Positions 1 through 51,829 of a stretch of DNA of 51,829 nt are shown one piece after another. Source of the DNA: a virus; the IMG/VR virus record IMGVR_UViG_3300027852_000047, positions 1-51,829 of that record; one strand, written 5' to 3'. The first letter of the stretch is position 1, and every line of letters begins with the position of its first letter. The notes below the pieces were generated by a model that searched no databases, was not told where the DNA came from, and worked only from the letters and a program-made list of their open reading frames with translations. Made by a program: the position numbers and the translations under genes.

Positions 1-9
1 TTCCGATCT
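1..9. other. Probable Illumina adapter remnant
   Basis: The first nine bases, TTCCGATCT, equal the 3' end of the standard Illumina TruSeq adapter. They do not match the corresponding place in the right-hand copy of the terminal overlap, apart from the final CT. I infer untrimmed adapter rather than phage sequence. Confidence 0.8.
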
Positions 10-133
10 CCACTTGGCTGGACGAGTATTCAAAGCGTGGCAGCCCACGACGCCATACTGGGTCAACCCGCACCCCATCCCGCGAACATGGCCCCGGGTT
101 TGTGTGATTGATCCACACAAGCGCAAGCCCTGT
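8..133. repeat. Left copy of 126-bp terminal overlap
   Basis: Bases 8-133 are identical to 51704-51829. The repeat lies inside the terminase coding sequence and reads through in frame when the ends are joined. It is best explained as the overlap of a circular or circularly permuted assembly rather than a physical direct terminal repeat. Confidence 0.9.
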
Positions 134-748
134 GCGGTCCTGTGGGCTGCTATCACGCCAGACGATAGGTTGATTGTGTACCGCACGCTGTTTGACAAGA
201 ACCTCCCCACCATCTCTGACGTAGCGGATCGCATGAAAGAGCTGGAAGGTTGGTTCAAGGATTCCAGCGGCAAGTACCATCCAACCCCAGATACAGAACC
301 TGTGATGTTCCGGATCATTGACACCAGCTCCAAGGAGACTGACGCCACATCTGGATCGTCTGTGTATGAGGCGTTTGCCAATGCAGACATCTACTGCGCA
401 CTAGCGCACAAGCGCAACGCACAAGCAGGCTACGATGCAATACACACAGCGCTCAAGGTGGACACGGAGTGGGGTTCTCCTGGGATTGTAGTCCACAACG
501 TCTGCAGCGAACTCAAACATGACTTCATGAATTTCTGTTACGAGGACTGGCAGACCGCCAGAATGCGTGACCTCAAGGGAGAACGGGAAGACTACCGTAA
601 GTACGATGATGACTTCATCGACTGTTTGCGCTACATCTTCCAGATGCGTATTACCTACGTGATGCTTAGGCGCGAAATGGTCCATCAGGCTAGGGATGAG
701 TCTTGGGCTATACAAAATGGGCGCGTGGGCGCTAGGAGCTACCAGTGA
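8..748 (+). CDS. terL: Terminase large subunit, C-terminal nuclease part (partial)
   Basis: This is the 3' part of the packaging motor gene. It continues in frame from the ORF that starts at 50903, giving about 513 residues in the circular genome. The part here carries the RNase H-fold nuclease that cuts concatemers. The visible acidic positions are the D of VIDPHKRKP, the D of FRIIDTSS and the DDDFIDCLRYIF cluster near the C-terminus. The gene ends in GTGA, shared with the start of the next gene, so the two are translationally coupled. It is broken only by contig linearisation. Confidence 0.88.
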   Translation, partial: LHLAGRVFKAWQPTTPYWVNPHPIPRTWPRVCVIDPHKRKPCAVLWAAITPDDRLIVYRTLFDKNLPTISDVADRMKELEGWFKDSSGKYHPTPDTEPVMFRIIDTSSKETDATSGSSVYEAFANADIYCALAHKRNAQAGYDAIHTALKVDTEWGSPGIVVHNVCSELKHDFMNFCYEDWQTARMRDLKGEREDYRKYDDDFIDCLRYIFQMRITYVMLRREMVHQARDESWAIQNGRVGARSYQ

Positions 749-1116
749 CCGATATCCTCAAAGCAAGCATGAACGCTACCTTGCACCTGACCAAAGACGG
801 AGACACGGTACACAAGCTCTCATACTACTCAGGTGAGCAGGACTACCTCAAGAAGTCGGCCCAGCGATTCGTGCTGGAGACTAGTATGGTTACGCCAGTA
901 GAAGTGGATCTGTATGGAATCGGCACTGACACTAGCGCAGCCCAGTTACTGGTAACTACCGATAGCCCAGTCAAGGTGGCCGTAGGCAACATTACGTACC
1001 TGTGGGAAATCAGTGGGGCAGCCATGATGGTGGGTGCCGTTTCTCATGTATACGTACTCAACGAATCGACCACTAACGTGGCTAATGTGGAAGTGGTTGT
1101 ATCTGATGACGGTTAA
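745..1116 (+). CDS. Small structural protein related to C-terminus of the 8.1-10.0 kb adhesin
   Basis: A protein of 123 residues starting at a GTG that overlaps the terL stop. I recognise no named family. Its second half (LLVTTDSPVKVAVGNITYLW ... VSHVYVLNESTTNVANVEVVV) resembles the last 65 residues of the long fibre-like protein ending at 10026 (VSHVYVRNNSTSTEVAVDILL). It is therefore probably a beta-rich virion module, perhaps head decoration or a fibre tip. It sits between terL and portal and overlaps the portal start by 11 bases. Confidence 0.7.
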   Translation: MTDILKASMNATLHLTKDGDTVHKLSYYSGEQDYLKKSAQRFVLETSMVTPVEVDLYGIGTDTSAAQLLVTTDSPVKVAVGNITYLWEISGAAMMVGAVSHVYVLNESTTNVANVEVVVSDDG

Positions 1117-3421
1117 GCTCTCGGACAAATACCAAGAGGAACGCGGACGTGAGTTAGTCAAACTCATTGAGGATGATATTACCAACCGTATGCCCGCCCT
1201 CAAGCGTGTAGAGATCGCCCGTCGCCTGATTTACGATGATGGGCTGGGCTCAGCTGCTCCGTGGGACGGAGCTAGCGATGTACACTTGCCTTTGATCCTT
1301 GAGAAGATTGAAGCTGGGGTGCCGCGCGTAGTCAACGCGTTCTTTGGGGTGGACCCCATGGTCATCGTGAAGCGTACTGCTAGGGAATTCAATGTTGACG
1401 ACACTGCGCAGTCCGAGGCTTATCTCAACTGGGCGCTAGTGTCAGACATCCCACACATGTTCCTTACGTTTGAGAACTGGACGCGTAACGCATTCAGTGA
1501 CGGAGTGTCCTACGTCAAGGCATTCTGGCGCAGAGAGTGGCGTAATATTGTGGAAGTACGGCGCGTAAAGTTGCTGTACGACATTGGGGATCTTGACCAG
1601 TTTGGTAATGAGATAGAGAACGCCCGCGATAAGTCTGGGGCGGAGATTCTTACTGAGATTTTCGGCATGCCCAGTGCGGTCCATGGGCTGATGGACTACC
1701 GAAACTTGGGTAAAGACGAAGAGAAAATCGACGGGTCTACGTGGCTGGTGGACTTTATCGAGGAACGTAGGCGCCACAGTGCGCGCGTTGAAATTGCCCA
1801 GAGCGAGTTTGTAGACGAGTGGGAAGTGCGCATCTTCCGCAAGGTACTGCGTCACGATCATCCTGAAGTTCAGGTTATGGAATATGAGGATCTCATACTT
1901 CCGTACCGCGCTACAGACATACAAGAGGCTCCCAGAGTCACTCAGCAGTATTGGCTGACGCCTAAAGAGATTGCTGAACGGGTGGAGTCTGGCGAATGGC
2001 AACTTACTGAACAAGATATTACGTCTATCAAGGCACGCAGTACGGGGCAGCACCAAGACGAAGTTACTGACAATCGAGGGCTCAAGAACGAGAAAGACTC
2101 GGCTGTTGGGGATCAGGTGTACAATCGCCCAGAGGCTACTCCGCAGACAGCGGACGGCAATCTGGCGTATGACAATAACAAAGTCTTAGTGTTCGAGATG
2201 TACGCCAAAGAAGACTTGAACGAAGATGGCGACGACGAAGATGTGATATACCAGATCATCTATGGTATACGCAAAGTCGCAGCAGTAACGTATTTGGATG
2301 AAGAGTTCCCCGGCGGGCTACGTCCGTTTGTGGCACAACATTACATGCCTATCAGTTCCAGATGGGCTGGGTTGGGCCTCGGAGCTATTCTGTCAAACCT
2401 GAACATTGAAGCTGATGCTATCCTGAATAGTGTCAACAATGCGCAGGAAGTGATAAACAACCCATACTTCTTCTACCAACCTGCAGCGTTCAATACTAAT
2501 ATGGACGTGTTGCAGGCTGTAGCCCCGGGACAGGGTATTCCGGTCATGGATGTCAAGGGGATCTTCTTCCCATCATTCCAGCAGCAACCGCTTGCCAACT
2601 TGGGACACTTGGACTCTGTACTGCTGTTTGCTGACCGCGTGTCTATCAGCCCAATGCAGGCGGGCTCGTCGCAGGTGCGTAACGCACCGCGCACAGCGCG
2701 TGGGACTATGGCGCTGCTGTCTGAAGGCGGCGTGAAGCTGGAGAATCTCATTACCCGGCTCAAGTTTGAGAGCTGGGCTCCGTTGATGCAATTGATCATG
2801 GAACTGTACGCAGCTAACATGCCTGACCAGCGCTGGTACAATGTTACCGGCGAAATGGAACCAAGGCGTGTGACCCCAGCTGATATACGTGGCGACTTCG
2901 AGTATACGTTCGCTGGCAACACCATGAATACTAACCGGGGGCTCATGCAGCAGGAAGCACAGATCCGCTACCAGACGCTCATGACACACCCGGACAACGC
3001 ACAAGATCCTGCGGCCAGACGTGCTGCGCTTGAGGACTTTCTCAACCACTTCGGGGACAACTGCGACAAGTCCCGCCTCATTCCGGCTATGCCGGGGCAG
3101 GGCTCGTACGCACACGGACCCATGGATCAGCGCTCTGAGATCGAGGCCATGTGCAATCTGATCCATATCGCAGTGCTGCCCACTGACGATGATGCTACTC
3201 ACATCAAGGATCTGCAGACCTTCATCGGTTCCTCCAGATTCCAAGATCTCGACCAATCTGTCGTGGCTCTGATTGGGGCTCACCTCAATGAGCATAACAC
3301 CGCAATGCAGTTTAAAATGTCACAAGCCCAGACGGCACAGCAGCCGGGCACGGCCAATAACATCCCAACGATGGAGACAGCTGGTGCTGAGCTGGGAGGG
3401 CTTGAAGGAGGGATTCAGTGA
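1106..3421 (+). CDS. Portal protein
   Basis: A protein of 771 residues that would form the dodecameric ring through which DNA enters and leaves the head. Supporting features are its place right after terL, its length (like P22-type portals), and a mid-C-terminal segment typical of podovirus portals, with NLNIEADAILNSVNNAQEV, the NNPYFFY stretch and a tunnel-helix-like region near NAPRTARGTMALLSEGGVKL. I chose ATG 1106 because it overlaps the previous stop as neighbouring genes do. An upstream in-frame start at 1034 would add 24 residues with no good ribosome site. Confidence 0.85.
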   Translation: MTVKLSDKYQEERGRELVKLIEDDITNRMPALKRVEIARRLIYDDGLGSAAPWDGASDVHLPLILEKIEAGVPRVVNAFFGVDPMVIVKRTAREFNVDDTAQSEAYLNWALVSDIPHMFLTFENWTRNAFSDGVSYVKAFWRREWRNIVEVRRVKLLYDIGDLDQFGNEIENARDKSGAEILTEIFGMPSAVHGLMDYRNLGKDEEKIDGSTWLVDFIEERRRHSARVEIAQSEFVDEWEVRIFRKVLRHDHPEVQVMEYEDLILPYRATDIQEAPRVTQQYWLTPKEIAERVESGEWQLTEQDITSIKARSTGQHQDEVTDNRGLKNEKDSAVGDQVYNRPEATPQTADGNLAYDNNKVLVFEMYAKEDLNEDGDDEDVIYQIIYGIRKVAAVTYLDEEFPGGLRPFVAQHYMPISSRWAGLGLGAILSNLNIEADAILNSVNNAQEVINNPYFFYQPAAFNTNMDVLQAVAPGQGIPVMDVKGIFFPSFQQQPLANLGHLDSVLLFADRVSISPMQAGSSQVRNAPRTARGTMALLSEGGVKLENLITRLKFESWAPLMQLIMELYAANMPDQRWYNVTGEMEPRRVTPADIRGDFEYTFAGNTMNTNRGLMQQEAQIRYQTLMTHPDNAQDPAARRAALEDFLNHFGDNCDKSRLIPAMPGQGSYAHGPMDQRSEIEAMCNLIHIAVLPTDDDATHIKDLQTFIGSSRFQDLDQSVVALIGAHLNEHNTAMQFKMSQAQTAQQPGTANNIPTMETAGAELGGLEGGIQ

Positions 3422-3630
3422 ACGTAAGGAATTGGGACCTATCATCCGCTGCGCAGGAGTTGCTCAACGCTCCAGCTATGTCTGAAGTGTGCCGCGAACT
3501 CAATCGCAACGCACACAACGAGTCAGCACGCATCGGAGTGATGGAGTGGACCACCTTGGAAGACCTGCGGTATGCACAAGGCATCGTTGCAGGCATTAAA
3601 CAAGCTGCAGCCATGTTTGGCCCAGCATAG
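3418..3630 (+). CDS. Hypothetical small head-region protein
   Basis: A 70-residue protein starting at a GTG that overlaps the portal stop (GTGA). It is mostly helical by inspection, with LSSAAQELLNAP followed by a segment with many Ala, Ile and Leu. No family is recognised. Its position between portal and scaffold suggests a minor head or packaging accessory role. Confidence 0.65.
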   Translation: MNVRNWDLSSAAQELLNAPAMSEVCRELNRNAHNESARIGVMEWTTLEDLRYAQGIVAGIKQAAAMFGPA

Positions 3631-3644
3631 ATCGAAAGTACACT

Positions 3645-3848
3645 ATGCCTCTCAAGGGTTTGTTTCGCACTCCGGGACACCGCAAGACCGAGAACAAAAT
3701 CAAGGTAACTAAGCGGAAGATCACCAACGTAAAGAGCGCTAACAAGTTCTTGCGTGGCGAAAAGATGCTTATGGCTGAGCACTCGCGTGCTACAGCTGGC
3801 CTTGCTGGCGCTAGACTGCGTCAGCAGAAACGCCGCAAAAGCAAGTAA
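3645..3848 (+). CDS. Small highly basic protein
   Basis: A protein of 67 residues with an extreme Lys/Arg content (KKxTKRKITNVKSANKFLRG, and a C-terminal RLRQQKRRKSK tail). It starts at ATG 3645, 14 bases after the previous stop. The charge suggests binding to DNA or to an acidic partner such as the scaffold just downstream. No family is recognised. Confidence 0.65.
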   Translation: MPLKGLFRTPGHRKTENKIKVTKRKITNVKSANKFLRGEKMLMAEHSRATAGLAGARLRQQKRRKSK

Positions 3849-3859
3849 TAACAACCAAC

Positions 3860-3899
3860 CCTCCGGATTCGCTCACCGATGCGTTATTCGGAACGGAGG
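3860..3899 (+). promoter_or_regulatory. Hairpin that can hide the scaffold ribosome site
   Basis: CCTCCG at 3860-3865 is complementary to CGGAGG at 3894-3899. The second arm is the Shine-Dalgarno sequence of the gene starting at 3905. Pairing would sequester it, so translation of the scaffold could depend on structure. This is inferred from the sequence only. Confidence 0.4.
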
Positions 3900-3904
3900 A
3901 TCAC

Positions 3905-4711
3905 ATGACCGACCTTTTGGGAACCTTACCCGAACCTTCTGTTACCACAGAACCTGAGCCCACTCCTGATCCCGTCGCAGGTAAAATTGACGGTCAGGGC
4001 GAAGACACTGGTGACGACGGGGATCGGACTATCGACAACGTACGTGGAGAACTGGTACGCAAACTGGACAAGCAGAATGAGTCACTCACGGCAGCACTAG
4101 CTGCCATGCAGACTCAGATCGCCAGTCTAGCTACCCCAGCTCCTGCGGAACCTGCCGCCCAACCTGCTTCAGTTGAGGACGCTACCTCAGACCAGTTAAT
4201 CGCAGTGCGCGATACGTTGGAGGCTGAGGACCCGAGACGAGCCCAATTCGATACGATGATCCAAGAGAAACGTATCGCAGAACTTGTAGACGTAAGAGTG
4301 ACGCAGACCACGGACAGAGAACGTCGTGAGCAGCTGCGTCGAGAATCCAATCAGTTCGCTGTGGATCGCTGGCCGGAGATAACCAAACCCGGTACGTTCC
4401 GCACAGAAGTGAACGCCAGATTGGCTTTGACTGGCACTGAGGCCCCGGACGCAGTACTTGCTGCAGCCAACGAAGTGGGCCTTCAGAAGGGACTCACGCC
4501 AGCTACGGCTGAGCCCGCTATGCGCGGTGGTGGAAATTCCAGTATAGCTGGAGGACATACCACGGCACCTGCCGGTAATGATACAGATACGTCTGTCTCG
4601 GATACTAAACTAGAAGGACTCGCCAAGAGTTTGGCTAACGCCATGCCTGACGGCAAGTTTGACCTCGACAAAGTGCGCAAGAATGCTGAAGCATATGCGC
4701 GAACGAAGTAG
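3905..4711 (+). CDS. Probable head scaffolding protein
   Basis: A protein of 268 residues with an acidic, Pro/Glu-rich N-terminus, a helical centre with coiled-coil character (LVRKLDKQNESLTAALAAMQ) and a helical C-terminus (KFDLDKVRKNAEAYARTK). It lies between portal and capsid, where podoviruses place the scaffold, and has a strong ribosome site (CGGAGG, 5 bases upstream of ATG). Scaffolds diverge rapidly, so the call rests on composition and position. It would guide procapsid assembly and then be expelled. Confidence 0.7.
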   Translation: MTDLLGTLPEPSVTTEPEPTPDPVAGKIDGQGEDTGDDGDRTIDNVRGELVRKLDKQNESLTAALAAMQTQIASLATPAPAEPAAQPASVEDATSDQLIAVRDTLEAEDPRRAQFDTMIQEKRIAELVDVRVTQTTDRERREQLRRESNQFAVDRWPEITKPGTFRTEVNARLALTGTEAPDAVLAAANEVGLQKGLTPATAEPAMRGGGNSSIAGGHTTAPAGNDTDTSVSDTKLEGLAKSLANAMPDGKFDLDKVRKNAEAYARTK

Positions 4712-4719
4712 GAGGGGAC

Positions 4720-5283
4720 ATGCCTAAAGGAACTCCCACTAAGACAACTAAAGCAATAGAACGCCTCGAAGCCCAGAATATTGCGCTTCAGGAACAACTT
4801 GCAGGCATGGCTTTGCAACTCAAAGCTAGGTTCGAGCAAGAAGGTGGCACCGAAAAGGCACTTGAACGTGTGGTGCTGAAAGACGATCCTTTCGACGCAC
4901 AGAACCCCATGCGATTCACGGAACAACCGCCGGGTAAAAGACTTGGGTGGAAGAACGTGGACTTCCGCGATCAGCGGATCGGATGGAAGGGCTGGACGCC
5001 AGTTACGTGGGACAGTGAAATCGGCAAGGCGGTAGCTGAGGGCAAGTACCTTATCAATCCGCCAGCTCGCCTAAAGGTGAGCGAGTCCGATAACAATTAC
5101 GTAATGCGCGGGGCCGATACTGTGTTGGCTTGGATTACTGAGGAACTTTTCGATGCACGGATGCATAATCATACAGAGCGCACCAATGCGCGCACTAAGA
5201 ACGCTGGCCGATTGAATCTCCCCGGACAAGAAGGGGTGCAGGAAATTGGTAGTGTTACTGTGAGCAAAGGAGCGCCAAAATAA
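4720..5283 (+). CDS. Hypothetical head protein with N-terminal coiled coil
   Basis: A 187-residue protein. Residues about 10-45 form a likely coiled coil (IERLEAQNIALQEQLAGMAL). It is followed by a Trp-rich globular section (KRLGWKNVDFRDQRIGWKGW) and a C-terminal region without recognisable motifs. The ribosome site is GGAGGGG. Its place between scaffold and capsid suggests a virion component such as a decoration or minor capsid protein, but I recognise no family. Confidence 0.65.
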   Translation: MPKGTPTKTTKAIERLEAQNIALQEQLAGMALQLKARFEQEGGTEKALERVVLKDDPFDAQNPMRFTEQPPGKRLGWKNVDFRDQRIGWKGWTPVTWDSEIGKAVAEGKYLINPPARLKVSESDNNYVMRGADTVLAWITEELFDARMHNHTERTNARTKNAGRLNLPGQEGVQEIGSVTVSKGAPK

Positions 5284-5295
5284 GAGAGGAAATAC

Positions 5296-5880
5296 ATGCC
5301 GAATATTGATTCCCCCATGGGTCTTCGGCCTATCACCAATGCCCATGGTGTGATTCCTATTGAGACTTGGGCGGTGTCCGCTACGGCTAGTGCAGCTGCT
5401 TACGAAGGCTGCATTATGTACCGTACGGCTACTGGCGAAGTTGCCATTTCAAATGGTACTTCGGCCGCCCAGATCAATCACACCGTAGGCGTTGCTACGC
5501 ACTATGTCGCAGCTACCCCCGGCACTGGAGCAACTGTCAAGGTTACTAGTGACCCTAAGCAGAAGTACTGGATTCAGGGTGACGACGGCACCATCAATAC
5601 TGCAGCTGAGAAACTTGCTGCGCGCGGACTGTACGGAGTTCCTGTTAATCCCGCTGCGGGCAATACTACGACTCTGCAGTCCAAAATGGAATTGGACACC
5701 AGTGCGCTGGTGACTACGTGTGACACCAATGCTGACGGCACTATCCTGCAGATTGTGGATTTTGTCGAAGCTGCGGATAACAACTACGTAGGAACCACGA
5801 CCAATACTGCTAATGCGGCTTGGGTTGTGCAGATTCCTGAACGCTTCTTCCTCGGCTTTGCTGGCCGATCTGTACTCTAG
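5296..5880 (+). CDS. Probable capsid decoration / head protein
   Basis: A 194-residue protein beginning MPNIDSPMGLRPI. This N-terminal style is shared by beta-rich head proteins encoded next to capsid genes in many phages. The body is rich in Thr, Ala, Gly and Val with alternating beta-like patterns. It has a good ribosome site (GAGAGG) and ends 13 bases before the capsid start. I infer a head-surface or cement protein. The exact role is not shown by the sequence. Confidence 0.65.
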   Translation: MPNIDSPMGLRPITNAHGVIPIETWAVSATASAAAYEGCIMYRTATGEVAISNGTSAAQINHTVGVATHYVAATPGTGATVKVTSDPKQKYWIQGDDGTINTAAEKLAARGLYGVPVNPAAGNTTTLQSKMELDTSALVTTCDTNADGTILQIVDFVEAADNNYVGTTTNTANAAWVVQIPERFFLGFAGRSVL

Positions 5881-5893
5881 AAAGGGGTGACAC

Positions 5894-6805
5894 ATGAATT
5901 CAGCTGGATCTATTGCCCTTCGGCAACGATATACTGATCTTTTTGAAGATCGTCTCGCCTTTCTGGACGAGATTCTCGACGCTAACTACGACCATCCGTC
6001 TCTGACTTACCAGCGGTCCTTCAACGTGCGCGACTCTAGCCGTGCCTACGAAGAGATCACTGGGCTGACCGGCTACGGGCAGTACACTCAGAAGGCTGAG
6101 GGCGAAACCCTCGATTACGACACCAAACTGCAGGGCTACGACAAGCGCTTTACGCATGTCACCTTCGCCAAGGGATCCCAGATCTCTTTTGAGGCGATGG
6201 ATGACGACATCGACAATGCTATCTCGAATAGTTTGCCGATGCTTGGTCGCGCTGCACAGGTGTCCATCGAGACGTACATTTACAACGTCATCAACAACGG
6301 CTTTGCCACGGAAACCACTCCGGACGGCTCGTACATCTTCTCCGACTCGCATCCGCTTGTCGGCGGTGGTACGGCTGACAACCTCATCACTGGGGATCTT
6401 TCGATTGCCAACCTTGAGGCCGCGTTGAACCTGTTCAACGCTTCGGTGGATGACCGTAACATGCCTATCGACGTTGTGCCGCAGGCTCTGCTGATCCATC
6501 CGGATCTCCAGTGGCTGGCGGGCGAAATCATCAAGTCCACGCTGCGCTCGGATACTGCTAACAACCCGATCAACATGTTGAACGGAATCCTGCAGATCTA
6601 CACGTCGCGCTACTTGACCTCGACCGAAAACTGGTTCGTCCACAGTGTTCCTAACCAGCACCGTATCTTGGTGTACTGGCGGCAGGAGCCTGAATCGGAT
6701 CATGGTCTTGATTTCGACACCAAAAACATGAAGTCCAGTATGCTCTACCGTCTGTCGGCTGGCGCAGCTGACTGGCGCGGTTGGGTTGGCGGAAACGGAG
6801 CTTAA
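5894..6805 (+). CDS. Major capsid protein
   Basis: A 303-residue protein with the length and position of an HK97-fold capsid subunit. The N-terminus is helical and there is an E-loop-like stretch (AEGETLDYDTKLQGYDKRFTH). The central helix-rich region has IPIDVVPQ-like core features (MPIDVVPQALLIHPDLQWL), and the C-terminus holds the SDHGLDFDTKNMKSSMLYRL beta section typical of Mu gpT-like subunits. Codon use leans to C-ending codons (GAC, AAC, TTC, ATC) compared with flanking genes, as expected for the most highly expressed phage gene. Confidence 0.88.
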   Translation: MNSAGSIALRQRYTDLFEDRLAFLDEILDANYDHPSLTYQRSFNVRDSSRAYEEITGLTGYGQYTQKAEGETLDYDTKLQGYDKRFTHVTFAKGSQISFEAMDDDIDNAISNSLPMLGRAAQVSIETYIYNVINNGFATETTPDGSYIFSDSHPLVGGGTADNLITGDLSIANLEAALNLFNASVDDRNMPIDVVPQALLIHPDLQWLAGEIIKSTLRSDTANNPINMLNGILQIYTSRYLTSTENWFVHSVPNQHRILVYWRQEPESDHGLDFDTKNMKSSMLYRLSAGAADWRGWVGGNGA

Positions 6806-6806
6806 T

Positions 6807-7208
6807 ATGGGCCGTTCCAAAGCTGGACCCCCGCTCGCTGGTGCGTATGAGCACTTTGATTTTCTGTTCTCCAATGGCGCGGTAAGCGGCACGTACACAG
6901 CCAAGTCCAGTGTTCCTACTGGTATGGAAGTTGTACTGTATGGTGCTAGCGTAAACGTTGATGGACTTGCAGGAAATCCGCAGGTGGCTGTGTATCAGGA
7001 CGCAGTGTCTACTGCGATTTATACCGCAGACACCACGGTTGCTACCAACCTTGGGTACGTAGCCCTTTCGGCTACTGCTCTGGTTGATACCTCTTTGCAC
7101 GTTACTGTAACCAATGACTCTACTGCGGATGCGTTCGACGCGCTGCATGTGTCTGTGTTCGGTTACGTCAAGGAACATCCGACTGGCGTTGGCGAGGGCC
7201 GACCGTAA
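6807..7208 (+). CDS. Small beta-rich structural protein
   Basis: A 133-residue protein directly after the capsid gene. I chose ATG 6807 over the upstream TTG at 6786 because CGGAG lies 8 bases before it and the TTG would overlap the capsid gene. The composition is Val, Ala, Thr and Tyr in alternating strands (MEVVLYGASVNVDGLAG, HVTVTNDSTADAFDALHV). It is probably a head decoration or collar protein. The gene ends just before a strong terminator, closing the head gene group. Confidence 0.68.
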   Translation: MGRSKAGPPLAGAYEHFDFLFSNGAVSGTYTAKSSVPTGMEVVLYGASVNVDGLAGNPQVAVYQDAVSTAIYTADTTVATNLGYVALSATALVDTSLHVTVTNDSTADAFDALHVSVFGYVKEHPTGVGEGRP

Positions 7209-7216
7209 CATAATGT

Positions 7217-7245
7217 GCCCCCTCTTCGGAGGGGGCGCTCCTTTT
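7217..7245 (+). terminator. Rho-independent terminator after head genes
   Basis: A perfect 8-bp stem (GCCCCCTC / GAGGGGGC) is closed by a TTCG tetraloop and followed by GCTCCTTTT. It separates the capsid group from the glycosyltransferase and tail genes. It probably sets the high capsid to lower tail expression ratio. Confidence 0.85.
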
Positions 7246-7255
7246 AGGAGGGGAA

Positions 7256-8113
7256 ATGCCTGATAAGAAAAATACTGCGCTTGGCAAAATTGAGGTGGAT
7301 GTTGCGCTTGACGGCAAGCCGGATCTGCACATGATGTCGCGCAGCCCGATGAAGCTGGCGAATGCTCCGCACATTGTGGTGGCCATCCCGATTGGTGGTA
7401 AGCAGTTGTCCAGCGTGCTGAATTGCCCGGAGTGCGACAAGAAGTATAATGTATCATCTGGGTTCGTCACCCCTGCAGTGATCCCCGCTGTGTTCATGCT
7501 GCATCAGATGAACTGGGTGGCCCCGCTTAACGTGGCCATTTCTTACATGTTCAAGACGGGCATGCTCTCAGCCGAAGCCCGACAGGTCATGACCCAAGAG
7601 GCCATACGCACAGGCGCGGAGTTCATTTTCTATGTGGATGATGACACCCTTATCCCGCCTATGGGCCTCTACACGCTATACAATTTCATGCGGCGTAACC
7701 CAGATGCTGGGGCTGTGTCTGGAGTGTATACTACGCGTGAGACTCCTAACGAACCCCTCCTCTACACCGCGCACGGAGTAGGCTGTGACTGGGACATCCC
7801 AATGGGCCCGAACGCTACTCCAGTCCCCATCTTCGGGGCGGGTGCTGGCTGCTTACTGGCGCGCGTATCTGCTATCAAAGAGTGGCAGGACGAACATCCC
7901 GGCGAAGCCATCTGGTCTGATGCCAGAGCAATTGGCGCTGAGGGCGAAGGCTCCGTTATGTGGGGCCACGACATCAAGTTTTGCAGAAACCTGAACTCCT
8001 TGCAGAAACAGGTATTTGCACACGGTGCTGTGTTGTGCGACCATTACGACATGCGCACCAACAAGGTTTTCTCTGTTCCTGAAGATGCTCCCGGGCTGCA
8101 GAAGGGTAAGTAA
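7256..8113 (+). CDS. GT-A fold glycosyltransferase-like protein
   Basis: A 285-residue protein. The segment EFIFYVDDDTLIPPMGLYTLY has the DxD-type metal/nucleotide-sugar site of family 2-like transferases. It is followed by GAGAGCLLARVSAI and a MWGHDIKFCRNL segment matching the usual ED/HD catalytic region. Two Cys in NCPECDKKY near residue 60 could bind metal. It has a strong AGGAGGGG ribosome site and overlaps the next gene by one base (TAATG). Placed among virion genes, it may glycosylate a tail or adhesin protein or alter host surface sugars. The substrate is unknown. Confidence 0.78.
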   Translation: MPDKKNTALGKIEVDVALDGKPDLHMMSRSPMKLANAPHIVVAIPIGGKQLSSVLNCPECDKKYNVSSGFVTPAVIPAVFMLHQMNWVAPLNVAISYMFKTGMLSAEARQVMTQEAIRTGAEFIFYVDDDTLIPPMGLYTLYNFMRRNPDAGAVSGVYTTRETPNEPLLYTAHGVGCDWDIPMGPNATPVPIFGAGAGCLLARVSAIKEWQDEHPGEAIWSDARAIGAEGEGSVMWGHDIKFCRNLNSLQKQVFAHGAVLCDHYDMRTNKVFSVPEDAPGLQKGK

Positions 8114-10026
8114 TGGCAACGTATTGGCTTAGTGCAACCACAGGCGACGACGGTGACGACGGGTCTACCTATGCCTTAGCGTTTGCCACACTAGGTTACG
8201 CTATCAGCCAAGCCACGTCCAAGGGCGACATCATCAATGTCGTCAATGACGGGGACCATGACCTATACCATACAGCAACGAATCGGTCTGCTCCAGCTGG
8301 CACCAGCTGGGTTGACTACGGCCTACTCATCAGAGGTACAGACACTGACGGCGATCCTGCATTGGCCACGCTTGTGGCCGATGTGGGGGAAGCCATTAAC
8401 GAAGTAGCTCGCATAATTTCAGGTTGCGAATACTGGATCTTACGTGGGCTAGAGTTTGACCTTAGCCCACTACAAGCCGCAGTAGTAACCGGGCAGATCA
8501 TTCGGCAAGATCCGGATGACTCAGGCCCTGTGTGGTTTGATCAGTGCATACTGGATGGCGGCACGGAGGTTGAGCTTACCAACCCGCGCATGCTGCTCAA
8601 CATGGATGGGTCTTACTCTGGCACATTCGCCAGCAAGGGCCCTAAAGTTACCTCGTGTTACATACACAATGCCCCGTCTGCCATCGAGGTGTACGCTGGG
8701 CATAACTTGACCTGCAACTCCAACGTATTCTACAACTACACCACGGCAGCACACAACGCCATCTGCGTCAGTATTGACACAGGGGATCCGGCTGCTTCGG
8801 TGAAGACATTCCACGATAATACGCTGGTGTTCTTAGCCCAGCAAGGCGGGCGCTCGACCGGGCATCTGTGGGTATTCGACCCCACAGCGAACATGTCCAC
8901 GCACACGTTCCGCAATAACCTCATCTACGTGGATGCGGGTACTGCGGGTAATAAAGGTACACTGAGCGGACTGTTCGGCGGAGCCACGGGTGACACCAAC
9001 ACGATAGACGGCACCAGTGGATACAACTACTTCAACGTAGGGGCTGTCTGCACCACAGCAGGATCATGGACATCTGGGGGAATCTACGAGGCACCGTGGA
9101 GCGCCTTGGCTACAGGTACTGGCACTGATGACATCATCACGTCGGATACCTTAGTAACCAATGTTACAGTAGCTGGAGTATTCAGCAGCACAACGTCCTC
9201 GTACTCATGGGTACTGGACGATTACACCTTGCCGATTGTTGACCTGCGGGCATTCGTAGGTACTACAGCGAACTACGTTGGCGCGCAGGTGGGGGCGCTC
9301 CCAGCATTCAACGAGGCCCCTACGGCTGTGGCTGACAGCTACGGCCCCGTGGTAATTGGGCAGGTAATGAACGTTACTGCTGGTGCAGGCGTGCTGGCCA
9401 ATGACACAGATCCAGATGGAGACACTCTCACTGCTTCCCTATCCACTGCTGCGCACGAAGGATCAGTGGTACTGAACTCAGACGGGTCGTTTGCCTACAC
9501 GGCAGACGCTACGTTTGTCGGATCCACATCCTTCACATACAGAGCATACGACGGCTCGTTGTACTCCAACGAAGCCACAGTCACCATCACCACGACGAAC
9601 CCGGATCCTGTAGCCCCAGTGGTTCCAGTGCCAGCGTTTTCCATTACGAACACCATAGACGTGGCCCCTCTGTTTATGCCTACGCGCGAAGTAACTGCGC
9701 GTGCAGCTATGCTCATGGACGTAGACTTGCGGCGGGAGACTGATCTAAGAGCCTACGTGGATACACGCAAGTGGTCTGAGGTCACAGCACGCAGTGCAAG
9801 CATAGCTACCAACACCACTACCGAACTCACTATGGGGGGAATCGCCAGTGCCGAAGAGATCCTGCTGACAGCGGATGGCGCACTGGATGTTGCAATCAAT
9901 TCCACTACCCATTACTGGGGAGTCAGCGAAATGCTGGCGTTACAAACAGCGGACGTGTCACACGTGTACGTGCGCAATAACAGTACATCTACCGAAGTTG
10001 CGGTGGATATCCTGCTAGTCAACTAG
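8113..10026 (+). CDS. Long adhesin: beta-helix plus VCBS/cadherin-like domain
   Basis: A 637-residue protein. Residues 1-390 have repeated Asn-rich turns and short strands, as in right-handed beta-helix proteins (HDNTLVFL, HTFRNNLIYVDAG). Residues about 395-500 match the VCBS/cadherin-like Ig fold very well (NEAPTAVADSY, GVLANDTDPDGDTL, DGSFAYTADATF, SFTYRAYDGS). The last 65 residues resemble the protein at 745-1116. This is an exposed binding protein, probably a head or tail fibre that contacts polysaccharide. Confidence 0.75.
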   Translation: MATYWLSATTGDDGDDGSTYALAFATLGYAISQATSKGDIINVVNDGDHDLYHTATNRSAPAGTSWVDYGLLIRGTDTDGDPALATLVADVGEAINEVARIISGCEYWILRGLEFDLSPLQAAVVTGQIIRQDPDDSGPVWFDQCILDGGTEVELTNPRMLLNMDGSYSGTFASKGPKVTSCYIHNAPSAIEVYAGHNLTCNSNVFYNYTTAAHNAICVSIDTGDPAASVKTFHDNTLVFLAQQGGRSTGHLWVFDPTANMSTHTFRNNLIYVDAGTAGNKGTLSGLFGGATGDTNTIDGTSGYNYFNVGAVCTTAGSWTSGGIYEAPWSALATGTGTDDIITSDTLVTNVTVAGVFSSTTSSYSWVLDDYTLPIVDLRAFVGTTANYVGAQVGALPAFNEAPTAVADSYGPVVIGQVMNVTAGAGVLANDTDPDGDTLTASLSTAAHEGSVVLNSDGSFAYTADATFVGSTSFTYRAYDGSLYSNEATVTITTTNPDPVAPVVPVPAFSITNTIDVAPLFMPTREVTARAAMLMDVDLRRETDLRAYVDTRKWSEVTARSASIATNTTTELTMGGIASAEEILLTADGALDVAINSTTHYWGVSEMLALQTADVSHVYVRNNSTSTEVAVDILLVN

Positions 10027-10034
10027 GAGCTAAC

Positions 10035-10505
10035 ATGGCCACTAACAATACAAATGCCGCCATGGTTAAGATGGATAAGGCATCCAATAGGAGTACGCAG
10101 GAAGTGCGCGTGCTAAACATGGTGGATACTGTGTTGGTTACTACACTTTCCACGACTAACAATTTCGCTTTTAATCTCGAACCAGGCATGCACGCTATTA
10201 CCTTGAGTATTGACGGCGATAGTATAGCTACTGCTGCACCTACTGTGAAGTTGCATAAAGTAGTTGGCGATAGTGAAACACTTAAACCTATGTTCCTGCA
10301 CAACATTACAACTAGTGCTGCTGTTACTACAATATCGGTAGCTACCGGAACTAATGCATATTTCGTGAAAGCAGGATTCAAGTCATTGCTGGGCACACTG
10401 CCCTTGGTACCCAATGACGGCAAGTATTCACTACAGATTACCCCCAGTACTGCATCGGCTGGTACAGTCAAAATTGACATGGCCGTTGCAACTGCGTATA
10501 TCTAG
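10035..10505 (+). CDS. Beta-rich structural protein
   Basis: A 156-residue protein starting 8 bases after the previous stop with ribosome site AGGAG. It is dominated by Thr, Val, Ala and Ser in alternating hydrophobic patterns (TISVATGTNAYFVKAGFKSL) and has no motif I recognise. It is probably a fibre or decoration partner of the adjacent adhesin. Its codons are more AT-rich than those of the capsid gene. Confidence 0.65.
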   Translation: MATNNTNAAMVKMDKASNRSTQEVRVLNMVDTVLVTTLSTTNNFAFNLEPGMHAITLSIDGDSIATAAPTVKLHKVVGDSETLKPMFLHNITTSAAVTTISVATGTNAYFVKAGFKSLLGTLPLVPNDGKYSLQITPSTASAGTVKIDMAVATAYI

Positions 10506-10513
10506 GAGCGCGT

Positions 10514-11521
10514 ATGCTTACAGGACTCCAGATCATCAACGAAATTGAAGACAGGCTCGGGTGGAAACGCACCAAGTCTCTGGAGGAGTCTTTCCCCACC
10601 AAGGACACACGTAAGCTGCAGAGCCTACTGAACCGCGTACTGAAAACAGTACAGACTTTGGACGATTGGCCTCTGCTGCGTGGCGAAGGGGACATCTTAC
10701 TGGTGCCCACACTCCAGAGCCAAGAGAACCTGACCTTCACTAACGGCAGCACTACTGTGACTAACCGTACTGAGGATGAAGCGTGGGACGCCAGTATGAC
10801 TAATATGGCATTCCAGATATCCAGTTACGATACCGTATACAGAATAGTCAGTGTGGATTCCTCCGCTACGCTTACGTTGGACAGGCCATGGGTACACGAC
10901 ACAGCTGTAGATGAAGACGCTGTCGCAGATGCTGGACAGGAAGTCACATATTACATTGCGCAAGACACCTACGCCATGCCAGAAGACTTTGACCGCATTA
11001 CTGGGGATATGCATTCATATCTGACTAGTGGCGATATAAAGTCAATATCCCCGCGTAGACTAGCTAAGCGCAGAGCCCGCCGCAATAACCGCATACTAGT
11101 AGCCAACCCGGATCGTTGTACTGTGTATGGGATGAATGACGCTCAGCAGTACCAATTGTTGCATGTGGATCCTTGGCCAGAAGATCAGCAGGTGATCACG
11201 TATACGTACCAGAGAGTACATCCGGAGATTGCTACTGACATTGATAAGATACTGTTTCCCGCTGCTCAAGAGTCAATCGTAATTGAAGCTGTCATTTATC
11301 TGGCGGAACGAGATTACGAAGACAGCGTCCAGATGGATACTGTACTACGTGACTACATGACTGCGGTAAGCCAAGGCGTGTCCGCCAGTGGGGCTACTGA
11401 GGACGTGCCTATCCTGCGTCCTGAGAATGTCCACCGCAAGTTGCACAGGCGTAAGTACGGTCACTCGGCACGTGTAGATTCCAATATCATCTTCGATACC
11501 ACGGGAAGGGCTATCAGGTAA
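10514..11521 (+). CDS. Probable head-tail adaptor (neck) protein
   Basis: A 335-residue protein. Short helices at the N-terminus (LQIINEIEDRLGW, KLQSLLNRVLKTVQTLDDWPLL) and a long beta-rich middle are typical of tail tubular A / P22 gp4-type connector proteins, which bind beneath the portal. It lies directly upstream of the nozzle gene and overlaps it by one base (TAATG). The assignment is by architecture and order; no catalytic motif is expected. Confidence 0.6.
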   Translation: MLTGLQIINEIEDRLGWKRTKSLEESFPTKDTRKLQSLLNRVLKTVQTLDDWPLLRGEGDILLVPTLQSQENLTFTNGSTTVTNRTEDEAWDASMTNMAFQISSYDTVYRIVSVDSSATLTLDRPWVHDTAVDEDAVADAGQEVTYYIAQDTYAMPEDFDRITGDMHSYLTSGDIKSISPRRLAKRRARRNNRILVANPDRCTVYGMNDAQQYQLLHVDPWPEDQQVITYTYQRVHPEIATDIDKILFPAAQESIVIEAVIYLAERDYEDSVQMDTVLRDYMTAVSQGVSASGATEDVPILRPENVHRKLHRRKYGHSARVDSNIIFDTTGRAIR

Positions 11522-13767
11522 TGGCCAAGAACACTACCAGATTGACCATTAACAATATGCCGCTTACTGGCGGACTCGCCACTGCTGGCCAGCAAGGTAC
11601 AGTAGACGAGGGGCAGTTGTGGCGTGCTATCAACATGGTTGGGGGCTACGACGGGCTGCTGAAGAAGAGGCCCGGTATACGCAAGTGGGGGCAGACGCTA
11701 GTACAGCCCGCTCCATTGGGGATAAATGAAGACGACCGTGCCAGTATCTACACTACATTCATTGGCACTGATGACCTGAACATTACTACTACCAACGAAG
11801 AAAAAGCGTACTACAACAACGAGTACGGAAGATTATACCCATTCACATTGGCTGGGGCTGGGGAGTCAGTAACATTTGGCCGAGTGATTTCTCCGTCTGA
11901 GATTCCGATAAGGGAAGTGTGGTCAACTAGGTTGACGTTTCGCGCTTACAACTTGGAAGACCGCAGTGCGGAAGCAAACGGCGATGGTGGGTATGTTGAG
12001 ATTATTGCGCAGGCTGCAGGTACCGATGGGGCCAAAAGTTTTGGGCTATTTATGGACGGCGTATACTATTACGACGGAGCCGCGTGGGTACAGTTGGTTG
12101 AGGCGTTTATCGGAGACGCGCGTTACCACACCGTAGAATTGCGTTGCGACCCAGACGGTGACACGGTAGTGTACATAGATGATAGTACTACTGCTGCTGG
12201 TACTGTAGCATCGTCAAGTATATCTGTGAATACGACTCTTTCAAACAGTGATATACTAGATATCGTGTGCCACTCAGGTACTGGGCAATCGTCATATGAG
12301 TTGATGGATTTGGTTTATAAGGATTGCGATACATGCCCGTTCGTTAATAGTACTGTACGTGCTATTACTGGATTCAGACGCCAGCGTGCTACAGGGACTA
12401 TAGTGCGTACGTTATTGGTTGCTACTAACAGTCACGTGTACGCAGACGTTGGGCTCAATTTGGCATGGTCGCCAATACTCACTCTTACTGGGGACAGCGC
12501 ATCCTTCTGCAATTACCGTGGTACTATTATCATATTTGACTCAGAAGAGCAAGATGCGCGTGTATTGCAATGGGACGGAACCGAATACCCAGATCTGTTG
12601 GACGACGCACCTCCGTGTAAGTTCGGGACTGAGCATCAAACTCGCTTAGTAATGTCTGGAGACGCTAACTTCCCACAGCGAGTATACTATTCTGCTAGCC
12701 GCCAGCCCAATGTCTTCTTTGCTCCAGAAGTAGACCCAGATGAAACCTATAATGAGGTAGTGAACGCTGGTTACGTAGAACTCAATACCAGCCAAGGCAT
12801 AGCATCGTGTACAGCTGTGCAAGGGGAGTTTGACGGCACAGCTATTTTCACCACGGACGACACGTTATGGCAACTTGTAGGCTATGGGCCTCAGTCTTAC
12901 AGGATGATCAAGTTGGAGCGGAATAGCGGAGCCGCAGGTAACAAGTGCATGACCCAAGTTAACCGCACCATGTGGATGCTGGGCCGAGACGGCATAGCTA
13001 GTTTCCCTGATGTAGCGGAAGGTGGCCCGCAGCCCAGCGCTGCAATCGCGGACCTATGGTCTACAACCCCCAGCCTGCCGCATGCTATTGACTTGATCCA
13101 AGTAGGTAAATCAGTATTAGTACACGATTCCGGAAGCAACACAGTCTTAATGGGAGTTCCGGAACTAGGGGAAACAGATGTCTCTGCCATATACGCCTAC
13201 AATACTGGAATCAACATGTGGTACGGGCCGTGGGAGACTGACGCCGTAATGCTGGCGTCAGTAGAGGTGGCGGATCCGGTTATGCGTACAGTTGCGTTAG
13301 GCACGGACGACGGGCGCGTGGGTATACTCATGCCAGCCATTCAGCAGGATTTCGCTGACGATAACTACACAGCTACGTTCGAGTCGCCGTACCTAAGCGG
13401 ACGCAGCCTTGATCCTCGACTTACACAATTCCACAAAACATGGAATAAACTACGTCTGTATATTCAACCACGTGGCGACTGGGACTTAGATGTCACATGG
13501 CAAACAGACGGCGATAACAGTGATTCTGTAACGGTGTCACAGAACGCCCACGATTACCCGTTGCTTGGATACAGTTGGCGACTTGATGATGACCCGTTGG
13601 GGCGCGTACACTCAGAGCAACGTATTGCAGTTATAGATATCACACTGGATTCGCGCGGTAGTTGGCTTAAGTTTTGGGTGTCTACCGCTGACGACCATGA
13701 CGGAGAAATGTTTTCACTGCTGGGATACGAAGTAGACTTTGAAGTCGCCCAGTACACGCAGGAGTAA
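11521..13767 (+). CDS. Tail nozzle (P22 gp10-like / tail tubular B) with lectin-like insert
   Basis: A 748-residue protein. The N-terminus (NNMPLTGGLATAGQQGTVDEG ... LLKKRPGIRKWG) is the hallmark of podovirus nozzle proteins. The C-terminal half shows beta-propeller-like repeats (TAIFTTDDTLWQLVGYGPQSY, RTMWMLGRDGIASF). Residues about 135-265 look like an inserted concanavalin/LamG-type sandwich (TFRAYNLED, GYVEIIAQAAG, YHTVELRCDPDGDTVVYIDD), which may bind sugars. The protein would close the tail tip and hold the DNA. Confidence 0.75.
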   Translation: MAKNTTRLTINNMPLTGGLATAGQQGTVDEGQLWRAINMVGGYDGLLKKRPGIRKWGQTLVQPAPLGINEDDRASIYTTFIGTDDLNITTTNEEKAYYNNEYGRLYPFTLAGAGESVTFGRVISPSEIPIREVWSTRLTFRAYNLEDRSAEANGDGGYVEIIAQAAGTDGAKSFGLFMDGVYYYDGAAWVQLVEAFIGDARYHTVELRCDPDGDTVVYIDDSTTAAGTVASSSISVNTTLSNSDILDIVCHSGTGQSSYELMDLVYKDCDTCPFVNSTVRAITGFRRQRATGTIVRTLLVATNSHVYADVGLNLAWSPILTLTGDSASFCNYRGTIIIFDSEEQDARVLQWDGTEYPDLLDDAPPCKFGTEHQTRLVMSGDANFPQRVYYSASRQPNVFFAPEVDPDETYNEVVNAGYVELNTSQGIASCTAVQGEFDGTAIFTTDDTLWQLVGYGPQSYRMIKLERNSGAAGNKCMTQVNRTMWMLGRDGIASFPDVAEGGPQPSAAIADLWSTTPSLPHAIDLIQVGKSVLVHDSGSNTVLMGVPELGETDVSAIYAYNTGINMWYGPWETDAVMLASVEVADPVMRTVALGTDDGRVGILMPAIQQDFADDNYTATFESPYLSGRSLDPRLTQFHKTWNKLRLYIQPRGDWDLDVTWQTDGDNSDSVTVSQNAHDYPLLGYSWRLDDDPLGRVHSEQRIAVIDITLDSRGSWLKFWVSTADDHDGEMFSLLGYEVDFEVAQYTQE

Positions 13768-13770
13768 TAA

Positions 13771-15513
13771 ATGTCTACCACAATCACACTGCCTGATTTC
13801 TATGATCTGGAAATCGTAACGTCAGAAAAAATGCAGGCGTTGGTGGACGCACTTAATTCTAAGTTTGCCGCCGGTACCGGATCAGAAGACATTATGTGGC
13901 CACTTACTGCTGGTGGCGATATAGACATGGGTGTTGGGTCTGCAGGCCACTCAATTCTTAACGGTAAGAAAATTTTTGAAGTAGTTAATGCCGCGTCGTA
14001 CACTACGTTCCAAGACGCCATCGACGCCGCTGGTAGCGGTGGAAGCGTGTTCATCCCTCCGGGCACCACCATCGAAGCCAGCGGTGTCACCATTGATAAC
14101 AACAATATCACCATCTTTGGGGCAGGCCCAAGCAGCGTGCTTGAGTTGACTTCTGGTGCGTCGTCAGGTAGTCTGTTGCGCACTACAAGTACTAGCACGC
14201 GCACGTCTGGTGTGCGCATCCTTGACATTACGTTGAGCGGCAATAGCGGCACAGGTACTGGACAGAACGGGCTTCAGCTAGACTACGTAGACGATGTTAT
14301 TATTGAGCGTGTGGTCTTTGATGACTTCTCCGGACAGTGCATCTCTGTACGTAACAACGGTTCAGCAGGACAGTACAGTAAGTCCATCTCCGTAGAGAAG
14401 TGTATCTTCCTTGACGGAGACAGTCAACATATCTGGGCTAATGACGTGGCACTTATTGACATACGCAAGTGCATATTCCAGTCCTGCACCAACATGGCAA
14501 TCTACATGTATCCGGACACAAGCTCCAGCTATATGAACGATATCAATGTATGTAACTGTTTGTTCACAGGCGGAGATAGCACATGCGTATATATAGCTGG
14601 GCACGCAACTGCATCAGATACAGCTGCACGCATTACCGTATGTGACAATAACTGTGTTGGCATTACCGGGTCAGCGGACGTGTTACAGATTGGCGTAACA
14701 GACCACGTGTTGCGAGACATCACAGTATCCGGCAACAAAGTGCGTGTGATTGCATCTACAGCAAATGTACTTGAAGTGTACGCCACCAGTGGACACGTCG
14801 TTGACAACATATTCATCAACTCAGCGGCTATCGGCATAAACTTGGCTGCTGCAGTAGATATTATGATCGCCAACAACTGCTGTACTGAAGGCACCGGTTA
14901 CGGCATAGACGCATCTGAGGCCACTGACTGTGTGATCCACGGCAATGACTTGCGCGGTAACACAGCTGGAGCCTTGAAAATAGACGGCTCGTCAGGATGC
15001 GAATACTACGACAATATTGGCGTAGAGGCCAACCGTCCGCCGTCTAACGGGTGGTACTACGCACACCCTGTGGATGCCGCAAGCGCCACAGTAGTTACTG
15101 GCGGTACCATTACGTTCCTTCCGGGCATGCTGCGTGAAGGTACTAACATTAAGGTGCGCGCCTACTGCACGGATGGCGGCACTGCTGGAGAGAGTGTCAT
15201 TCGGGTCAATTGGGACGGCACCACTTTCATGGACGGCACAATCCAATGCACCACAGGGCTTAGCGCTGAAGCAGAGGGCGGGTTGGTCACAGCAGACATA
15301 ATGGTAACTGGGGCAACGACATTGCAAGGAACCATGTCCGTGATTCAATGCGATGATAGCGAGGTCAATAGTTTGGAAGTATCCAATCTCGGAGGACAAA
15401 ATTTCGTTACGTCCACACATACGTTGACCATTTCTGCAAGCACCCCAGCTAACATGGAAGCCGATGTGCTCAATTACTACGTCACCCTTGACCAATTCGA
15501 GATAGTAGTATAA
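13771..15513 (+). CDS. Tailspike with parallel beta-helix
   Basis: A 580-residue protein. After a short N-terminal particle-binding part comes a pectate-lyase-type entry (FQDAIDAAGSGGSVFIPPGT, ITIFGAGPSSVLEL). Repeated rungs follow (VDDVIIERVVFDDFSGQCIS, SISVEKCIFLDG, VNVCNCLFTGGDS, DCVIHGNDLRGN), and then a C-terminal beta-sandwich. This is the architecture of polysaccharide-degrading tailspikes. It is unusually Cys-rich for a spike. Catalytic residues cannot be assigned by eye. Confidence 0.8.
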   Translation: MSTTITLPDFYDLEIVTSEKMQALVDALNSKFAAGTGSEDIMWPLTAGGDIDMGVGSAGHSILNGKKIFEVVNAASYTTFQDAIDAAGSGGSVFIPPGTTIEASGVTIDNNNITIFGAGPSSVLELTSGASSGSLLRTTSTSTRTSGVRILDITLSGNSGTGTGQNGLQLDYVDDVIIERVVFDDFSGQCISVRNNGSAGQYSKSISVEKCIFLDGDSQHIWANDVALIDIRKCIFQSCTNMAIYMYPDTSSSYMNDINVCNCLFTGGDSTCVYIAGHATASDTAARITVCDNNCVGITGSADVLQIGVTDHVLRDITVSGNKVRVIASTANVLEVYATSGHVVDNIFINSAAIGINLAAAVDIMIANNCCTEGTGYGIDASEATDCVIHGNDLRGNTAGALKIDGSSGCEYYDNIGVEANRPPSNGWYYAHPVDAASATVVTGGTITFLPGMLREGTNIKVRAYCTDGGTAGESVIRVNWDGTTFMDGTIQCTTGLSAEAEGGLVTADIMVTGATTLQGTMSVIQCDDSEVNSLEVSNLGGQNFVTSTHTLTISASTPANMEADVLNYYVTLDQFEIVV

Positions 15514-16265
15514 TGGTTGACCGCCTACGTGGAGAAATAGAACTTACCGCCGACGCGGATCTGGCTAACCACCACATCCGCAACTGGCCGTTCCTAGAGG
15601 ATCTCCCAGATGGCGGAGCTACTGAGGGCCAGATCCTAGTAGCGCGCTCCAGCGTGTGGACCCCAGAGAACTTGGACGTAGCGCACCTGCCCATAGGGGG
15701 CACACTGGTGCTGTCCAACCTGACAATCAACGGGACATTCCTGCTCACTGGCAGCATGTCCGGAGTGTCATACACTGAGCTGGAAGACATCCCTTCCACG
15801 TTTACTCCCAATACCCATACGCACACGCGCGCGGACATTACCAACTTCACGCACTCTCACATTGTGTCGGAGATCACCGACTTCTCTACAGAGCTGGAGA
15901 ACACCCGTAGACTGACTGCCAACTTCGTAATCTACAGCACCACCACGCTGACCACGGGGACCAAGGCGTATGTGAAGATGCCTGCTGACGGCGAGATAAC
16001 GTCGGTAGAGGCGTATGCCAATGCCACCTGCACGGTGCAGGCAGAGATCTACGCTGGTACGTACGGGGACTTTCCGTTGGACACCGGGGACCAAATATCC
16101 GCATCTACCACAGACCCCGGCATGTCCAGTGCTAACAAGTATCGAGATACGACACTGACAGGCTGGTCCACTACGGTCACTGCAGGGGACATATGGGAGT
16201 TTGTGATTACCACTGCTACCACGGCTACCTTGGCTGGGTTCGCCATTACAATGGATAGAGACTAG
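15513..16265 (+). CDS. Tail fibre protein
   Basis: A 250-residue protein starting with TAATG overlap. It contains the fibre-type repeat PNTHTHTRADITNFTHSHIVSEITDF, in which regular His residues often bind metal ions along a trimeric stem, followed by a C-terminal beta-rich head. It is most likely a receptor-binding fibre working beside the tailspike. The N-terminal LPDGGATEGQILVARSSVW segment is also common in fibres. Confidence 0.78.
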   Translation: MVDRLRGEIELTADADLANHHIRNWPFLEDLPDGGATEGQILVARSSVWTPENLDVAHLPIGGTLVLSNLTINGTFLLTGSMSGVSYTELEDIPSTFTPNTHTHTRADITNFTHSHIVSEITDFSTELENTRRLTANFVIYSTTTLTTGTKAYVKMPADGEITSVEAYANATCTVQAEIYAGTYGDFPLDTGDQISASTTDPGMSSANKYRDTTLTGWSTTVTAGDIWEFVITTATTATLAGFAITMDRD

Positions 16266-16267
16266 GT

Positions 16268-16792
16268 ATGGCGACTACCACATTCTACGTGCCCCAAGGA
16301 AGCTATGATTGGGGATACACGGGGGATGCCAACACCACCATAGTGTCGTACTTTCGTGGGGTAAGCAAGTTGGGCCCAGCTATTGTGTCTCCTGCTGTAG
16401 CGAGATACTCCACTGATTTGCTTGCAGACGACCAAGTAATAACTGGCTGTGTACTACATTATAACAACTATTCGTATTCGGCTTCCGTAGGTACCGCACA
16501 TCTGTACGGGTTATGGTACAACGCTGGCGGTGAATCAGCCCAACAGTTACTTGGCGGTATTACTTATGCATCCGGATGGCAGTCATACACCTTTACGTCA
16601 ACCCAGTGCGGATGGATAGACCCTACCAAAGAGTCCTTTATAACATGGTCACTAGCTGGCCCGGGGAACGGGAAGTTCAGAACATACTCCATATACGCGT
16701 ATGAGTCTGGCGCAACCAAATCGTATTTAGTAATAACTCACGTGGATCCTGCAACTGATGTGGAGCGGGTATCTGTGGTAATGTTGGGGTAA
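16268..16792 (+). CDS. Probable small fibre / receptor-binding accessory
   Basis: A 174-residue protein rich in Tyr, Ser, Gly and Trp (GSYDWGYTGDANTT, YNNYSYSASVGTAHLYGLWYN) with an evident beta pattern. No family is recognised. It sits immediately after the fibre gene with two bases between them, so it is probably co-translated and part of the same adhesion complex. Confidence 0.62.
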   Translation: MATTTFYVPQGSYDWGYTGDANTTIVSYFRGVSKLGPAIVSPAVARYSTDLLADDQVITGCVLHYNNYSYSASVGTAHLYGLWYNAGGESAQQLLGGITYASGWQSYTFTSTQCGWIDPTKESFITWSLAGPGNGKFRTYSIYAYESGATKSYLVITHVDPATDVERVSVVMLG

Positions 16793-16804
16793 CAATTGGA
16801 ATAC

Positions 16805-17269
16805 ATGCACGCCAGCACAGACAGTGACCGAGACTACGCCAAGCGGCTAGCTATCTCTTACGGATACGACGAACTCACTGATGAGTTCAAAGACGGCGAC
16901 ATAATCATTGCTTATGAGGCTGATGACCCGGCCACGTGGCTAGGTGTGCTTTGGTATGTACACAATGGCAAGCACGCGTTCATTGACTACTTAGGAATCA
17001 ACCGTGGGGCGCTGCAGCTGGAGCCTGACCAAACCTCAGTAGCTATTGGGCTGCTAAACGCCTGCTGCTACTACCTTTCCCGTCTTGGGATCAAGTTCTT
17101 TCATGGCAGGGTGTATTGCCCCAACGGTTTATGCTTTGACCCGTCAGCTGGATTCACAGGGGAATACGCCAGAGAAGATGCAGATTTCCTGACATTCGAA
17201 TCCGTAGTCACTACAATATCAGAAGATGGAGGGACCATTGATATATCGGGAAGCGACCGATCAGGATAA
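16805..17269 (+). CDS. GNAT-like protein with degenerate acetyl-CoA loop
   Basis: A 154-residue protein. Its strand 4 region (LGVLWYVHNGKHAFIDYLGI) aligns with the next gene (VGYVWAICDGKHAYLDLLSV), so the two are tandem relatives. Here the segment that should carry the Q/R-x-x-G-x-G/A pyrophosphate loop reads NRGALQLEPDQTSVAIGLL and lacks the motif, so catalysis is doubtful. I chose ATG 16805; a TTG at 16796 is possible. It overlaps the next gene by 44 bases. Confidence 0.65.
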   Translation: MHASTDSDRDYAKRLAISYGYDELTDEFKDGDIIIAYEADDPATWLGVLWYVHNGKHAFIDYLGINRGALQLEPDQTSVAIGLLNACCYYLSRLGIKFFHGRVYCPNGLCFDPSAGFTGEYAREDADFLTFESVVTTISEDGGTIDISGSDRSG

Positions 17270-17624
17270 AATAGCAGCCAATAGTGTAGTATTGGCTACA
17301 GGTTACTTCGGTAATGTGCACCTTGACCAGTTGCAGGGCACACATTACGTGGCTGTAGATGGTGACGAAATAGTCGGGTACGTCTGGGCTATTTGTGATG
17401 GAAAGCACGCGTACTTGGATCTGCTGTCAGTCGCTCCAGCATACGCCAACACTGGGCTAGGCTTGCGGCTGCTACGCCACTTCAGTCGATACCTCAATTC
17501 CAATGGGGTAACAGACGTGCAGTTCAATATACACATTACGAACAACGCAGCACTAAGGGTTGCCAGCAAGTTTGGCAAACTCAGCGGATATTACATCCTA
17601 GGCCACGCCGCGACAGGAGACTAA
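17226..17624 (+). CDS. GNAT family acetyltransferase
   Basis: A 132-residue protein. It shows the classical GNAT order: YVAVDGDEIVGYVWAI (beta 3-4), LDLLSVAPAYANTGLGLRLLRHF (motif A, with the G-L-G-L acetyl-CoA loop) and FNIHITNNAALRVASKFGK (motif B). It is encoded within the fibre/ejection region, so it may acetylate a virion protein or a host surface component. The acceptor is unknown. The start overlaps the end of the preceding paralogue. Confidence 0.8.
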   Translation: MEGPLIYREATDQDKIAANSVVLATGYFGNVHLDQLQGTHYVAVDGDEIVGYVWAICDGKHAYLDLLSVAPAYANTGLGLRLLRHFSRYLNSNGVTDVQFNIHITNNAALRVASKFGKLSGYYILGHAATGD

Positions 17625-17625
17625 C

Positions 17626-18276
17626 GTGGGCACGAAAAAGACAGAGTCCGAATCCAAGACCACTATTGCCAAGCGCTCAAGAACTGAAAACGACGCACTG
17701 GCAACGCTCCAGCGTATGATGTCAGGCGCTGAGGGTCAGATGGGCGACCTGAGTGGGCTGGCTTCTGGCGAGATCTCTGCGTCCCCAGAAGACCTCCAGT
17801 ACTTGACGCAGATAGTAGCTGCCCAACGTGAAATGGCTGAGCGCTCAGCGCAAGAAGCCTTCGACACAAGCTCCAGTATGGTTGACGAGGACGCTGCAGC
17901 CAGAGGCATCTCTGGCAGCTCAATGGAAGCTGTGCAGAGAGCTATAGGCGGGCGCGCGTATCAACATACCATGGCCAACGCTGCATCTCAAGGGTCACAG
18001 ACATTTGCAGAGGGAGCACTGAACCTGCCATTCCAACGAGTTGGGGCACAGCTCAGTGCCAACGACTTGCTGCTGCGTAGATTGACTGGAGGAGCTGGTG
18101 GGCTGCTGGGACATAACCTTCAGGAACGCTTAGCTCAAGCCAAGACCAAAGGAACGCAGACTCAGTCTGGATTTGGCGTAGGCGACATAATGGGCTTTGG
18201 TCAGCAAGTTGGTGGACTGATTCCCAGTGGTCCCACAGTAACCGCAACTAGCGGTGGCCCAGTGCCACAACGATAG
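17626..18276 (+). CDS. Probable ejection (internal virion) protein 1
   Basis: A 216-residue protein with a GTG start right after the GNAT stop. It is Ala, Gly, Ser and Gln rich and mostly helical (LQYLTQIVAAQREMAERSAQ), with a glycine-rich C-terminus (GGAGGLLGHN, FGVGDIMGFGQQVGG). Composition and position resemble small podovirus pilot proteins of the P22 gp7 kind, which leave the head ahead of DNA. No motif proves it. Confidence 0.6.
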   Translation: MGTKKTESESKTTIAKRSRTENDALATLQRMMSGAEGQMGDLSGLASGEISASPEDLQYLTQIVAAQREMAERSAQEAFDTSSSMVDEDAAARGISGSSMEAVQRAIGGRAYQHTMANAASQGSQTFAEGALNLPFQRVGAQLSANDLLLRRLTGGAGGLLGHNLQERLAQAKTKGTQTQSGFGVGDIMGFGQQVGGLIPSGPTVTATSGGPVPQR

Positions 18277-18292
18277 AAGGTACGGTAACGTA

Positions 18293-19687
18293 ATGGCAGA
18301 CACATTGACTAACTTGGGCGTAGTGGACACTGGCGTATCCGCCAACCAACCGCTGGCGTCCTCCACAGGCGAAGACCTTCTGTCTGGATTGATGGGGCAA
18401 GAGGCCCAGATCGCTGACCTATCCAACCGTAAGGACGCATCCGCACTAGATAAGTTGATGTCCAAACGCGGGCTGCTGGCTGCGCTATTGGCAGGCGGGG
18501 CAGCTGCGGCTGGATCCCCTGAAGCTGGGCTAGGCATCGCATCTGGTGCCATAGGTGGCGCACAGGATTCTGCGGCTGCGGAGAACGCAGCTGTGGATGA
18601 CACGGTGGAAGCATTGCAGTCTAAGCTCGACAAGATGCGCACAAGGCTCGTCCAGATCTACCAGACCGACCCACAGGCACTGCTGACCGCTAGCGGCGAA
18701 GACATAGTGGCCCCCACTACGCTTGGCAGACTGATGACTGGAATGGACCTGCCGGTCAGCCCAGCTGCTGCGCTGCAAAACAGGCGGCGCACCCAGATGG
18801 ACAATGATCGTATTGACTTCTGGTCTACTACCTACGAGCAGGCTGACACGCCAGAAGAAGCCACATTAGCGGCTAGGCACTTGGTAACGGCACTGGATCT
18901 CAACATTACCGATGCTGAGATCGAAACCATGGGCAACATGGATGAGTCCGGAGTAATCACTACACTGCTGGCTAACAACAACTTAGCATCTGAGTCAGTG
19001 CTGGACGCTGCACTGTATGCCAAGACTAACGGGCTCTCAATCCTGCATCCTGATGCCCTTAAGCTCATGGGAGCAGCGCCACCGTCGTCTCACGAGACAG
19101 CGTCGGCAGCCAAGTGGAATACCTTGGTGCGCCTGCGCAAGAAACTGGACAACTATGTGGCTGAGAATCCTGATTCTGCCGGGCAGCCGCTCAGTGAGCA
19201 GGCAGCGGCGGCATTCGAGGACAGCCCCGGGGATCTGGCCCTGTTCCAGCAAGAGTACATCACTACACGTGACGGCGAGTCATTCACTATGGAGATGGGA
19301 ATCGCGCTCACCCAAAACATCAGTGCCAAGCTGGCTGAGATAGCCGGGTATGTTGGTGAAGAGAAGCTCACTGAGATGCTTGGCGGACGCACTATGAACG
19401 AGTTCATCCAGCAGCACGTATCTACTACTATTGACTCAATTGTCCAAACAGCTAACATCCAACAGCAGCATACCTACGCAAAGCAGCGCCAGCGTGTACG
19501 TGCAGCCATTGAAGCGTCACTGGGCACAGAAGCTAATCCGGAGACTGTAACTACGTTCGTGCAGATTGAGTTCCGGCGTCTCCTCAGCGAGACGGGTGCC
19601 ACGCTTGGTGACCCCAGCACGTACGAGTGGGCCAAGATAGCCAAAGCTGTTGACTCTTACAAAGCGCCGACTAGGAAGGCCAAGTAA
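18293..19687 (+). CDS. Probable ejection (internal virion) protein 2
   Basis: A 464-residue protein, largely helical. It has one hydrophobic Gly/Ala segment (LLAALLAGGAAAAGSPEAGLG, about residues 60-85) that could insert in a membrane, followed by long amphipathic helices. ATG 18293 is chosen because an upstream GTG reading lacks a ribosome site. It is sandwiched between two other pilot-type genes. Such proteins usually build a channel across the host envelope during DNA entry. Confidence 0.62.
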   Translation: MADTLTNLGVVDTGVSANQPLASSTGEDLLSGLMGQEAQIADLSNRKDASALDKLMSKRGLLAALLAGGAAAAGSPEAGLGIASGAIGGAQDSAAAENAAVDDTVEALQSKLDKMRTRLVQIYQTDPQALLTASGEDIVAPTTLGRLMTGMDLPVSPAAALQNRRRTQMDNDRIDFWSTTYEQADTPEEATLAARHLVTALDLNITDAEIETMGNMDESGVITTLLANNNLASESVLDAALYAKTNGLSILHPDALKLMGAAPPSSHETASAAKWNTLVRLRKKLDNYVAENPDSAGQPLSEQAAAAFEDSPGDLALFQQEYITTRDGESFTMEMGIALTQNISAKLAEIAGYVGEEKLTEMLGGRTMNEFIQQHVSTTIDSIVQTANIQQQHTYAKQRQRVRAAIEASLGTEANPETVTTFVQIEFRRLLSETGATLGDPSTYEWAKIAKAVDSYKAPTRKAK

Positions 19688-22600
19688 TGCCCCAGCTCGA
19701 TGAGCAGACTGAAAGAGAAGCACTGGTACGTGAGCTGTACGGCGCAGGGTACAAGGACGCAGGAGCTACTGTGTTCGGCAAAGAAGCCAAACGCCCTGTG
19801 GTCACCGAGCTGGACGTATCCCCCACTGTTACCGCAGAGAACTCTGAGGTATATGAGGATGCTTACACCTTCCACGCAAACACTGACCACGAGCGCCCAT
19901 TTGAGGACGTAGTCGCAGACACGCTGCGTATGCAGGATGAGAAAGCCAACCATGACAGCGGATTCAGTCCTGCCAAGGTGGACCAGTTCGCGCGCAACCT
20001 CATTCAGCGTTCGGCGGAAACCGCTACCATGGTATCCAAGCGCCAGCGTGACTTCATGTCTGACGTAGGGGTAGCTGTGGCTGCGCTGTCTCCGCTGGCT
20101 GGCGGGCAGCAGGCGTTGTATGGGTTCATGTCAGGTGAGGGATGGGGCGCACTCAACCGCGTGTGGCCAACCGTCGTGATGGAGGACTCTGAGGGTGTTA
20201 AGCAGACCCGTGCGTCTGCAGCTTTGGGCCTAGAAATACTGCGTGATAGATTCACTGGCAAAGCAGAGGAAGCCCGCGAGAAGGCTGCTGCCGTGTTAGA
20301 CGCGTCTCACAGGGACTTCCGCTCCTATGTAGATGTGCTGGAGTCCAACGTAGCGGGCTACGGCCCAGTCAACCTTCTACCAGAAGAGGGCTTGACTGAC
20401 GAGGAGCGGGACGCAGCACGTATCAAGATAGGCACCATGCTCAATGAAGAAGGGCCCACCATTGGCAAGTTCGCTCTTGCTGCTGGCTGCGGAGTCATGG
20501 ATGTGTTCTGTGATCCGTTGCTGCTGGGAGACGGATTGCCAGTACGGATGGTCAATGCTGCGCGCAAAGGTATGCACCCCACGTCCAGAGCAGTAGCCGC
20601 GTCAAAGATAGCCAATCGCGTTGGTAGAGTCTGGGACCACACGGAGAACTTGAAGCATTCCAAGACCGAATTGGAAGCAGCCCAAATAGCGTTTGAGCGT
20701 AGCGGTACGCGAGAAAACGCGCTGCGACTGGGCGCAGCCAACTCTCGGTACGTGGAAGCCAAACATCTTGAGGCTATTGCGGTTATGGACGCAGGCCCCC
20801 ACGAAACTATCATCACCAACTTGAGGGTCAAGCCGGACAAGATCATTCCCAAGAACTACGTGGACGAGGTAGTGTCCTACTCTCCCACGCGCGGTGTCAG
20901 CCCGGAGTCCCGCAAAGCCACTATGTTGGATGACATTCAGTCCCAGATTGACGCTGCCAAGCTCAGTGGCAACGAGGACGCAGAGCGCGCTATGGATGCA
21001 TGGTCAAGGCGCTACAAAGAAGTGTCTGATATGGCACCGGAGGACGTACCTACTGGGCTCACGTCAGGTGGCGCACGTACCAAGTCCAGCATCAACGCAG
21101 AGATCAATGACGCACGCAGAGCTGCCCTTGGGCGCGAATATCAGCCCATTTATGACTGGACTGACCCCTCGATTGACCCGAACCAGCTGGAAATGCGCAC
21201 ATTCTTTGGTCCGGATATGGCTGAAGAGTACTCAGAAGCCTTGCGTATGATCGTAGCTGGAGCCGACCCTGACGACGTGCTGGTCAAGGGGATCGCCACA
21301 CCAGAATACATGGCAGCTATAGAGGCACGCCCGCGCGCGGTTACTCCTGACGGCAAGATCGACATGGCCAAGATCAATGAGTTCAACGACTTGACTCCAG
21401 ACATGGCTGACATGACCCGCAGAGGCATGAAGCTGTCCGCAGGTGACGTGCGCTTTGATATGCGGTGGTTGCCGGATGTACCAAAGAAGAACCCGCTGAC
21501 CGATCCGGATACGTATGATAAGCTCTGGAAGACTATGTCCGACAGGGTAGCTCCTGGCTTGTACCCGTTGTCTACTGTGGTGCGTCCGCCTGCAATGGTT
21601 CGTGCCAGTGCGAATCTGTTGTTTAGAGAGCCATTGCGTGTATTGGACACTGAAGTCCCCGGTGCGTGGAAGCGGGTGCGCAATGCGCTGCGCGAGGTGG
21701 ACTTTGAGAGGGACCGCATGATTGGCCGGTTCCAGCGGTTGCTTAAGGACGCAGGCGCATTGTCGAATAATGGTAAAACTGTTAACGAAAAAATGAATGA
21801 AAAACTTTTTGACATACTCAACACACCTGCTGACGCACCAGAATTCGCAGCACTCATGGAAGCGGCCTCCCCAGAGATGCGTACAGCTGCTAGGCAGATA
21901 CGCGGTACGTTAGAGTTTATGGCCGAAAAGCAGGGGTTGGCAGGCACTGCGGACCATATCACTGGGTACATTCCCCATGTGATATCGCCCAAAATGTTTG
22001 CTGGTGGAGCGTTTCCACCTGATATGCACGGCATATCCCCTAAATCCAAATTGTTTATACAACATTTGATACCAAGATCAGGAGCGGATGTTGTATATCC
22101 TAGAGATGCGGCATCTGCACTTGACATTATGGCTAGAGGTGCATCCCGTAAGCTACACTTAGAACCAGCATTGGACACGTTACTCACAGAAGCAAAAGGT
22201 AAGCCCGGATGGTATCGCTCCTACACTAATATGTTAGTAGCCAATCTCAAGGGCCAGCCGTCCACACTTGGTAAAATGCTGGACCACACCATCGGCACCA
22301 TTGCAGCCGCAGCCACTCCAGCCAAAGTGCCCACTAAAGGGTTGACCGGAATGGATTTATCTCTTGCTGAGGCGCATAATGTGATGCGCAAGCTAAGACC
22401 CAATTACAAACCGGGAGCAGCAGGCCGTGCTAACATGGCGATTGTGTCTGCGGCCTACTCATCCGCCCTCACAGGCAACGCACGTTACCCGTGGATGGCA
22501 ATCGGTACCGGCATAGCCACCACCAGCTCATCTTACGGAGCCCTGCGCACGCAAAGGGCCCTATTCGCCATGGGTACTGCCGAAGGGCAGCTTGCTGCCA

Positions 22601-23757
22601 AGGCTGCAGGCATTGAACGCCAGTGGGCTGAGATTTTGGAGTCTCCGCTGTCGTCCAACTTCGCTACGTGGGCATCCAGAGCCCGCGTGTTTGGGCCCTC
22701 CATTATGGATACGGAGTACATGATTCGGGGACTATCTCACCTTGCGGCTGCAGATGACTTGATGACCCGTATGGGAATCAAAACGTGGGATGAAGCACTC
22801 GAAATGGGAAGCCAACGTACCATTATGGCCGAGGCAGCACGTGTAGCAGAAGAAACTAACCACTTCTTTGGCGTGGCTGGCAAGCCCCCTATTTTCGGAC
22901 GTACATCCAAGTCTGGAGCTGCTGCAGCTACCCAGTTCCTGTCCTTCATACCCAAGCAAACTGAAGAACTGGCTGCCCAAGCCATGCGCAACCCCGGCTA
23001 CATCGGGCGCTATCTGATGATGTCCGGCTGGATCCAACGCGCTTCCGCAGAGCAGCTTGGTATTGACATGGGCCAGTACGTGGGGTTTGGGTACATGCCG
23101 TCTGAGGCTGGCGAAACCACCTCTATTGCAGTGGACGTGGCTGTAGCAGGCATGTCCATGATGAATGAGATGAACAAATCTTTAGTTGGCAAGGGAGATT
23201 TGGTAAAGACTGAAGCGGCTATCGCTGACTGGATTGAAGCGCAGGGCCTGCTAGTCCCAGCCATGCAAGCTGGGCAACAGATATGGCGACGAGCCGTGCA
23301 ATCCGGTACAGGGGAGGTGCGTGATTCACGTGGGCTACGCCGTAACATGGATATTGGCGACTTCGACCCATCAGACCCCAGCACCTATCTCAGTAGCTTC
23401 GGGGATGATCCCGCCAAGCCCACCGAAATGTTCTCTATCATCTCGCAGGTAGAGTCCGTTCAGCACAAGCTGGAACGAGAAAACAACGCCCGCATGCGCC
23501 AAGTCCTCAAGGACGAAGCCTATGCCACCCATCGCCTGTCCATGGCACTAACACGTGCAGTAGACGACGGCAACATGGCTGAGGTACAGACGCGTATACA
23601 GGAGCTGGCTGAGGCAGGCTTTAAGATACCTGATATTGGGTCACTGATGGAAGCCAAGATGGTTGCGGATGCCCTCGAACGAAACCTGCGCATACAGATT
23701 GAAAACCCTGAACTTACAATCCCGTTCGCAGAAGCAATGCGCGAACTGAAGGAGTAG
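19687..23757 (+). CDS. Large ejection / internal virion protein (1356 residues)
   Basis: The longest gene in the window. It is helical throughout, with Ala-rich segments, an N-terminal part with hydrophobic stretches (VGVAVAALSPLAGGQQALYG) and a late region (AATQFLSFIPKQTEELAAQA) like that of large podovirus internal proteins. I see no lysozyme or protease motif. It starts with TAATG overlap after the previous ejection gene. It would be packaged in the head and help form the trans-envelope conduit. Bases about 21,765-22,240 are visibly more AT-rich than the rest. Confidence 0.7.
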   Translation: MPQLDEQTEREALVRELYGAGYKDAGATVFGKEAKRPVVTELDVSPTVTAENSEVYEDAYTFHANTDHERPFEDVVADTLRMQDEKANHDSGFSPAKVDQFARNLIQRSAETATMVSKRQRDFMSDVGVAVAALSPLAGGQQALYGFMSGEGWGALNRVWPTVVMEDSEGVKQTRASAALGLEILRDRFTGKAEEAREKAAAVLDASHRDFRSYVDVLESNVAGYGPVNLLPEEGLTDEERDAARIKIGTMLNEEGPTIGKFALAAGCGVMDVFCDPLLLGDGLPVRMVNAARKGMHPTSRAVAASKIANRVGRVWDHTENLKHSKTELEAAQIAFERSGTRENALRLGAANSRYVEAKHLEAIAVMDAGPHETIITNLRVKPDKIIPKNYVDEVVSYSPTRGVSPESRKATMLDDIQSQIDAAKLSGNEDAERAMDAWSRRYKEVSDMAPEDVPTGLTSGGARTKSSINAEINDARRAALGREYQPIYDWTDPSIDPNQLEMRTFFGPDMAEEYSEALRMIVAGADPDDVLVKGIATPEYMAAIEARPRAVTPDGKIDMAKINEFNDLTPDMADMTRRGMKLSAGDVRFDMRWLPDVPKKNPLTDPDTYDKLWKTMSDRVAPGLYPLSTVVRPPAMVRASANLLFREPLRVLDTEVPGAWKRVRNALREVDFERDRMIGRFQRLLKDAGALSNNGKTVNEKMNEKLFDILNTPADAPEFAALMEAASPEMRTAARQIRGTLEFMAEKQGLAGTADHITGYIPHVISPKMFAGGAFPPDMHGISPKSKLFIQHLIPRSGADVVYPRDAASALDIMARGASRKLHLEPALDTLLTEAKGKPGWYRSYTNMLVANLKGQPSTLGKMLDHTIGTIAAAATPAKVPTKGLTGMDLSLAEAHNVMRKLRPNYKPGAAGRANMAIVSAAYSSALTGNARYPWMAIGTGIATTSSSYGALRTQRALFAMGTAEGQLAAKAAGIERQWAEILESPLSSNFATWASRARVFGPSIMDTEYMIRGLSHLAAADDLMTRMGIKTWDEALEMGSQRTIMAEAARVAEETNHFFGVAGKPPIFGRTSKSGAAAATQFLSFIPKQTEELAAQAMRNPGYIGRYLMMSGWIQRASAEQLGIDMGQYVGFGYMPSEAGETTSIAVDVAVAGMSMMNEMNKSLVGKGDLVKTEAAIADWIEAQGLLVPAMQAGQQIWRRAVQSGTGEVRDSRGLRRNMDIGDFDPSDPSTYLSSFGDDPAKPTEMFSIISQVESVQHKLERENNARMRQVLKDEAYATHRLSMALTRAVDDGNMAEVQTRIQELAEAGFKIPDIGSLMEAKMVADALERNLRIQIENPELTIPFAEAMRELKE

Positions 23758-23758
23758 C

Positions 23759-23860
23759 ATGTTGAAGAAGCCGCGCCTTACTTTCTGCATCTTAGGGGTT
23801 TTGTTGGGTCTCGTAAAGATAGCCACTGCTGTGGCTGGGGGTCTGGCGTTTGGAGTATAA
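23759..23860 (+). CDS. 33-residue membrane peptide
   Basis: A short ORF starting 1 base after the previous stop: MLKKPRL, then one hydrophobic segment (FCILGVLLGLVKIATAVAGG). It overlaps the next small gene by 11 bases. It is the first gene of the lysis group and could be a holin subunit or a holin regulator. Evidence is its position, a clean ATG and the hydrophobic profile only. Confidence 0.5.
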   Translation: MLKKPRLTFCILGVLLGLVKIATAVAGGLAFGV

Positions 23861-24002
23861 TAACATAGCGGATGGAATACTGGGGCTGGGTATCATTATA
23901 TACAGCTTGGTGCAGTACGTGACCAATAAGAACTTGGGGGAGCGAGTGACTAGGTTGGAAGCCACGCTCAAAACCTACATGGAGTTGAAGAAGGGGGAGT
24001 AA
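23850..24002 (+). CDS. 50-residue membrane/coiled-coil protein, holin-like
   Basis: Starts at TTG 23850, with GGGGG 8 bases upstream. It consists of a transmembrane helix (ILGLGIIIYSLVQYV), then a charged coiled coil (LGERVTRLEATLKTYMELKK). Its stop overlaps the amidase ATG (TAATG). The order membrane helix then coil recalls small lysis accessory proteins encoded beside endolysins. I infer a lysis role from position and coupling. Confidence 0.55.
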   Translation: MEYNNIADGILGLGIIIYSLVQYVTNKNLGERVTRLEATLKTYMELKKGE

Positions 24003-24448
24003 TGCTTAAGCCAGACAAGATAGTCATCCACCACAGTCTAACCAAGGACAGTGGCACGGTATCGTGGATTGCCATCGACTACTATCACACGCACATACGT
24101 GGATGGCGCGACATTGGCTACCACGCTGGCATAGAACAGGTGGGGGAGGCGTTCCTGTGCATGGCTGGACGCCCTATTCACGAGTACGGTGCGCATGTAT
24201 TTAGTCACAACGCACACACACTTGGGTTCTGCTTCGTCGGCAACTTTGACAAACGCAAACCCAGCAATGAACTGTTGCACACAGCAGCACGCAGGGTGCT
24301 GGTGCCTTGGCTACTTCAGTTTGGACTGGAGCCAAAGGATCTAGTGCCGCACAGTGATTACGCAGATAAGACGTGCCCCGGCACGCAGTTCGACATCAAA
24401 GCCCTACGTAGGGCATGTAACTTGGAGCTACTCGACGTTAGGATGTAA
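24002..24448 (+). CDS. N-acetylmuramoyl-L-alanine amidase (endolysin)
   Basis: A 148-residue amidase_2/T7 lysozyme-type enzyme that cleaves the amide bond between MurNAc and the peptide stem. The zinc ligands are visible: HHSLTKD near the N-terminus, and VPHSDYADKTCPG near the C-terminus. IGYHAGIEQ and NAHTLGFCFVGNFD form the conserved core. It has no signal peptide, so it needs a holin for export. It is translationally coupled to the preceding membrane protein. Confidence 0.9.
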   Translation: MLKPDKIVIHHSLTKDSGTVSWIAIDYYHTHIRGWRDIGYHAGIEQVGEAFLCMAGRPIHEYGAHVFSHNAHTLGFCFVGNFDKRKPSNELLHTAARRVLVPWLLQFGLEPKDLVPHSDYADKTCPGTQFDIKALRRACNLELLDVRM

Positions 24449-24449
24449 C

Positions 24450-24641
24450 ATGTGGAATCAGATTTCGGCTAGAATGTTCTCACAAAAGGGCCTGATGCTC
24501 ATTGGGTTCGGCTGTATGATTGTGTTCGCCATGCCCGAAGCCAACAAAGCCGACCTGTTGAAAGCACTCATGGGCTACGGATTCGTGGCCAACGTGGGCG
24601 TCAAGGTTGTGCATGCCATCAACGGGAAGCTGGCCAAATGA
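24450..24641 (+). CDS. Candidate holin
   Basis: A 63-residue protein with ATG 24450 one base after the amidase stop. A hydrophobic segment (LMLIGFGCMIVFAMP) and a second weaker one (LMGYGFVANVGVKVVHAI) suggest two membrane passes. Size, topology and adjacency to the endolysin fit a class II holin. Its stop overlaps the spanin start (ATGA). Confidence 0.6.
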   Translation: MWNQISARMFSQKGLMLIGFGCMIVFAMPEANKADLLKALMGYGFVANVGVKVVHAINGKLAK

Positions 24642-24925
24642 AGAAATGGGTGCGCCAGATAGGTGCAGCATTGCTGCTGCTGGCCATGGTTGTACTATTC
24701 AATCGACGCCCAGCTACAGAAAAAGAGAGGGAAGTCCGTGAGCAGGAGATACTCAACGACAGGCTCGAAACACTCAAGAAGCAAGAACGCCAGCATGTCA
24801 AAGGGCTACTCACTGCGGAAGCTGCCAAGGTTCTTGCAGCCAAGCACAAGGTGGCTGCCCGCCCTCGTACTGACGATCCTGTTGCTGACCTTCGTGCCCG
24901 CATGGACACAAGAGGCGGAGCCTGA
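24638..24925 (+). CDS. Inner-membrane spanin-like protein (Rz-like)
   Basis: A 95-residue protein with a short cytoplasmic MKKWVRQ, one transmembrane helix (IGAALLLLAMVVLF) and a long charged coiled-coil periplasmic part (EREVREQEILNDRLETLKKQ). This is the layout of i-spanins, which disrupt the outer membrane at the end of lysis in Gram-negative hosts. A second reading frame begins inside it, as in Rz/Rz1 pairs. Confidence 0.72.
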   Translation: MKKWVRQIGAALLLLAMVVLFNRRPATEKEREVREQEILNDRLETLKKQERQHVKGLLTAEAAKVLAAKHKVAARPRTDDPVADLRARMDTRGGA

Positions 24926-25223
24926 GACAGTACTGGTGCCCACAGCCTTGTTGCGCCAAGCCACAGCTGAGCGTGACAGTGTGGACCTACTGGTGATCGC
25001 CCAAGGTGCTAAGCTGGATACGTGGCAGGAACGCTGGGACTCCAGAGAAGCCTATTGGCTAGAGCACGACAGAATCAAGGACGACACGCACAGCTACATA
25101 CTGGGCCTATACAAAGCCAACGACCCCGGCTGGTTCAAACGTAACATCTGGACCCGTGAGGTGGTGTTCGTTGCTGGAGTGGTTGTGGGGGCCTACGCTG
25201 TAGATTATGTTGCAACACAATAA
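24795..25223 (+). CDS. Membrane protein overlapping the spanin gene
   Basis: A 142-residue protein read in another frame from inside the i-spanin gene. It has a signal-like N-terminus (WLPALVLTILLLTFVPAWTQ), a charged helical middle (WQERWDSREAYWLEHDR) and a C-terminal hydrophobic segment (VVFVAGVVVGAYAVDYV). It sits where Rz1 should be but has no lipobox cysteine, so it is not a standard outer-membrane lipoprotein. It could be a two-membrane spanin variant. The start is uncertain because the upstream ribosome site is weak. Confidence 0.6.
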   Translation: MSKGYSLRKLPRFLQPSTRWLPALVLTILLLTFVPAWTQEAEPETVLVPTALLRQATAERDSVDLLVIAQGAKLDTWQERWDSREAYWLEHDRIKDDTHSYILGLYKANDPGWFKRNIWTREVVFVAGVVVGAYAVDYVATQ

Positions 25224-25309
25224 CTGAGAACTAACTGACGCAGCATCAGTCACTTAGTCGAAGTTGTGACACGAAACACTAACAAGCACACAACATAATA
25301 AACTAAAAA

Positions 25310-25337
25310 GGGCCCCGCGCCATAAGGTACGGGGCCC
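25310..25337. terminator. Bidirectional terminator between convergent blocks
   Basis: A perfect 8-bp stem GGGCCCCG / CGGGGCCC with a 12-base loop. On the minus strand it is followed by CTTTTTAG, a good T-run for the leftward early transcripts. On the plus strand it is followed by AATTTGTG, which is weaker. It lies exactly between the last rightward and last leftward genes. Confidence 0.85.
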
Positions 25338-25345
25338 AATTTGTG

Positions 25346-25609
25346 TTATGATTCTATGTACGTGCCCATGTGCGTGCGCAGGTCTACTGCATCGTGCACT
25401 GGTTTCCCGGGTAGACAGCCTGCACGTCGGTGCGCCTCAAGCTCAGCCTCCAAGTATATGTCCCTCTCAATCTCCCAATAAGGGTCACGACCTGTTTTGG
25501 CTGCAACCCTCATCCTCATCGTGGTTAAGTCTATCTCCGCTAGGAAACGCACTAGCCACCTCTCCAGAATATCCCTTACATCATGCCATATCACCAGAAC
25601 CTCCACCAC
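25346..25609 (-). CDS. Hypothetical protein, last leftward gene
   Basis: An 87-residue charged helical protein (LAEIDLTTMRMRVAAKTGRD, YLEAELEAHRRAGCLPG). It starts at a GTG overlapping the previous gene by 19 bases. No family is recognised. It ends 8 bases before the convergent terminator. Confidence 0.55.
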   Translation of the reverse strand: MVEVLVIWHDVRDILERWLVRFLAEIDLTTMRMRVAAKTGRDPYWEIERDIYLEAELEAHRRAGCLPGKPVHDAVDLRTHMGTYIES

Positions 25610-25797
25610 GGCTTCTTAACCCTAGGCAACACATTCCTACGCGCCATCCGCTGCACTGCAGTGAATGAGTCGATCTGGAGCACGTGCCTAGTGTAGTCCT
25701 TCTTCAGGCGTCTGTACGCCAGCCGCTGCCCCAAGCCCAGCTCCTCAGCGTAGAACACTGAGATGTGGTGGAGTTCTTTGGCTACTATTCTTCGCAC
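25591..25797 (-). CDS. Hypothetical basic protein
   Basis: A 68-residue protein with a GTG start preceded by GGGAAGG at 6-bp spacing. It is basic (AYRRLKKDYTRHV, MARRNVLPRVKKPWWRFW) with an aromatic C-terminus that could touch membrane or nucleic acid. No family is recognised. Confidence 0.55.
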   Translation of the reverse strand: MRRIVAKELHHISVFYAEELGLGQRLAYRRLKKDYTRHVLQIDSFTAVQRMARRNVLPRVKKPWWRFW

Positions 25798-25854
25798 ATC
25801 ACACCTTCCCTACCCACACTGCCAGCACCAGAGTCAGTGCCACCAGCCCTATAT

Positions 25855-26223
25855 TCACTGCGGCCCATCCGAAGTGATGTAGATATCGTCTTCGTGGCAG
25901 ATTTCGATATGACCTGTCTCGCCATCCGGCAACGGCACATCGAATGTAACGCCCCCATATTTGGTGAACCAGATACGGTCGCCCACCTTGACTATAGTTG
26001 TCTTCTCCCCCACAGACACCACTGTGCCTGAGTTGAACTTCGGCTTGGATTCCTCCGGTAGGAGAATGCGGCCTATCTTTTCCGGTGCCGGATCTCGATG
26101 GAATGCGATGCGCTGTCCGCGTATCTGCAGTTTTGCAGCAATCATTGACGCTGCTACATATTGGGCACGTTCGTTGACCCACGTTACTGGCTCCATTGCG
26201 TTCCAATCTTTTAAATATACCAT
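25855..26223 (-). CDS. GroES-like co-chaperonin
   Basis: A 122-residue protein. From residue about 35 it follows the Cpn10 fold: RIAFHRDPAPEKIGRILLPE (strand, then the position of the mobile loop), FNSGTVVSVGEKT, VKVGDRIWFTKYGGVTFDV and the terminal IEICHEDDIYIT (GroES: ILREEDILAVL). The extra N-terminus of about 35 residues is unusual. It would cap host GroEL during folding of capsid or other virion proteins, as T4 gp31 does. The mobile loop is short. Confidence 0.82.
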   Translation of the reverse strand: MVYLKDWNAMEPVTWVNERAQYVAASMIAAKLQIRGQRIAFHRDPAPEKIGRILLPEESKPKFNSGTVVSVGEKTTIVKVGDRIWFTKYGGVTFDVPLPDGETGHIEICHEDDIYITSDGPQ

Positions 26224-26280
26224 AGTTGGGCTCCCACTCTTCCCAGTACTTTCGCATGTACCATGTTGGAAAGGTGGTGT

Positions 26281-26898
26281 CTAGCTTTGTGACCATTTCG
26301 CCTTCCACTCTTTGTGTGGCATCACCACTGGCATGGTCGTGGTGGTCAGGTTAATTGTTTGGGTCTTGGCGCACAGTGAATGCGCCCATGCGTCTGCCAC
26401 AGCTTCCAAGGGCCCATCGGTATCCAGCCCGTCCCAGCTTTTGTCAACTGGGGAAGCCTTCACAATAGCACCCTTGTCAGCACTGCCGTCCCCTGTGGCG
26501 GCTTTTTTCGTGCTGGAAGGTATGGCTTCGGTCAGGTGCATCTCGTCCAGAAACGGTGCCACGATCATGGCTAGCCCAGTCTCTATGGAGTTGTACAGGC
26601 GTATCTGTATCAGGAACGTAGTCACGCTACTGAAGCGGTTATTCCTGTTGAATATAGGTTGCTCGATGCATACCTCAAGCCTAGAGATACCAAAGTAGCT
26701 GCACCATTCATTGACCTTGTCACATACTGCATCCGCCAGAGCCGTGGCACGCACGAACCCGGGCAACTTGGTGCTGTGTTCTTGGAACGTAGCGAACGCC
26801 ATCACCTCGTCTTTGTGGTCACTCCTCCGGAGCACCAGCCCCGTTTCACCGAAGCCCGGGTCCACACCCAGTGACCATAGTGTCTGCGATGGTTTCAT
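26281..26898 (-). CDS. RuvC-like Holliday junction resolvase
   Basis: A 205-residue protein with an RNase H fold. The acidic residues expected are visible: LGVDPGFGETGLVL (first Asp), LEVCIEQPIF (Glu) and EAVADAWAHSL near the C-terminus (final Asp pair). It would cut branched replication and recombination intermediates before packaging. It starts inside the helicase gene with a 53-base overlap. Confidence 0.8.
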   Translation of the reverse strand: MKPSQTLWSLGVDPGFGETGLVLRRSDHKDEVMAFATFQEHSTKLPGFVRATALADAVCDKVNEWCSYFGISRLEVCIEQPIFNRNNRFSSVTTFLIQIRLYNSIETGLAMIVAPFLDEMHLTEAIPSSTKKAATGDGSADKGAIVKASPVDKSWDGLDTDGPLEAVADAWAHSLCAKTQTINLTTTTMPVVMPHKEWKAKWSQS

Positions 26899-28147
26899 GT
26901 TGTTCCTCAGAATCGTGTATGTACATTCTATCTAGGTCACTATGCACGTACACCATGCCGCGTTCGGTACTCTCGCGCTGCTTGATGTCGGATAGTCTCA
27001 TGATTTTGTTGGCCAGTTCCTCTGGAGATTGGTTGAGGCCGATGGCGATGTCGGTGTGCATGAGTACCTCGAAGCATTCAGCAATGTGGCTGCCCTTGAT
27101 GGTGTGGACCTCACTGCCTGCACGGTTGATTTGCCATGCCGACAGCACCCGCAGGTCCAGCTCATTGGCCAGCTGGCGCATCTCCTTGGCTACTGCGCCC
27201 ATACCGAAGCGTTCTTGGGTGTGGCGCGTCTTGGTACCGGGTGCCATCAACGCCAGATAATCCAGCATCAGGTAGTCAACTGGCATGCCCTGTGAGCGCA
27301 TGCGTAGCACCATGCTGCGTATGTCATGTACAGTAGGGGACCGATGGGACAAGTCTGCTATCCATAGATTCCCGGCCACCTTGGCCCGCTCCTTGAGCAC
27401 AGTGTTGGGATTCTGGAGCCACTCATCGCTGGTGAAGTGCGTCAAACACTGGTCTACGCGCCGCAAACACTTCTCTTTGGATATCTCTAGCGACACAGCT
27501 AGGACGTTGCATCCGTCCTGCGCTGCAGCAATCGTAGACTGCCACAAATAAGAAGTTTTGCCCCTATTATAAGGTGCAAGGTAAAGGCACAACTCCCCAC
27601 TACCAATGCCGCCAGACAGCTTAGTATCCAGCTCAGCTGATATACCAAGAGACTGAACCATTGGACGAACGAAGTCGGCATCAGGCGCTGGGGCGCTAGA
27701 GATGTCGAGTACATCGAGTTCCACCGCAGAGGCGGCTGCCACTGCTCTCTCAAGCAACTCCGCAGGAGCCGTGGGCTCAAACCGATCCGTGTCAACATAT
27801 GTTCCAATGTATTGCCCAGCCTGTAACGCAAGCTGGCGCGATACGAAGGTGCGGATGGAGGGGCGGAGGAGCTTTGGGTCAAGGGCGTCATAGTCTGATA
27901 TCTCCTCCACGATATGAATGAGTTCATCACGCCTGTCGCCATCTCTGTAAGTAGCTGCAATGTCAGCAGCTAACACCGCCACCTCTACATCACCAGACCT
28001 GTACATATCGTGTAAGCGCAGGATGTGGGTGTACAGGACTCTGGCGTTGGTGTTGGTGAATACATCTTCGGTTACGATGTCACGAAATGCTGCCCAGCTG
28101 TCTCGACGCATCAAAGAGCGCAGTACTATGGCAAGTATTTCATCCAT
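26846..28147 (-). CDS. DnaB-type replicative helicase
   Basis: A 433-residue protein. The N-terminal helical domain (residues 1-100) resembles the DnaB collar. The RecA-like core has Walker A APYNRGKTSYLW, a Walker B-type VDYLMLDYLALMAPG and a late arginine-rich segment (IMRLSDIKQRES). It unwinds the fork with the encoded primase and polymerase. It overlaps the kinase gene by 8 bases (ATGGATGA). Confidence 0.87.
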   Translation of the reverse strand: MDEILAIVLRSLMRRDSWAAFRDIVTEDVFTNTNARVLYTHILRLHDMYRSGDVEVAVLAADIAATYRDGDRRDELIHIVEEISDYDALDPKLLRPSIRTFVSRQLALQAGQYIGTYVDTDRFEPTAPAELLERAVAAASAVELDVLDISSAPAPDADFVRPMVQSLGISAELDTKLSGGIGSGELCLYLAPYNRGKTSYLWQSTIAAAQDGCNVLAVSLEISKEKCLRRVDQCLTHFTSDEWLQNPNTVLKERAKVAGNLWIADLSHRSPTVHDIRSMVLRMRSQGMPVDYLMLDYLALMAPGTKTRHTQERFGMGAVAKEMRQLANELDLRVLSAWQINRAGSEVHTIKGSHIAECFEVLMHTDIAIGLNQSPEELANKIMRLSDIKQRESTERGMVYVHSDLDRMYIHDSEEQHETIADTMVTGCGPGLR

Positions 28148-28688
28148 CGACTACGCCAGCTTTCTCCAGTGCCCTACACACGTCGGCGCACATCACCTTC
28201 GCGTACCCATGGGCACCAGCCCACGGTATGTTGAATTCTGCGCTGTCCAAAGCAGTCTCAGATACGTCATCATCATGTGGCGATGGGCCGTTCGGGTCAC
28301 CGAACTTAGCCAACCGCACCGTCACCGCACCATACGCTTCCAACATAGCAAGCTCATTGGGGAATCTTACATCATCTACCACAACCACCGTGTCAGCTCC
28401 AGTGCGTGCATCTGCCCACGATATGTCTTCCAGCTTGCGCTGGACCTTACGTACCCAGTAGTCCGGGTCGTAGTGACGCATGGCTTGGCCGTACACCTGC
28501 ATAAGCTGGCGTACGACAGCAGGCTTAGTAACCTCTACATCCTCACGTGGGATACCCATCGCAATGATGGCGTCCTTGAGCGGGGTGGCGAAGTGAATGA
28601 GGCGGACCCTAGCGTCCTTGCTCTGTATGTGCTTGGCCAGCGTGGTCTTACCGCTGCCCATCTTGCCACTAATAGCAACTATCTTCAC
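28140..28688 (-). CDS. Deoxynucleoside monophosphate kinase
   Basis: A 182-residue P-loop kinase with ISGKMGSGKTTLAKHI as Walker A, VVVDDVRFPNELAML as the substrate-side motif and an RLAKFGDP segment, matching the T4 gp1-like dNMP kinase group. It phosphorylates dNMPs for DNA synthesis and so works with the ribonucleotide reductase. The start is GTG in a GTGA overlap with the nuclease stop. Confidence 0.82.
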   Translation of the reverse strand: MKIVAISGKMGSGKTTLAKHIQSKDARVRLIHFATPLKDAIIAMGIPREDVEVTKPAVVRQLMQVYGQAMRHYDPDYWVRKVQRKLEDISWADARTGADTVVVVDDVRFPNELAMLEAYGAVTVRLAKFGDPNGPSPHDDDVSETALDSAEFNIPWAGAHGYAKVMCADVCRALEKAGVVDG

Positions 28689-29569
28689 AGGATACCTCCT
28701 CCCTCCGGATCGACCTCGACATCAATAGCAGGGTCAGGGTAAAGCACTGTAGGTTCCAGCCCACGCTTGCGCCGGTATTCAGCACCACGACACAGGTACT
28801 TGAACGGGCAATAGCCACACTCGCTGGAGCTGTAGATGTTACCGGGCATGGGTGGTTCACCACTACGTACTCTCTCTGCGATGAACGAACAACGCTGGAG
28901 TACCTTGTCCCAGATAACCGGATCAAAGGCGTACTCGTAGCCACCGTGTGTGACTTGGTCGTCCTTATTGCGGACGCCCATGTAGCAGTTGGACCTATCC
29001 ACAAACACAATGTAGCTGTAGTTCAGGTTCAGCATCTTCATCATGGCTGTGGTCTGGTACAAGAATCCCGGGTGGAACTCGTCAATGATCTTACGTACGC
29101 CAGCTTGCCCCTTGGATGCATGGGCCCAGTTGAGCTTCATGTATTTGTGGTAGCCCAGTGACTTGATCTCAAGGTACGCAGTGGTGTCAATGGCTGGCAA
29201 ATGAATGCGCCCATCTCCACGTCCGGACAGCGAGATCTTGGTGCCTTCGTACTCGTAGTCGTAACCGTAACACTTGTCCAGTTCCTCTACCGTACCCTTG
29301 TCGTCATCGAACTTGAGTCCGGACAGCTGGGCACCGTGGTCCCTCAAGCTGAAGCGCACCACGTCGTGGGCTAAGTCACCAAACACAGCGTAGTCTTCGG
29401 AGTGACCGTATCTGGGCGTGGGCGTGTAGCCGGACAGCCTATACCAGATGCGTCTGGCGCAGTCAGACAACTCACTGCAACGAAAGCGCATAGGAGGCTT
29501 CCGGTACTTGCGCGCCTTGACCCGCCCCACCTCGTCACGGTCTTGATATACTTGTGCCATGGGATCCAA
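28685..29569 (-). CDS. RecB/Cas4-family nuclease with Fe-S cysteines
   Basis: About 294 residues. The PD-(D/E)xK core is GRGDGRIHLP ... AYLEIKSLGYHKY, followed by a helix carrying Gln/Tyr (FLYQTTAMMKML). One Cys in LSDCARRIWY plus the C-terminal CGYCPFKYLC make the four-cysteine iron-sulphur arrangement of Cas4/AddB-type exonucleases. It is probably a recombination or replication exonuclease. TTG 29569 has AGGAG at 7-bp spacing; ATG 29560 is an alternative. Confidence 0.82.
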   Translation of the reverse strand: MDPMAQVYQDRDEVGRVKARKYRKPPMRFRCSELSDCARRIWYRLSGYTPTPRYGHSEDYAVFGDLAHDVVRFSLRDHGAQLSGLKFDDDKGTVEELDKCYGYDYEYEGTKISLSGRGDGRIHLPAIDTTAYLEIKSLGYHKYMKLNWAHASKGQAGVRKIIDEFHPGFLYQTTAMMKMLNLNYSYIVFVDRSNCYMGVRNKDDQVTHGGYEYAFDPVIWDKVLQRCSFIAERVRSGEPPMPGNIYSSSECGYCPFKYLCRGAEYRRKRGLEPTVLYPDPAIDVEVDPEGGGIL

Positions 29570-29759
29570 TAATCTTCTCCTCTATTTCTGCCAACAAGTT
29601 TCCAAGCACACGCATGCCGTATTCAGCGGATTCCAACGTAGCCCGGGCCTTGTCCAAGTGCGCCTCTGCGTCAGAAATCATGCTGTCCACAGTAACCGTT
29701 ATAGTGTGTGGGCAATTGATGTCCCCTGCTACGTGTTGTCCACAGGCGCACCTAGCCAT
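29535..29759 (-). CDS. Small protein with Cys/His head and coiled coil
   Basis: A 74-residue protein. CACGQHVAGDINCPH at the N-terminus offers four metal ligands, followed by a coiled coil (EAHLDKARATLESAEYGMRV). GGAGA lies upstream of ATG. It overlaps genes on both sides. No named family. Confidence 0.6.
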   Translation of the reverse strand: MARCACGQHVAGDINCPHTITVTVDSMISDAEAHLDKARATLESAEYGMRVLGNLLAEIEEKIIGSHGTSISRP

Positions 29760-29941
29760 CCTGTCTCCTTCATATAGTTAAAAATGGCCTCGCGCACATC
29801 GCGCACGGCCCCATGTCGGCCAGACTCATGCAGCCGCCAACCTCTGGAGTACGTTGACTCGCGCATGATAGCGGTGCCAGCGTACTCAGCGTCGTCAGTG
29901 AGGGCCTGCAAGAAGTCCAGTAGTTCCTTGTCAGTAGGCAT
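29729..29941 (-). CDS. Hypothetical small protein
   Basis: A 70-residue protein (MPTDKELLDFLQALTDDAEY ...). It starts at ATG 29941 with AAAGGA upstream, just after the tRNA-like gene. It is helical with a conserved-looking RGWRLHESGRHGAVRDVREA middle. Function unknown. Confidence 0.6.
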   Translation of the reverse strand: MPTDKELLDFLQALTDDAEYAGTAIMRESTYSRGWRLHESGRHGAVRDVREAIFNYMKETGWLGAPVDNT

Positions 29942-29956
29942 ATGTATTCCTTTGGT

Positions 29957-30027
29957 GGCCCCCGGCAGGATTCTATACCTGCAATACATCCTTGAAAGGG
30001 ACATGTGTTCTATTACACTACGGGGGC
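29957..30027 (-). tRNA. tRNA-Glu(UUC)-like gene with altered D and T loops
   Basis: The cloverleaf has a perfect acceptor GCCCCCG/CGGGGGC, D-stem GTGT/ACAC, anticodon stem TGTCC/GGATG, and loop CTTTCAA with anticodon TTC (Glu). The T-stem is GCAGG/CCTGC. The D-loop is AATAGA without the usual GG, and the T-loop is the 8-base TATAGAAT instead of TTCGAAT, so the tertiary elbow contacts are lost. A CCA is close to the 3' end, but two bases rather than one separate it from the acceptor. It may be a decaying or specialised tRNA. Confidence 0.65.
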
Positions 30028-30035
30028 ACCTTATG

Positions 30036-30752
30036 TTAGTCAGCCAGCAGCGCGTCCACATCCAGCTCGTCACCGAACGTAATGCGCAGCAAGTCACGCT
30101 GGCCCGCCTCGTCCAGCACATTCAGCCGGACTTCCTTGGTCGGGTCCACGATCTTCTCATCCCAGTCAGGGAAGATGTCATCCAGCTTGGCCTTCTTGCC
30201 ATTCAAGCTGGGTGTGTAGCGAGTCTTGAGGCCAGACCCCTCACGCATGATGACCAAGTCCTGCCCGTTGTCGGGGTCAGTGAAAAAGTCATCGTTGGTT
30301 TCCTGAGCCTGAGCCAGCAGCCCCACCACAGTGTTAGCCGTCTTGCGCGACAGGCCGATCAGCTTGGGGCCGAAGTACGAGTCTTCCGTACGGTCGTACA
30401 CCAGACCCTGCACATACCAGCGGGTGCTAGCGTTGAGCTTCTTGGCCATGGCAGCAGCGGTCTTGTCGCCAGTGTCGCCCAACGTGTAGAGGGCCTTGGT
30501 GACACGACACAGCAGGCAATCTTCCTCGCCGTCCCCGTGTTCTTTGAGGCAAGCCACCGCACAGCCACGATTCTCCGCGTCCTTGAGATTGAAGTGGTTG
30601 GTCACTGCCGTGAAGATGTTGCCACTCTCGTCCGTAGGCGGGAGCACCCTTATGCGAGTCGAGGTGTCTGGCTTGAGGTCGAAGAAGATGGAGTCACGCT
30701 CCGTGGACTTCTTGGCGGCAGCGATGTTGAGCTTGAAAACTTTCTTGGCCAT
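30036..30752 (-). CDS. Single-stranded DNA binding protein
   Basis: A 238-residue protein with T4 gp32-like layout. The N-terminus is basic, and a Cys/His zinc site (HFNLKD ... CAVACLKEH ... CLLC, about residues 53-82) is inserted in an OB-type core (RWYVQGLVYDRTED). The acidic tail DELDVDALLAD would recruit polymerase and helicase. Ribosome site AAGGAG. It has its own strong promoter immediately upstream (30793-30821). Confidence 0.75.
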   Translation of the reverse strand: MAKKVFKLNIAAAKKSTERDSIFFDLKPDTSTRIRVLPPTDESGNIFTAVTNHFNLKDAENRGCAVACLKEHGDGEEDCLLCRVTKALYTLGDTGDKTAAAMAKKLNASTRWYVQGLVYDRTEDSYFGPKLIGLSRKTANTVVGLLAQAQETNDDFFTDPDNGQDLVIMREGSGLKTRYTPSLNGKKAKLDDIFPDWDEKIVDPTKEVRLNVLDEAGQRDLLRITFGDELDVDALLAD

Positions 30753-30792
30753 GGGTTCTCCTTGGCTTGAAGTGTGTGTCTTTCCCTACTTA

Positions 30793-30821
30793 AGTATACC
30801 ACGGTTACGTGGAGGGGTCAA
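30793..30821 (-). promoter_or_regulatory. Leftward promoter for the ssb gene
   Basis: Minus strand TTGACC (30816-30821), exactly 17 bases, then TATACT (30793-30798). It is close to the sigma-70 consensus and a member of the repeated promoter set of this phage. It overlaps the end of the upstream coding sequence. Confidence 0.75.
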
Positions 30822-30996
30822 CCTTATTCTCATCCAATTTGTGGTCGCCGCACCAATCACTTTCAAATACAGCTGGCCATCCGTCCAATGTAGGCGCGTG
30901 CTTGCGGCAACGGCCCAGCGGAGCAATCTTCGGAATGTTGTACATACACGTCCTGCATTGCATGCCCTTTGTCCTGTGCATCCAGTTGTCTGCCAT
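30805..30996 (-). CDS. Small zinc-binding protein
   Basis: A 63-residue protein. The CRTCMYN pair, then C (GRCRKH) and C (DWCGDH), give a four-cysteine/histidine metal site. ATG 30996 follows the ribonucleotide reductase stop by one base. The ssb promoter is embedded in its 3' part. Function unknown; possibly a redox or DNA-binding helper. Confidence 0.62.
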   Translation of the reverse strand: MADNWMHRTKGMQCRTCMYNIPKIAPLGRCRKHAPTLDGWPAVFESDWCGDHKLDENKVDPST

Positions 30997-30997
30997 G

Positions 30998-32710
30998 TTA
31001 ATCACAATCCCTTCTACCTGTCTCAGTGTCAATGCGGCAAGACGCCGCTTCCTCGTCCGCACTGGTCAACAAAGCAGCACGCTTGCCGTCCTTGTTGTAT
31101 ACCGTCAGCCCCTTGATCCCATTGTGCCATGCATCCATGAACATCTGCTGGAAGTCCTCCCACGCACAGCTGGAGTCCAGATTGAGTGTCTTGGACACGG
31201 CACTATCGGCCCAGTAGGCTGCATTGGTGAGTACTGCCATGTGCTCAGCTATCGACACATCTTGGGTGCGCTTGCCCTCCACGCCCAGATACTTATGCCC
31301 ATAGTCCTCAAGCACATGGGCAGTGACCTCACCATCTCCAGCGTAGGCCCTGTTCATCTTGTACGCAAACACAGGCTCGATGCCAGACGACACATTGTCA
31401 GCACACAACGAAATGGATCCGGTGGGAGCCACAGAAATCAGGTGGCTGTTGCGTATGCCGTGATGCACCATAGCTGTACGTAGTTCTTGAGTGAGAGCAC
31501 GTTGAACGTACTCGCTCTGCACGTAGTCTATACGGAAGAACGGGAAAGACCCCTTCTCCTTGGCCAAGTCGATGCTGGCCTTGTACGATTCATGCACCAG
31601 CAGCGTGAAGATGGCGTCCTGCACCGACACGAACGCACTAGACCCATAGCTGTGCCCCATTGCCTCGATGGCATTGGCCAACCCAGTCACACCCAGCCCA
31701 ATGCGCCGCTTGTTCTTGGTTTCCTTCTCTTGTTCATACAACGGGTACACCGCACGGTCAATGATGTTGTCCATGCCCCTCACCACTGGAGGTATGTCTG
31801 CCGCCAGCCTAGCGAAGTCAAAGGTGTACGTGTCGCTGGGAGACTTCCGGAGGTACTTGACAAGATTGAAGGAGCCCAGCAAACACGACCCATGGGGCGG
31901 GAGCGGCTGCTCTCCGCACGGGTTGGTAGCTGTGATGGTTTCACAGTATTTCAGGTTGTTGGTGCTGTTGATGGTATCTATGAACAAGACTCCCGGTTCC
32001 GCCCAGTCCCACGCAGAACGCAGAAGGGTTTCCCATAGGTTACGTGCTCGTATGGTGCTGTACACGCGGCCCCCGAACCGCAAGTTGAAGTCGGTATCTT
32101 GCTCCACTGCGACCATGAATTCATCTGTAACAGCCACTGAAATGTTGAACCCGTTGAGTTCAGTTTCGTTGCGTTTTGCATGAATGAACTCCTCGATGTC
32201 CGGGTGGTCGATGCGCATCACACCCATCTGGGCCCCTCGCCTGTGACCAGACGACGCAACGCACTTACATACAGCGTCAAAGATCTGCATGAAGGTGACT
32301 GGCCCAGAGCTACTACTGTTGAGCTTGTGAATAGTAGCACCACGTGGGCGCAGGGTACTGAAGTCGTACCCAATGCCGCCACCCATACGCATGGTGGTAG
32401 CTGCTTCGGCAGCACGGTCCATGATACTGCCGTGGCCTTCGGTGAAGCTATCTTCAATGGTCCCAGACACATAGCAGTTGTACGGTGTGACATTGCGGCT
32501 GGAGCCCATGGCCGCTTGGACACGCCCTCCGGGCAGGAACCTCATGTCTTTGAGTATGCTGCGCAACGTGTGGTAGTGCGCGTCGTCGTCTGACAGGGCA
32601 GCAGCCACCCGGTTCATTGCGTCCCTGAATGACTCGCCCTTGGAGCGATACTTGTCTGCGTGTAGAGCTATAGAGAATGGTTCGCGCGGTCCGATGTGTT
32701 CGTCTGTCAT
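30998..32710 (-). CDS. nrdJ: Adenosylcobalamin-dependent (class II) ribonucleotide reductase
   Basis: A 570-residue protein. NCYVSGTIEDSF, RMGGGIGYDFSTLRPRG, the SSGHRRGAQMG stretch and NPCGEQPLPPHGSC are typical of B12-dependent NrdJ. The NPCGEQ Cys and Glu and the early NCY Cys are catalytic. APTGSISLCADNVSSGIEP is also conserved, and the C-terminal CRIDTETGRRDC is the redox pair. It converts ribonucleotides to deoxy forms without a second subunit or oxygen. It starts with TAATG overlap. Confidence 0.9.
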   Translation of the reverse strand: MTDEHIGPREPFSIALHADKYRSKGESFRDAMNRVAAALSDDDAHYHTLRSILKDMRFLPGGRVQAAMGSSRNVTPYNCYVSGTIEDSFTEGHGSIMDRAAEAATTMRMGGGIGYDFSTLRPRGATIHKLNSSSSGPVTFMQIFDAVCKCVASSGHRRGAQMGVMRIDHPDIEEFIHAKRNETELNGFNISVAVTDEFMVAVEQDTDFNLRFGGRVYSTIRARNLWETLLRSAWDWAEPGVLFIDTINSTNNLKYCETITATNPCGEQPLPPHGSCLLGSFNLVKYLRKSPSDTYTFDFARLAADIPPVVRGMDNIIDRAVYPLYEQEKETKNKRRIGLGVTGLANAIEAMGHSYGSSAFVSVQDAIFTLLVHESYKASIDLAKEKGSFPFFRIDYVQSEYVQRALTQELRTAMVHHGIRNSHLISVAPTGSISLCADNVSSGIEPVFAYKMNRAYAGDGEVTAHVLEDYGHKYLGVEGKRTQDVSIAEHMAVLTNAAYWADSAVSKTLNLDSSCAWEDFQQMFMDAWHNGIKGLTVYNKDGKRAALLTSADEEAASCRIDTETGRRDCD

Positions 32711-32892
32711 TAATACAAATCCTTATCACTATACACAGTGAACATTACCAGATGACTGTAGGGATAGCAGATCCAATCGTCGTCTACGGTGACGAACCTC
32801 ACCCACTTAGACTCCTCCTTAATGTGAGAAATGTCGTCGTAACAAAACTCTTCCACCGAACCATCTTGCTCCCAGCTAACCACTACTTTCAC
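32710..32892 (-). CDS. Hypothetical small acidic protein
   Basis: A 60-residue protein with GTG start in a GTGA overlap and GGAGA upstream. It has a beta-like pattern rich in Asp, Glu, Trp and Tyr (VVVSWEQDGSVEEF, VRFVTVDDDWICYPY). No family is recognised. Confidence 0.58.
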   Translation of the reverse strand: MKVVVSWEQDGSVEEFCYDDISHIKEESKWVRFVTVDDDWICYPYSHLVMFTVYSDKDLY

Positions 32893-33080
32893 GGTTTCTC
32901 CTTGACTACATACGGGGCACTCCTACGTAAGGTTCTAACATTACGTATTGGCAGCACGTACTGTCGTTCGTCAACGAGGTCTAAGACCATGCAATTGCTG
33001 ACGTTAACAATATCGCATACCCCAGCTAACTGAATCTCGTCTCCATTCGCAAACCAAACCCTAACATCGCACACTTCCAT
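32889..33080 (-). CDS. Hypothetical small beta-rich protein
   Basis: A 63-residue protein starting at ATG 33080, which shares its A with the polymerase stop (TAATG). It is a strand-rich protein (VRVWFANGDEIQLAG, MVLDLVDERQYVLPI), perhaps an SH3-like fold. Function unknown. Confidence 0.58.
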   Translation of the reverse strand: MEVCDVRVWFANGDEIQLAGVCDIVNVSNCMVLDLVDERQYVLPIRNVRTLRRSAPYVVKEKP

Positions 33081-35431
33081 TACACATCCACCTTCTTCTT
33101 CGATCCCCACGACTCGCCTATCTCTACGTCACAGCCCATACCAATGGGCAACTCCACGCCCCAACGCTCAGTGTCGGGGTTCGTCATACAATGGTGCGCC
33201 AGCTTGGCTACTTCATCCTCTTCCCCGTGGTACAGGTCCACTACGATGGAGTCATGTACCTGAAGTACGAGCTTGCTTTTGTAGTTGCCTTCTTCCAACG
33301 CACGTGCAAATTTGATCATAGCACAACACGTAATCCACGCCGCAGTGTTCTGCACCAGCATGTTCCAAGCCTGCCGGTGGATGCGCCAGCCGTCGTAGCA
33401 GTTCCAGTATGCGGGCCTAGTGAAGCGCCTGCGGTACCCGAACGGTGACTGGATCTCCAGCGCAGTCTCCACCCGCACATGCACCCGGTCAATGTAGGTC
33501 TTGAGCTGGGGGAACGCTTGGTAGTACTGGACAATGAGTTCTTTGGCTGCGCCCTTGGATATCTCCAGCTGCTGGGAGAGCGTGTTCGCCCCGCCGCCGT
33601 ATAGAATTAAGAACGTCAGCTTCTTGCATCTTTGTCGCTCGTCGTCTACAATGTCGCTTGGGTCTTTGCGCAACATGGTTGCGGCCATGGCTGTATGCAA
33701 GTCCTCGCCAGATTCGATAGCTGCCTTCATTGCCTTATCGCCGGACAACATAGCAGCCACACGGATCTCAGCCTGCGCCATGTCGGCTTCCATGATGGAG
33801 CCGCCCTTGAATCTTGACACAAACTGGGACTTAATGTTGAGCGCCGGGTCGTCGCCCTCTTCACCGTGTGGCACGTTCTGACCGTTGGGATTGGAGGATG
33901 ACAGTCGATTGGTGCCTACCCTATCAGTATGGTAGCCGGGAAAGATGTAGTTCAGCCCGTCTCTCGACACCAAATACTTGTCACGAACCGACTTAACGAA
34001 CGTACCGTGTAGCTTGGCCTGCTTGCGGTACAGTAATACATCCTTGATGACTGGGTGCTTGTGCGCCTCACGTTGCAACACCCACTTCTTGGTAGTGAAG
34101 TCATCATCCGGCTTGTCACCAGCGTTGGGCCGATTGTTGTCGGACAGCTGGCGCACCAACTCACCCTTGGTCAGGTTGATATTGGGCACCACCTCAATGA
34201 GTGCCTTGGCTACCTGAGCTGGGCTGTTGAGGTTGATGGGCCCCAGCACAGCACAGATCTTCTCACGCAGTGCAGTCAGCCGTACGTCAAAATTAGCGTC
34301 TAGTTCCTCATTGATGGGAAGGGAGATGCAAGCTCCGTTGTGCTCCATCTCTGCGAGGACTGCGTATAGCTCCATGGAGAGCTTGAACGGCTTCCGAAGT
34401 CCTTGCTCATCCAGTAGTCGTCGTTGGGACTTGGCTGCACAGACGCTTGCCTCGCCGTCACCGCCACAATACTCGTACTGCTCATCGTCTCCAACAAACT
34501 CCCAGCCACCGCGTTCCGCAACGAGTTGACGGTGTGCTCTGGAATAGTCTCCAAGCCAATCAGCATACAGGAACGTGAGGGACTTGAGGTCTTTGAGCGG
34601 GTTGCGTTCGTCAAGGATGTGTTCTGCCGTAGAGGTATCGTGCATGCATACCATTCTGGTGCCAAATCGACGCAACCAACGATAGTCGAATTTGATATTC
34701 GAGCCTGCTTTTGTGACACTGGGGTCCACGATAATGTCAGTGAGCCATCCCGGGAACGAAGAATCTGGGCGTGCTTGTACAATAGTAGCTTTGTGGGCTC
34801 TATCCGTGATAACACACATGCGTATTCGGGCATCCGGATGCCACGGGTCAAGGCCCGGGTACGTTTCCAGATCCAAGCCAACAATAGAAGCACCAACCAA
34901 GTAATCAGGAATACTATCCCAAACTGGAGTGCCGGGTGTAAGGACATCATAGTCTCCCCACTTGGTTTCCACTGCACCATGCACAGCCGCTAGCAAGTCC
35001 CGCAGGTGCCACTTGTATAGGCCCGTCTGGGAGGCAGCGTGCTCCAGTGAGTGAGTGTAATGGACAGGGCAATCCACATCTGGCGCAGTATGCGCTTGGC
35101 GTAGCCCCTCCTTCAGCAACCCAGCCTTGCCTGAGCCTTGTATAGCTGATATAGCCGTAGGTCCAAAGCACAGTACGAAGTCCGGGTCGATGTCGCGGAT
35201 GTTGGCCAGCAGCTCTGGCCTATGAGCACGCAACACACGAATGCCGGGCTTCTTACGCGCCCCTTGGAACTTGGGGTCTTCAGTGGCGAACAGGTAGTAC
35301 ACCTCCACGCCTGAAGACTCTTCCAACCAGTCAATGTGCTTGGCATTAGTAAGGCACAACGGTTCCCCACCGCGCTTACCAATGCCATAGTCCACGTTGC
35401 CCAGCAGGAAGACTACCTTTTTAATTCGCAT
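33080..35431 (-). CDS. Family A DNA polymerase with 3'-5' exonuclease
   Basis: A 783-residue protein. The exonuclease motifs are VGLDLETYPG, AGSNIKFDYRWL and YCGGDGEASV. The polymerase motif A is MEADMAQAEIRVAAML, motif B is RCKKLTFLILYGGG (Phe at the position of E. coli Pol I F762) and motif C is LQVHDSIVVD, where Ser replaces the usual Glu after His-Asp. The first 140 residues are not polymerase and may resemble a uracil-DNA-glycosylase fold. It starts inside the preceding gene (11-base overlap). Confidence 0.92.
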   Translation of the reverse strand: MRIKKVVFLLGNVDYGIGKRGGEPLCLTNAKHIDWLEESSGVEVYYLFATEDPKFQGARKKPGIRVLRAHRPELLANIRDIDPDFVLCFGPTAISAIQGSGKAGLLKEGLRQAHTAPDVDCPVHYTHSLEHAASQTGLYKWHLRDLLAAVHGAVETKWGDYDVLTPGTPVWDSIPDYLVGASIVGLDLETYPGLDPWHPDARIRMCVITDRAHKATIVQARPDSSFPGWLTDIIVDPSVTKAGSNIKFDYRWLRRFGTRMVCMHDTSTAEHILDERNPLKDLKSLTFLYADWLGDYSRAHRQLVAERGGWEFVGDDEQYEYCGGDGEASVCAAKSQRRLLDEQGLRKPFKLSMELYAVLAEMEHNGACISLPINEELDANFDVRLTALREKICAVLGPINLNSPAQVAKALIEVVPNINLTKGELVRQLSDNNRPNAGDKPDDDFTTKKWVLQREAHKHPVIKDVLLYRKQAKLHGTFVKSVRDKYLVSRDGLNYIFPGYHTDRVGTNRLSSSNPNGQNVPHGEEGDDPALNIKSQFVSRFKGGSIMEADMAQAEIRVAAMLSGDKAMKAAIESGEDLHTAMAATMLRKDPSDIVDDERQRCKKLTFLILYGGGANTLSQQLEISKGAAKELIVQYYQAFPQLKTYIDRVHVRVETALEIQSPFGYRRRFTRPAYWNCYDGWRIHRQAWNMLVQNTAAWITCCAMIKFARALEEGNYKSKLVLQVHDSIVVDLYHGEEDEVAKLAHHCMTNPDTERWGVELPIGMGCDVEIGESWGSKKKVDV

Positions 35432-35708
35432 AGGAACGGGCGTGTGTTACTGCTTTCAAGAGCAACTGCGCAACGACTTCCATGTAGTCGGGATTGCGAA
35501 ATGATAGATCCTCCAAATCCGTACCGTCAATAGCTACCATGCCATTGTTGCTCACTACAGTACGAATACGGTCGAACCAACCGTGCTGGCTGCTGAAAGT
35601 AGCTTTAGGGCTCCTGCGTTTGATCACTGTGTGGCCCTTGGCCTCAAGGGCATGAATAGCCTCAGCCTCGTCCACTTCTACACCATTGAGTTCGATCTTG
35701 GTTACCAT
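35421..35708 (-). CDS. Small paralogue, 'I-x-L-x-G-V-E' family
   Basis: A 95-residue protein beginning VTKIELNGVEVDEAEAIHAL. The same start occurs in the two genes upstream. A helical C-terminus (VVAQLLLKAVTHARSY) matches theirs, while the centre differs. GGAGG lies before ATG. Function unknown; its head-helix-variable-helix layout also recalls the 43-47 kb family. Confidence 0.68.
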   Translation of the reverse strand: MVTKIELNGVEVDEAEAIHALEAKGHTVIKRRSPKATFSSQHGWFDRIRTVVSNNGMVAIDGTDLEDLSFRNPDYMEVVAQLLLKAVTHARSYAN

Positions 35709-35722
35709 TGGTTACCTCCTGT

Positions 35723-36004
35723 TTACTGATGCTTCGCAGCGTAGTCAATGGCGTGGCCAAGGGCAGTATGCGCAGCTCGCGCGTACTCCAAGCACCAGCC
35801 ATCCCCACCGTCTGCGGCAATGTCCTTATGGTAAATGTTAGCCCTATCCCCGTTTTTAGGAGATATGCTCACAGTAAAATTCTTGTACGTCCGGCCGCGC
35901 CGTATGGGAAAGGATTTGTCACACCCTGCGTCATGCTTGGCCACAGCAGCGCGCGCCTTTTCCACATCCACTTCCACACCGTCTAGTTTGATCTTGTTTG
36001 GCAT
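35723..36004 (-). CDS. Small paralogue, 'I-x-L-x-G-V-E' family
   Basis: A 93-residue protein starting PNKIKLDGVEVDVEKARAA. The middle, with CDKSFPIRRGRTYKNF and RANIYHKDIAADGGDGW, is unlike its neighbours. The C-terminal helix has ARAAHTALGHAIDYAAK. ATG overlaps the upstream stop (TAATG) and GGAGG precedes it. Confidence 0.68.
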   Translation of the reverse strand: MPNKIKLDGVEVDVEKARAAVAKHDAGCDKSFPIRRGRTYKNFTVSISPKNGDRANIYHKDIAADGGDGWCLEYARAAHTALGHAIDYAAKHQ

Positions 36005-36288
36005 TAATTATCCTCCGCCCAGTCGCACGCTTTTACCAGTGCGGCTGCAACCTTACGCACGTAATCAACATCCATATGGGCGTTCAATTCGTGGAACTGG
36101 TGCGGAACTTTTGTGAATCTCACGGAACCATGGCCCCTATTGGAGCCTTCCACCCTGAAACTGTCAAACGGGGTGCTAAACACTTTAGCAATGTCTGGGT
36201 CTTGCACCTCATAGCCGAGTTTTCGCAGTGCAGCAGCAGCAGCAGCAGCGTCCGCTTCGACACCATTGAGTTCGATCTTGTCTGCCAT
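36004..36288 (-). CDS. Small paralogue, 'I-x-L-x-G-V-E' family
   Basis: A 94-residue protein starting ADKIELNGVEADAAAAAAAL, followed by a distinct middle (FDSFRVEGSNRGHGSVRF) and a helix (VRKVAAALVKACDWAED). It is the first gene after the promoter at 36498-36526, which probably drives this trio and the polymerase. GGAGAG precedes the ATG. Confidence 0.68.
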   Translation of the reverse strand: MADKIELNGVEADAAAAAAALRKLGYEVQDPDIAKVFSTPFDSFRVEGSNRGHGSVRFTKVPHQFHELNAHMDVDYVRKVAAALVKACDWAEDN

Positions 36289-36337
36289 TTGTCTCTCCTT
36301 TAGTAAATGTAATCGTGACATAAACATCCAGTCATAG

Positions 36338-36904
36338 TCAGCGCGGGTCATATTGGTATCGCCTCAGATCCTCCATCGCACCGAACCTATCCAACCCATC
36401 CTTAGCGCCAAGCACTGCCATGGAATCCACTTGGTCCAGCACGTTGGCGTACTTCTCCACCACATGGTAGTAACCACGTGGCTTGTAATCGTGTACTAGT
36501 ATAGCACACTCATCGTCAAATGTCAACAGGCACGCCAGCACACAGGCCACACGAAAGCGCCCGTCCACCAACACCAAGTCAGCATCGTCCATGGCCCCAG
36601 CCAGTGGGTACAGAGGATAAGCTGGCCACAGGTGCTTGTGGGTGTCCCCAGCTGGGAAGCCCCACTCCTTGGTGGGCCCGAAGCATGGGAAGAACGGAAT
36701 GATACGCCCAGCGGCCATGCCTTCAGCTACGAATTTGTCCGCAGCTACGTTGGCACGGAACCACGCGTAGTCAGATTCCACTGTTACCATTGTAGGTACG
36801 CCCAGCAAAGCGGCCTGAAGGGTACTTTCTCCGGACCCGTACTCAAGGTAACACTCACAATCATCCAATCTCCACTCCAGCTCCGCAACTTCAGCTTCAG
36901 TCAT
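36338..36904 (-). CDS. Class I SAM-dependent methyltransferase-like protein
   Basis: A 188-residue protein. YLEYGSGESTLQAALLG is the SAM-binding glycine loop, TMVTVESDYAWF the acidic strand 2, and DDADLVLVDGRFRVACVLAC the strand 4/5 region, ending with a HDYKPRGYYHVV segment. The substrate is not evident. ATG 36904 overlaps the previous stop in the ATGACTGA pattern seen elsewhere in this genome. A strong leftward promoter lies inside the gene. Confidence 0.72.
   Translation of the reverse strand: MTEAEVAELEWRLDDCECYLEYGSGESTLQAALLGVPTMVTVESDYAWFRANVAADKFVAEGMAAGRIIPFFPCFGPTKEWGFPAGDTHKHLWPAYPLYPLAGAMDDADLVLVDGRFRVACVLACLLTFDDECAILVHDYKPRGYYHVVEKYANVLDQVDSMAVLGAKDGLDRFGAMEDLRRYQYDPR
36498..36526 (-). 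promoter_or_regulatory. Leftward promoter inside the methyltransferase gene
   Basis: Minus strand TTGACA (36521-36526), a 17-base spacer ending TGTGC, then TATACT (36498-36503). It has a perfect -35 and a near-perfect -10. It would serve the three small paralogues and the DNA polymerase downstream. Confidence 0.8.
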
Positions 36905-37106
36905 TGTCGGCTGCATACCTATCCACCTTCTGCTGCAACAGCAGCTCTTGGAAGTACGTCCTGAAGATGCACCTCTTGCAAGTGACGGCATCCAGCACAT
37001 CTGTGTACTGGAAGTTGAAGCCGCGCACAGGGTGACACAGCGGGACACTGGGGTTGTTCGGATCTCGCCAGTGTATGGCTGGGATGCGGTCCAGTGATGA
37101 TGCCAT
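36897..37106 (-). CDS. Small zinc-finger-like protein
   Basis: A 69-residue protein. LCHPVRGF and VTCKRCIFRTYF provide C-H and C-x-x-C ligands. ATG 37106 lies one base after the preceding stop and follows GAGGAG. Function unknown; likely nucleic-acid or host-protein binding. Confidence 0.62.
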   Translation of the reverse strand: MASSLDRIPAIHWRDPNNPSVPLCHPVRGFNFQYTDVLDAVTCKRCIFRTYFQELLLQQKVDRYAADND

Positions 37107-37107
37107 G

Positions 37108-37257
37108 TTACTCCTCATGTTCCATACGTACGCGGTCTAACCTGTCCTGTGCCTCTTTGTAACATGTATCACAATAAGGGCCATCCCCAAGATCGGTGTA
37201 ACAATCCTCATCTTGATCCACGTCAAGTTCCTTGTGACACACTGTACATACAAGCAT
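37108..37257 (-). CDS. 49-residue zinc-ribbon-like protein
   Basis: MLVCTVCHKELDVD then CYTDLGDGPYCDTCYKEA gives two C-x-x-C knuckles with an extra Cys, followed by an acidic/basic helix (DRLDRVRMEHEE). AGGGG precedes the ATG at 37257. It is too small for most gene finders but has clean signals. Confidence 0.6.
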   Translation of the reverse strand: MLVCTVCHKELDVDQDEDCYTDLGDGPYCDTCYKEAQDRLDRVRMEHEE

Positions 37258-37266
37258 ACTGTACCC

Positions 37267-37374
37267 CTACGCTGGAGACAGCGGACCGGGTGGCCCGCCA
37301 TCCCCACTGTTGTATACGGCTATGCCTATGCCAAGCATGACAAGCGCAAGCAGCAGCAACGCCAACTCAGCCAT
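37267..37374 (-). CDS. 35-residue membrane peptide
   Basis: A single transmembrane helix (LALLLLALVMLGIGIAVY) followed by a Gly/Pro-rich tail (GDGGPPGPLSPA). Ribosome site GGAG before ATG 37374. It follows the secreted Fn3 protein and could act with it at the membrane. Confidence 0.55.
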   Translation of the reverse strand: MAELALLLLALVMLGIGIAVYNSGDGGPPGPLSPA

Positions 37375-37375
37375 G

Positions 37376-37717
37376 TTACAGCTCCACCACGGTCGGCTTA
37401 CCGGGGGCACCGGGGGGACCAAGTAAGAGAAACGAGTCGGACGCTTCGCTGAACGGCCCCTGCCTTTCACTAGCGTCCACGCCTGCAACCCGTATCTGAT
37501 GTGAGTCGCCCACCGTAGCCATCAAGGTGAAGGTGGCCAGCTCTGAGATACCTACGCTCACGAACGGCCCGCCATTCACAGAGTGCTGGATGACGTAGTG
37601 CGCCACGTCAGCACCGGAAGTAGGGGCAGCCCAGATGTAGGTGATGGGCTCAGTGTCCTGCCCAAACGCAGCCGTAGCCGCCAGCAGTACCAGCCCAATG
37701 ATGATAACTCTACGCAT
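37376..37717 (-). CDS. Secreted fibronectin type III-like protein
   Basis: A 113-residue protein. A clear signal peptide (RRVIIIGLVLLAATAAFGQ) is followed by one Fn3-like domain: ITYIWAAPTSGADVAHYVIQ, FVSVGISELATFTL, SHQIRVAGVDASERQGPFSE. GGAGG sits before ATG 37717. It is encoded in the leftward, non-virion block, so it is probably exported to the periplasm or host surface, for example to block superinfection. That role is inference. Confidence 0.7.
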   Translation of the reverse strand: MRRVIIIGLVLLAATAAFGQDTEPITYIWAAPTSGADVAHYVIQHSVNGGPFVSVGISELATFTLMATVGDSHQIRVAGVDASERQGPFSEASDSFLLLGPPGAPGKPTVVEL

Positions 37718-38192
37718 TGAGTGCCTCCAACTTATCTCGCACATCCTTAAGATGTCCGATCATTTTGTCGATGTTATTGACATCGAACCAGAAATTGTTC
37801 ATCTTGTACAGCGGGGTGTCGGCCTGCACAAAGTTGAGGATCACAGATTTTGAGGATCTACTATACTCTCCAGCCCTGACAGCGATATTGTTTCCACACC
37901 TGCGCACATCGGTGCTAATGGTGTTATGCTCTTTCACCAACTGAGTCAACGTGCCAGCGCTAACCTTCTTCGGCAATCCACTGATGTCGATCATGTCGGT
38001 ACCCTTAGTGCCTCCGCTCAGTTTGCTCTTGGCATCGCGGTACGCAGCCGTGTTTTTGCAAGACTTGCACGTGACTTCAGTAACGTCCGTAGTCGTTTTG
38101 GTGGCATACCCGTAAGTGTACACACCGCAAGGGGGGTTACTGTACCCAACTCCCGGCGCGTCAAAATGTATCTTAGTCGATCTGCTCTTCAT
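37710..38192 (-). CDS. Hypothetical protein with zinc knuckle
   Basis: A 160-residue protein. VTCKSCKNTAAYRDAKSKL is a C-x-x-C segment with helix. The second half begins MIDISGLPKKVSAGTLTQLV and ends with a helix (MIGHLKDVRDKLEAL), a layout reminiscent of the small paralogue families at 35 and 43-47 kb. No named function. It overlaps the primase gene by 20 bases. Confidence 0.6.
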   Translation of the reverse strand: MKSRSTKIHFDAPGVGYSNPPCGVYTYGYATKTTTDVTEVTCKSCKNTAAYRDAKSKLSGGTKGTDMIDISGLPKKVSAGTLTQLVKEHNTISTDVRRCGNNIAVRAGEYSRSSKSVILNFVQADTPLYKMNNFWFDVNNIDKMIGHLKDVRDKLEALNA

Positions 38193-39000
38193 CCCAAACC
38201 TCCGTCAACCTAGCCCCCATAGAGCTAGGGTCTTGTCCTCTGGGCAATGACAGAATTGACACTGCCCTCCGATCTGATAGCTGGGCCTTCAGCCGAAATG
38301 CTGCAGCTCCGGCATCCTCATCCAACATCACGTGAATACGATCAGTGGCCAGCTGGAGTAAGTCTCGCCGCAAGTAACGTGGCAAGGACTTCCCGCCCAG
38401 CGCAATGACTGGCACGCCAAGGTGCAAGTGCACAGCAATCGCATCCATCACTCCTTCCACCAAGATCCGCACCGAAGCAGGCTCCCAACGCGGGAGGACG
38501 TATAGCGGGTGCCTGCCCGGTGCGGTGATGTACTTAGGGCCTTCTTCTAGGACAGAATAGGCCCGGGACGACCAGTATATCAGCCGTCCGTAAGGTCCGA
38601 AGTACGGGAATAGTACTCGGAGTTGGCGCTGACTCTCAACAAGCCCCAACCTAACGCACGCCTCCGGCGACACGCCGCGCGAGGCCATGTAGTTGATAGC
38701 CCGACAACACAGAGGTTCAAACTCCGGAAGCACCATCTCCGGCCAGTCCCGTACTTCGTTACGCAGAGCCGGGACAAGTTTCTCCAATACTTGCCTACCG
38801 GGGGACGCGGCCTGTAGGCCAACGTCTACCTTACCTCCGCGCTGGTGCTGAGGCGAGTGACAGTACCACATGCCCGTGAGGGGGTTGAGGTACGTCTTCC
38901 AGTTATTAGCGCCACACTCAGGGCAGCACTTGTAGTTGAGTTGGTCGCCGCTCTGGCGATGGTCGCCTACAAAGTCTGCTACTGTGCTGGGTCGCTGCAT
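38173..39000 (-). CDS. DnaG-type primase
   Basis: A 275-residue protein. The N-terminal zinc-binding site is CCPECGANNWKTYLN ... MWYCHSPQH. The TOPRIM fold follows: VRILVEGVMDAIAVH (catalytic Glu), GVPVIALGGKSL and IHVMLDEDAGAAAF (DxD). It makes RNA primers for the lagging strand with the encoded DnaB-type helicase. It is shorter than bacterial DnaG because it lacks a helicase-binding domain. Confidence 0.85.
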   Translation of the reverse strand: MQRPSTVADFVGDHRQSGDQLNYKCCPECGANNWKTYLNPLTGMWYCHSPQHQRGGKVDVGLQAASPGRQVLEKLVPALRNEVRDWPEMVLPEFEPLCCRAINYMASRGVSPEACVRLGLVESQRQLRVLFPYFGPYGRLIYWSSRAYSVLEEGPKYITAPGRHPLYVLPRWEPASVRILVEGVMDAIAVHLHLGVPVIALGGKSLPRYLRRDLLQLATDRIHVMLDEDAGAAAFRLKAQLSDRRAVSILSLPRGQDPSSMGARLTEVWDEEQID

Positions 39001-39152
39001 ATCTTCGCCTCATATCCATAGCCACTACACACCCTGTCAGCATGCACGATGCGCCTGCCCCTGTCGTTACGGTGCAGCCACCGAAGGCACTCATGGCGCT
39101 CTTTGCAGTCCGCATCGTGGCAGCGGCATGTGTCGTGTGCTAATGCAGCCAT
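38979..39152 (-). CDS. 57-residue Cys/His-rich protein
   Basis: HDTCRCHDADCKERHECLRW supplies several possible zinc ligands. AGGG lies upstream of ATG 39152. It overlaps the primase start by 22 bases and the upstream membrane peptide stop. Function unknown. Confidence 0.58.
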   Translation of the reverse strand: MAALAHDTCRCHDADCKERHECLRWLHRNDRGRRIVHADRVCSGYGYEAKICSDPAQ

Positions 39153-39286
39153 GCGTATATCCCTACGCTACACACAAAGGACGCCGCTATGCACAACACG
39201 CGGCCCTTTCGTGTTTCCGCCTGAGTACTATAGACTGCCCAAAGGACTGTACCTACAGTACACAGACCAGCCATTGCAATATTCAT
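39140..39286 (-). CDS. 48-residue two-helix membrane peptide
   Basis: Two hydrophobic segments (IAMAGLCTVGTVLWAVY and VLCIAASFVCSVGIYAWL) are separated by a charged turn (TQAETRKGR). ATG 39286 overlaps the preceding stop (ATGA) and follows GGAGAG. Holin-like in form but located in the leftward early block. Confidence 0.55.
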   Translation of the reverse strand: MNIAMAGLCTVGTVLWAVYSTQAETRKGRVLCIAASFVCSVGIYAWLH

Positions 39287-39666
39287 CTCTCCACCTTCCA
39301 CCTATCGTACTTGCTGACGCGAGATGCAGTCAGTGGTATAGACATGGTAGTCACAGGGCACTTGCCCCACGGTATCAGCCACCACCGATTCGTCTCTGCC
39401 CTCCACACCGCCAACGTATCGAAGTCGTCTGGATGGTAGTGAAGGTGCCGCCCCGTGCGGGACCGCAGCTCCACCTCCAGATACCTCTTGCCACGCTTGG
39501 TGCGGACGAACCCTCGCTTAACCTGCACACGCTCCAGCCCGTTGCCTCTGTCGATTACATAATCCACAGCGTGGCTTTGCACTGGGGTGTATACTCTCCA
39601 GTTGCGATACAGTGCAGACAGCACGAACTCCTGCTGTGCTACTGCACCTCTGGCGCTAGCCGTCAT
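39283..39666 (-). CDS. PD-(D/E)xK nuclease-like protein (Hjc/PDDEXK_11 type)
   Basis: A 127-residue protein. AVDYVIDRGNGLERVQVKRGFV has the catalytic Asp and Q-V-K spacing of small nucleases related to archaeal resolvases and intron endonucleases. It continues with KRGKRYLEVELRSRTG and a Trp-rich C-terminus. It is a possible second resolvase or a nuclease acting on host DNA. ATG overlaps the upstream gene. Confidence 0.66.
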   Translation of the reverse strand: MTASARGAVAQQEFVLSALYRNWRVYTPVQSHAVDYVIDRGNGLERVQVKRGFVRTKRGKRYLEVELRSRTGRHLHYHPDDFDTLAVWRAETNRWWLIPWGKCPVTTMSIPLTASRVSKYDRWKVER

Positions 39667-40019
39667 CCCCGCACCATAGGGTTGGGAATCACGGGCGCAG
39701 GTTGGGACATCTGCACCATGAAGCGCAGGATCGGGTCGTTCATGATCTGCCCCTTGATCTGGGTCAGGGCGAACTCCATCATACCCAGCATCATCACTGG
39801 GGTAGTCCCTTCGGACTCCTTAATGTGGAACAAGCCACCGGGAGACATGGTGATGCGCACTTCGTGCGTCTGGCCCAGCTCCTCCTCAAGGGCTACCGCT
39901 TCTGCTGGGGCGATTTCTGCTTCCCCGTCCAGCGGGAGTTCCATTTGAGTTGGGTCCTTGAGTTCGACTACCTTTTCGGTGTCCTCGAAGGTGTCAGTGT
40001 TGTCAATGGTGTCTGTCAT
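39663..40019 (-). CDS. Hypothetical acidic protein
   Basis: A 118-residue protein with a strongly acidic first half (TDTFEDTEKVVELKDPTQ, EALEEE-like), then a hydrophobic helical section rich in Met (TPVMMLGMMEFALTQIKGQI). AAAGGA precedes the ATG. The acidic surface could mimic DNA, as anti-restriction proteins do, but nothing else supports that. Confidence 0.58.
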   Translation of the reverse strand: MTDTIDNTDTFEDTEKVVELKDPTQMELPLDGEAEIAPAEAVALEEELGQTHEVRITMSPGGLFHIKESEGTTPVMMLGMMEFALTQIKGQIMNDPILRFMVQMSQPAPVIPNPMVRG

Positions 40020-40039
40020 CGTGTTCCTTTCGCTTTGCG

Positions 40040-40222
40040 CTAGTCAAATATCTCAGTTAAGGTACCTATGAGAGTAATAACTAGTCCCACTACACACATT
40101 AGCCCAGCTGCCGCATAACTGGCACCAACAACTGCACAGTGCATGTTGGACGCACTACACTCCAGTACCTCCAACGCTGCTCCGCCCAAAATGAAAAGCA
40201 GCACCCCAAGGATAATTCGCAT
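40040..40222 (-). CDS. 60-residue membrane protein
   Basis: Two transmembrane helices (IILGVLLFILGGAALEVL and YAAAGLMCVVGLVITLIGTL) linked by a Cys-containing loop. ATG 40222 shares its A with the previous stop (TGATG) and has GGAG upstream. Function unknown. Confidence 0.6.
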   Translation of the reverse strand: MRIILGVLLFILGGAALEVLECSASNMHCAVVGASYAAAGLMCVVGLVITLIGTLTEIFD

Positions 40223-40380
40223 CACATACTCCGCTTCAACTTGGCCCTACGCCCAGCCTTCATCATCGCCGGGTGCCCATGGTTGCCAGCGGCAGCAAAG
40301 GCACGGCGGCGTAAGTCATAGGCAGCGCAGGACGCATTGTGCTGGCGGTCAGCCCACCAGCGTCTGATTCTGTTGAACAT
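40222..40380 (-). CDS. 52-residue basic protein
   Basis: Very rich in Arg, Ala and His (NRIRRWWADRQHN, DLRRRAFAAAGNHGHPAMMK, GRRAKLKR). ATG 40380 overlaps the upstream stop (TAATG) and follows GGGAGGA. Probably nucleic-acid binding. No family is recognised. Confidence 0.57.
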   Translation of the reverse strand: MFNRIRRWWADRQHNASCAAYDLRRRAFAAAGNHGHPAMMKAGRRAKLKRSM

Positions 40381-40637
40381 TAGTCCTCCCTAAACTTGTT
40401 GCATTGCTCGATTCCTCTTTGCAGAGCACGGATAAGCACCATTACGTTAACGGGTTCCCAGCCATAGTCGTCAGGCAACATAACGGCCCTACGTTTTATT
40501 ACTACACCCGTACGCTTGGCCGCTACGTCAACTCCGCAGCCCCCGCCGCAGTCCACAGGTTCCTTCGCCCGCTCGTCATACTCAACCAACGCAGCTCTCA
40601 CTTCGTTAGCGTCAGCTTGGCATGTGATCCTGATCAT
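40380..40637 (-). CDS. Small paralogue, 'EADA-VRAAL' family
   Basis: An 85-residue protein starting MIRITCQADANEVRAALVEYD. It is closely related at the N-terminus to the next gene upstream, with a Gly/Cys-rich centre (DCGGGCGVDVAAK) and a helical end. I chose the ATG at 40637, which is spaced correctly from GGAGG; an ATG at 40643 is too close. Confidence 0.63.
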   Translation of the reverse strand: MIRITCQADANEVRAALVEYDERAKEPVDCGGGCGVDVAAKRTGVVIKRRAVMLPDDYGWEPVNVMVLIRALQRGIEQCNKFRED

Positions 40638-40639
40638 CG

Positions 40640-40903
40640 TCATCCCTCCATTTTGGAAAGAGCCATAGTCAGCGCATCGCGAAGTCTTTTCACATTGCCA
40701 TACGACCAGCGGTGCTCACAGTGTGCATATAAGACACCTTTGTACGTTTCCCTGATAAGGCAGTACTCTTTGGAAGCACTAACTCTCACGTTGCAATGTC
40801 CACCGAAATTCTCCACGGCGTCCTTGGCCTTGTCATAGTCAACCAACGCAGCCCTCACGGCTTCAGCGTCAGCCTCACAGTTGATGGTGATCTTGTCAGT
40901 CAT
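40640..40903 (-). CDS. Small paralogue, 'EADA-VRAAL' family
   Basis: An 87-residue protein starting TDKITINCEADAEAVRAALV. It shares the head with its downstream neighbour, has a different Cys-containing middle (FGGHCNVRVSASKEYC) and a C-terminal helix (RLRDALTMALSKME). It lies 41 bases downstream of a strong promoter -10 box, with AAAGGA as ribosome site. Confidence 0.65.
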   Translation of the reverse strand: MTDKITINCEADAEAVRAALVDYDKAKDAVENFGGHCNVRVSASKEYCLIRETYKGVLYAHCEHRWSYGNVKRLRDALTMALSKMEG

Positions 40904-40943
40904 CTTGGTCCTTTCTGGCACTGGGTGCCTTTCCAACTACTCA

Positions 40944-40972
40944 AGTATAGCACACCTACCGGGACAAGTCAA
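40944..40972 (-). promoter_or_regulatory. Leftward promoter
   Basis: Minus strand TTGACT (40967-40972), a 17-base spacer ending TGTGC, then TATACT (40944-40949). It has the same spacer length and extended -10 as the promoter at 36.5 kb. It drives the small genes from 40,903 leftward. Confidence 0.8.
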
Positions 40973-41166
40973 GAGAATTCTTCACCGTCCATCCACATTT
41001 CCATATCCCGTTCTGGGATAAAGACTTCCGCCGTTACTGTTCGTCCCGGCTCTCCGTCTTCGTCGGTAGCTGACACTACACTCACCTTGTCAGGGATTGA
41101 GATGTCTGTCCAGTACTGTACCTTCAGCTGGGCAGCACGTATGTAGTGCTTACGCACGTACTTCAT
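40969..41166 (-). CDS. Hypothetical small protein
   Basis: A 65-residue protein (MKYVRKHYIRAAQLKVQYWT, then an acidic strand-rich part SVVSATDEDGEPGRTVTAEV). ATG overlaps the upstream stop, with AGAGGAG before it. No family is recognised. Confidence 0.57.
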   Translation of the reverse strand: MKYVRKHYIRAAQLKVQYWTDISIPDKVSVVSATDEDGEPGRTVTAEVFIPERDMEMWMDGEEFS

Positions 41167-41375
41167 GCGTCTCCTCTAGCGACAAGTACCACAGCGTTAT
41201 GGCCTATACCACAAGTTTCAATGATAGACACAAACGCCTCATCATCGTACGCCATAGAATGTCCTAATGATTCGCGTTGCATATTCAACGCAGTATACCC
41301 TTGTGCAGTACACTGAGCCTCCGCAACTCTAGCCATAATCTTAGCAGCTGCCAGCATCTTGTCTCCTTCAGTCAT
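41163..41375 (-). CDS. Hypothetical small helical protein
   Basis: A 70-residue protein with an Ala-rich helix (MLAAAKIMARVAEAQCTAQG) and a C-terminal hydrophobic stretch (SIIETCGIGHNAVVLVARG). The start overlaps the previous gene by 8 bases. Function unknown. Confidence 0.57.
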   Translation of the reverse strand: MTEGDKMLAAAKIMARVAEAQCTAQGYTALNMQRESLGHSMAYDDEAFVSIIETCGIGHNAVVLVARGDA

Positions 41376-41565
41376 CCATCTCCCTCTCTTCCCTGTCGTT
41401 CTTCTCTATCCTATCCAATGTTGCACGTAATCCCATGATACGTCCAGCATCTACAAAGGCATTGAAATAACTCTCGTCATCTTGTCTTTGCTCTGTATCG
41501 TCTACGTACCCTAGGCTATTAAGTCCTATATTGCTTAACACCACAGGTTTAGTTGTATCGCGCAT
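41368..41565 (-). CDS. Hypothetical small acidic protein
   Basis: A 65-residue protein with a charged C-terminus (LDRIEKNDREEREMDD). It starts at ATG 41565 with GGGAG upstream. It is the first gene after the weak promoter-like site at 41.6 kb. Confidence 0.57.
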   Translation of the reverse strand: MRDTTKPVVLSNIGLNSLGYVDDTEQRQDDESYFNAFVDAGRIMGLRATLDRIEKNDREEREMDD

Positions 41566-41598
41566 ATCTATATCTCCCTAGGCCAATGTGTATATTCG

Positions 41599-41627
41599 CG
41601 CGTAGCACATTTTGACCGGGTTGTCAA
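41599..41627 (-). promoter_or_regulatory. Weak relative of the leftward promoter set
   Basis: Minus strand TTGACA (41622-41627) and a 17-base spacer ending TGTGC are intact, but the -10 position reads TACGCG. The first half fits the family, so it may be a decayed promoter or one that needs an activator. Confidence 0.4.
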
Positions 41628-41646
41628 GTGTTATTATTTAAACAAC

Positions 41647-41907
41647 TCACTGGAGCCAACTTCCAGCGTTAGCGGTGGCCAGCCTGCCGATTACTTTCAG
41701 CTGTTCATCTCGATACCGTAGCACCGCGTAATACTTGGAGGCATGTGGCGTACTAGGTGCTGTAACCCGCCAGACCTCCGCCCGACCGGGCGTCTTTCTT
41801 GGGTTGTGAGCGTCCGTTTGTACGCACGTAGCAGCTATGTTTTCTATTGCTGCACGGACTAAAAAGGCTTCGTTTGGTACGACTGGGTGTAGTAATTCGT
41901 TGTTCAT
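41647..41907 (-). CDS. Hypothetical protein
   Basis: An 86-residue protein starting MNNELLHPVVPNEAFLVRAA. The middle (GRAEVWRVTAPSTPHASKYY) and end (LKVIGRLATANAGSWL) show a mixed strand/helix pattern. ATG 41907 overlaps the upstream stop (ATGA) with GGAG upstream. No family is recognised. Confidence 0.6.
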   Translation of the reverse strand: MNNELLHPVVPNEAFLVRAAIENIAATCVQTDAHNPRKTPGRAEVWRVTAPSTPHASKYYAVLRYRDEQLKVIGRLATANAGSWLQ

Positions 41908-42113
41908 GTGCGCATCTCCAGTCCAGCACACTTGCTGTGCTTTTTCACACCAAGATCACAATACTCTAGTGACTCGCACCCCATCTCACTACCAAGCTCG
42001 CACACAGGGTGCCCGCCATAGTTGGAGAAGTGGGTACATATTGCATCACCATTACCCAACCAGCAGTACTCCCCGCTGGGCACAGTGATGGGTAACAGTA
42101 CTTCGTGTACCAT
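41904..42113 (-). CDS. Cys-rich small protein
   Basis: A 69-residue protein with six Cys and three His (GEYCWLGNGDAICTHFSNYG, VCELGSEMGCESLEYCDLG). It is likely metal-binding. AAGGAAGG precedes ATG 42113. Function unknown. Confidence 0.6.
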   Translation of the reverse strand: MVHEVLLPITVPSGEYCWLGNGDAICTHFSNYGGHPVCELGSEMGCESLEYCDLGVKKHSKCAGLEMRT

Positions 42114-42114
42114 G

Positions 42115-42414
42115 TTACACCTTCCTTATTACTTTCATCCGCTGCGCCAGATACCACAGCCAGCCTTGGGCCTTTGGTCTGACGTACTCTTCGTAGTCAT
42201 CTATATCCACCAGTAACCACACCCTGCCCTTTGGAGACAGGTGTGGGGCCACTGGTTGGGCGAGACAGTGCCACCTGGGCCTAACGGCGAAGCCCTTGGT
42301 GGGGTGGCACTCTGCCTTCAGCCATACGCCAAACGGCAGTCGCATTCGCATGTTAATAAACAGAGGCGCGAGGCTACCATCGTGCATGGCTCTTACTAGT
42401 TTATAAGCTAACAT
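42115..42414 (-). CDS. Hypothetical basic protein
   Basis: A 99-residue protein (MLAYKLVRAMHDGSLAPLF ...) with many Arg, Lys and Trp residues and a PKAQGWLWYLAQRMKVIRK end. ATG 42414 shares its A with the stop of the membrane peptide upstream (TAATG), so they are coupled. Function unknown. Confidence 0.58.
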   Translation of the reverse strand: MLAYKLVRAMHDGSLAPLFINMRMRLPFGVWLKAECHPTKGFAVRPRWHCLAQPVAPHLSPKGRVWLLVDIDDYEEYVRPKAQGWLWYLAQRMKVIRKV

Positions 42415-42515
42415 TACGCTAGAAACCAGCATATTACAAATATAAATGCCAGCGCACACATGCACAGTACAGATTCCCATACTGAAGGGTAAGGATTTGC
42501 GTTGTATTCTCGCAT
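42414..42515 (-). CDS. 33-residue membrane peptide
   Basis: MREYNANPYPSVWE then one hydrophobic helix (SVLCMCALAFIFVICWFLA). A very strong ribosome site (GGAGGTGA) lies before ATG 42515, and the gene has a coupled stop. It is too short for standard gene calling, but the translation signals are among the best in the block. Confidence 0.6.
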   Translation of the reverse strand: MREYNANPYPSVWESVLCMCALAFIFVICWFLA

Positions 42516-42520
42516 GTCAA

Positions 42521-42967
42521 TCACCTCCATTGGCCATAGTCCGGCTCTTCGTGTGCGTATAGTCGCGTAATGGCTTTCTCATATCGCTTCACCAAAGACA
42601 CAGGTATCTGACGGAAGCGTCCGGGTGCCAAGTGGTCACTCAAGTCCGCTAACTTAACCGTCGTAGCTACCTTATGCAAGGCTACTCTGTCTATATATTG
42701 CCGATACGTCTCGCTCGATAGGCGCGTAAGCACCGTCACTTGGGTAGCGAGGAATGGCGGCACACCTAGACGAAGCAGCTGGGCTTCGGTAATGTACGAG
42801 TCCTCTATGATATCGTGCAACGCACCAACGATGCGTAGTTTGTCACCGTCGAGTGCCAACGCAACCCGCATACTGTGCTCGAAGATCGAGTCACCCGCGT
42901 AGTCTATCTTGTTTGATAGAGCGCGCATTGCTATGCGGTATGCGTCGTGTGCTGTGAACGTGTTCAT
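42521..42967 (-). CDS. HD-domain hydrolase resembling (p)ppGpp hydrolases
   Basis: A 148-residue protein. It shows the HD signature IFEHSMRVALAL, IVGALHDIIEDSYIT (His-Asp plus Glu-Asp) and VKLADLSDHLAPGR, in the order and spacing of SpoT/MESH1-type alarmone hydrolases. The last motif has Asp where those enzymes usually have Asn. It could degrade (p)ppGpp and keep host growth on, but nucleotide specificity is not shown. ATG 42967 has GAGGAT upstream. Confidence 0.7.
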   Translation of the reverse strand: MNTFTAHDAYRIAMRALSNKIDYAGDSIFEHSMRVALALDGDKLRIVGALHDIIEDSYITEAQLLRLGVPPFLATQVTVLTRLSSETYRQYIDRVALHKVATTVKLADLSDHLAPGRFRQIPVSLVKRYEKAITRLYAHEEPDYGQWR

Positions 42968-43037
42968 GTCCAGATCCTCTTGTGCAAGTCGCGGAGGTAT
43001 ACCCACCACAACTCTAACATGTCACCTAACATGTTAC

Positions 43038-43100
43038 CTACTTCCGCAGCCACCAGAAAATGTCGGCTACGAGAATAGTGAATAGCACTGTGTGAAGCAT
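43038..43100 (-). CDS. 20-residue membrane micropeptide ending ADIFWWLRK
   Basis: A hydrophobic stretch (VLFTILV) followed by ADIFWWLRK, starting at ATG 43100 with AAAGGAGA upstream. The same nine C-terminal residues end the 23-residue peptide at 50080-50151. The aromatic/basic end suggests anchoring at the membrane face. A coding role is supported by the repeat and the ribosome site. Confidence 0.62.
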   Translation of the reverse strand: MLHTVLFTILVADIFWWLRK

Positions 43101-43110
43101 GTTGTCTCCT

Positions 43111-43410
43111 TTAGTAGGCGGGCATGGTATCATGCACACCCTGCAGTTCACTGATGACCCGCGCCAGCTCCCGCTTGTTGGGGTAGGCGTAGTTGTCACC
43201 GAAGTTGGATTCCTTGCGACCCAGATAAATCCGGGGCAGATTATCCGGGCCGGGGCGTTGCACAACGAGGCGCACGCCACACGAAGTAAACCGCGTATTG
43301 ATTCCGTCGTCAAAGGCAGGCTTGATTGCAGCACTGAACCCCTGAGCAGACAGTTGGGCGATGAGGCTGTCAAGATCCACAGTCGCACCGTCGATGGTGA
43401 TGTTGGCCAT
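43111..43410 (-). CDS. INIDG-family small protein, copy 1
   Basis: A 99-residue protein: head ANITIDGATVDLDSLIAQL, then SAQGFSAAI, a unique middle (FDDGINTRFTSCGVRLVVQ) and the family C-terminal helix ELARVISELQGVHDTM. It starts 2 bases after the next copy's stop. The family is not one I can name. Confidence 0.72.
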   Translation of the reverse strand: MANITIDGATVDLDSLIAQLSAQGFSAAIKPAFDDGINTRFTSCGVRLVVQRPGPDNLPRIYLGRKESNFGDNYAYPNKRELARVISELQGVHDTMPAY

Positions 43411-43412
43411 TG

Positions 43413-43724
43413 TTACTCCATTTCCGCGTGAGTCTTCTCCAACTCATCAATAAGGTGGCGCAAGCCAGCCTTGGTATAGTGCTGTCCAGTTCCCCACGAA
43501 ATATCATCAGTGCGTCTGTTGTTGAATATGCTGATGTCCACGGTGTGCATGCAGCTGGGGTCCACGGAGTAGCGCCGCACGCGAGCCTGCGCATTGCCCG
43601 GGGACTTGATGTTCCACTCAGTTATGCATTTGCGCGTGATGGTAGCGTCGTACCCCTGTGCCCGCAGCTGCGTTTGCAGTGCGTCCAGTTCGACAGACGC
43701 CCCGTCGATGTTGATGTTGGCCAT
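43413..43724 (-). CDS. INIDG-family small protein, copy 2
   Basis: A 103-residue protein: head ANINIDGASVELDALQTQL, RAQGYDATI, a middle with VRRYSVDPSCMHTVDISIF, then C-terminal helix GLRHLIDELEKTHAEME. AAAGGAAC precedes the ATG. The middle is unlike the other copies. Confidence 0.72.
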   Translation of the reverse strand: MANINIDGASVELDALQTQLRAQGYDATITRKCITEWNIKSPGNAQARVRRYSVDPSCMHTVDISIFNNRRTDDISWGTGQHYTKAGLRHLIDELEKTHAEME

Positions 43725-43726
43725 TG

Positions 43727-44011
43727 TTACCAGTTCCTTTCACTCTTGATGCGCTCCATCTGTGCCATCAGGCGCAGGAAGCGGGTTTTGTCATAAATGC
43801 GCGTGGCTCCCCGATCAAAGTCGGAGATGCGCAGCTCTACGCATTCGGGGTCGGAGGTGCGCTCGTAAGCGGTCAGCCCTGAGTTCATGGCGTTACCACT
43901 GAGAGGCAGGAACGCGGCTTTGATTGTAACGTCAAAGCCCTGCGCCTTGAGCTGGCGCACCAGCTCGTCCTTGTCAACGGCAGCGCCGTCGATGTTGATG
44001 TTGTTGTGCAT
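43727..44011 (-). CDS. INIDG-family small protein, copy 3
   Basis: A 94-residue protein: head HNNINIDGAAVDKDELVRQL, KAQGFDVTI, a middle with YERTSDPECVELRISDFDRG, and helix FLRLMAQMERIKSERNW. AAAAGGAC lies before the ATG. Shares only head, helix and spacing with its relatives. Confidence 0.72.
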   Translation of the reverse strand: MHNNINIDGAAVDKDELVRQLKAQGFDVTIKAAFLPLSGNAMNSGLTAYERTSDPECVELRISDFDRGATRIYDKTRFLRLMAQMERIKSERNW

Positions 44012-44020
44012 GTCGTCCTT

Positions 44021-44326
44021 TTACCAGCCCATTTCGTACTGGATTTTCTGGAGTTCCTTGACCAGTTCGTTGGTGCGTTCCTTGTCCAGTATCGAACAGT
44101 TGTTATCAAACTGCTCGTCCTCGACGTAGTCAGGATCACCGATTGTCATGCGGTATGTGCCGGAGCCGTCTTTTTCAACGGTCATAACGAACGTACTGCG
44201 GTCGATACGTCGCCCTGTTTCCACCAGCCCATAACTGCGCTCGATACTTGCGGTGAAGCCCTGCTCTTTGAGCTGGGCTATGAGCGAATCCCGCTCTACC
44301 GTAGCACCGTCGATGTTGATGCCCAT
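44021..44326 (-). CDS. INIDG-family small protein, copy 4
   Basis: A 101-residue protein: head GINIDGATVERDSLIAQL, KEQGFTASI, a middle with STFVMTVEKDGSGTYRMTIG, and the typical end NELVKELQKIQYEMGW. The middle motif YRMTIGDPD is shared with copy 5 (FYMAIGDPD), so these two are the closest pair. Confidence 0.72.
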   Translation of the reverse strand: MGINIDGATVERDSLIAQLKEQGFTASIERSYGLVETGRRIDRSTFVMTVEKDGSGTYRMTIGDPDYVEDEQFDNNCSILDKERTNELVKELQKIQYEMGW

Positions 44327-44335
44327 GTCGTCCTT

Positions 44336-44629
44336 TCACCAGCCCATTTCGGACTGGAACTGCTGAAGTTTCTCGATCAGTGCGGCCATGTCGTGCCTGT
44401 CGGTCAGCACCAGAGCTTCCTCAAGCCCGGCGTCCGGGTCACCGATTGCCATGTAGAACATTTCCTCATTATGACGTTCGGTAAACACACCGATGTCACG
44501 CACGGTGGTCAGCCCGTACTCGGAAAGGTCATGGCGCTTGGCCAGCTCCACTTTGTACCCCTGCTCTTCGAGCTGGCGCACAAGCGAACTCTTCTCGACG
44601 GTCGCGCCGTCGATGTTGATGTTAGCCAT
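44336..44629 (-). CDS. INIDG-family small protein, copy 5
   Basis: A 97-residue protein: head ANINIDGATVEKSSLVRQL, EEQGYKVEL, a middle with GLTTVRDIGVFTERHNEEMF and MAIGDPDAG, and end MAALIEKLQQFQSEMGW. AAAGGATA lies upstream. Closest to copy 4. Confidence 0.72.
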   Translation of the reverse strand: MANINIDGATVEKSSLVRQLEEQGYKVELAKRHDLSEYGLTTVRDIGVFTERHNEEMFYMAIGDPDAGLEEALVLTDRHDMAALIEKLQQFQSEMGW

Positions 44630-44685
44630 TGTTGGTTATCCTTTCTACTGGGCTACGCGCCAGCTTTGCGTTGGTTGTGCCAACT

Positions 44686-44997
44686 TTACTCGCCCAGTTC
44701 AGTAGCCAGTTCGCCCAGCATGTTCGCCAGTCCGCGCAACTGGTACCCGCTGAAGCACATGTACCCTTCGGGGACAGTGTACCCCATCGCATTGCAGTTG
44801 ATCTGTATGCCTGCCCACTTATGGCTGCACACCGGATCAGAGGAATGAGCCACATTCATTGAGACGCCTTTGTCAGATCGGCGGCCTTCTATGATCTCCG
44901 CTTTCTTTTGAATAGACACCTCGAAGCCCTGCTCCTCCAGCTGAGCCGTGAGCATGTCCAGTTCGACGGTCGCGCCGTCGATGGTGATGTCAGTCAT
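44686..44997 (-). CDS. INIDG-family small protein, copy 6
   Basis: A 103-residue protein: head TDITIDGATVELDMLTAQL, EEQGFEVSI, a Cys-containing middle (AHSSDPVCSHKWAGIQINCN) and end GLANMLGELATELGE. ATG overlaps the stop of copy 7 by 8 bases (ATGACTGA type). Confidence 0.72.
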   Translation of the reverse strand: MTDITIDGATVELDMLTAQLEEQGFEVSIQKKAEIIEGRRSDKGVSMNVAHSSDPVCSHKWAGIQINCNAMGYTVPEGYMCFSGYQLRGLANMLGELATELGE

Positions 44998-45280
44998 CCC
45001 AGCCCCACTTCTCGTTGTAGGCCGTCTGGAATACGTCGATCATGTTACGGAAATCCTCTTTGTCCAGCTTGGCAATCACACTGAACCCCGCATTTTCGAG
45101 CAGGTGAATGTGTGGGCCGTTACCGCTGAGAACCACCCCGTTGGTGTCATAGTTCTGACTCAACAGGTGATAACGCGGCACCTTCTTATTGATAGTGGCG
45201 TCGTAGCCTTGGGCCTCAAGCTGGCGCATGAGGTTGTCCTTGTCCACGTTGACACCGTCGATGTTGATGCTGTTGTCCAT
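44990..45280 (-). CDS. INIDG-family small protein, copy 7
   Basis: A 96-residue protein: head DNSINIDGVNVDKDNLMRQL, EAQGYDATI, a middle with NYDTNGVVLSGNGPHIHLLE, and end FRNMIDVFQTAYNEKWGW. AAAGGAAC precedes the ATG. The middle differs from every other copy. Confidence 0.72.
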   Translation of the reverse strand: MDNSINIDGVNVDKDNLMRQLEAQGYDATINKKVPRYHLLSQNYDTNGVVLSGNGPHIHLLENAGFSVIAKLDKEDFRNMIDVFQTAYNEKWGWDD

Positions 45281-45291
45281 GTGTTCCTTTC

Positions 45292-45588
45292 CTAGGCCAG
45301 TTCGGCCTTGACCTTGTTCAGCTCGCTGATGAGCTGGTCGATGGCGCGGCGGGTCATGGTGTATGTCTTGTCTTTGTTGTTGCCACTGTAAGCCCCAACC
45401 CCAAAATAAATCTGGGCTACTTGCTCACTGTACGGGTGTATCTCCAGATACGAGGCATTGTAAAAGCCCACTACGCGCTTTTCCACGCCCCGTACCTTGT
45501 GGATACTGACATCAAACCCCTGCTCTTCGAGCTGGCGGGTAAGGCTGCCAGTGTCCACGTTGACACCGTCGATGTTGATGTTGGCCAT
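45292..45588 (-). CDS. INIDG-family small protein, copy 8
   Basis: A 98-residue protein: head ANINIDGVNVDTGSLTRQL, EEQGFDVSI, a Tyr-rich middle (VVGFYNASYLEIHPYSEQVA) and end DQLISELNKVKAELA. AAAGGAC lies before the ATG. Confidence 0.72.
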   Translation of the reverse strand: MANINIDGVNVDTGSLTRQLEEQGFDVSIHKVRGVEKRVVGFYNASYLEIHPYSEQVAQIYFGVGAYSGNNKDKTYTMTRRAIDQLISELNKVKAELA

Positions 45589-45603
45589 GTCGTCCTTTCG
45601 GCA

Positions 45604-46227
45604 TCAGATTTCGATGCCCAGTTCGCGCAGCTTCTCCAGAATTTCATCCGTATCGCTGCTGTTCTGGCAGATGACTTCGATTTGCGTCGTCATGTCAGCC
45701 AACTTCTGCAAGTAATCGGTGTGTGCCGACAGCTTGCCCCGGAGTTCCTGTCCCGCATCGGAACAGTACGAAATGTCGAACTGCTGTTCGGGCAGCTCTC
45801 CCTCGCGCACGCAGACGGTGGCCGGATCGACAGCACTGTCTCGCCAAGCGTAGTTGAGATGGAACCCCATCTCGCCCAGCTCATGCTCCACAGCCTTCTT
45901 ACGGTCACGCTTCGGCGCGTTCAGCTCATTGGCTGCCGCGTGCTTATCCAAAATAACCGCCTTGTCAGCTTCGTACTGGTCCCGAAGGGCCTGAAGCTCG
46001 TCACGGTTACTCTTGCGCACAGCCGAAGCGGCATCGTTGATTGCGTACAGCTCGTTGGCCAAGTCGGTAGCGCCATGCTGGCGCGCCAACGCTTTGGTGA
46101 TGTCCGCAGTCGCACGTTCCTTGGTGCGCGTGGCTTCGATCCTCATATTACCCAGCAGGTTGTGTGCGTTGTTGGTCAACGTCTTACGCTGCGTGGCAGT
46201 CGCGTTCTTCTTCTTCTTTTCGCTCAT
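45604..46227 (-). CDS. Coiled-coil protein within the INIDG array
   Basis: A 207-residue, highly charged helical protein: basic N-terminus (MSEKKKKNATATQRK), long coiled coil (RDELQALRDQYEADKAVILD), then a globular section with two Cys and a helical end (DEILEKLRELGIEI). Ribosome site GGGAGG. It sits between copies 8 and 9 of the array and could be their partner or scaffold. No family is recognised. Confidence 0.68.
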   Translation of the reverse strand: MSEKKKKNATATQRKTLTNNAHNLLGNMRIEATRTKERATADITKALARQHGATDLANELYAINDAASAVRKSNRDELQALRDQYEADKAVILDKHAAANELNAPKRDRKKAVEHELGEMGFHLNYAWRDSAVDPATVCVREGELPEQQFDISYCSDAGQELRGKLSAHTDYLQKLADMTTQIEVICQNSSDTDEILEKLRELGIEI

Positions 46228-46265
46228 ATTACACCTCCCTTCGAGCCGTTAGGGTTTGGCGCATG

Positions 46266-46514
46266 TTACCAATATTTCGCGGATGCGCGGACAATGTAGC
46301 CGTCTTCGACGTACATATACGCGCTCCAGTACTTGAAGTAACTGGCTTTTGAATTTTCCTGATAGATACGATGCTTGCCGGTAAGCACCACAGAGTTATC
46401 TGTCGCTATCAGTTGGAGCTTCACGCCATTACGCAAGGCTCTTTGTAGCGCCTCCAGTGTCTTGTAAGCCCGTGACAATCTGGGCGCGTCTTTGCCGAAG
46501 TGGTTGGTTTCCAT
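46266..46514 (-). CDS. Hypothetical protein within the INIDG array
   Basis: An 82-residue protein starting METNHFGKDAPRLSRAY; helix (KTLEALQRALRNGVKLQLIA), then a Tyr-rich strand section (YFKYWSAYMYVEDGYIVRA). ATG 46514 shares its A with the stop of copy 9 (TGATG). It lacks the INIDG head but has similar length. Confidence 0.6.
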   Translation of the reverse strand: METNHFGKDAPRLSRAYKTLEALQRALRNGVKLQLIATDNSVVLTGKHRIYQENSKASYFKYWSAYMYVEDGYIVRASAKYW

Positions 46515-46819
46515 CAGGTCCACGCCATTTCTCGCCGGATCTTCTGCAATTCCGCGATGATACCGGACAGGCGGTCTTTGTTCACGATAGCGTAATCGCT
46601 ATCGTGTCTGACATCGCAGTCGCCCAGCGTCATTCTCACGGTGTCGGTGTTCGCGCTGGCGGATACGCACAACTGGCACGCGCCTCTCGCGCCAAAACGC
46701 TTTCCGACACTCTTCAGGCCCACGCGTCTTGTGATAGTGGCGTCGAACCCCTGCACGTGCAGTTGGTTGATCAGACTGACCGTGTCTACGCCCGCACCGT
46801 TGATATTAATAGTACCCAT
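46514..46819 (-). CDS. INIDG-family small protein, copy 9 (most divergent)
   Basis: A 101-residue protein: head GTININGAGVDTVSLINQL, HVQGFDATI, a middle with CQLCVSASANTDTVRMTLGD and end LSGIIAELQKIRREMAW. GGGAGG is well spaced for ATG 46819. Unlike the others its head-coding DNA does not contain the common 13-base GTCGATGKTGATG match. Confidence 0.7.
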   Translation of the reverse strand: MGTININGAGVDTVSLINQLHVQGFDATITRRVGLKSVGKRFGARGACQLCVSASANTDTVRMTLGDCDVRHDSDYAIVNKDRLSGIIAELQKIRREMAWT

Positions 46820-46829
46820 TTTCACCTCC

Positions 46830-47015
46830 CTATTTGGATTTGATCACTTCGTCCACAAATGCAGCGCCCATTCTGGTCGCCACGCTTACGAGGTGGCTGG
46901 GTGACAGGTCTAACACACTGATTTCAGTTGTGTTACCGGACCCGTCGTCCAGTAATATCTTGTCAGGCAAAGGCACGATGTACGTGCCGCCCGTTGTAGG
47001 GACTTTGTAATCCAT
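46830..47015 (-). CDS. Hypothetical small protein
   Basis: A 61-residue protein (MDYKVPTTGGTYIVPLPDKI ...) with strands first and a C-terminal helix (LVSVATRMGAAFVDEVIKSK). ATG 47015 lies just after the zinc-ribbon gene stop. Function unknown. Confidence 0.58.
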   Translation of the reverse strand: MDYKVPTTGGTYIVPLPDKILLDDGSGNTTEISVLDLSPSHLVSVATRMGAAFVDEVIKSK

Positions 47016-47016
47016 A

Positions 47017-47184
47017 CTATTTTCCCGTCGTTGCTTTCTTTGCCGCTATAGTGTACTCTTTTCCACACACAGTACAGCGTACAAAATTACCGGACTCTTT
47101 CGGTTTGCAAGTGTTCATTACACGGTTTCCTTTGCCGTGAATGTCGTCTTGCATAGGGTGTACGCACGTACATTTATGTATCAT
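47017..47184 (-). CDS. 55-residue zinc-ribbon-like protein
   Basis: Ligand pairs HKCTCVHP and VRCTVCGKEY, with an extra Cys (NTCKPKE) between, followed by a Lys-rich tail (AAKKATTGK). GAAGGAG lies upstream of ATG 47184. This is the typical shape of small nucleic-acid or transcription-associated zinc ribbons. Confidence 0.6.
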   Translation of the reverse strand: MIHKCTCVHPMQDDIHGKGNRVMNTCKPKESGNFVRCTVCGKEYTIAAKKATTGK

Positions 47185-47187
47185 ACG

Positions 47188-47286
47188 TTACTCCTTCACC
47201 AAGTTTGCTATTACAGTCCAGCCAACCGCAAGGGCCACTGGGCCACCAACTAAGGTGATAAGTAACATCCGAACTACTTCAGACAT
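47188..47286 (-). CDS. 32-residue membrane peptide
   Basis: MSEVVRM then a hydrophobic helix (LLITLVGGPVALAVGWTVIA). AAAGGAGA precedes ATG 47286, which shares its A with the previous stop (TAATG). A clear coupled micro-gene of unknown role. Confidence 0.58.
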   Translation of the reverse strand: MSEVVRMLLITLVGGPVALAVGWTVIANLVKE

Positions 47287-47474
47287 TACATCTCCTTTCG
47301 ATACCTGTGTGGCGCTAACGTAATGTTACTTCGTAACCAGTTGCGCCACGCAACATGTTCTCCGATGGTGCGCATCGTTTCCACGTCTTGTACCTTATTG
47401 GCTGCGCGGAACATCGCACTTATTTCACGGTAACTACACTGGCGCAACCTGAAGGGAAGCGCTAAGTTAGTCAC
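47286..47474 (-). CDS. Hypothetical small protein
   Basis: A 62-residue protein starting at GTG 47474 in a GTGA overlap (VTNLALPFRLRQCSYREIS ...). It is helical and rich in Arg and Ala. No family is recognised. Confidence 0.56.
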   Translation of the reverse strand: MTNLALPFRLRQCSYREISAMFRAANKVQDVETMRTIGEHVAWRNWLRSNITLAPHRYRKEM

Positions 47475-47632
47475 CAGATAACCTTGCAACCGTGCTTACG
47501 GAAGTACAGTTCAACTTCCCACAATCTTACTTGCTCCGCGAAGTACTCGCGGGTTTCACGGTCATTGATTTTGCGTGCTGTGGCGCTCATCTCAAGCGCA
47601 CGCACCAGCATCTTTTTGGCATGTCCATACAT
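47471..47632 (-). CDS. Hypothetical small helical protein
   Basis: A 53-residue protein (MYGHAKKMLVRALEMSATA ... YFRKHGCKVIW). The ribosome site AAGGAGG is ideally placed before ATG 47632, so the longer upstream reading is rejected. Basic and helical. Function unknown. Confidence 0.6.
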   Translation of the reverse strand: MYGHAKKMLVRALEMSATARKINDRETREYFAEQVRLWEVELYFRKHGCKVIW

Positions 47633-47646
47633 GCTAGCCTCCTTCA

Positions 47647-47724
47647 TTATGACAGGATAATAATCATTAACGTAATGCTTATTAGCCAAATGTAGAATAA
47701 CGCAATCAACGCTAATTGTTTCAT
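47647..47724 (-). CDS. 25-residue membrane peptide
   Basis: Almost wholly hydrophobic: MKQLALIALFYIWLISITLM then IIILS. GGAG lies before ATG 47724, and the ATG overlaps the upstream stop (ATGA). One of several coupled micro-genes in this block. Confidence 0.55.
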   Translation of the reverse strand: MKQLALIALFYIWLISITLMIIILS

Positions 47725-47885
47725 TGCGTACTCCACGGTTTTGCCAGCCAGTCGCGCCACTGTAGGTGCCACTTGATTTCGCTGGCGACTTCCACAAGGC
47801 CACGGCTTGACGCGGCAATGTAGGCTTGTTCCAGAGTGCGCCCCGTATAGGTGCGCAGTCCGAATTGCGCTTGTTCGTTTGGCAC
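47721..47885 (-). CDS. 54-residue hypothetical protein
   Basis: Starts at GTG 47885 sharing one base with the previous stop (TAGTG) and ends in ATGA with the next gene. The sequence has RTYTGRTLEQAYIAASSRGL and EIKWHLQWRDWLAKPW. No family is recognised. Confidence 0.56.
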   Translation of the reverse strand: MPNEQAQFGLRTYTGRTLEQAYIAASSRGLVEVASEIKWHLQWRDWLAKPWSTQ

Positions 47886-48076
47886 TAGGATTTCTCCAGT
47901 ACTCTTTTCGCTTCGCCAGCCATGTCAGTGTCCAGCAAAGCCGTTGCCGTTGCCACTGTCAACCGAAGCCGTGCAAGCTCCAACTGGAGTGCATTGGTTG
48001 TGGTGACATATTCCGCCACCTTGTCCTGAGCGAGTTTCCGCTCAAGCACAAGTGCCTCGTTTTCGGTCACGGTCAC
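47885..48076 (-). CDS. Hypothetical coiled-coil protein
   Basis: A 63-residue protein (MTVTENEALVLERKLAQDKV, LQLELARLRLTVATATALLD), an almost continuous heptad pattern suggesting a dimeric or trimeric coil. GTG start in GTGA overlap. Confidence 0.6.
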   Translation of the reverse strand: MTVTENEALVLERKLAQDKVAEYVTTTNALQLELARLRLTVATATALLDTDMAGEAKRVLEKS

Positions 48077-48267
48077 TCGCTTTCGTAATCCCGCAGGTCA
48101 TACCTACCGATCACCAGATGTTCGGAGTCCTTCAACAATGCTCCATCATGGCCTACCCGCAACATCTGTGCCACCTTTTCGGCATACGTCGCAAACATGT
48201 TGCGAGTAGCCTGATTGTGGCGATCCTTTGCGGGCACGCGCAACGTGATTGTCAGATCAACGTCCAC
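48073..48267 (-). CDS. Hypothetical protein
   Basis: A 64-residue protein (VDLTITLRVPAKDRHNQATR ...) with a strand then helix (FATYAEKVAQMLRVG). GTG 48267 has a strong GGGAGG upstream. It heads the tightly packed leftward gene string. Confidence 0.6.
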   Translation of the reverse strand: MDVDLTITLRVPAKDRHNQATRNMFATYAEKVAQMLRVGHDGALLKDSEHLVIGRYDLRDYESE

Positions 48268-48466
48268 TGTGTGCCTCCCTATTCTGCCAAGATGGCAGGG
48301 ACCTTTCCTACTCCATCAAGGGGCGTATTCAGCCCCTACCATGTTGGCGATACCGGCAGGGTGTATTGAGGTGTATACATTACTACCTCGCTCTTACACC
48401 CCTGCTGCGACTTCAATTGCTCCACAAGCCGTCACTTGCTTCTCAGCAGCATTAGTCGCCATTTGT

Positions 48467-48501
48467 GCCGGGAGTTAGCTGTTTGGCGTGCTACTCCCGG
48501 C
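48467..48501. ncRNA. 9-bp perfect hairpin
   Basis: GCCGGGAGT (48467-48475) pairs with ACTCCCGGC (48493-48501) around a 17-base loop. It is stable on either strand, with no T-run following. It may be an RNA structure or processing site. Confidence 0.5.
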
Positions 48502-48559
48502 GGGCAAGGGCGGGCAGCTTTGCCGTGCTGCATTGCAAGCCCCTGCTCTGTGTCTAGCA

Positions 48560-48621
48560 AGATACGGTCCGGCAGGAGTCGCACCTGTCCGTATTTTTAG
48601 ACCTTTACGTCAACCGTATCT
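48560..48621 (+). terminator. Terminator with competing long-range pairing (attenuator-like)
   Basis: ATACGG (48562-48567) pairs with CCGTAT (48589-48594) around an inner CAGG/CCTG hairpin and is followed by TTTT, a rightward intrinsic terminator. The same left arm, as AGATACGGT (48560-48568), can instead pair with ACCGTATCT (48613-48621). The two folds exclude each other, as in attenuators. Confidence 0.5.
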
Positions 48622-48651
48622 CTATGGCAGCTTGGTCCACTGCCAATATGT

Positions 48652-48701
48652 AGGGTAGGCTGTAACTAATCGTTACAATTGTGCTTAAGGGCACCTACCC
48701 T
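48652..48701. ncRNA. Three-way-junction-like structure
   Basis: Outer arms AGGGTAG(G) (48652-48659) and (C)CTACCCT (48694-48701) enclose TGTAAC/GTTACA (48661-48677) and GTGC/GCAC (48681-48694) hairpins. It lies immediately beyond the stop of the 48705-48950 gene, so it may protect or process that transcript. Confidence 0.45.
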
Positions 48702-48704
48702 GTG

Positions 48705-48950
48705 CTACCAAGGTCTTTCAGTCTTGTGCGCCTTGCGTTGCATCAAGTTGCGCGTGCTGGCCCTGATCCGCATGACTTGGTCCTGCGGTTCTCTGTCTTT
48801 CTTTGCCTGTCTGTCTCCGAAGATACAACTAGCATGTGGCCTGTCGTCTCCGGTAATCACGGGGGGAACACTTCCTACCCGTTTGGCCTCTGCTAGCACC
48901 TTGTTGTCCTGCAAGGACTGTGCCACCTTGGCCCTATTGTCGATGTACAT
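48705..48950 (-). CDS. Hypothetical charged protein, first leftward gene
   Basis: An 81-residue protein (MYIDNRAKVAQSLQDNKVLA, RQAKKDREPQDQVMRIRAS). ATG 48950 is preceded by AAAGGA at correct spacing. It is hydrophilic and basic near the end. It is the first gene downstream of the promoter at 49.73 kb, so probably among the earliest expressed. No family is recognised. Confidence 0.6.
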   Translation of the reverse strand: MYIDNRAKVAQSLQDNKVLAEAKRVGSVPPVITGDDRPHASCIFGDRQAKKDREPQDQVMRIRASTRNLMQRKAHKTERPW

Positions 48951-49233
48951 TCATACATCCTTTTGTTGTGCCAGAGGTTAGGGCCTTGTGGGCCTCTGCC
49001 CCCGGCGGACATGCCAAGATATGCAGGCTGTGTGCCTGATATCGGGATAATGGTGTAAGTTATTACACTGCAACGGGTTACGAGCTTGGTTGCTATTGGT
49101 ATGTATCTTGCTAACCATGCATAATGCAACCCTACTATACATATAGTAATCGCCTAAACCTATGTGATATATGCACTTATGAGGTATTCGCAATGTGCAA
49201 TGTGAGTATGCATTATGCCCTATGCTGCATGTG

Positions 49234-49282
49234 TGTCTCATTTGAGACATAATGTCTCACTGGTATCTGTGGAGTGAGACAT
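49234..49282. promoter_or_regulatory. Four TGAGACA sites (operator or origin cluster)
   Basis: TGAGACA(T) occurs at 49243-49250 and 49275-49282, and in reverse at 49234-49240 and 49252-49259. The middle two form a palindrome, TGAGACAT-A-ATGTCTCA. This arrangement is typical of binding sites for a dimeric regulator or an initiator protein. Confidence 0.55.
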
Positions 49283-49331
49283 ACATGTCCTAAAAACAGG
49301 ACACTAATGCATATTGCATTGGGCATACCGA

Positions 49332-49380
49332 CATGCATGCATACTGCATTGGCCCAGTGGCATGCATGCATAATGCATGG
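49332..49380. repeat. GCATGCAT direct repeat pair
   Basis: CATGCATGCATACTGCATTGG (49332-49352) is repeated with small changes at 49361-49380. Other TGCAT/ATGCA words are frequent from about 49117 to 49400. Alternatively this could be simple-sequence drift, but the spacing of nearly three helical turns is suggestive of iterons. Confidence 0.5.
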
Positions 49381-49555
49381 GGCAAGGGAGTATGCCATTG
49401 TGTCATGCGGTATGCTGTCATGTGTCCGGGGGTACACGTACTCTTTTTAGGACACTTACCCCCACACAGGCCCACAGGGGCGTATATCACCCATTTAATG
49501 CAGTCTGGCCAATACTTGCTAAAATAAAAAACACCCCCTATACAAAAAGCATACT

Positions 49556-49597
49556 CACATAGGGCTACCCACATAGGGCTACCCACATGGGGCTAGC
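49556..49597. repeat. Triple 14-bp tandem repeat
   Basis: CACATAGGGCTACC occurs at 49556-49569 and 49570-49583 exactly, and at 49584-49597 with two changes. It lies between the TGCAT region and the leftward promoter. Confidence 0.75.
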
Positions 49598-49724
49598 CTC
49601 TCTGGGAAAGTTGGCTAACATATAACACCCACAGCGCCAATTGAGGTATATTGCATAAGTGTATGCAGTATGTAGTATTAAGGTGTTAGGGCATTGGGCT
49701 ATGGGTATATGCATATGGGTAAGA

Positions 49725-49753
49725 AGGGTAGCACATCTGGAAACGTTTGTCAA
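49725..49753 (-). promoter_or_regulatory. Leftward divergent promoter
   Basis: Minus strand TTGACA (49748-49753), a 17-base spacer ending TGTGC, then TACCCT (49725-49730). The -10 is weak, but TGTGC resembles other family members. It shares a 17-bp upstream box with the rightward promoter at 49930. Confidence 0.6.
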
Positions 49754-49762
49754 GTGTTTTCT
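49746..49762 (-). repeat. Shared promoter box, left copy
   Basis: The minus strand reads AGAAAACACTTGACAAA, an exact inverted copy of 49921-49937. It includes the -35 hexamer and 8 bases upstream. In both copies GTTTCC follows at or one base after the box. Confidence 0.85.
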
Positions 49763-49920
49763 TTGCCAAGGGGCAAAATAGTTTGTAAACCCTGCGGGAG
49801 CAGCATATTACTAGCCACCGATGGCGTAACTGGAACTAATAGCTACACTTAGCTTAACACTTAACTCCAGCGTTTACAGGGACTTAGGGCATTGGTGGCC
49901 ACAGTATGCGAAAATAATTC

Positions 49921-49937
49921 AGAAAACACTTGACAAA
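49921..49937 (+). repeat. Shared promoter box, right copy
   Basis: AGAAAACACTTGACAAA in plus orientation, facing away from the left copy 158 bases off. A common regulator binding this box could control both transcription blocks together. Confidence 0.85.
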
Positions 49938-49958
49938 GTTTCCGGAAAGTGATAAACT
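49930..49958 (+). promoter_or_regulatory. Rightward promoter for the packaging/structural block
   Basis: TTGACA (49930-49935), a 17-base spacer, then TAAACT (49953-49958). It would start transcription near 49965, giving a leader of about 115 bases before the membrane micropeptide and terS. Confidence 0.6.
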
Positions 49959-49982
49959 TGTATAGATCGAAAAGGCACTGTG

Positions 49983-50060
49983 CTGCAGGGGCGTGGTCCG
50001 GTCCGGGTTCCCCGACTCGTTGACCACCCCGGGGAAAGGGTTGTGGCCGTTCTCCTGCAG
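49983..50060 (+). promoter_or_regulatory. Structured leader before terS
   Basis: CTGCAGG (49983-49989) pairs with CCTGCAG (50054-50060). Inside them GTGGTC (49993-49998) pairs with GACCAC (50022-50027), with a GC-rich loop. It could be a folded 5' UTR or part of the packaging start region, since terS follows. Confidence 0.45.
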
Positions 50061-50079
50061 ACCAATTGAAAGGACCGGA

Positions 50080-50151
50080 ATGACTTACATCACTTATGCG
50101 GCTCTCATGGCTATCGGCGTTGCTGACATCTTTTGGTGGTTGCGCAAGTAG
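50080..50151 (+). CDS. 23-residue membrane micropeptide ending ADIFWWLRK
   Basis: A hydrophobic part (YAALMAIGV) then ADIFWWLRK, identical in its last nine residues to the 20-residue peptide at 43038-43100 on the other strand. AAAGGA is well placed before ATG 50080. It is the first gene of the rightward block and overlaps the terS start by one base (TAGTG). Confidence 0.65.
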   Translation: MTYITYAALMAIGVADIFWWLRK

Positions 50152-50810
50152 TGGCTCGTAAGCGCAGGAAGGCACAAGTCAACCACCATCGTGGTATGGT
50201 CACGCCACAAGCCGACAAAGAGATGATCGTCCAGCTTCATTCCCTTGGGAAGTCAAAAGCTGCGATCACCAAGGCTACTGGCTATGCGTGGGCCACTATC
50301 ACGAAGGTGCTGACAGAGGCAGAGAGGGATCCGGACCTGAAGGCCGCAAGGGCTTTAGCACTGGACGCCATGGCCAGCCGCGTGACGCTGAAGGCTGATG
50401 AGATAATCACATCCATCGGCCCAGAGGAACTCGAAGCTGGGCTAATCAAGGCTTACGACGACGACGGTAAGTTGAAGTCAGCTAAGCGATACGGCCCCAC
50501 TCTGACTGAAAAAGCCACAGCCGGTGCCATCCTCATTGACAAGAAGAAGATTCTGGCCGACATGAAGGCCGCTCTTCTCGCCAATGGTGTGGATGCAGGA
50601 GGACTGCCGCTCCCTGGCAATGTGGATGATGCCTTGAGGCAGATAGCTGGACGCGTGAAGCAGCTCCAGTTAGTGAATGTGCAGTTTCGAGATGCACACG
50701 AAGACCTGATTACCTCGGTGGAAGAGGTCACAGGGGAAGACTTGCAAGCGCAAGCAGTGGATGCGGACTTCGAGGAGTTGGATCTGGACAACGTTCCTGT
50801 CCAAGAATGA
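50151..50810 (+). CDS. terS: Probable terminase small subunit
   Basis: A 219-residue protein. Basic N-terminus, then a helix-turn-helix-like region (KEMIVQLHSLGKSKAAITKA, ATITKVLTEAE), a helical oligomerisation part (ALDAMASRVTLKADEIITSI) and an acidic C-terminus. Position just upstream of terL fits the packaging-site recognition subunit. GTG 50151 shares a base with the micropeptide stop; a longer TTG reading is rejected. Confidence 0.72.
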   Translation: MARKRRKAQVNHHRGMVTPQADKEMIVQLHSLGKSKAAITKATGYAWATITKVLTEAERDPDLKAARALALDAMASRVTLKADEIITSIGPEELEAGLIKAYDDDGKLKSAKRYGPTLTEKATAGAILIDKKKILADMKAALLANGVDAGGLPLPGNVDDALRQIAGRVKQLQLVNVQFRDAHEDLITSVEEVTGEDLQAQAVDADFEELDLDNVPVQE

Positions 50811-50811
50811 T

Positions 50812-50886
50812 GGGCGTGAGTGGTCTAATAGGAAAGACGCTGCACATTGTGCGGAGACGAGGGTTCGAGTCCCTCGCTAGCCCCCA
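50812..50886 (+). tRNA. Degenerate tRNA-like element between terS and terL
   Basis: The T-arm is perfect (GAGGG-TTCGAGT-CCCTC, 50859-50875). The D-arm GTCT/AGAC has a loop containing GG, and CCA follows the acceptor. However, the acceptor (GGGCGTG with CTAGCCC) has two mismatches, and the anticodon stem CTGCA/TGCGG leaves a 5-base loop, so no anticodon can be assigned. It is either a decayed tRNA or a tRNA-mimic RNA. Confidence 0.45.
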
Positions 50887-50902
50887 CCACAGTTAGGATC
50901 CA

Positions 50903-51829
50903 ATGTCCCAACAGAATCTTCCTGAACTACTGGAGCTTCTCTGTGATCTCGACGCGTTGCTCGCAACATACCGAACCAACAAGATCGTGTTCTACAGGCC
51001 CATCGGCCAGCAACCCGCCTTCCACTCCGGAGGACGGGCGTTCGTACGTGTGGTACTTGGAGCAAATCGCTCCGGAAAGTCAGTAGGTGGTGCCTGTGAG
51101 GCAATTGCTCATTCACTCGGCTACCGCCCGTGGTTGCCAGAATCCCATCCGGATCGCACAGTATCACTTCCAGATGGATCACCAATCCCCGTACCTAATG
51201 TTGGACGAGTTCTGGCTCAAAACTATGAACACGCCATTAAACAGACCATCTGGGGCAAGTACGAGGAATGGGCACCCAAGCACCTAATCAAGAAAGTTCA
51301 CTACAACCAACGCCAAGTCCCTACGCAGATTGACTGGGCCAACGGGTCAGTTACATACTTCATGTCCAACGACCAGAAGGACATGGTCTTTGAGGGTACC
51401 AACGGACATTGGTTCTGGGTGGATGAGCCCTGCGACTATTCCAAGTACGTGGGACTCAAACGTGGCCTGACTGACTTTGGCGGACACTGCTGGATGACGC
51501 TCACGCCCCTCACGCAGCCATGGATCTACAACATCTTGGTTTCGCGTGCTGGCGATGACGACGATGACTCAGTGTTGCTGTACAAGTTGTCCATCTGGGA
51601 CAACTGCATCGACAACGGTGGCCACCTGTCCAGAGCAGCCATCAATGAGTTCCTCAAGGATCTACGTGAAGAGGAAATGGAAGCTCGCCTCCATGGCAAC
51701 TTCCTCCACTTGGCTGGACGAGTATTCAAAGCGTGGCAGCCCACGACGCCATACTGGGTCAACCCGCACCCCATCCCGCGAACATGGCCCCGGGTTTGTG
51801 TGATTGATCCACACAAGCGCAAGCCCTGT
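50903..51829 (+). CDS. terL: Terminase large subunit, N-terminal ATPase part (partial)
   Basis: Starts at ATG 50903 after the tRNA-like element and runs off the contig end, continuing in frame at base 8. The ATPase motor is clear: LGANRSGKSVGG (Walker A), GHWFWVDEPCDYSKY (Walker B with catalytic Glu) and a TLTPLTQPW coupling region. It pumps DNA into the prohead through the portal. No ribosome site is strong; GGATC lies near. Confidence 0.9.
   Translation, partial: MSQQNLPELLELLCDLDALLATYRTNKIVFYRPIGQQPAFHSGGRAFVRVVLGANRSGKSVGGACEAIAHSLGYRPWLPESHPDRTVSLPDGSPIPVPNVGRVLAQNYEHAIKQTIWGKYEEWAPKHLIKKVHYNQRQVPTQIDWANGSVTYFMSNDQKDMVFEGTNGHWFWVDEPCDYSKYVGLKRGLTDFGGHCWMTLTPLTQPWIYNILVSRAGDDDDDSVLLYKLSIWDNCIDNGGHLSRAAINEFLKDLREEEMEARLHGNFLHLAGRVFKAWQPTTPYWVNPHPIPRTWPRVCVIDPHKRKPC
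51704..51829. repeat. Right copy of 126-bp terminal overlap
   Basis: Identical to 8-133. Trimming one copy and joining the ends restores an uninterrupted terL gene and gives a circle of about 51,696 bp. Confidence 0.9.

Follow-up and report, generated by a model that had tools for sequence, protein, structure and literature searches.

Genome organization

The window analyzed here is the whole of one IMG/VR virus record (51,829 bases). Bases 8 to 133 are an exact repeat of the last 126 bases (51,704 to 51,829), and on the basis of this exact 126-bp end overlap, the record maps as a complete circle of ~51.7 kb. The end repeat is apparently unregistered for the IMG/VR record, and the first nine bases (TTCCGATCT) resemble the end of an Illumina adapter. 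The arbitrary cut splits one gene, the reading frame at the left end continuing that at the right end; judging from its position and our reading of the sequence, this gene probably encodes the large terminase.

Portal, major head, and tail proteins are encoded by rightward genes up to ~24 kb. The leftward genes (~26 to 49 kb) encode a DnaB-like helicase, a Cas4-like nuclease, a ribonucleotide reductase, DNA polymerase A, a primase, and a metal-dependent phosphohydrolase. The genome is that of a previously undescribed tailed phage, and no close relatives were present in the collections searched. Regarding matches elsewhere, the DNA polymerase showed 31 to 33% identity in the majority of IMG/VR loci recovered, the major head protein 33%, and the portal protein 22 to 25%. 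The ribonucleotide reductase (30998 to 32710, minus strand) shared 61% identity with its counterpart in Pseudomonas phages AAT-1/PaMx74, far above the other genes searched, and that counterpart is annotated as a class II, B12-dependent enzyme. A long noncoding, repeat-rich stretch (48900 to 50050) with many TGCAT/GCATGC words and GTCTCA separates the leftward genes from the terminase side and is possibly an origin or control region. Within the replication block, a small protein with a signal-peptide-like start (37376 to 37744, minus strand) weakly matched the tail-fiber J family (PHROG 31; E value, 2.5e-4), an odd location for such a gene.

Small genes of the leftward block

The leftward block contains three sets of small genes (Table 1), namely, a trio (35,421 to 36,288), a pair (40,380 to 40,903), and an array of nine (43 to 47 kb), whose 14 products are 87 to 103 amino acids (aa) long. 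The trio runs directly into the gene for DNA polymerase A (33,080 to 35,431), the start of which is overlapped by the end of T1 by 11 bases.

Table 1. Small genes of the three sets and associated features of the window
Feature	Position	Strand	Length (aa)	Remarks
T1	35421..35708	-	95	Trio gene 3; starts MVTKIELNGVEVDEAEAIHALEAKGHTV...
T2	35723..36004	-	93	Trio gene 2; starts MPNKIKLDGVEVDVEKARAAV...; start overlaps T3 stop
T3	36004..36288	-	94	Trio gene 1; starts MADKIELNGVEADAAAAAAALRKLGYEV...; RBS aaaggagagacaa
D1	40380..40643	-	87	Pair gene 2; start overlaps D2 stop (ATGA)
D2	40640..40903	-	87	Pair gene 1; probable, unproven family member; profile and shuffle comparisons
A1	43111..43410	-	99	Array member; sequence comparison
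A2	43413..43724	-	103	Array member; sequence comparison
A3	43727..44011	-	94	Array member; sequence comparison
A4	44021..44326	-	101	Array member, structure predicted; sequence comparison and AlphaFold2
A5	44336..44629	-	97	Array member; sequence comparison
A6	44686..44997	-	103	Array member; sequence comparison
A7	44990..45280	-	96	Array member, closest to T1; sequence comparison
A8	45292..45588	-	98	Array member; sequence comparison
A9	46514..46825	-	103	Array member; sequence comparison
Promoter-like site	30793-30821	-		TTGAC-N18-TATACT; third site, pattern match
Sigma-70-like promoter	36498..36526	-		TTGACA-17-TATACT; ~210 bp upstream of trio; top score in 35 to 51.8 kb
Sigma-70-like promoter	40944..40972	-		TTGACT-17-TATACT; ~40 bp upstream of pair; second-best site of the region
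tRNA-like element	50821-50875	+		Rfam RF00005, 29.6 bits, just over threshold; without ARAGORN call

Third codon positions hold most of the differences between heads (484 of 966 in the array), and a Shine-Dalgarno-like sequence lies just upstream of all five trio and pair genes; we therefore regard the leftward frames as the coding ones. None of the 14 frames is disrupted, most have a recognizable ribosome site, and together they occupy ~4 kb of the 51.7-kb genome. Long antisense open reading frames (ORFs) over the array (43885 to 46299, plus strand; 280 and 292 aa) were rejected as shadows, an apparent by-product of the codon usage of the leftward genes. Promoter-like sites with at most one mismatch numbered seven in the whole window, compared with 0.48 expected.

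The feature common to the trio and array proteins, and probably to those of the pair, is an N-terminal head of 25 to 28 residues, predicted to form a beta-hairpin, a helix, and a G-[FYH] turn. An earlier note on this DNA had read the trio heads as I-[EK]-L-[ND]-G-V-E-[VA]-D, which is what the three genes encode, at the positions given there (IELNGVEVD, IKLDGVEVD, and IELNGVEAD). Within the array, mean identity was 0.56 for the head and 0.16 for the body. Head and body distances were uncorrelated (Mantel r, -0.32, at low power because most bodies are near random in identity). The heads of A7 and A8 are 72% identical in DNA, while their bodies are 5% identical; A4 and A9 have the closest bodies (37%), but their head DNA is just 56% identical. 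These comparisons, made on short heads and saturated bodies, are suggestive only of partly separate histories for heads and bodies (e.g., through recombination at the heads).

The same note had proposed a common layout of a short strand, a helix, a variable middle, and a C-terminal helix. For the array, the layout was borne out by an AlphaFold2 model based on the nine-member alignment (strands at residues 2 to 5 and 8 to 11, a helix at 12 to 21, later strands, and a C-terminal helix at 82 to 99). The three head blocks had mean pLDDT values of 79, 92, and 87, the middle was poor, and the C-terminal helix was at ~70 (overall, 68). The trio model gave the same order of elements (E E H ... E E H), although its pLDDT of 45 is too low for it to stand as evidence on its own.

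Relationship between the trio and the array

Trio and array genes of this genome are alike in head, length, strand, and predicted order of elements. Their heads differ in detail (K-I-[EK]-L-[ND]-G-V-E in the trio versus I-[NT]-I-[DN]-G-[AV]-x-V in the array), and their bodies are not alignable, with no detectable similarity past the head. When a trio profile was compared with the 980 stop-to-stop ORFs of the window, the first non-self matches were A7, A3, A8, and A4, and all nine array genes ranked in the top 17. In the reverse direction, the first non-self match of the array profile among the same 980 ORFs was T1 (E value, 0.0085), which is the trio member closest to the array (best link, to A7) and which also clustered with the array at an E value of <1e-4 in an all-against-all comparison of 303 ORFs. 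Profile-profile comparison, as the earlier note had advised, yielded significant mutual matches confined to the ~28-residue head (hhalign probability, 71%; E value, 3.9e-5; 29 columns), and none of 600 column-shuffled trio profiles reached the observed score. The motif I-x-[IL]-[DN]-G-[VAIL]-x-[VA]-[DE] occurred 12 times in the six frames, in the nine array heads and the three trio heads only; this motif was composed after the heads had been seen, and shuffled translations averaged 0.005 occurrences.

How far the similarity extends bears on whether it reflects descent. The note had taken a lack of similarity beyond the first ten residues as grounds for giving up the idea. Residues 12 to 22 after the hairpin glycine matched in register between trio and array (p = 0.0026), and the p values for in-register similarity past residue ten were 0.0014 to 0.0026, so that the likeness is not confined to the first ten residues. 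Residues 22 to 40, anchored on the same glycine, gave no match between the two sets, and unanchored profile searches between them were not significant once the first 12 residues had been removed. Given these two results, we limit the claim to the ~28-residue head rather than the whole protein.

Codon choice provided a further line of evidence. Identical residues in trio and array heads used the same codon at a rate of 0.51, compared with 0.35 in simulations (reached in 0 of 1,000; in 20 of 1,000 with a stricter codon usage table taken from the families themselves). The starts of unrelated leftward genes, used as a control, had a same-codon rate of 0.334, equal to that of the rest of those genes and thus without excess. 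An excess of shared codons in heads was also found within the array, within the trio, and within the pair.

On these data, we consider it highly probable (roughly 0.9) that the trio and the array share common descent through the ~28-residue head. The competing view is that trio, pair, and array are unrelated and that their starts converged on a generic beta-hairpin and amphipathic helix. Protein starts of this kind are common, and both the absence of similarity between bodies and the disappearance of the trio-array signal on removal of the first 12 residues fit such an origin. Convergence nevertheless appears improbable in view of the mutual best ranks in both directions, the in-register match up to residue ~28, and a head codon identity that exceeds expectation and is backed by the start-region control. 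The codon excess favors common descent.

The pair and the 37.7- to 38.2-kb protein

The pair heads are MTDKITINCEADAEAVRAAL and MTMIRITCQADANEVRAAL, and D1 and D2 are 34 to 37% identical. The pattern given earlier for them (I-T-x-x-x-[EQ]-A-D-A-x-x-V-R-A-A-L) was recovered in place, except that its second residue is T in one protein and R in the other. Compared with the trio, the pair gave an hhalign probability of 25% (E value, 7.5e-4) over ~22 residues, given a one-residue deletion in the turn, and the observed score was reached by 0 of 600 and 3 of 600 column shuffles. The pair-trio codon excess was not significant, and profile-profile comparison of the pair with the array gave no match. 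We regard the pair as a probable, though unproven, relative of the trio and not convincingly a relative of the array.

The second half of the 37.7- to 38.2-kb protein had been thought similar in outline, which our comparisons with the trio and array did not support: among 100 shuffles, between 2 and 100 attained its summed profile scores, according to the direction of comparison. The cysteines in the N-terminal half of this protein (37710 to 38192, minus strand) are arranged in a way that resembles a zinc ribbon, and this half faintly matches 36,897 to 37,118 (E value, 0.005; single comparison). Of the single superfamily of up to about 15 members that had been envisaged, the trio and array parts are retained and the pair is a probable addition, while the 37.7- to 38.2-kb protein drops out. 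The family would accordingly have 12 firm and 14 probable members.

Searches for relatives elsewhere

For the trio, pair, and array genes tested, nothing exceeded the curated cutoffs of Pfam, and PHROGs and PADLOC gave nothing at an E value of ≤0.05. No homologue was found by tblastn on phage records, in IMG/VR scans that used the array, the trio, the pair, and T1 as queries, or in GTDB genomes. A DNA pattern run against IMG/VR returned four matches, all to unrelated proteins. A sequence profile search of the PDB returned a 26-residue stretch of CpcN (E value, 0.001) that fails as a domain and was taken as chance, and weak matches to SPO1 Acb4 (E value, 2.1) and SIRV1 ORF131 (E value, 0.96) were left unused. 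Foldseek searches of the PDB and BFVD with the array model gave no match at an E value of ≤0.001. No comparable array was seen in the stretches fetched from distant phage relatives (found through their DNA polymerase, their portal, or their major head protein), and nothing directly matching was found on tandem paralogue arrays in phages in the literature searched. In these searches, no homologue, domain, or significant fold match pointed to a function for the family.

Possible function of the family

We tentatively propose, at somewhat less than even odds, that the members are small early accessory proteins, each made of a constant head and a variable body, and that they target host factors or serve in counterdefense. 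This guess is based on the position in the replication block, the host-type promoters, the protein size, the copy number, and the constant-head/variable-body anatomy. The family would have grown by tandem duplication and relocation, with the heads kept alike, possibly via recombination between copies, and the bodies diverging. Each member would be a small, soluble protein; its constant head would provide a folding or docking core, while its variable body would bind a host factor or defense component of its own. Expression would occur early in infection, as judged from position and consensus promoters only, with two sets transcribed from their own host-type sigma-70 promoters. A more speculative and doubtful extension is that the copies recombine so that heads are kept alike and bodies are exchanged or diversified, yielding a renewable host-targeting set from one constant head.

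The nearest working precedent is provided by the internal proteins Ip1, Ip2, and Ip3 of T4 (Tequatrovirus), which are small, nonessential, and alike in a common N-terminal head and little else, each being an inhibitor of a distinct type IV restriction nuclease (PMC12373910; PMC9026906). The T4 head, a 10- to 19-residue propeptide, directs packaging and undergoes cleavage, whereas that described here is a 25- to 28-residue, predicted folded hairpin-helix encoded in the replication block, and no sequence relation was found. A second parallel, the dmd-tifA locus of T4, encodes a small counterdefense protein (85 aa) and is repeatedly amplified in tandem under toxIN selection (PMC9391042). That amplification is recent and identical, in evolution experiments, whereas the copies of the present family are old and divergent and lie at three sites.

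The T4 case also suggests that the proteins described here could be packaged in the virion and injected, the head being a capsid- or virion-targeting module and the bodies acting in the newly infected cell. The contrast between head and body is that of T4 Ip1 to Ip3, in which only the N-terminal leader is common and each of the unrelated bodies blocks its own GmrSD nuclease (PMC12373910; PMC9026906). We consider packaging unlikely, however: the genes belong to the replication block, with its sigma-70-like promoters, and not to the rightward head genes, and the head is 25 to 28 residues long and predicted to be folded (pLDDT, ~80 to 92). The cut-site consensus of T4-type internal proteins is [LI]-x-E. 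The heads have no such common site at a fixed position (A1, LSA; A2, LRA; A3, LKA; A7, LEA; A9, LHV), and on this point they do not qualify as T4-type internal proteins.

Gene order suggests another possible role, in which the trio encodes replication accessory proteins cotranscribed with DNA polymerase A and the family as a whole has replication roles. The overlap of T1 with the polymerase start and the promoter preceding the trio are consistent with it, and because the trio lies just upstream of the polymerase, these three genes could equally well have a role in replication. As an account of the family, it is rather improbable, since gene order is all that speaks for it, the other nine members are 7 to 11 kb away, and polymerase accessory factors would not usually be expected in a dozen divergent copies. 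Finally, the copies might represent near-neutral or selfish amplification, persisting in tandem and decaying without a common function. The strong divergence of the bodies and the undetectable function agree with this, but the intact frames with their ribosome sites, the third-position bias of the head differences, and the space occupied in a compact genome make it the least likely of these explanations.

For a phage of 51.7 kb, at least a dozen orphan paralogues represent a large investment in one function. If these are counterdefense proteins, they would form a compact, testable inhibitor library whose members combine a constant with a variable part. Recombination of the heads, if it occurs, would be a simple route for a phage to diversify its host-interaction proteins.
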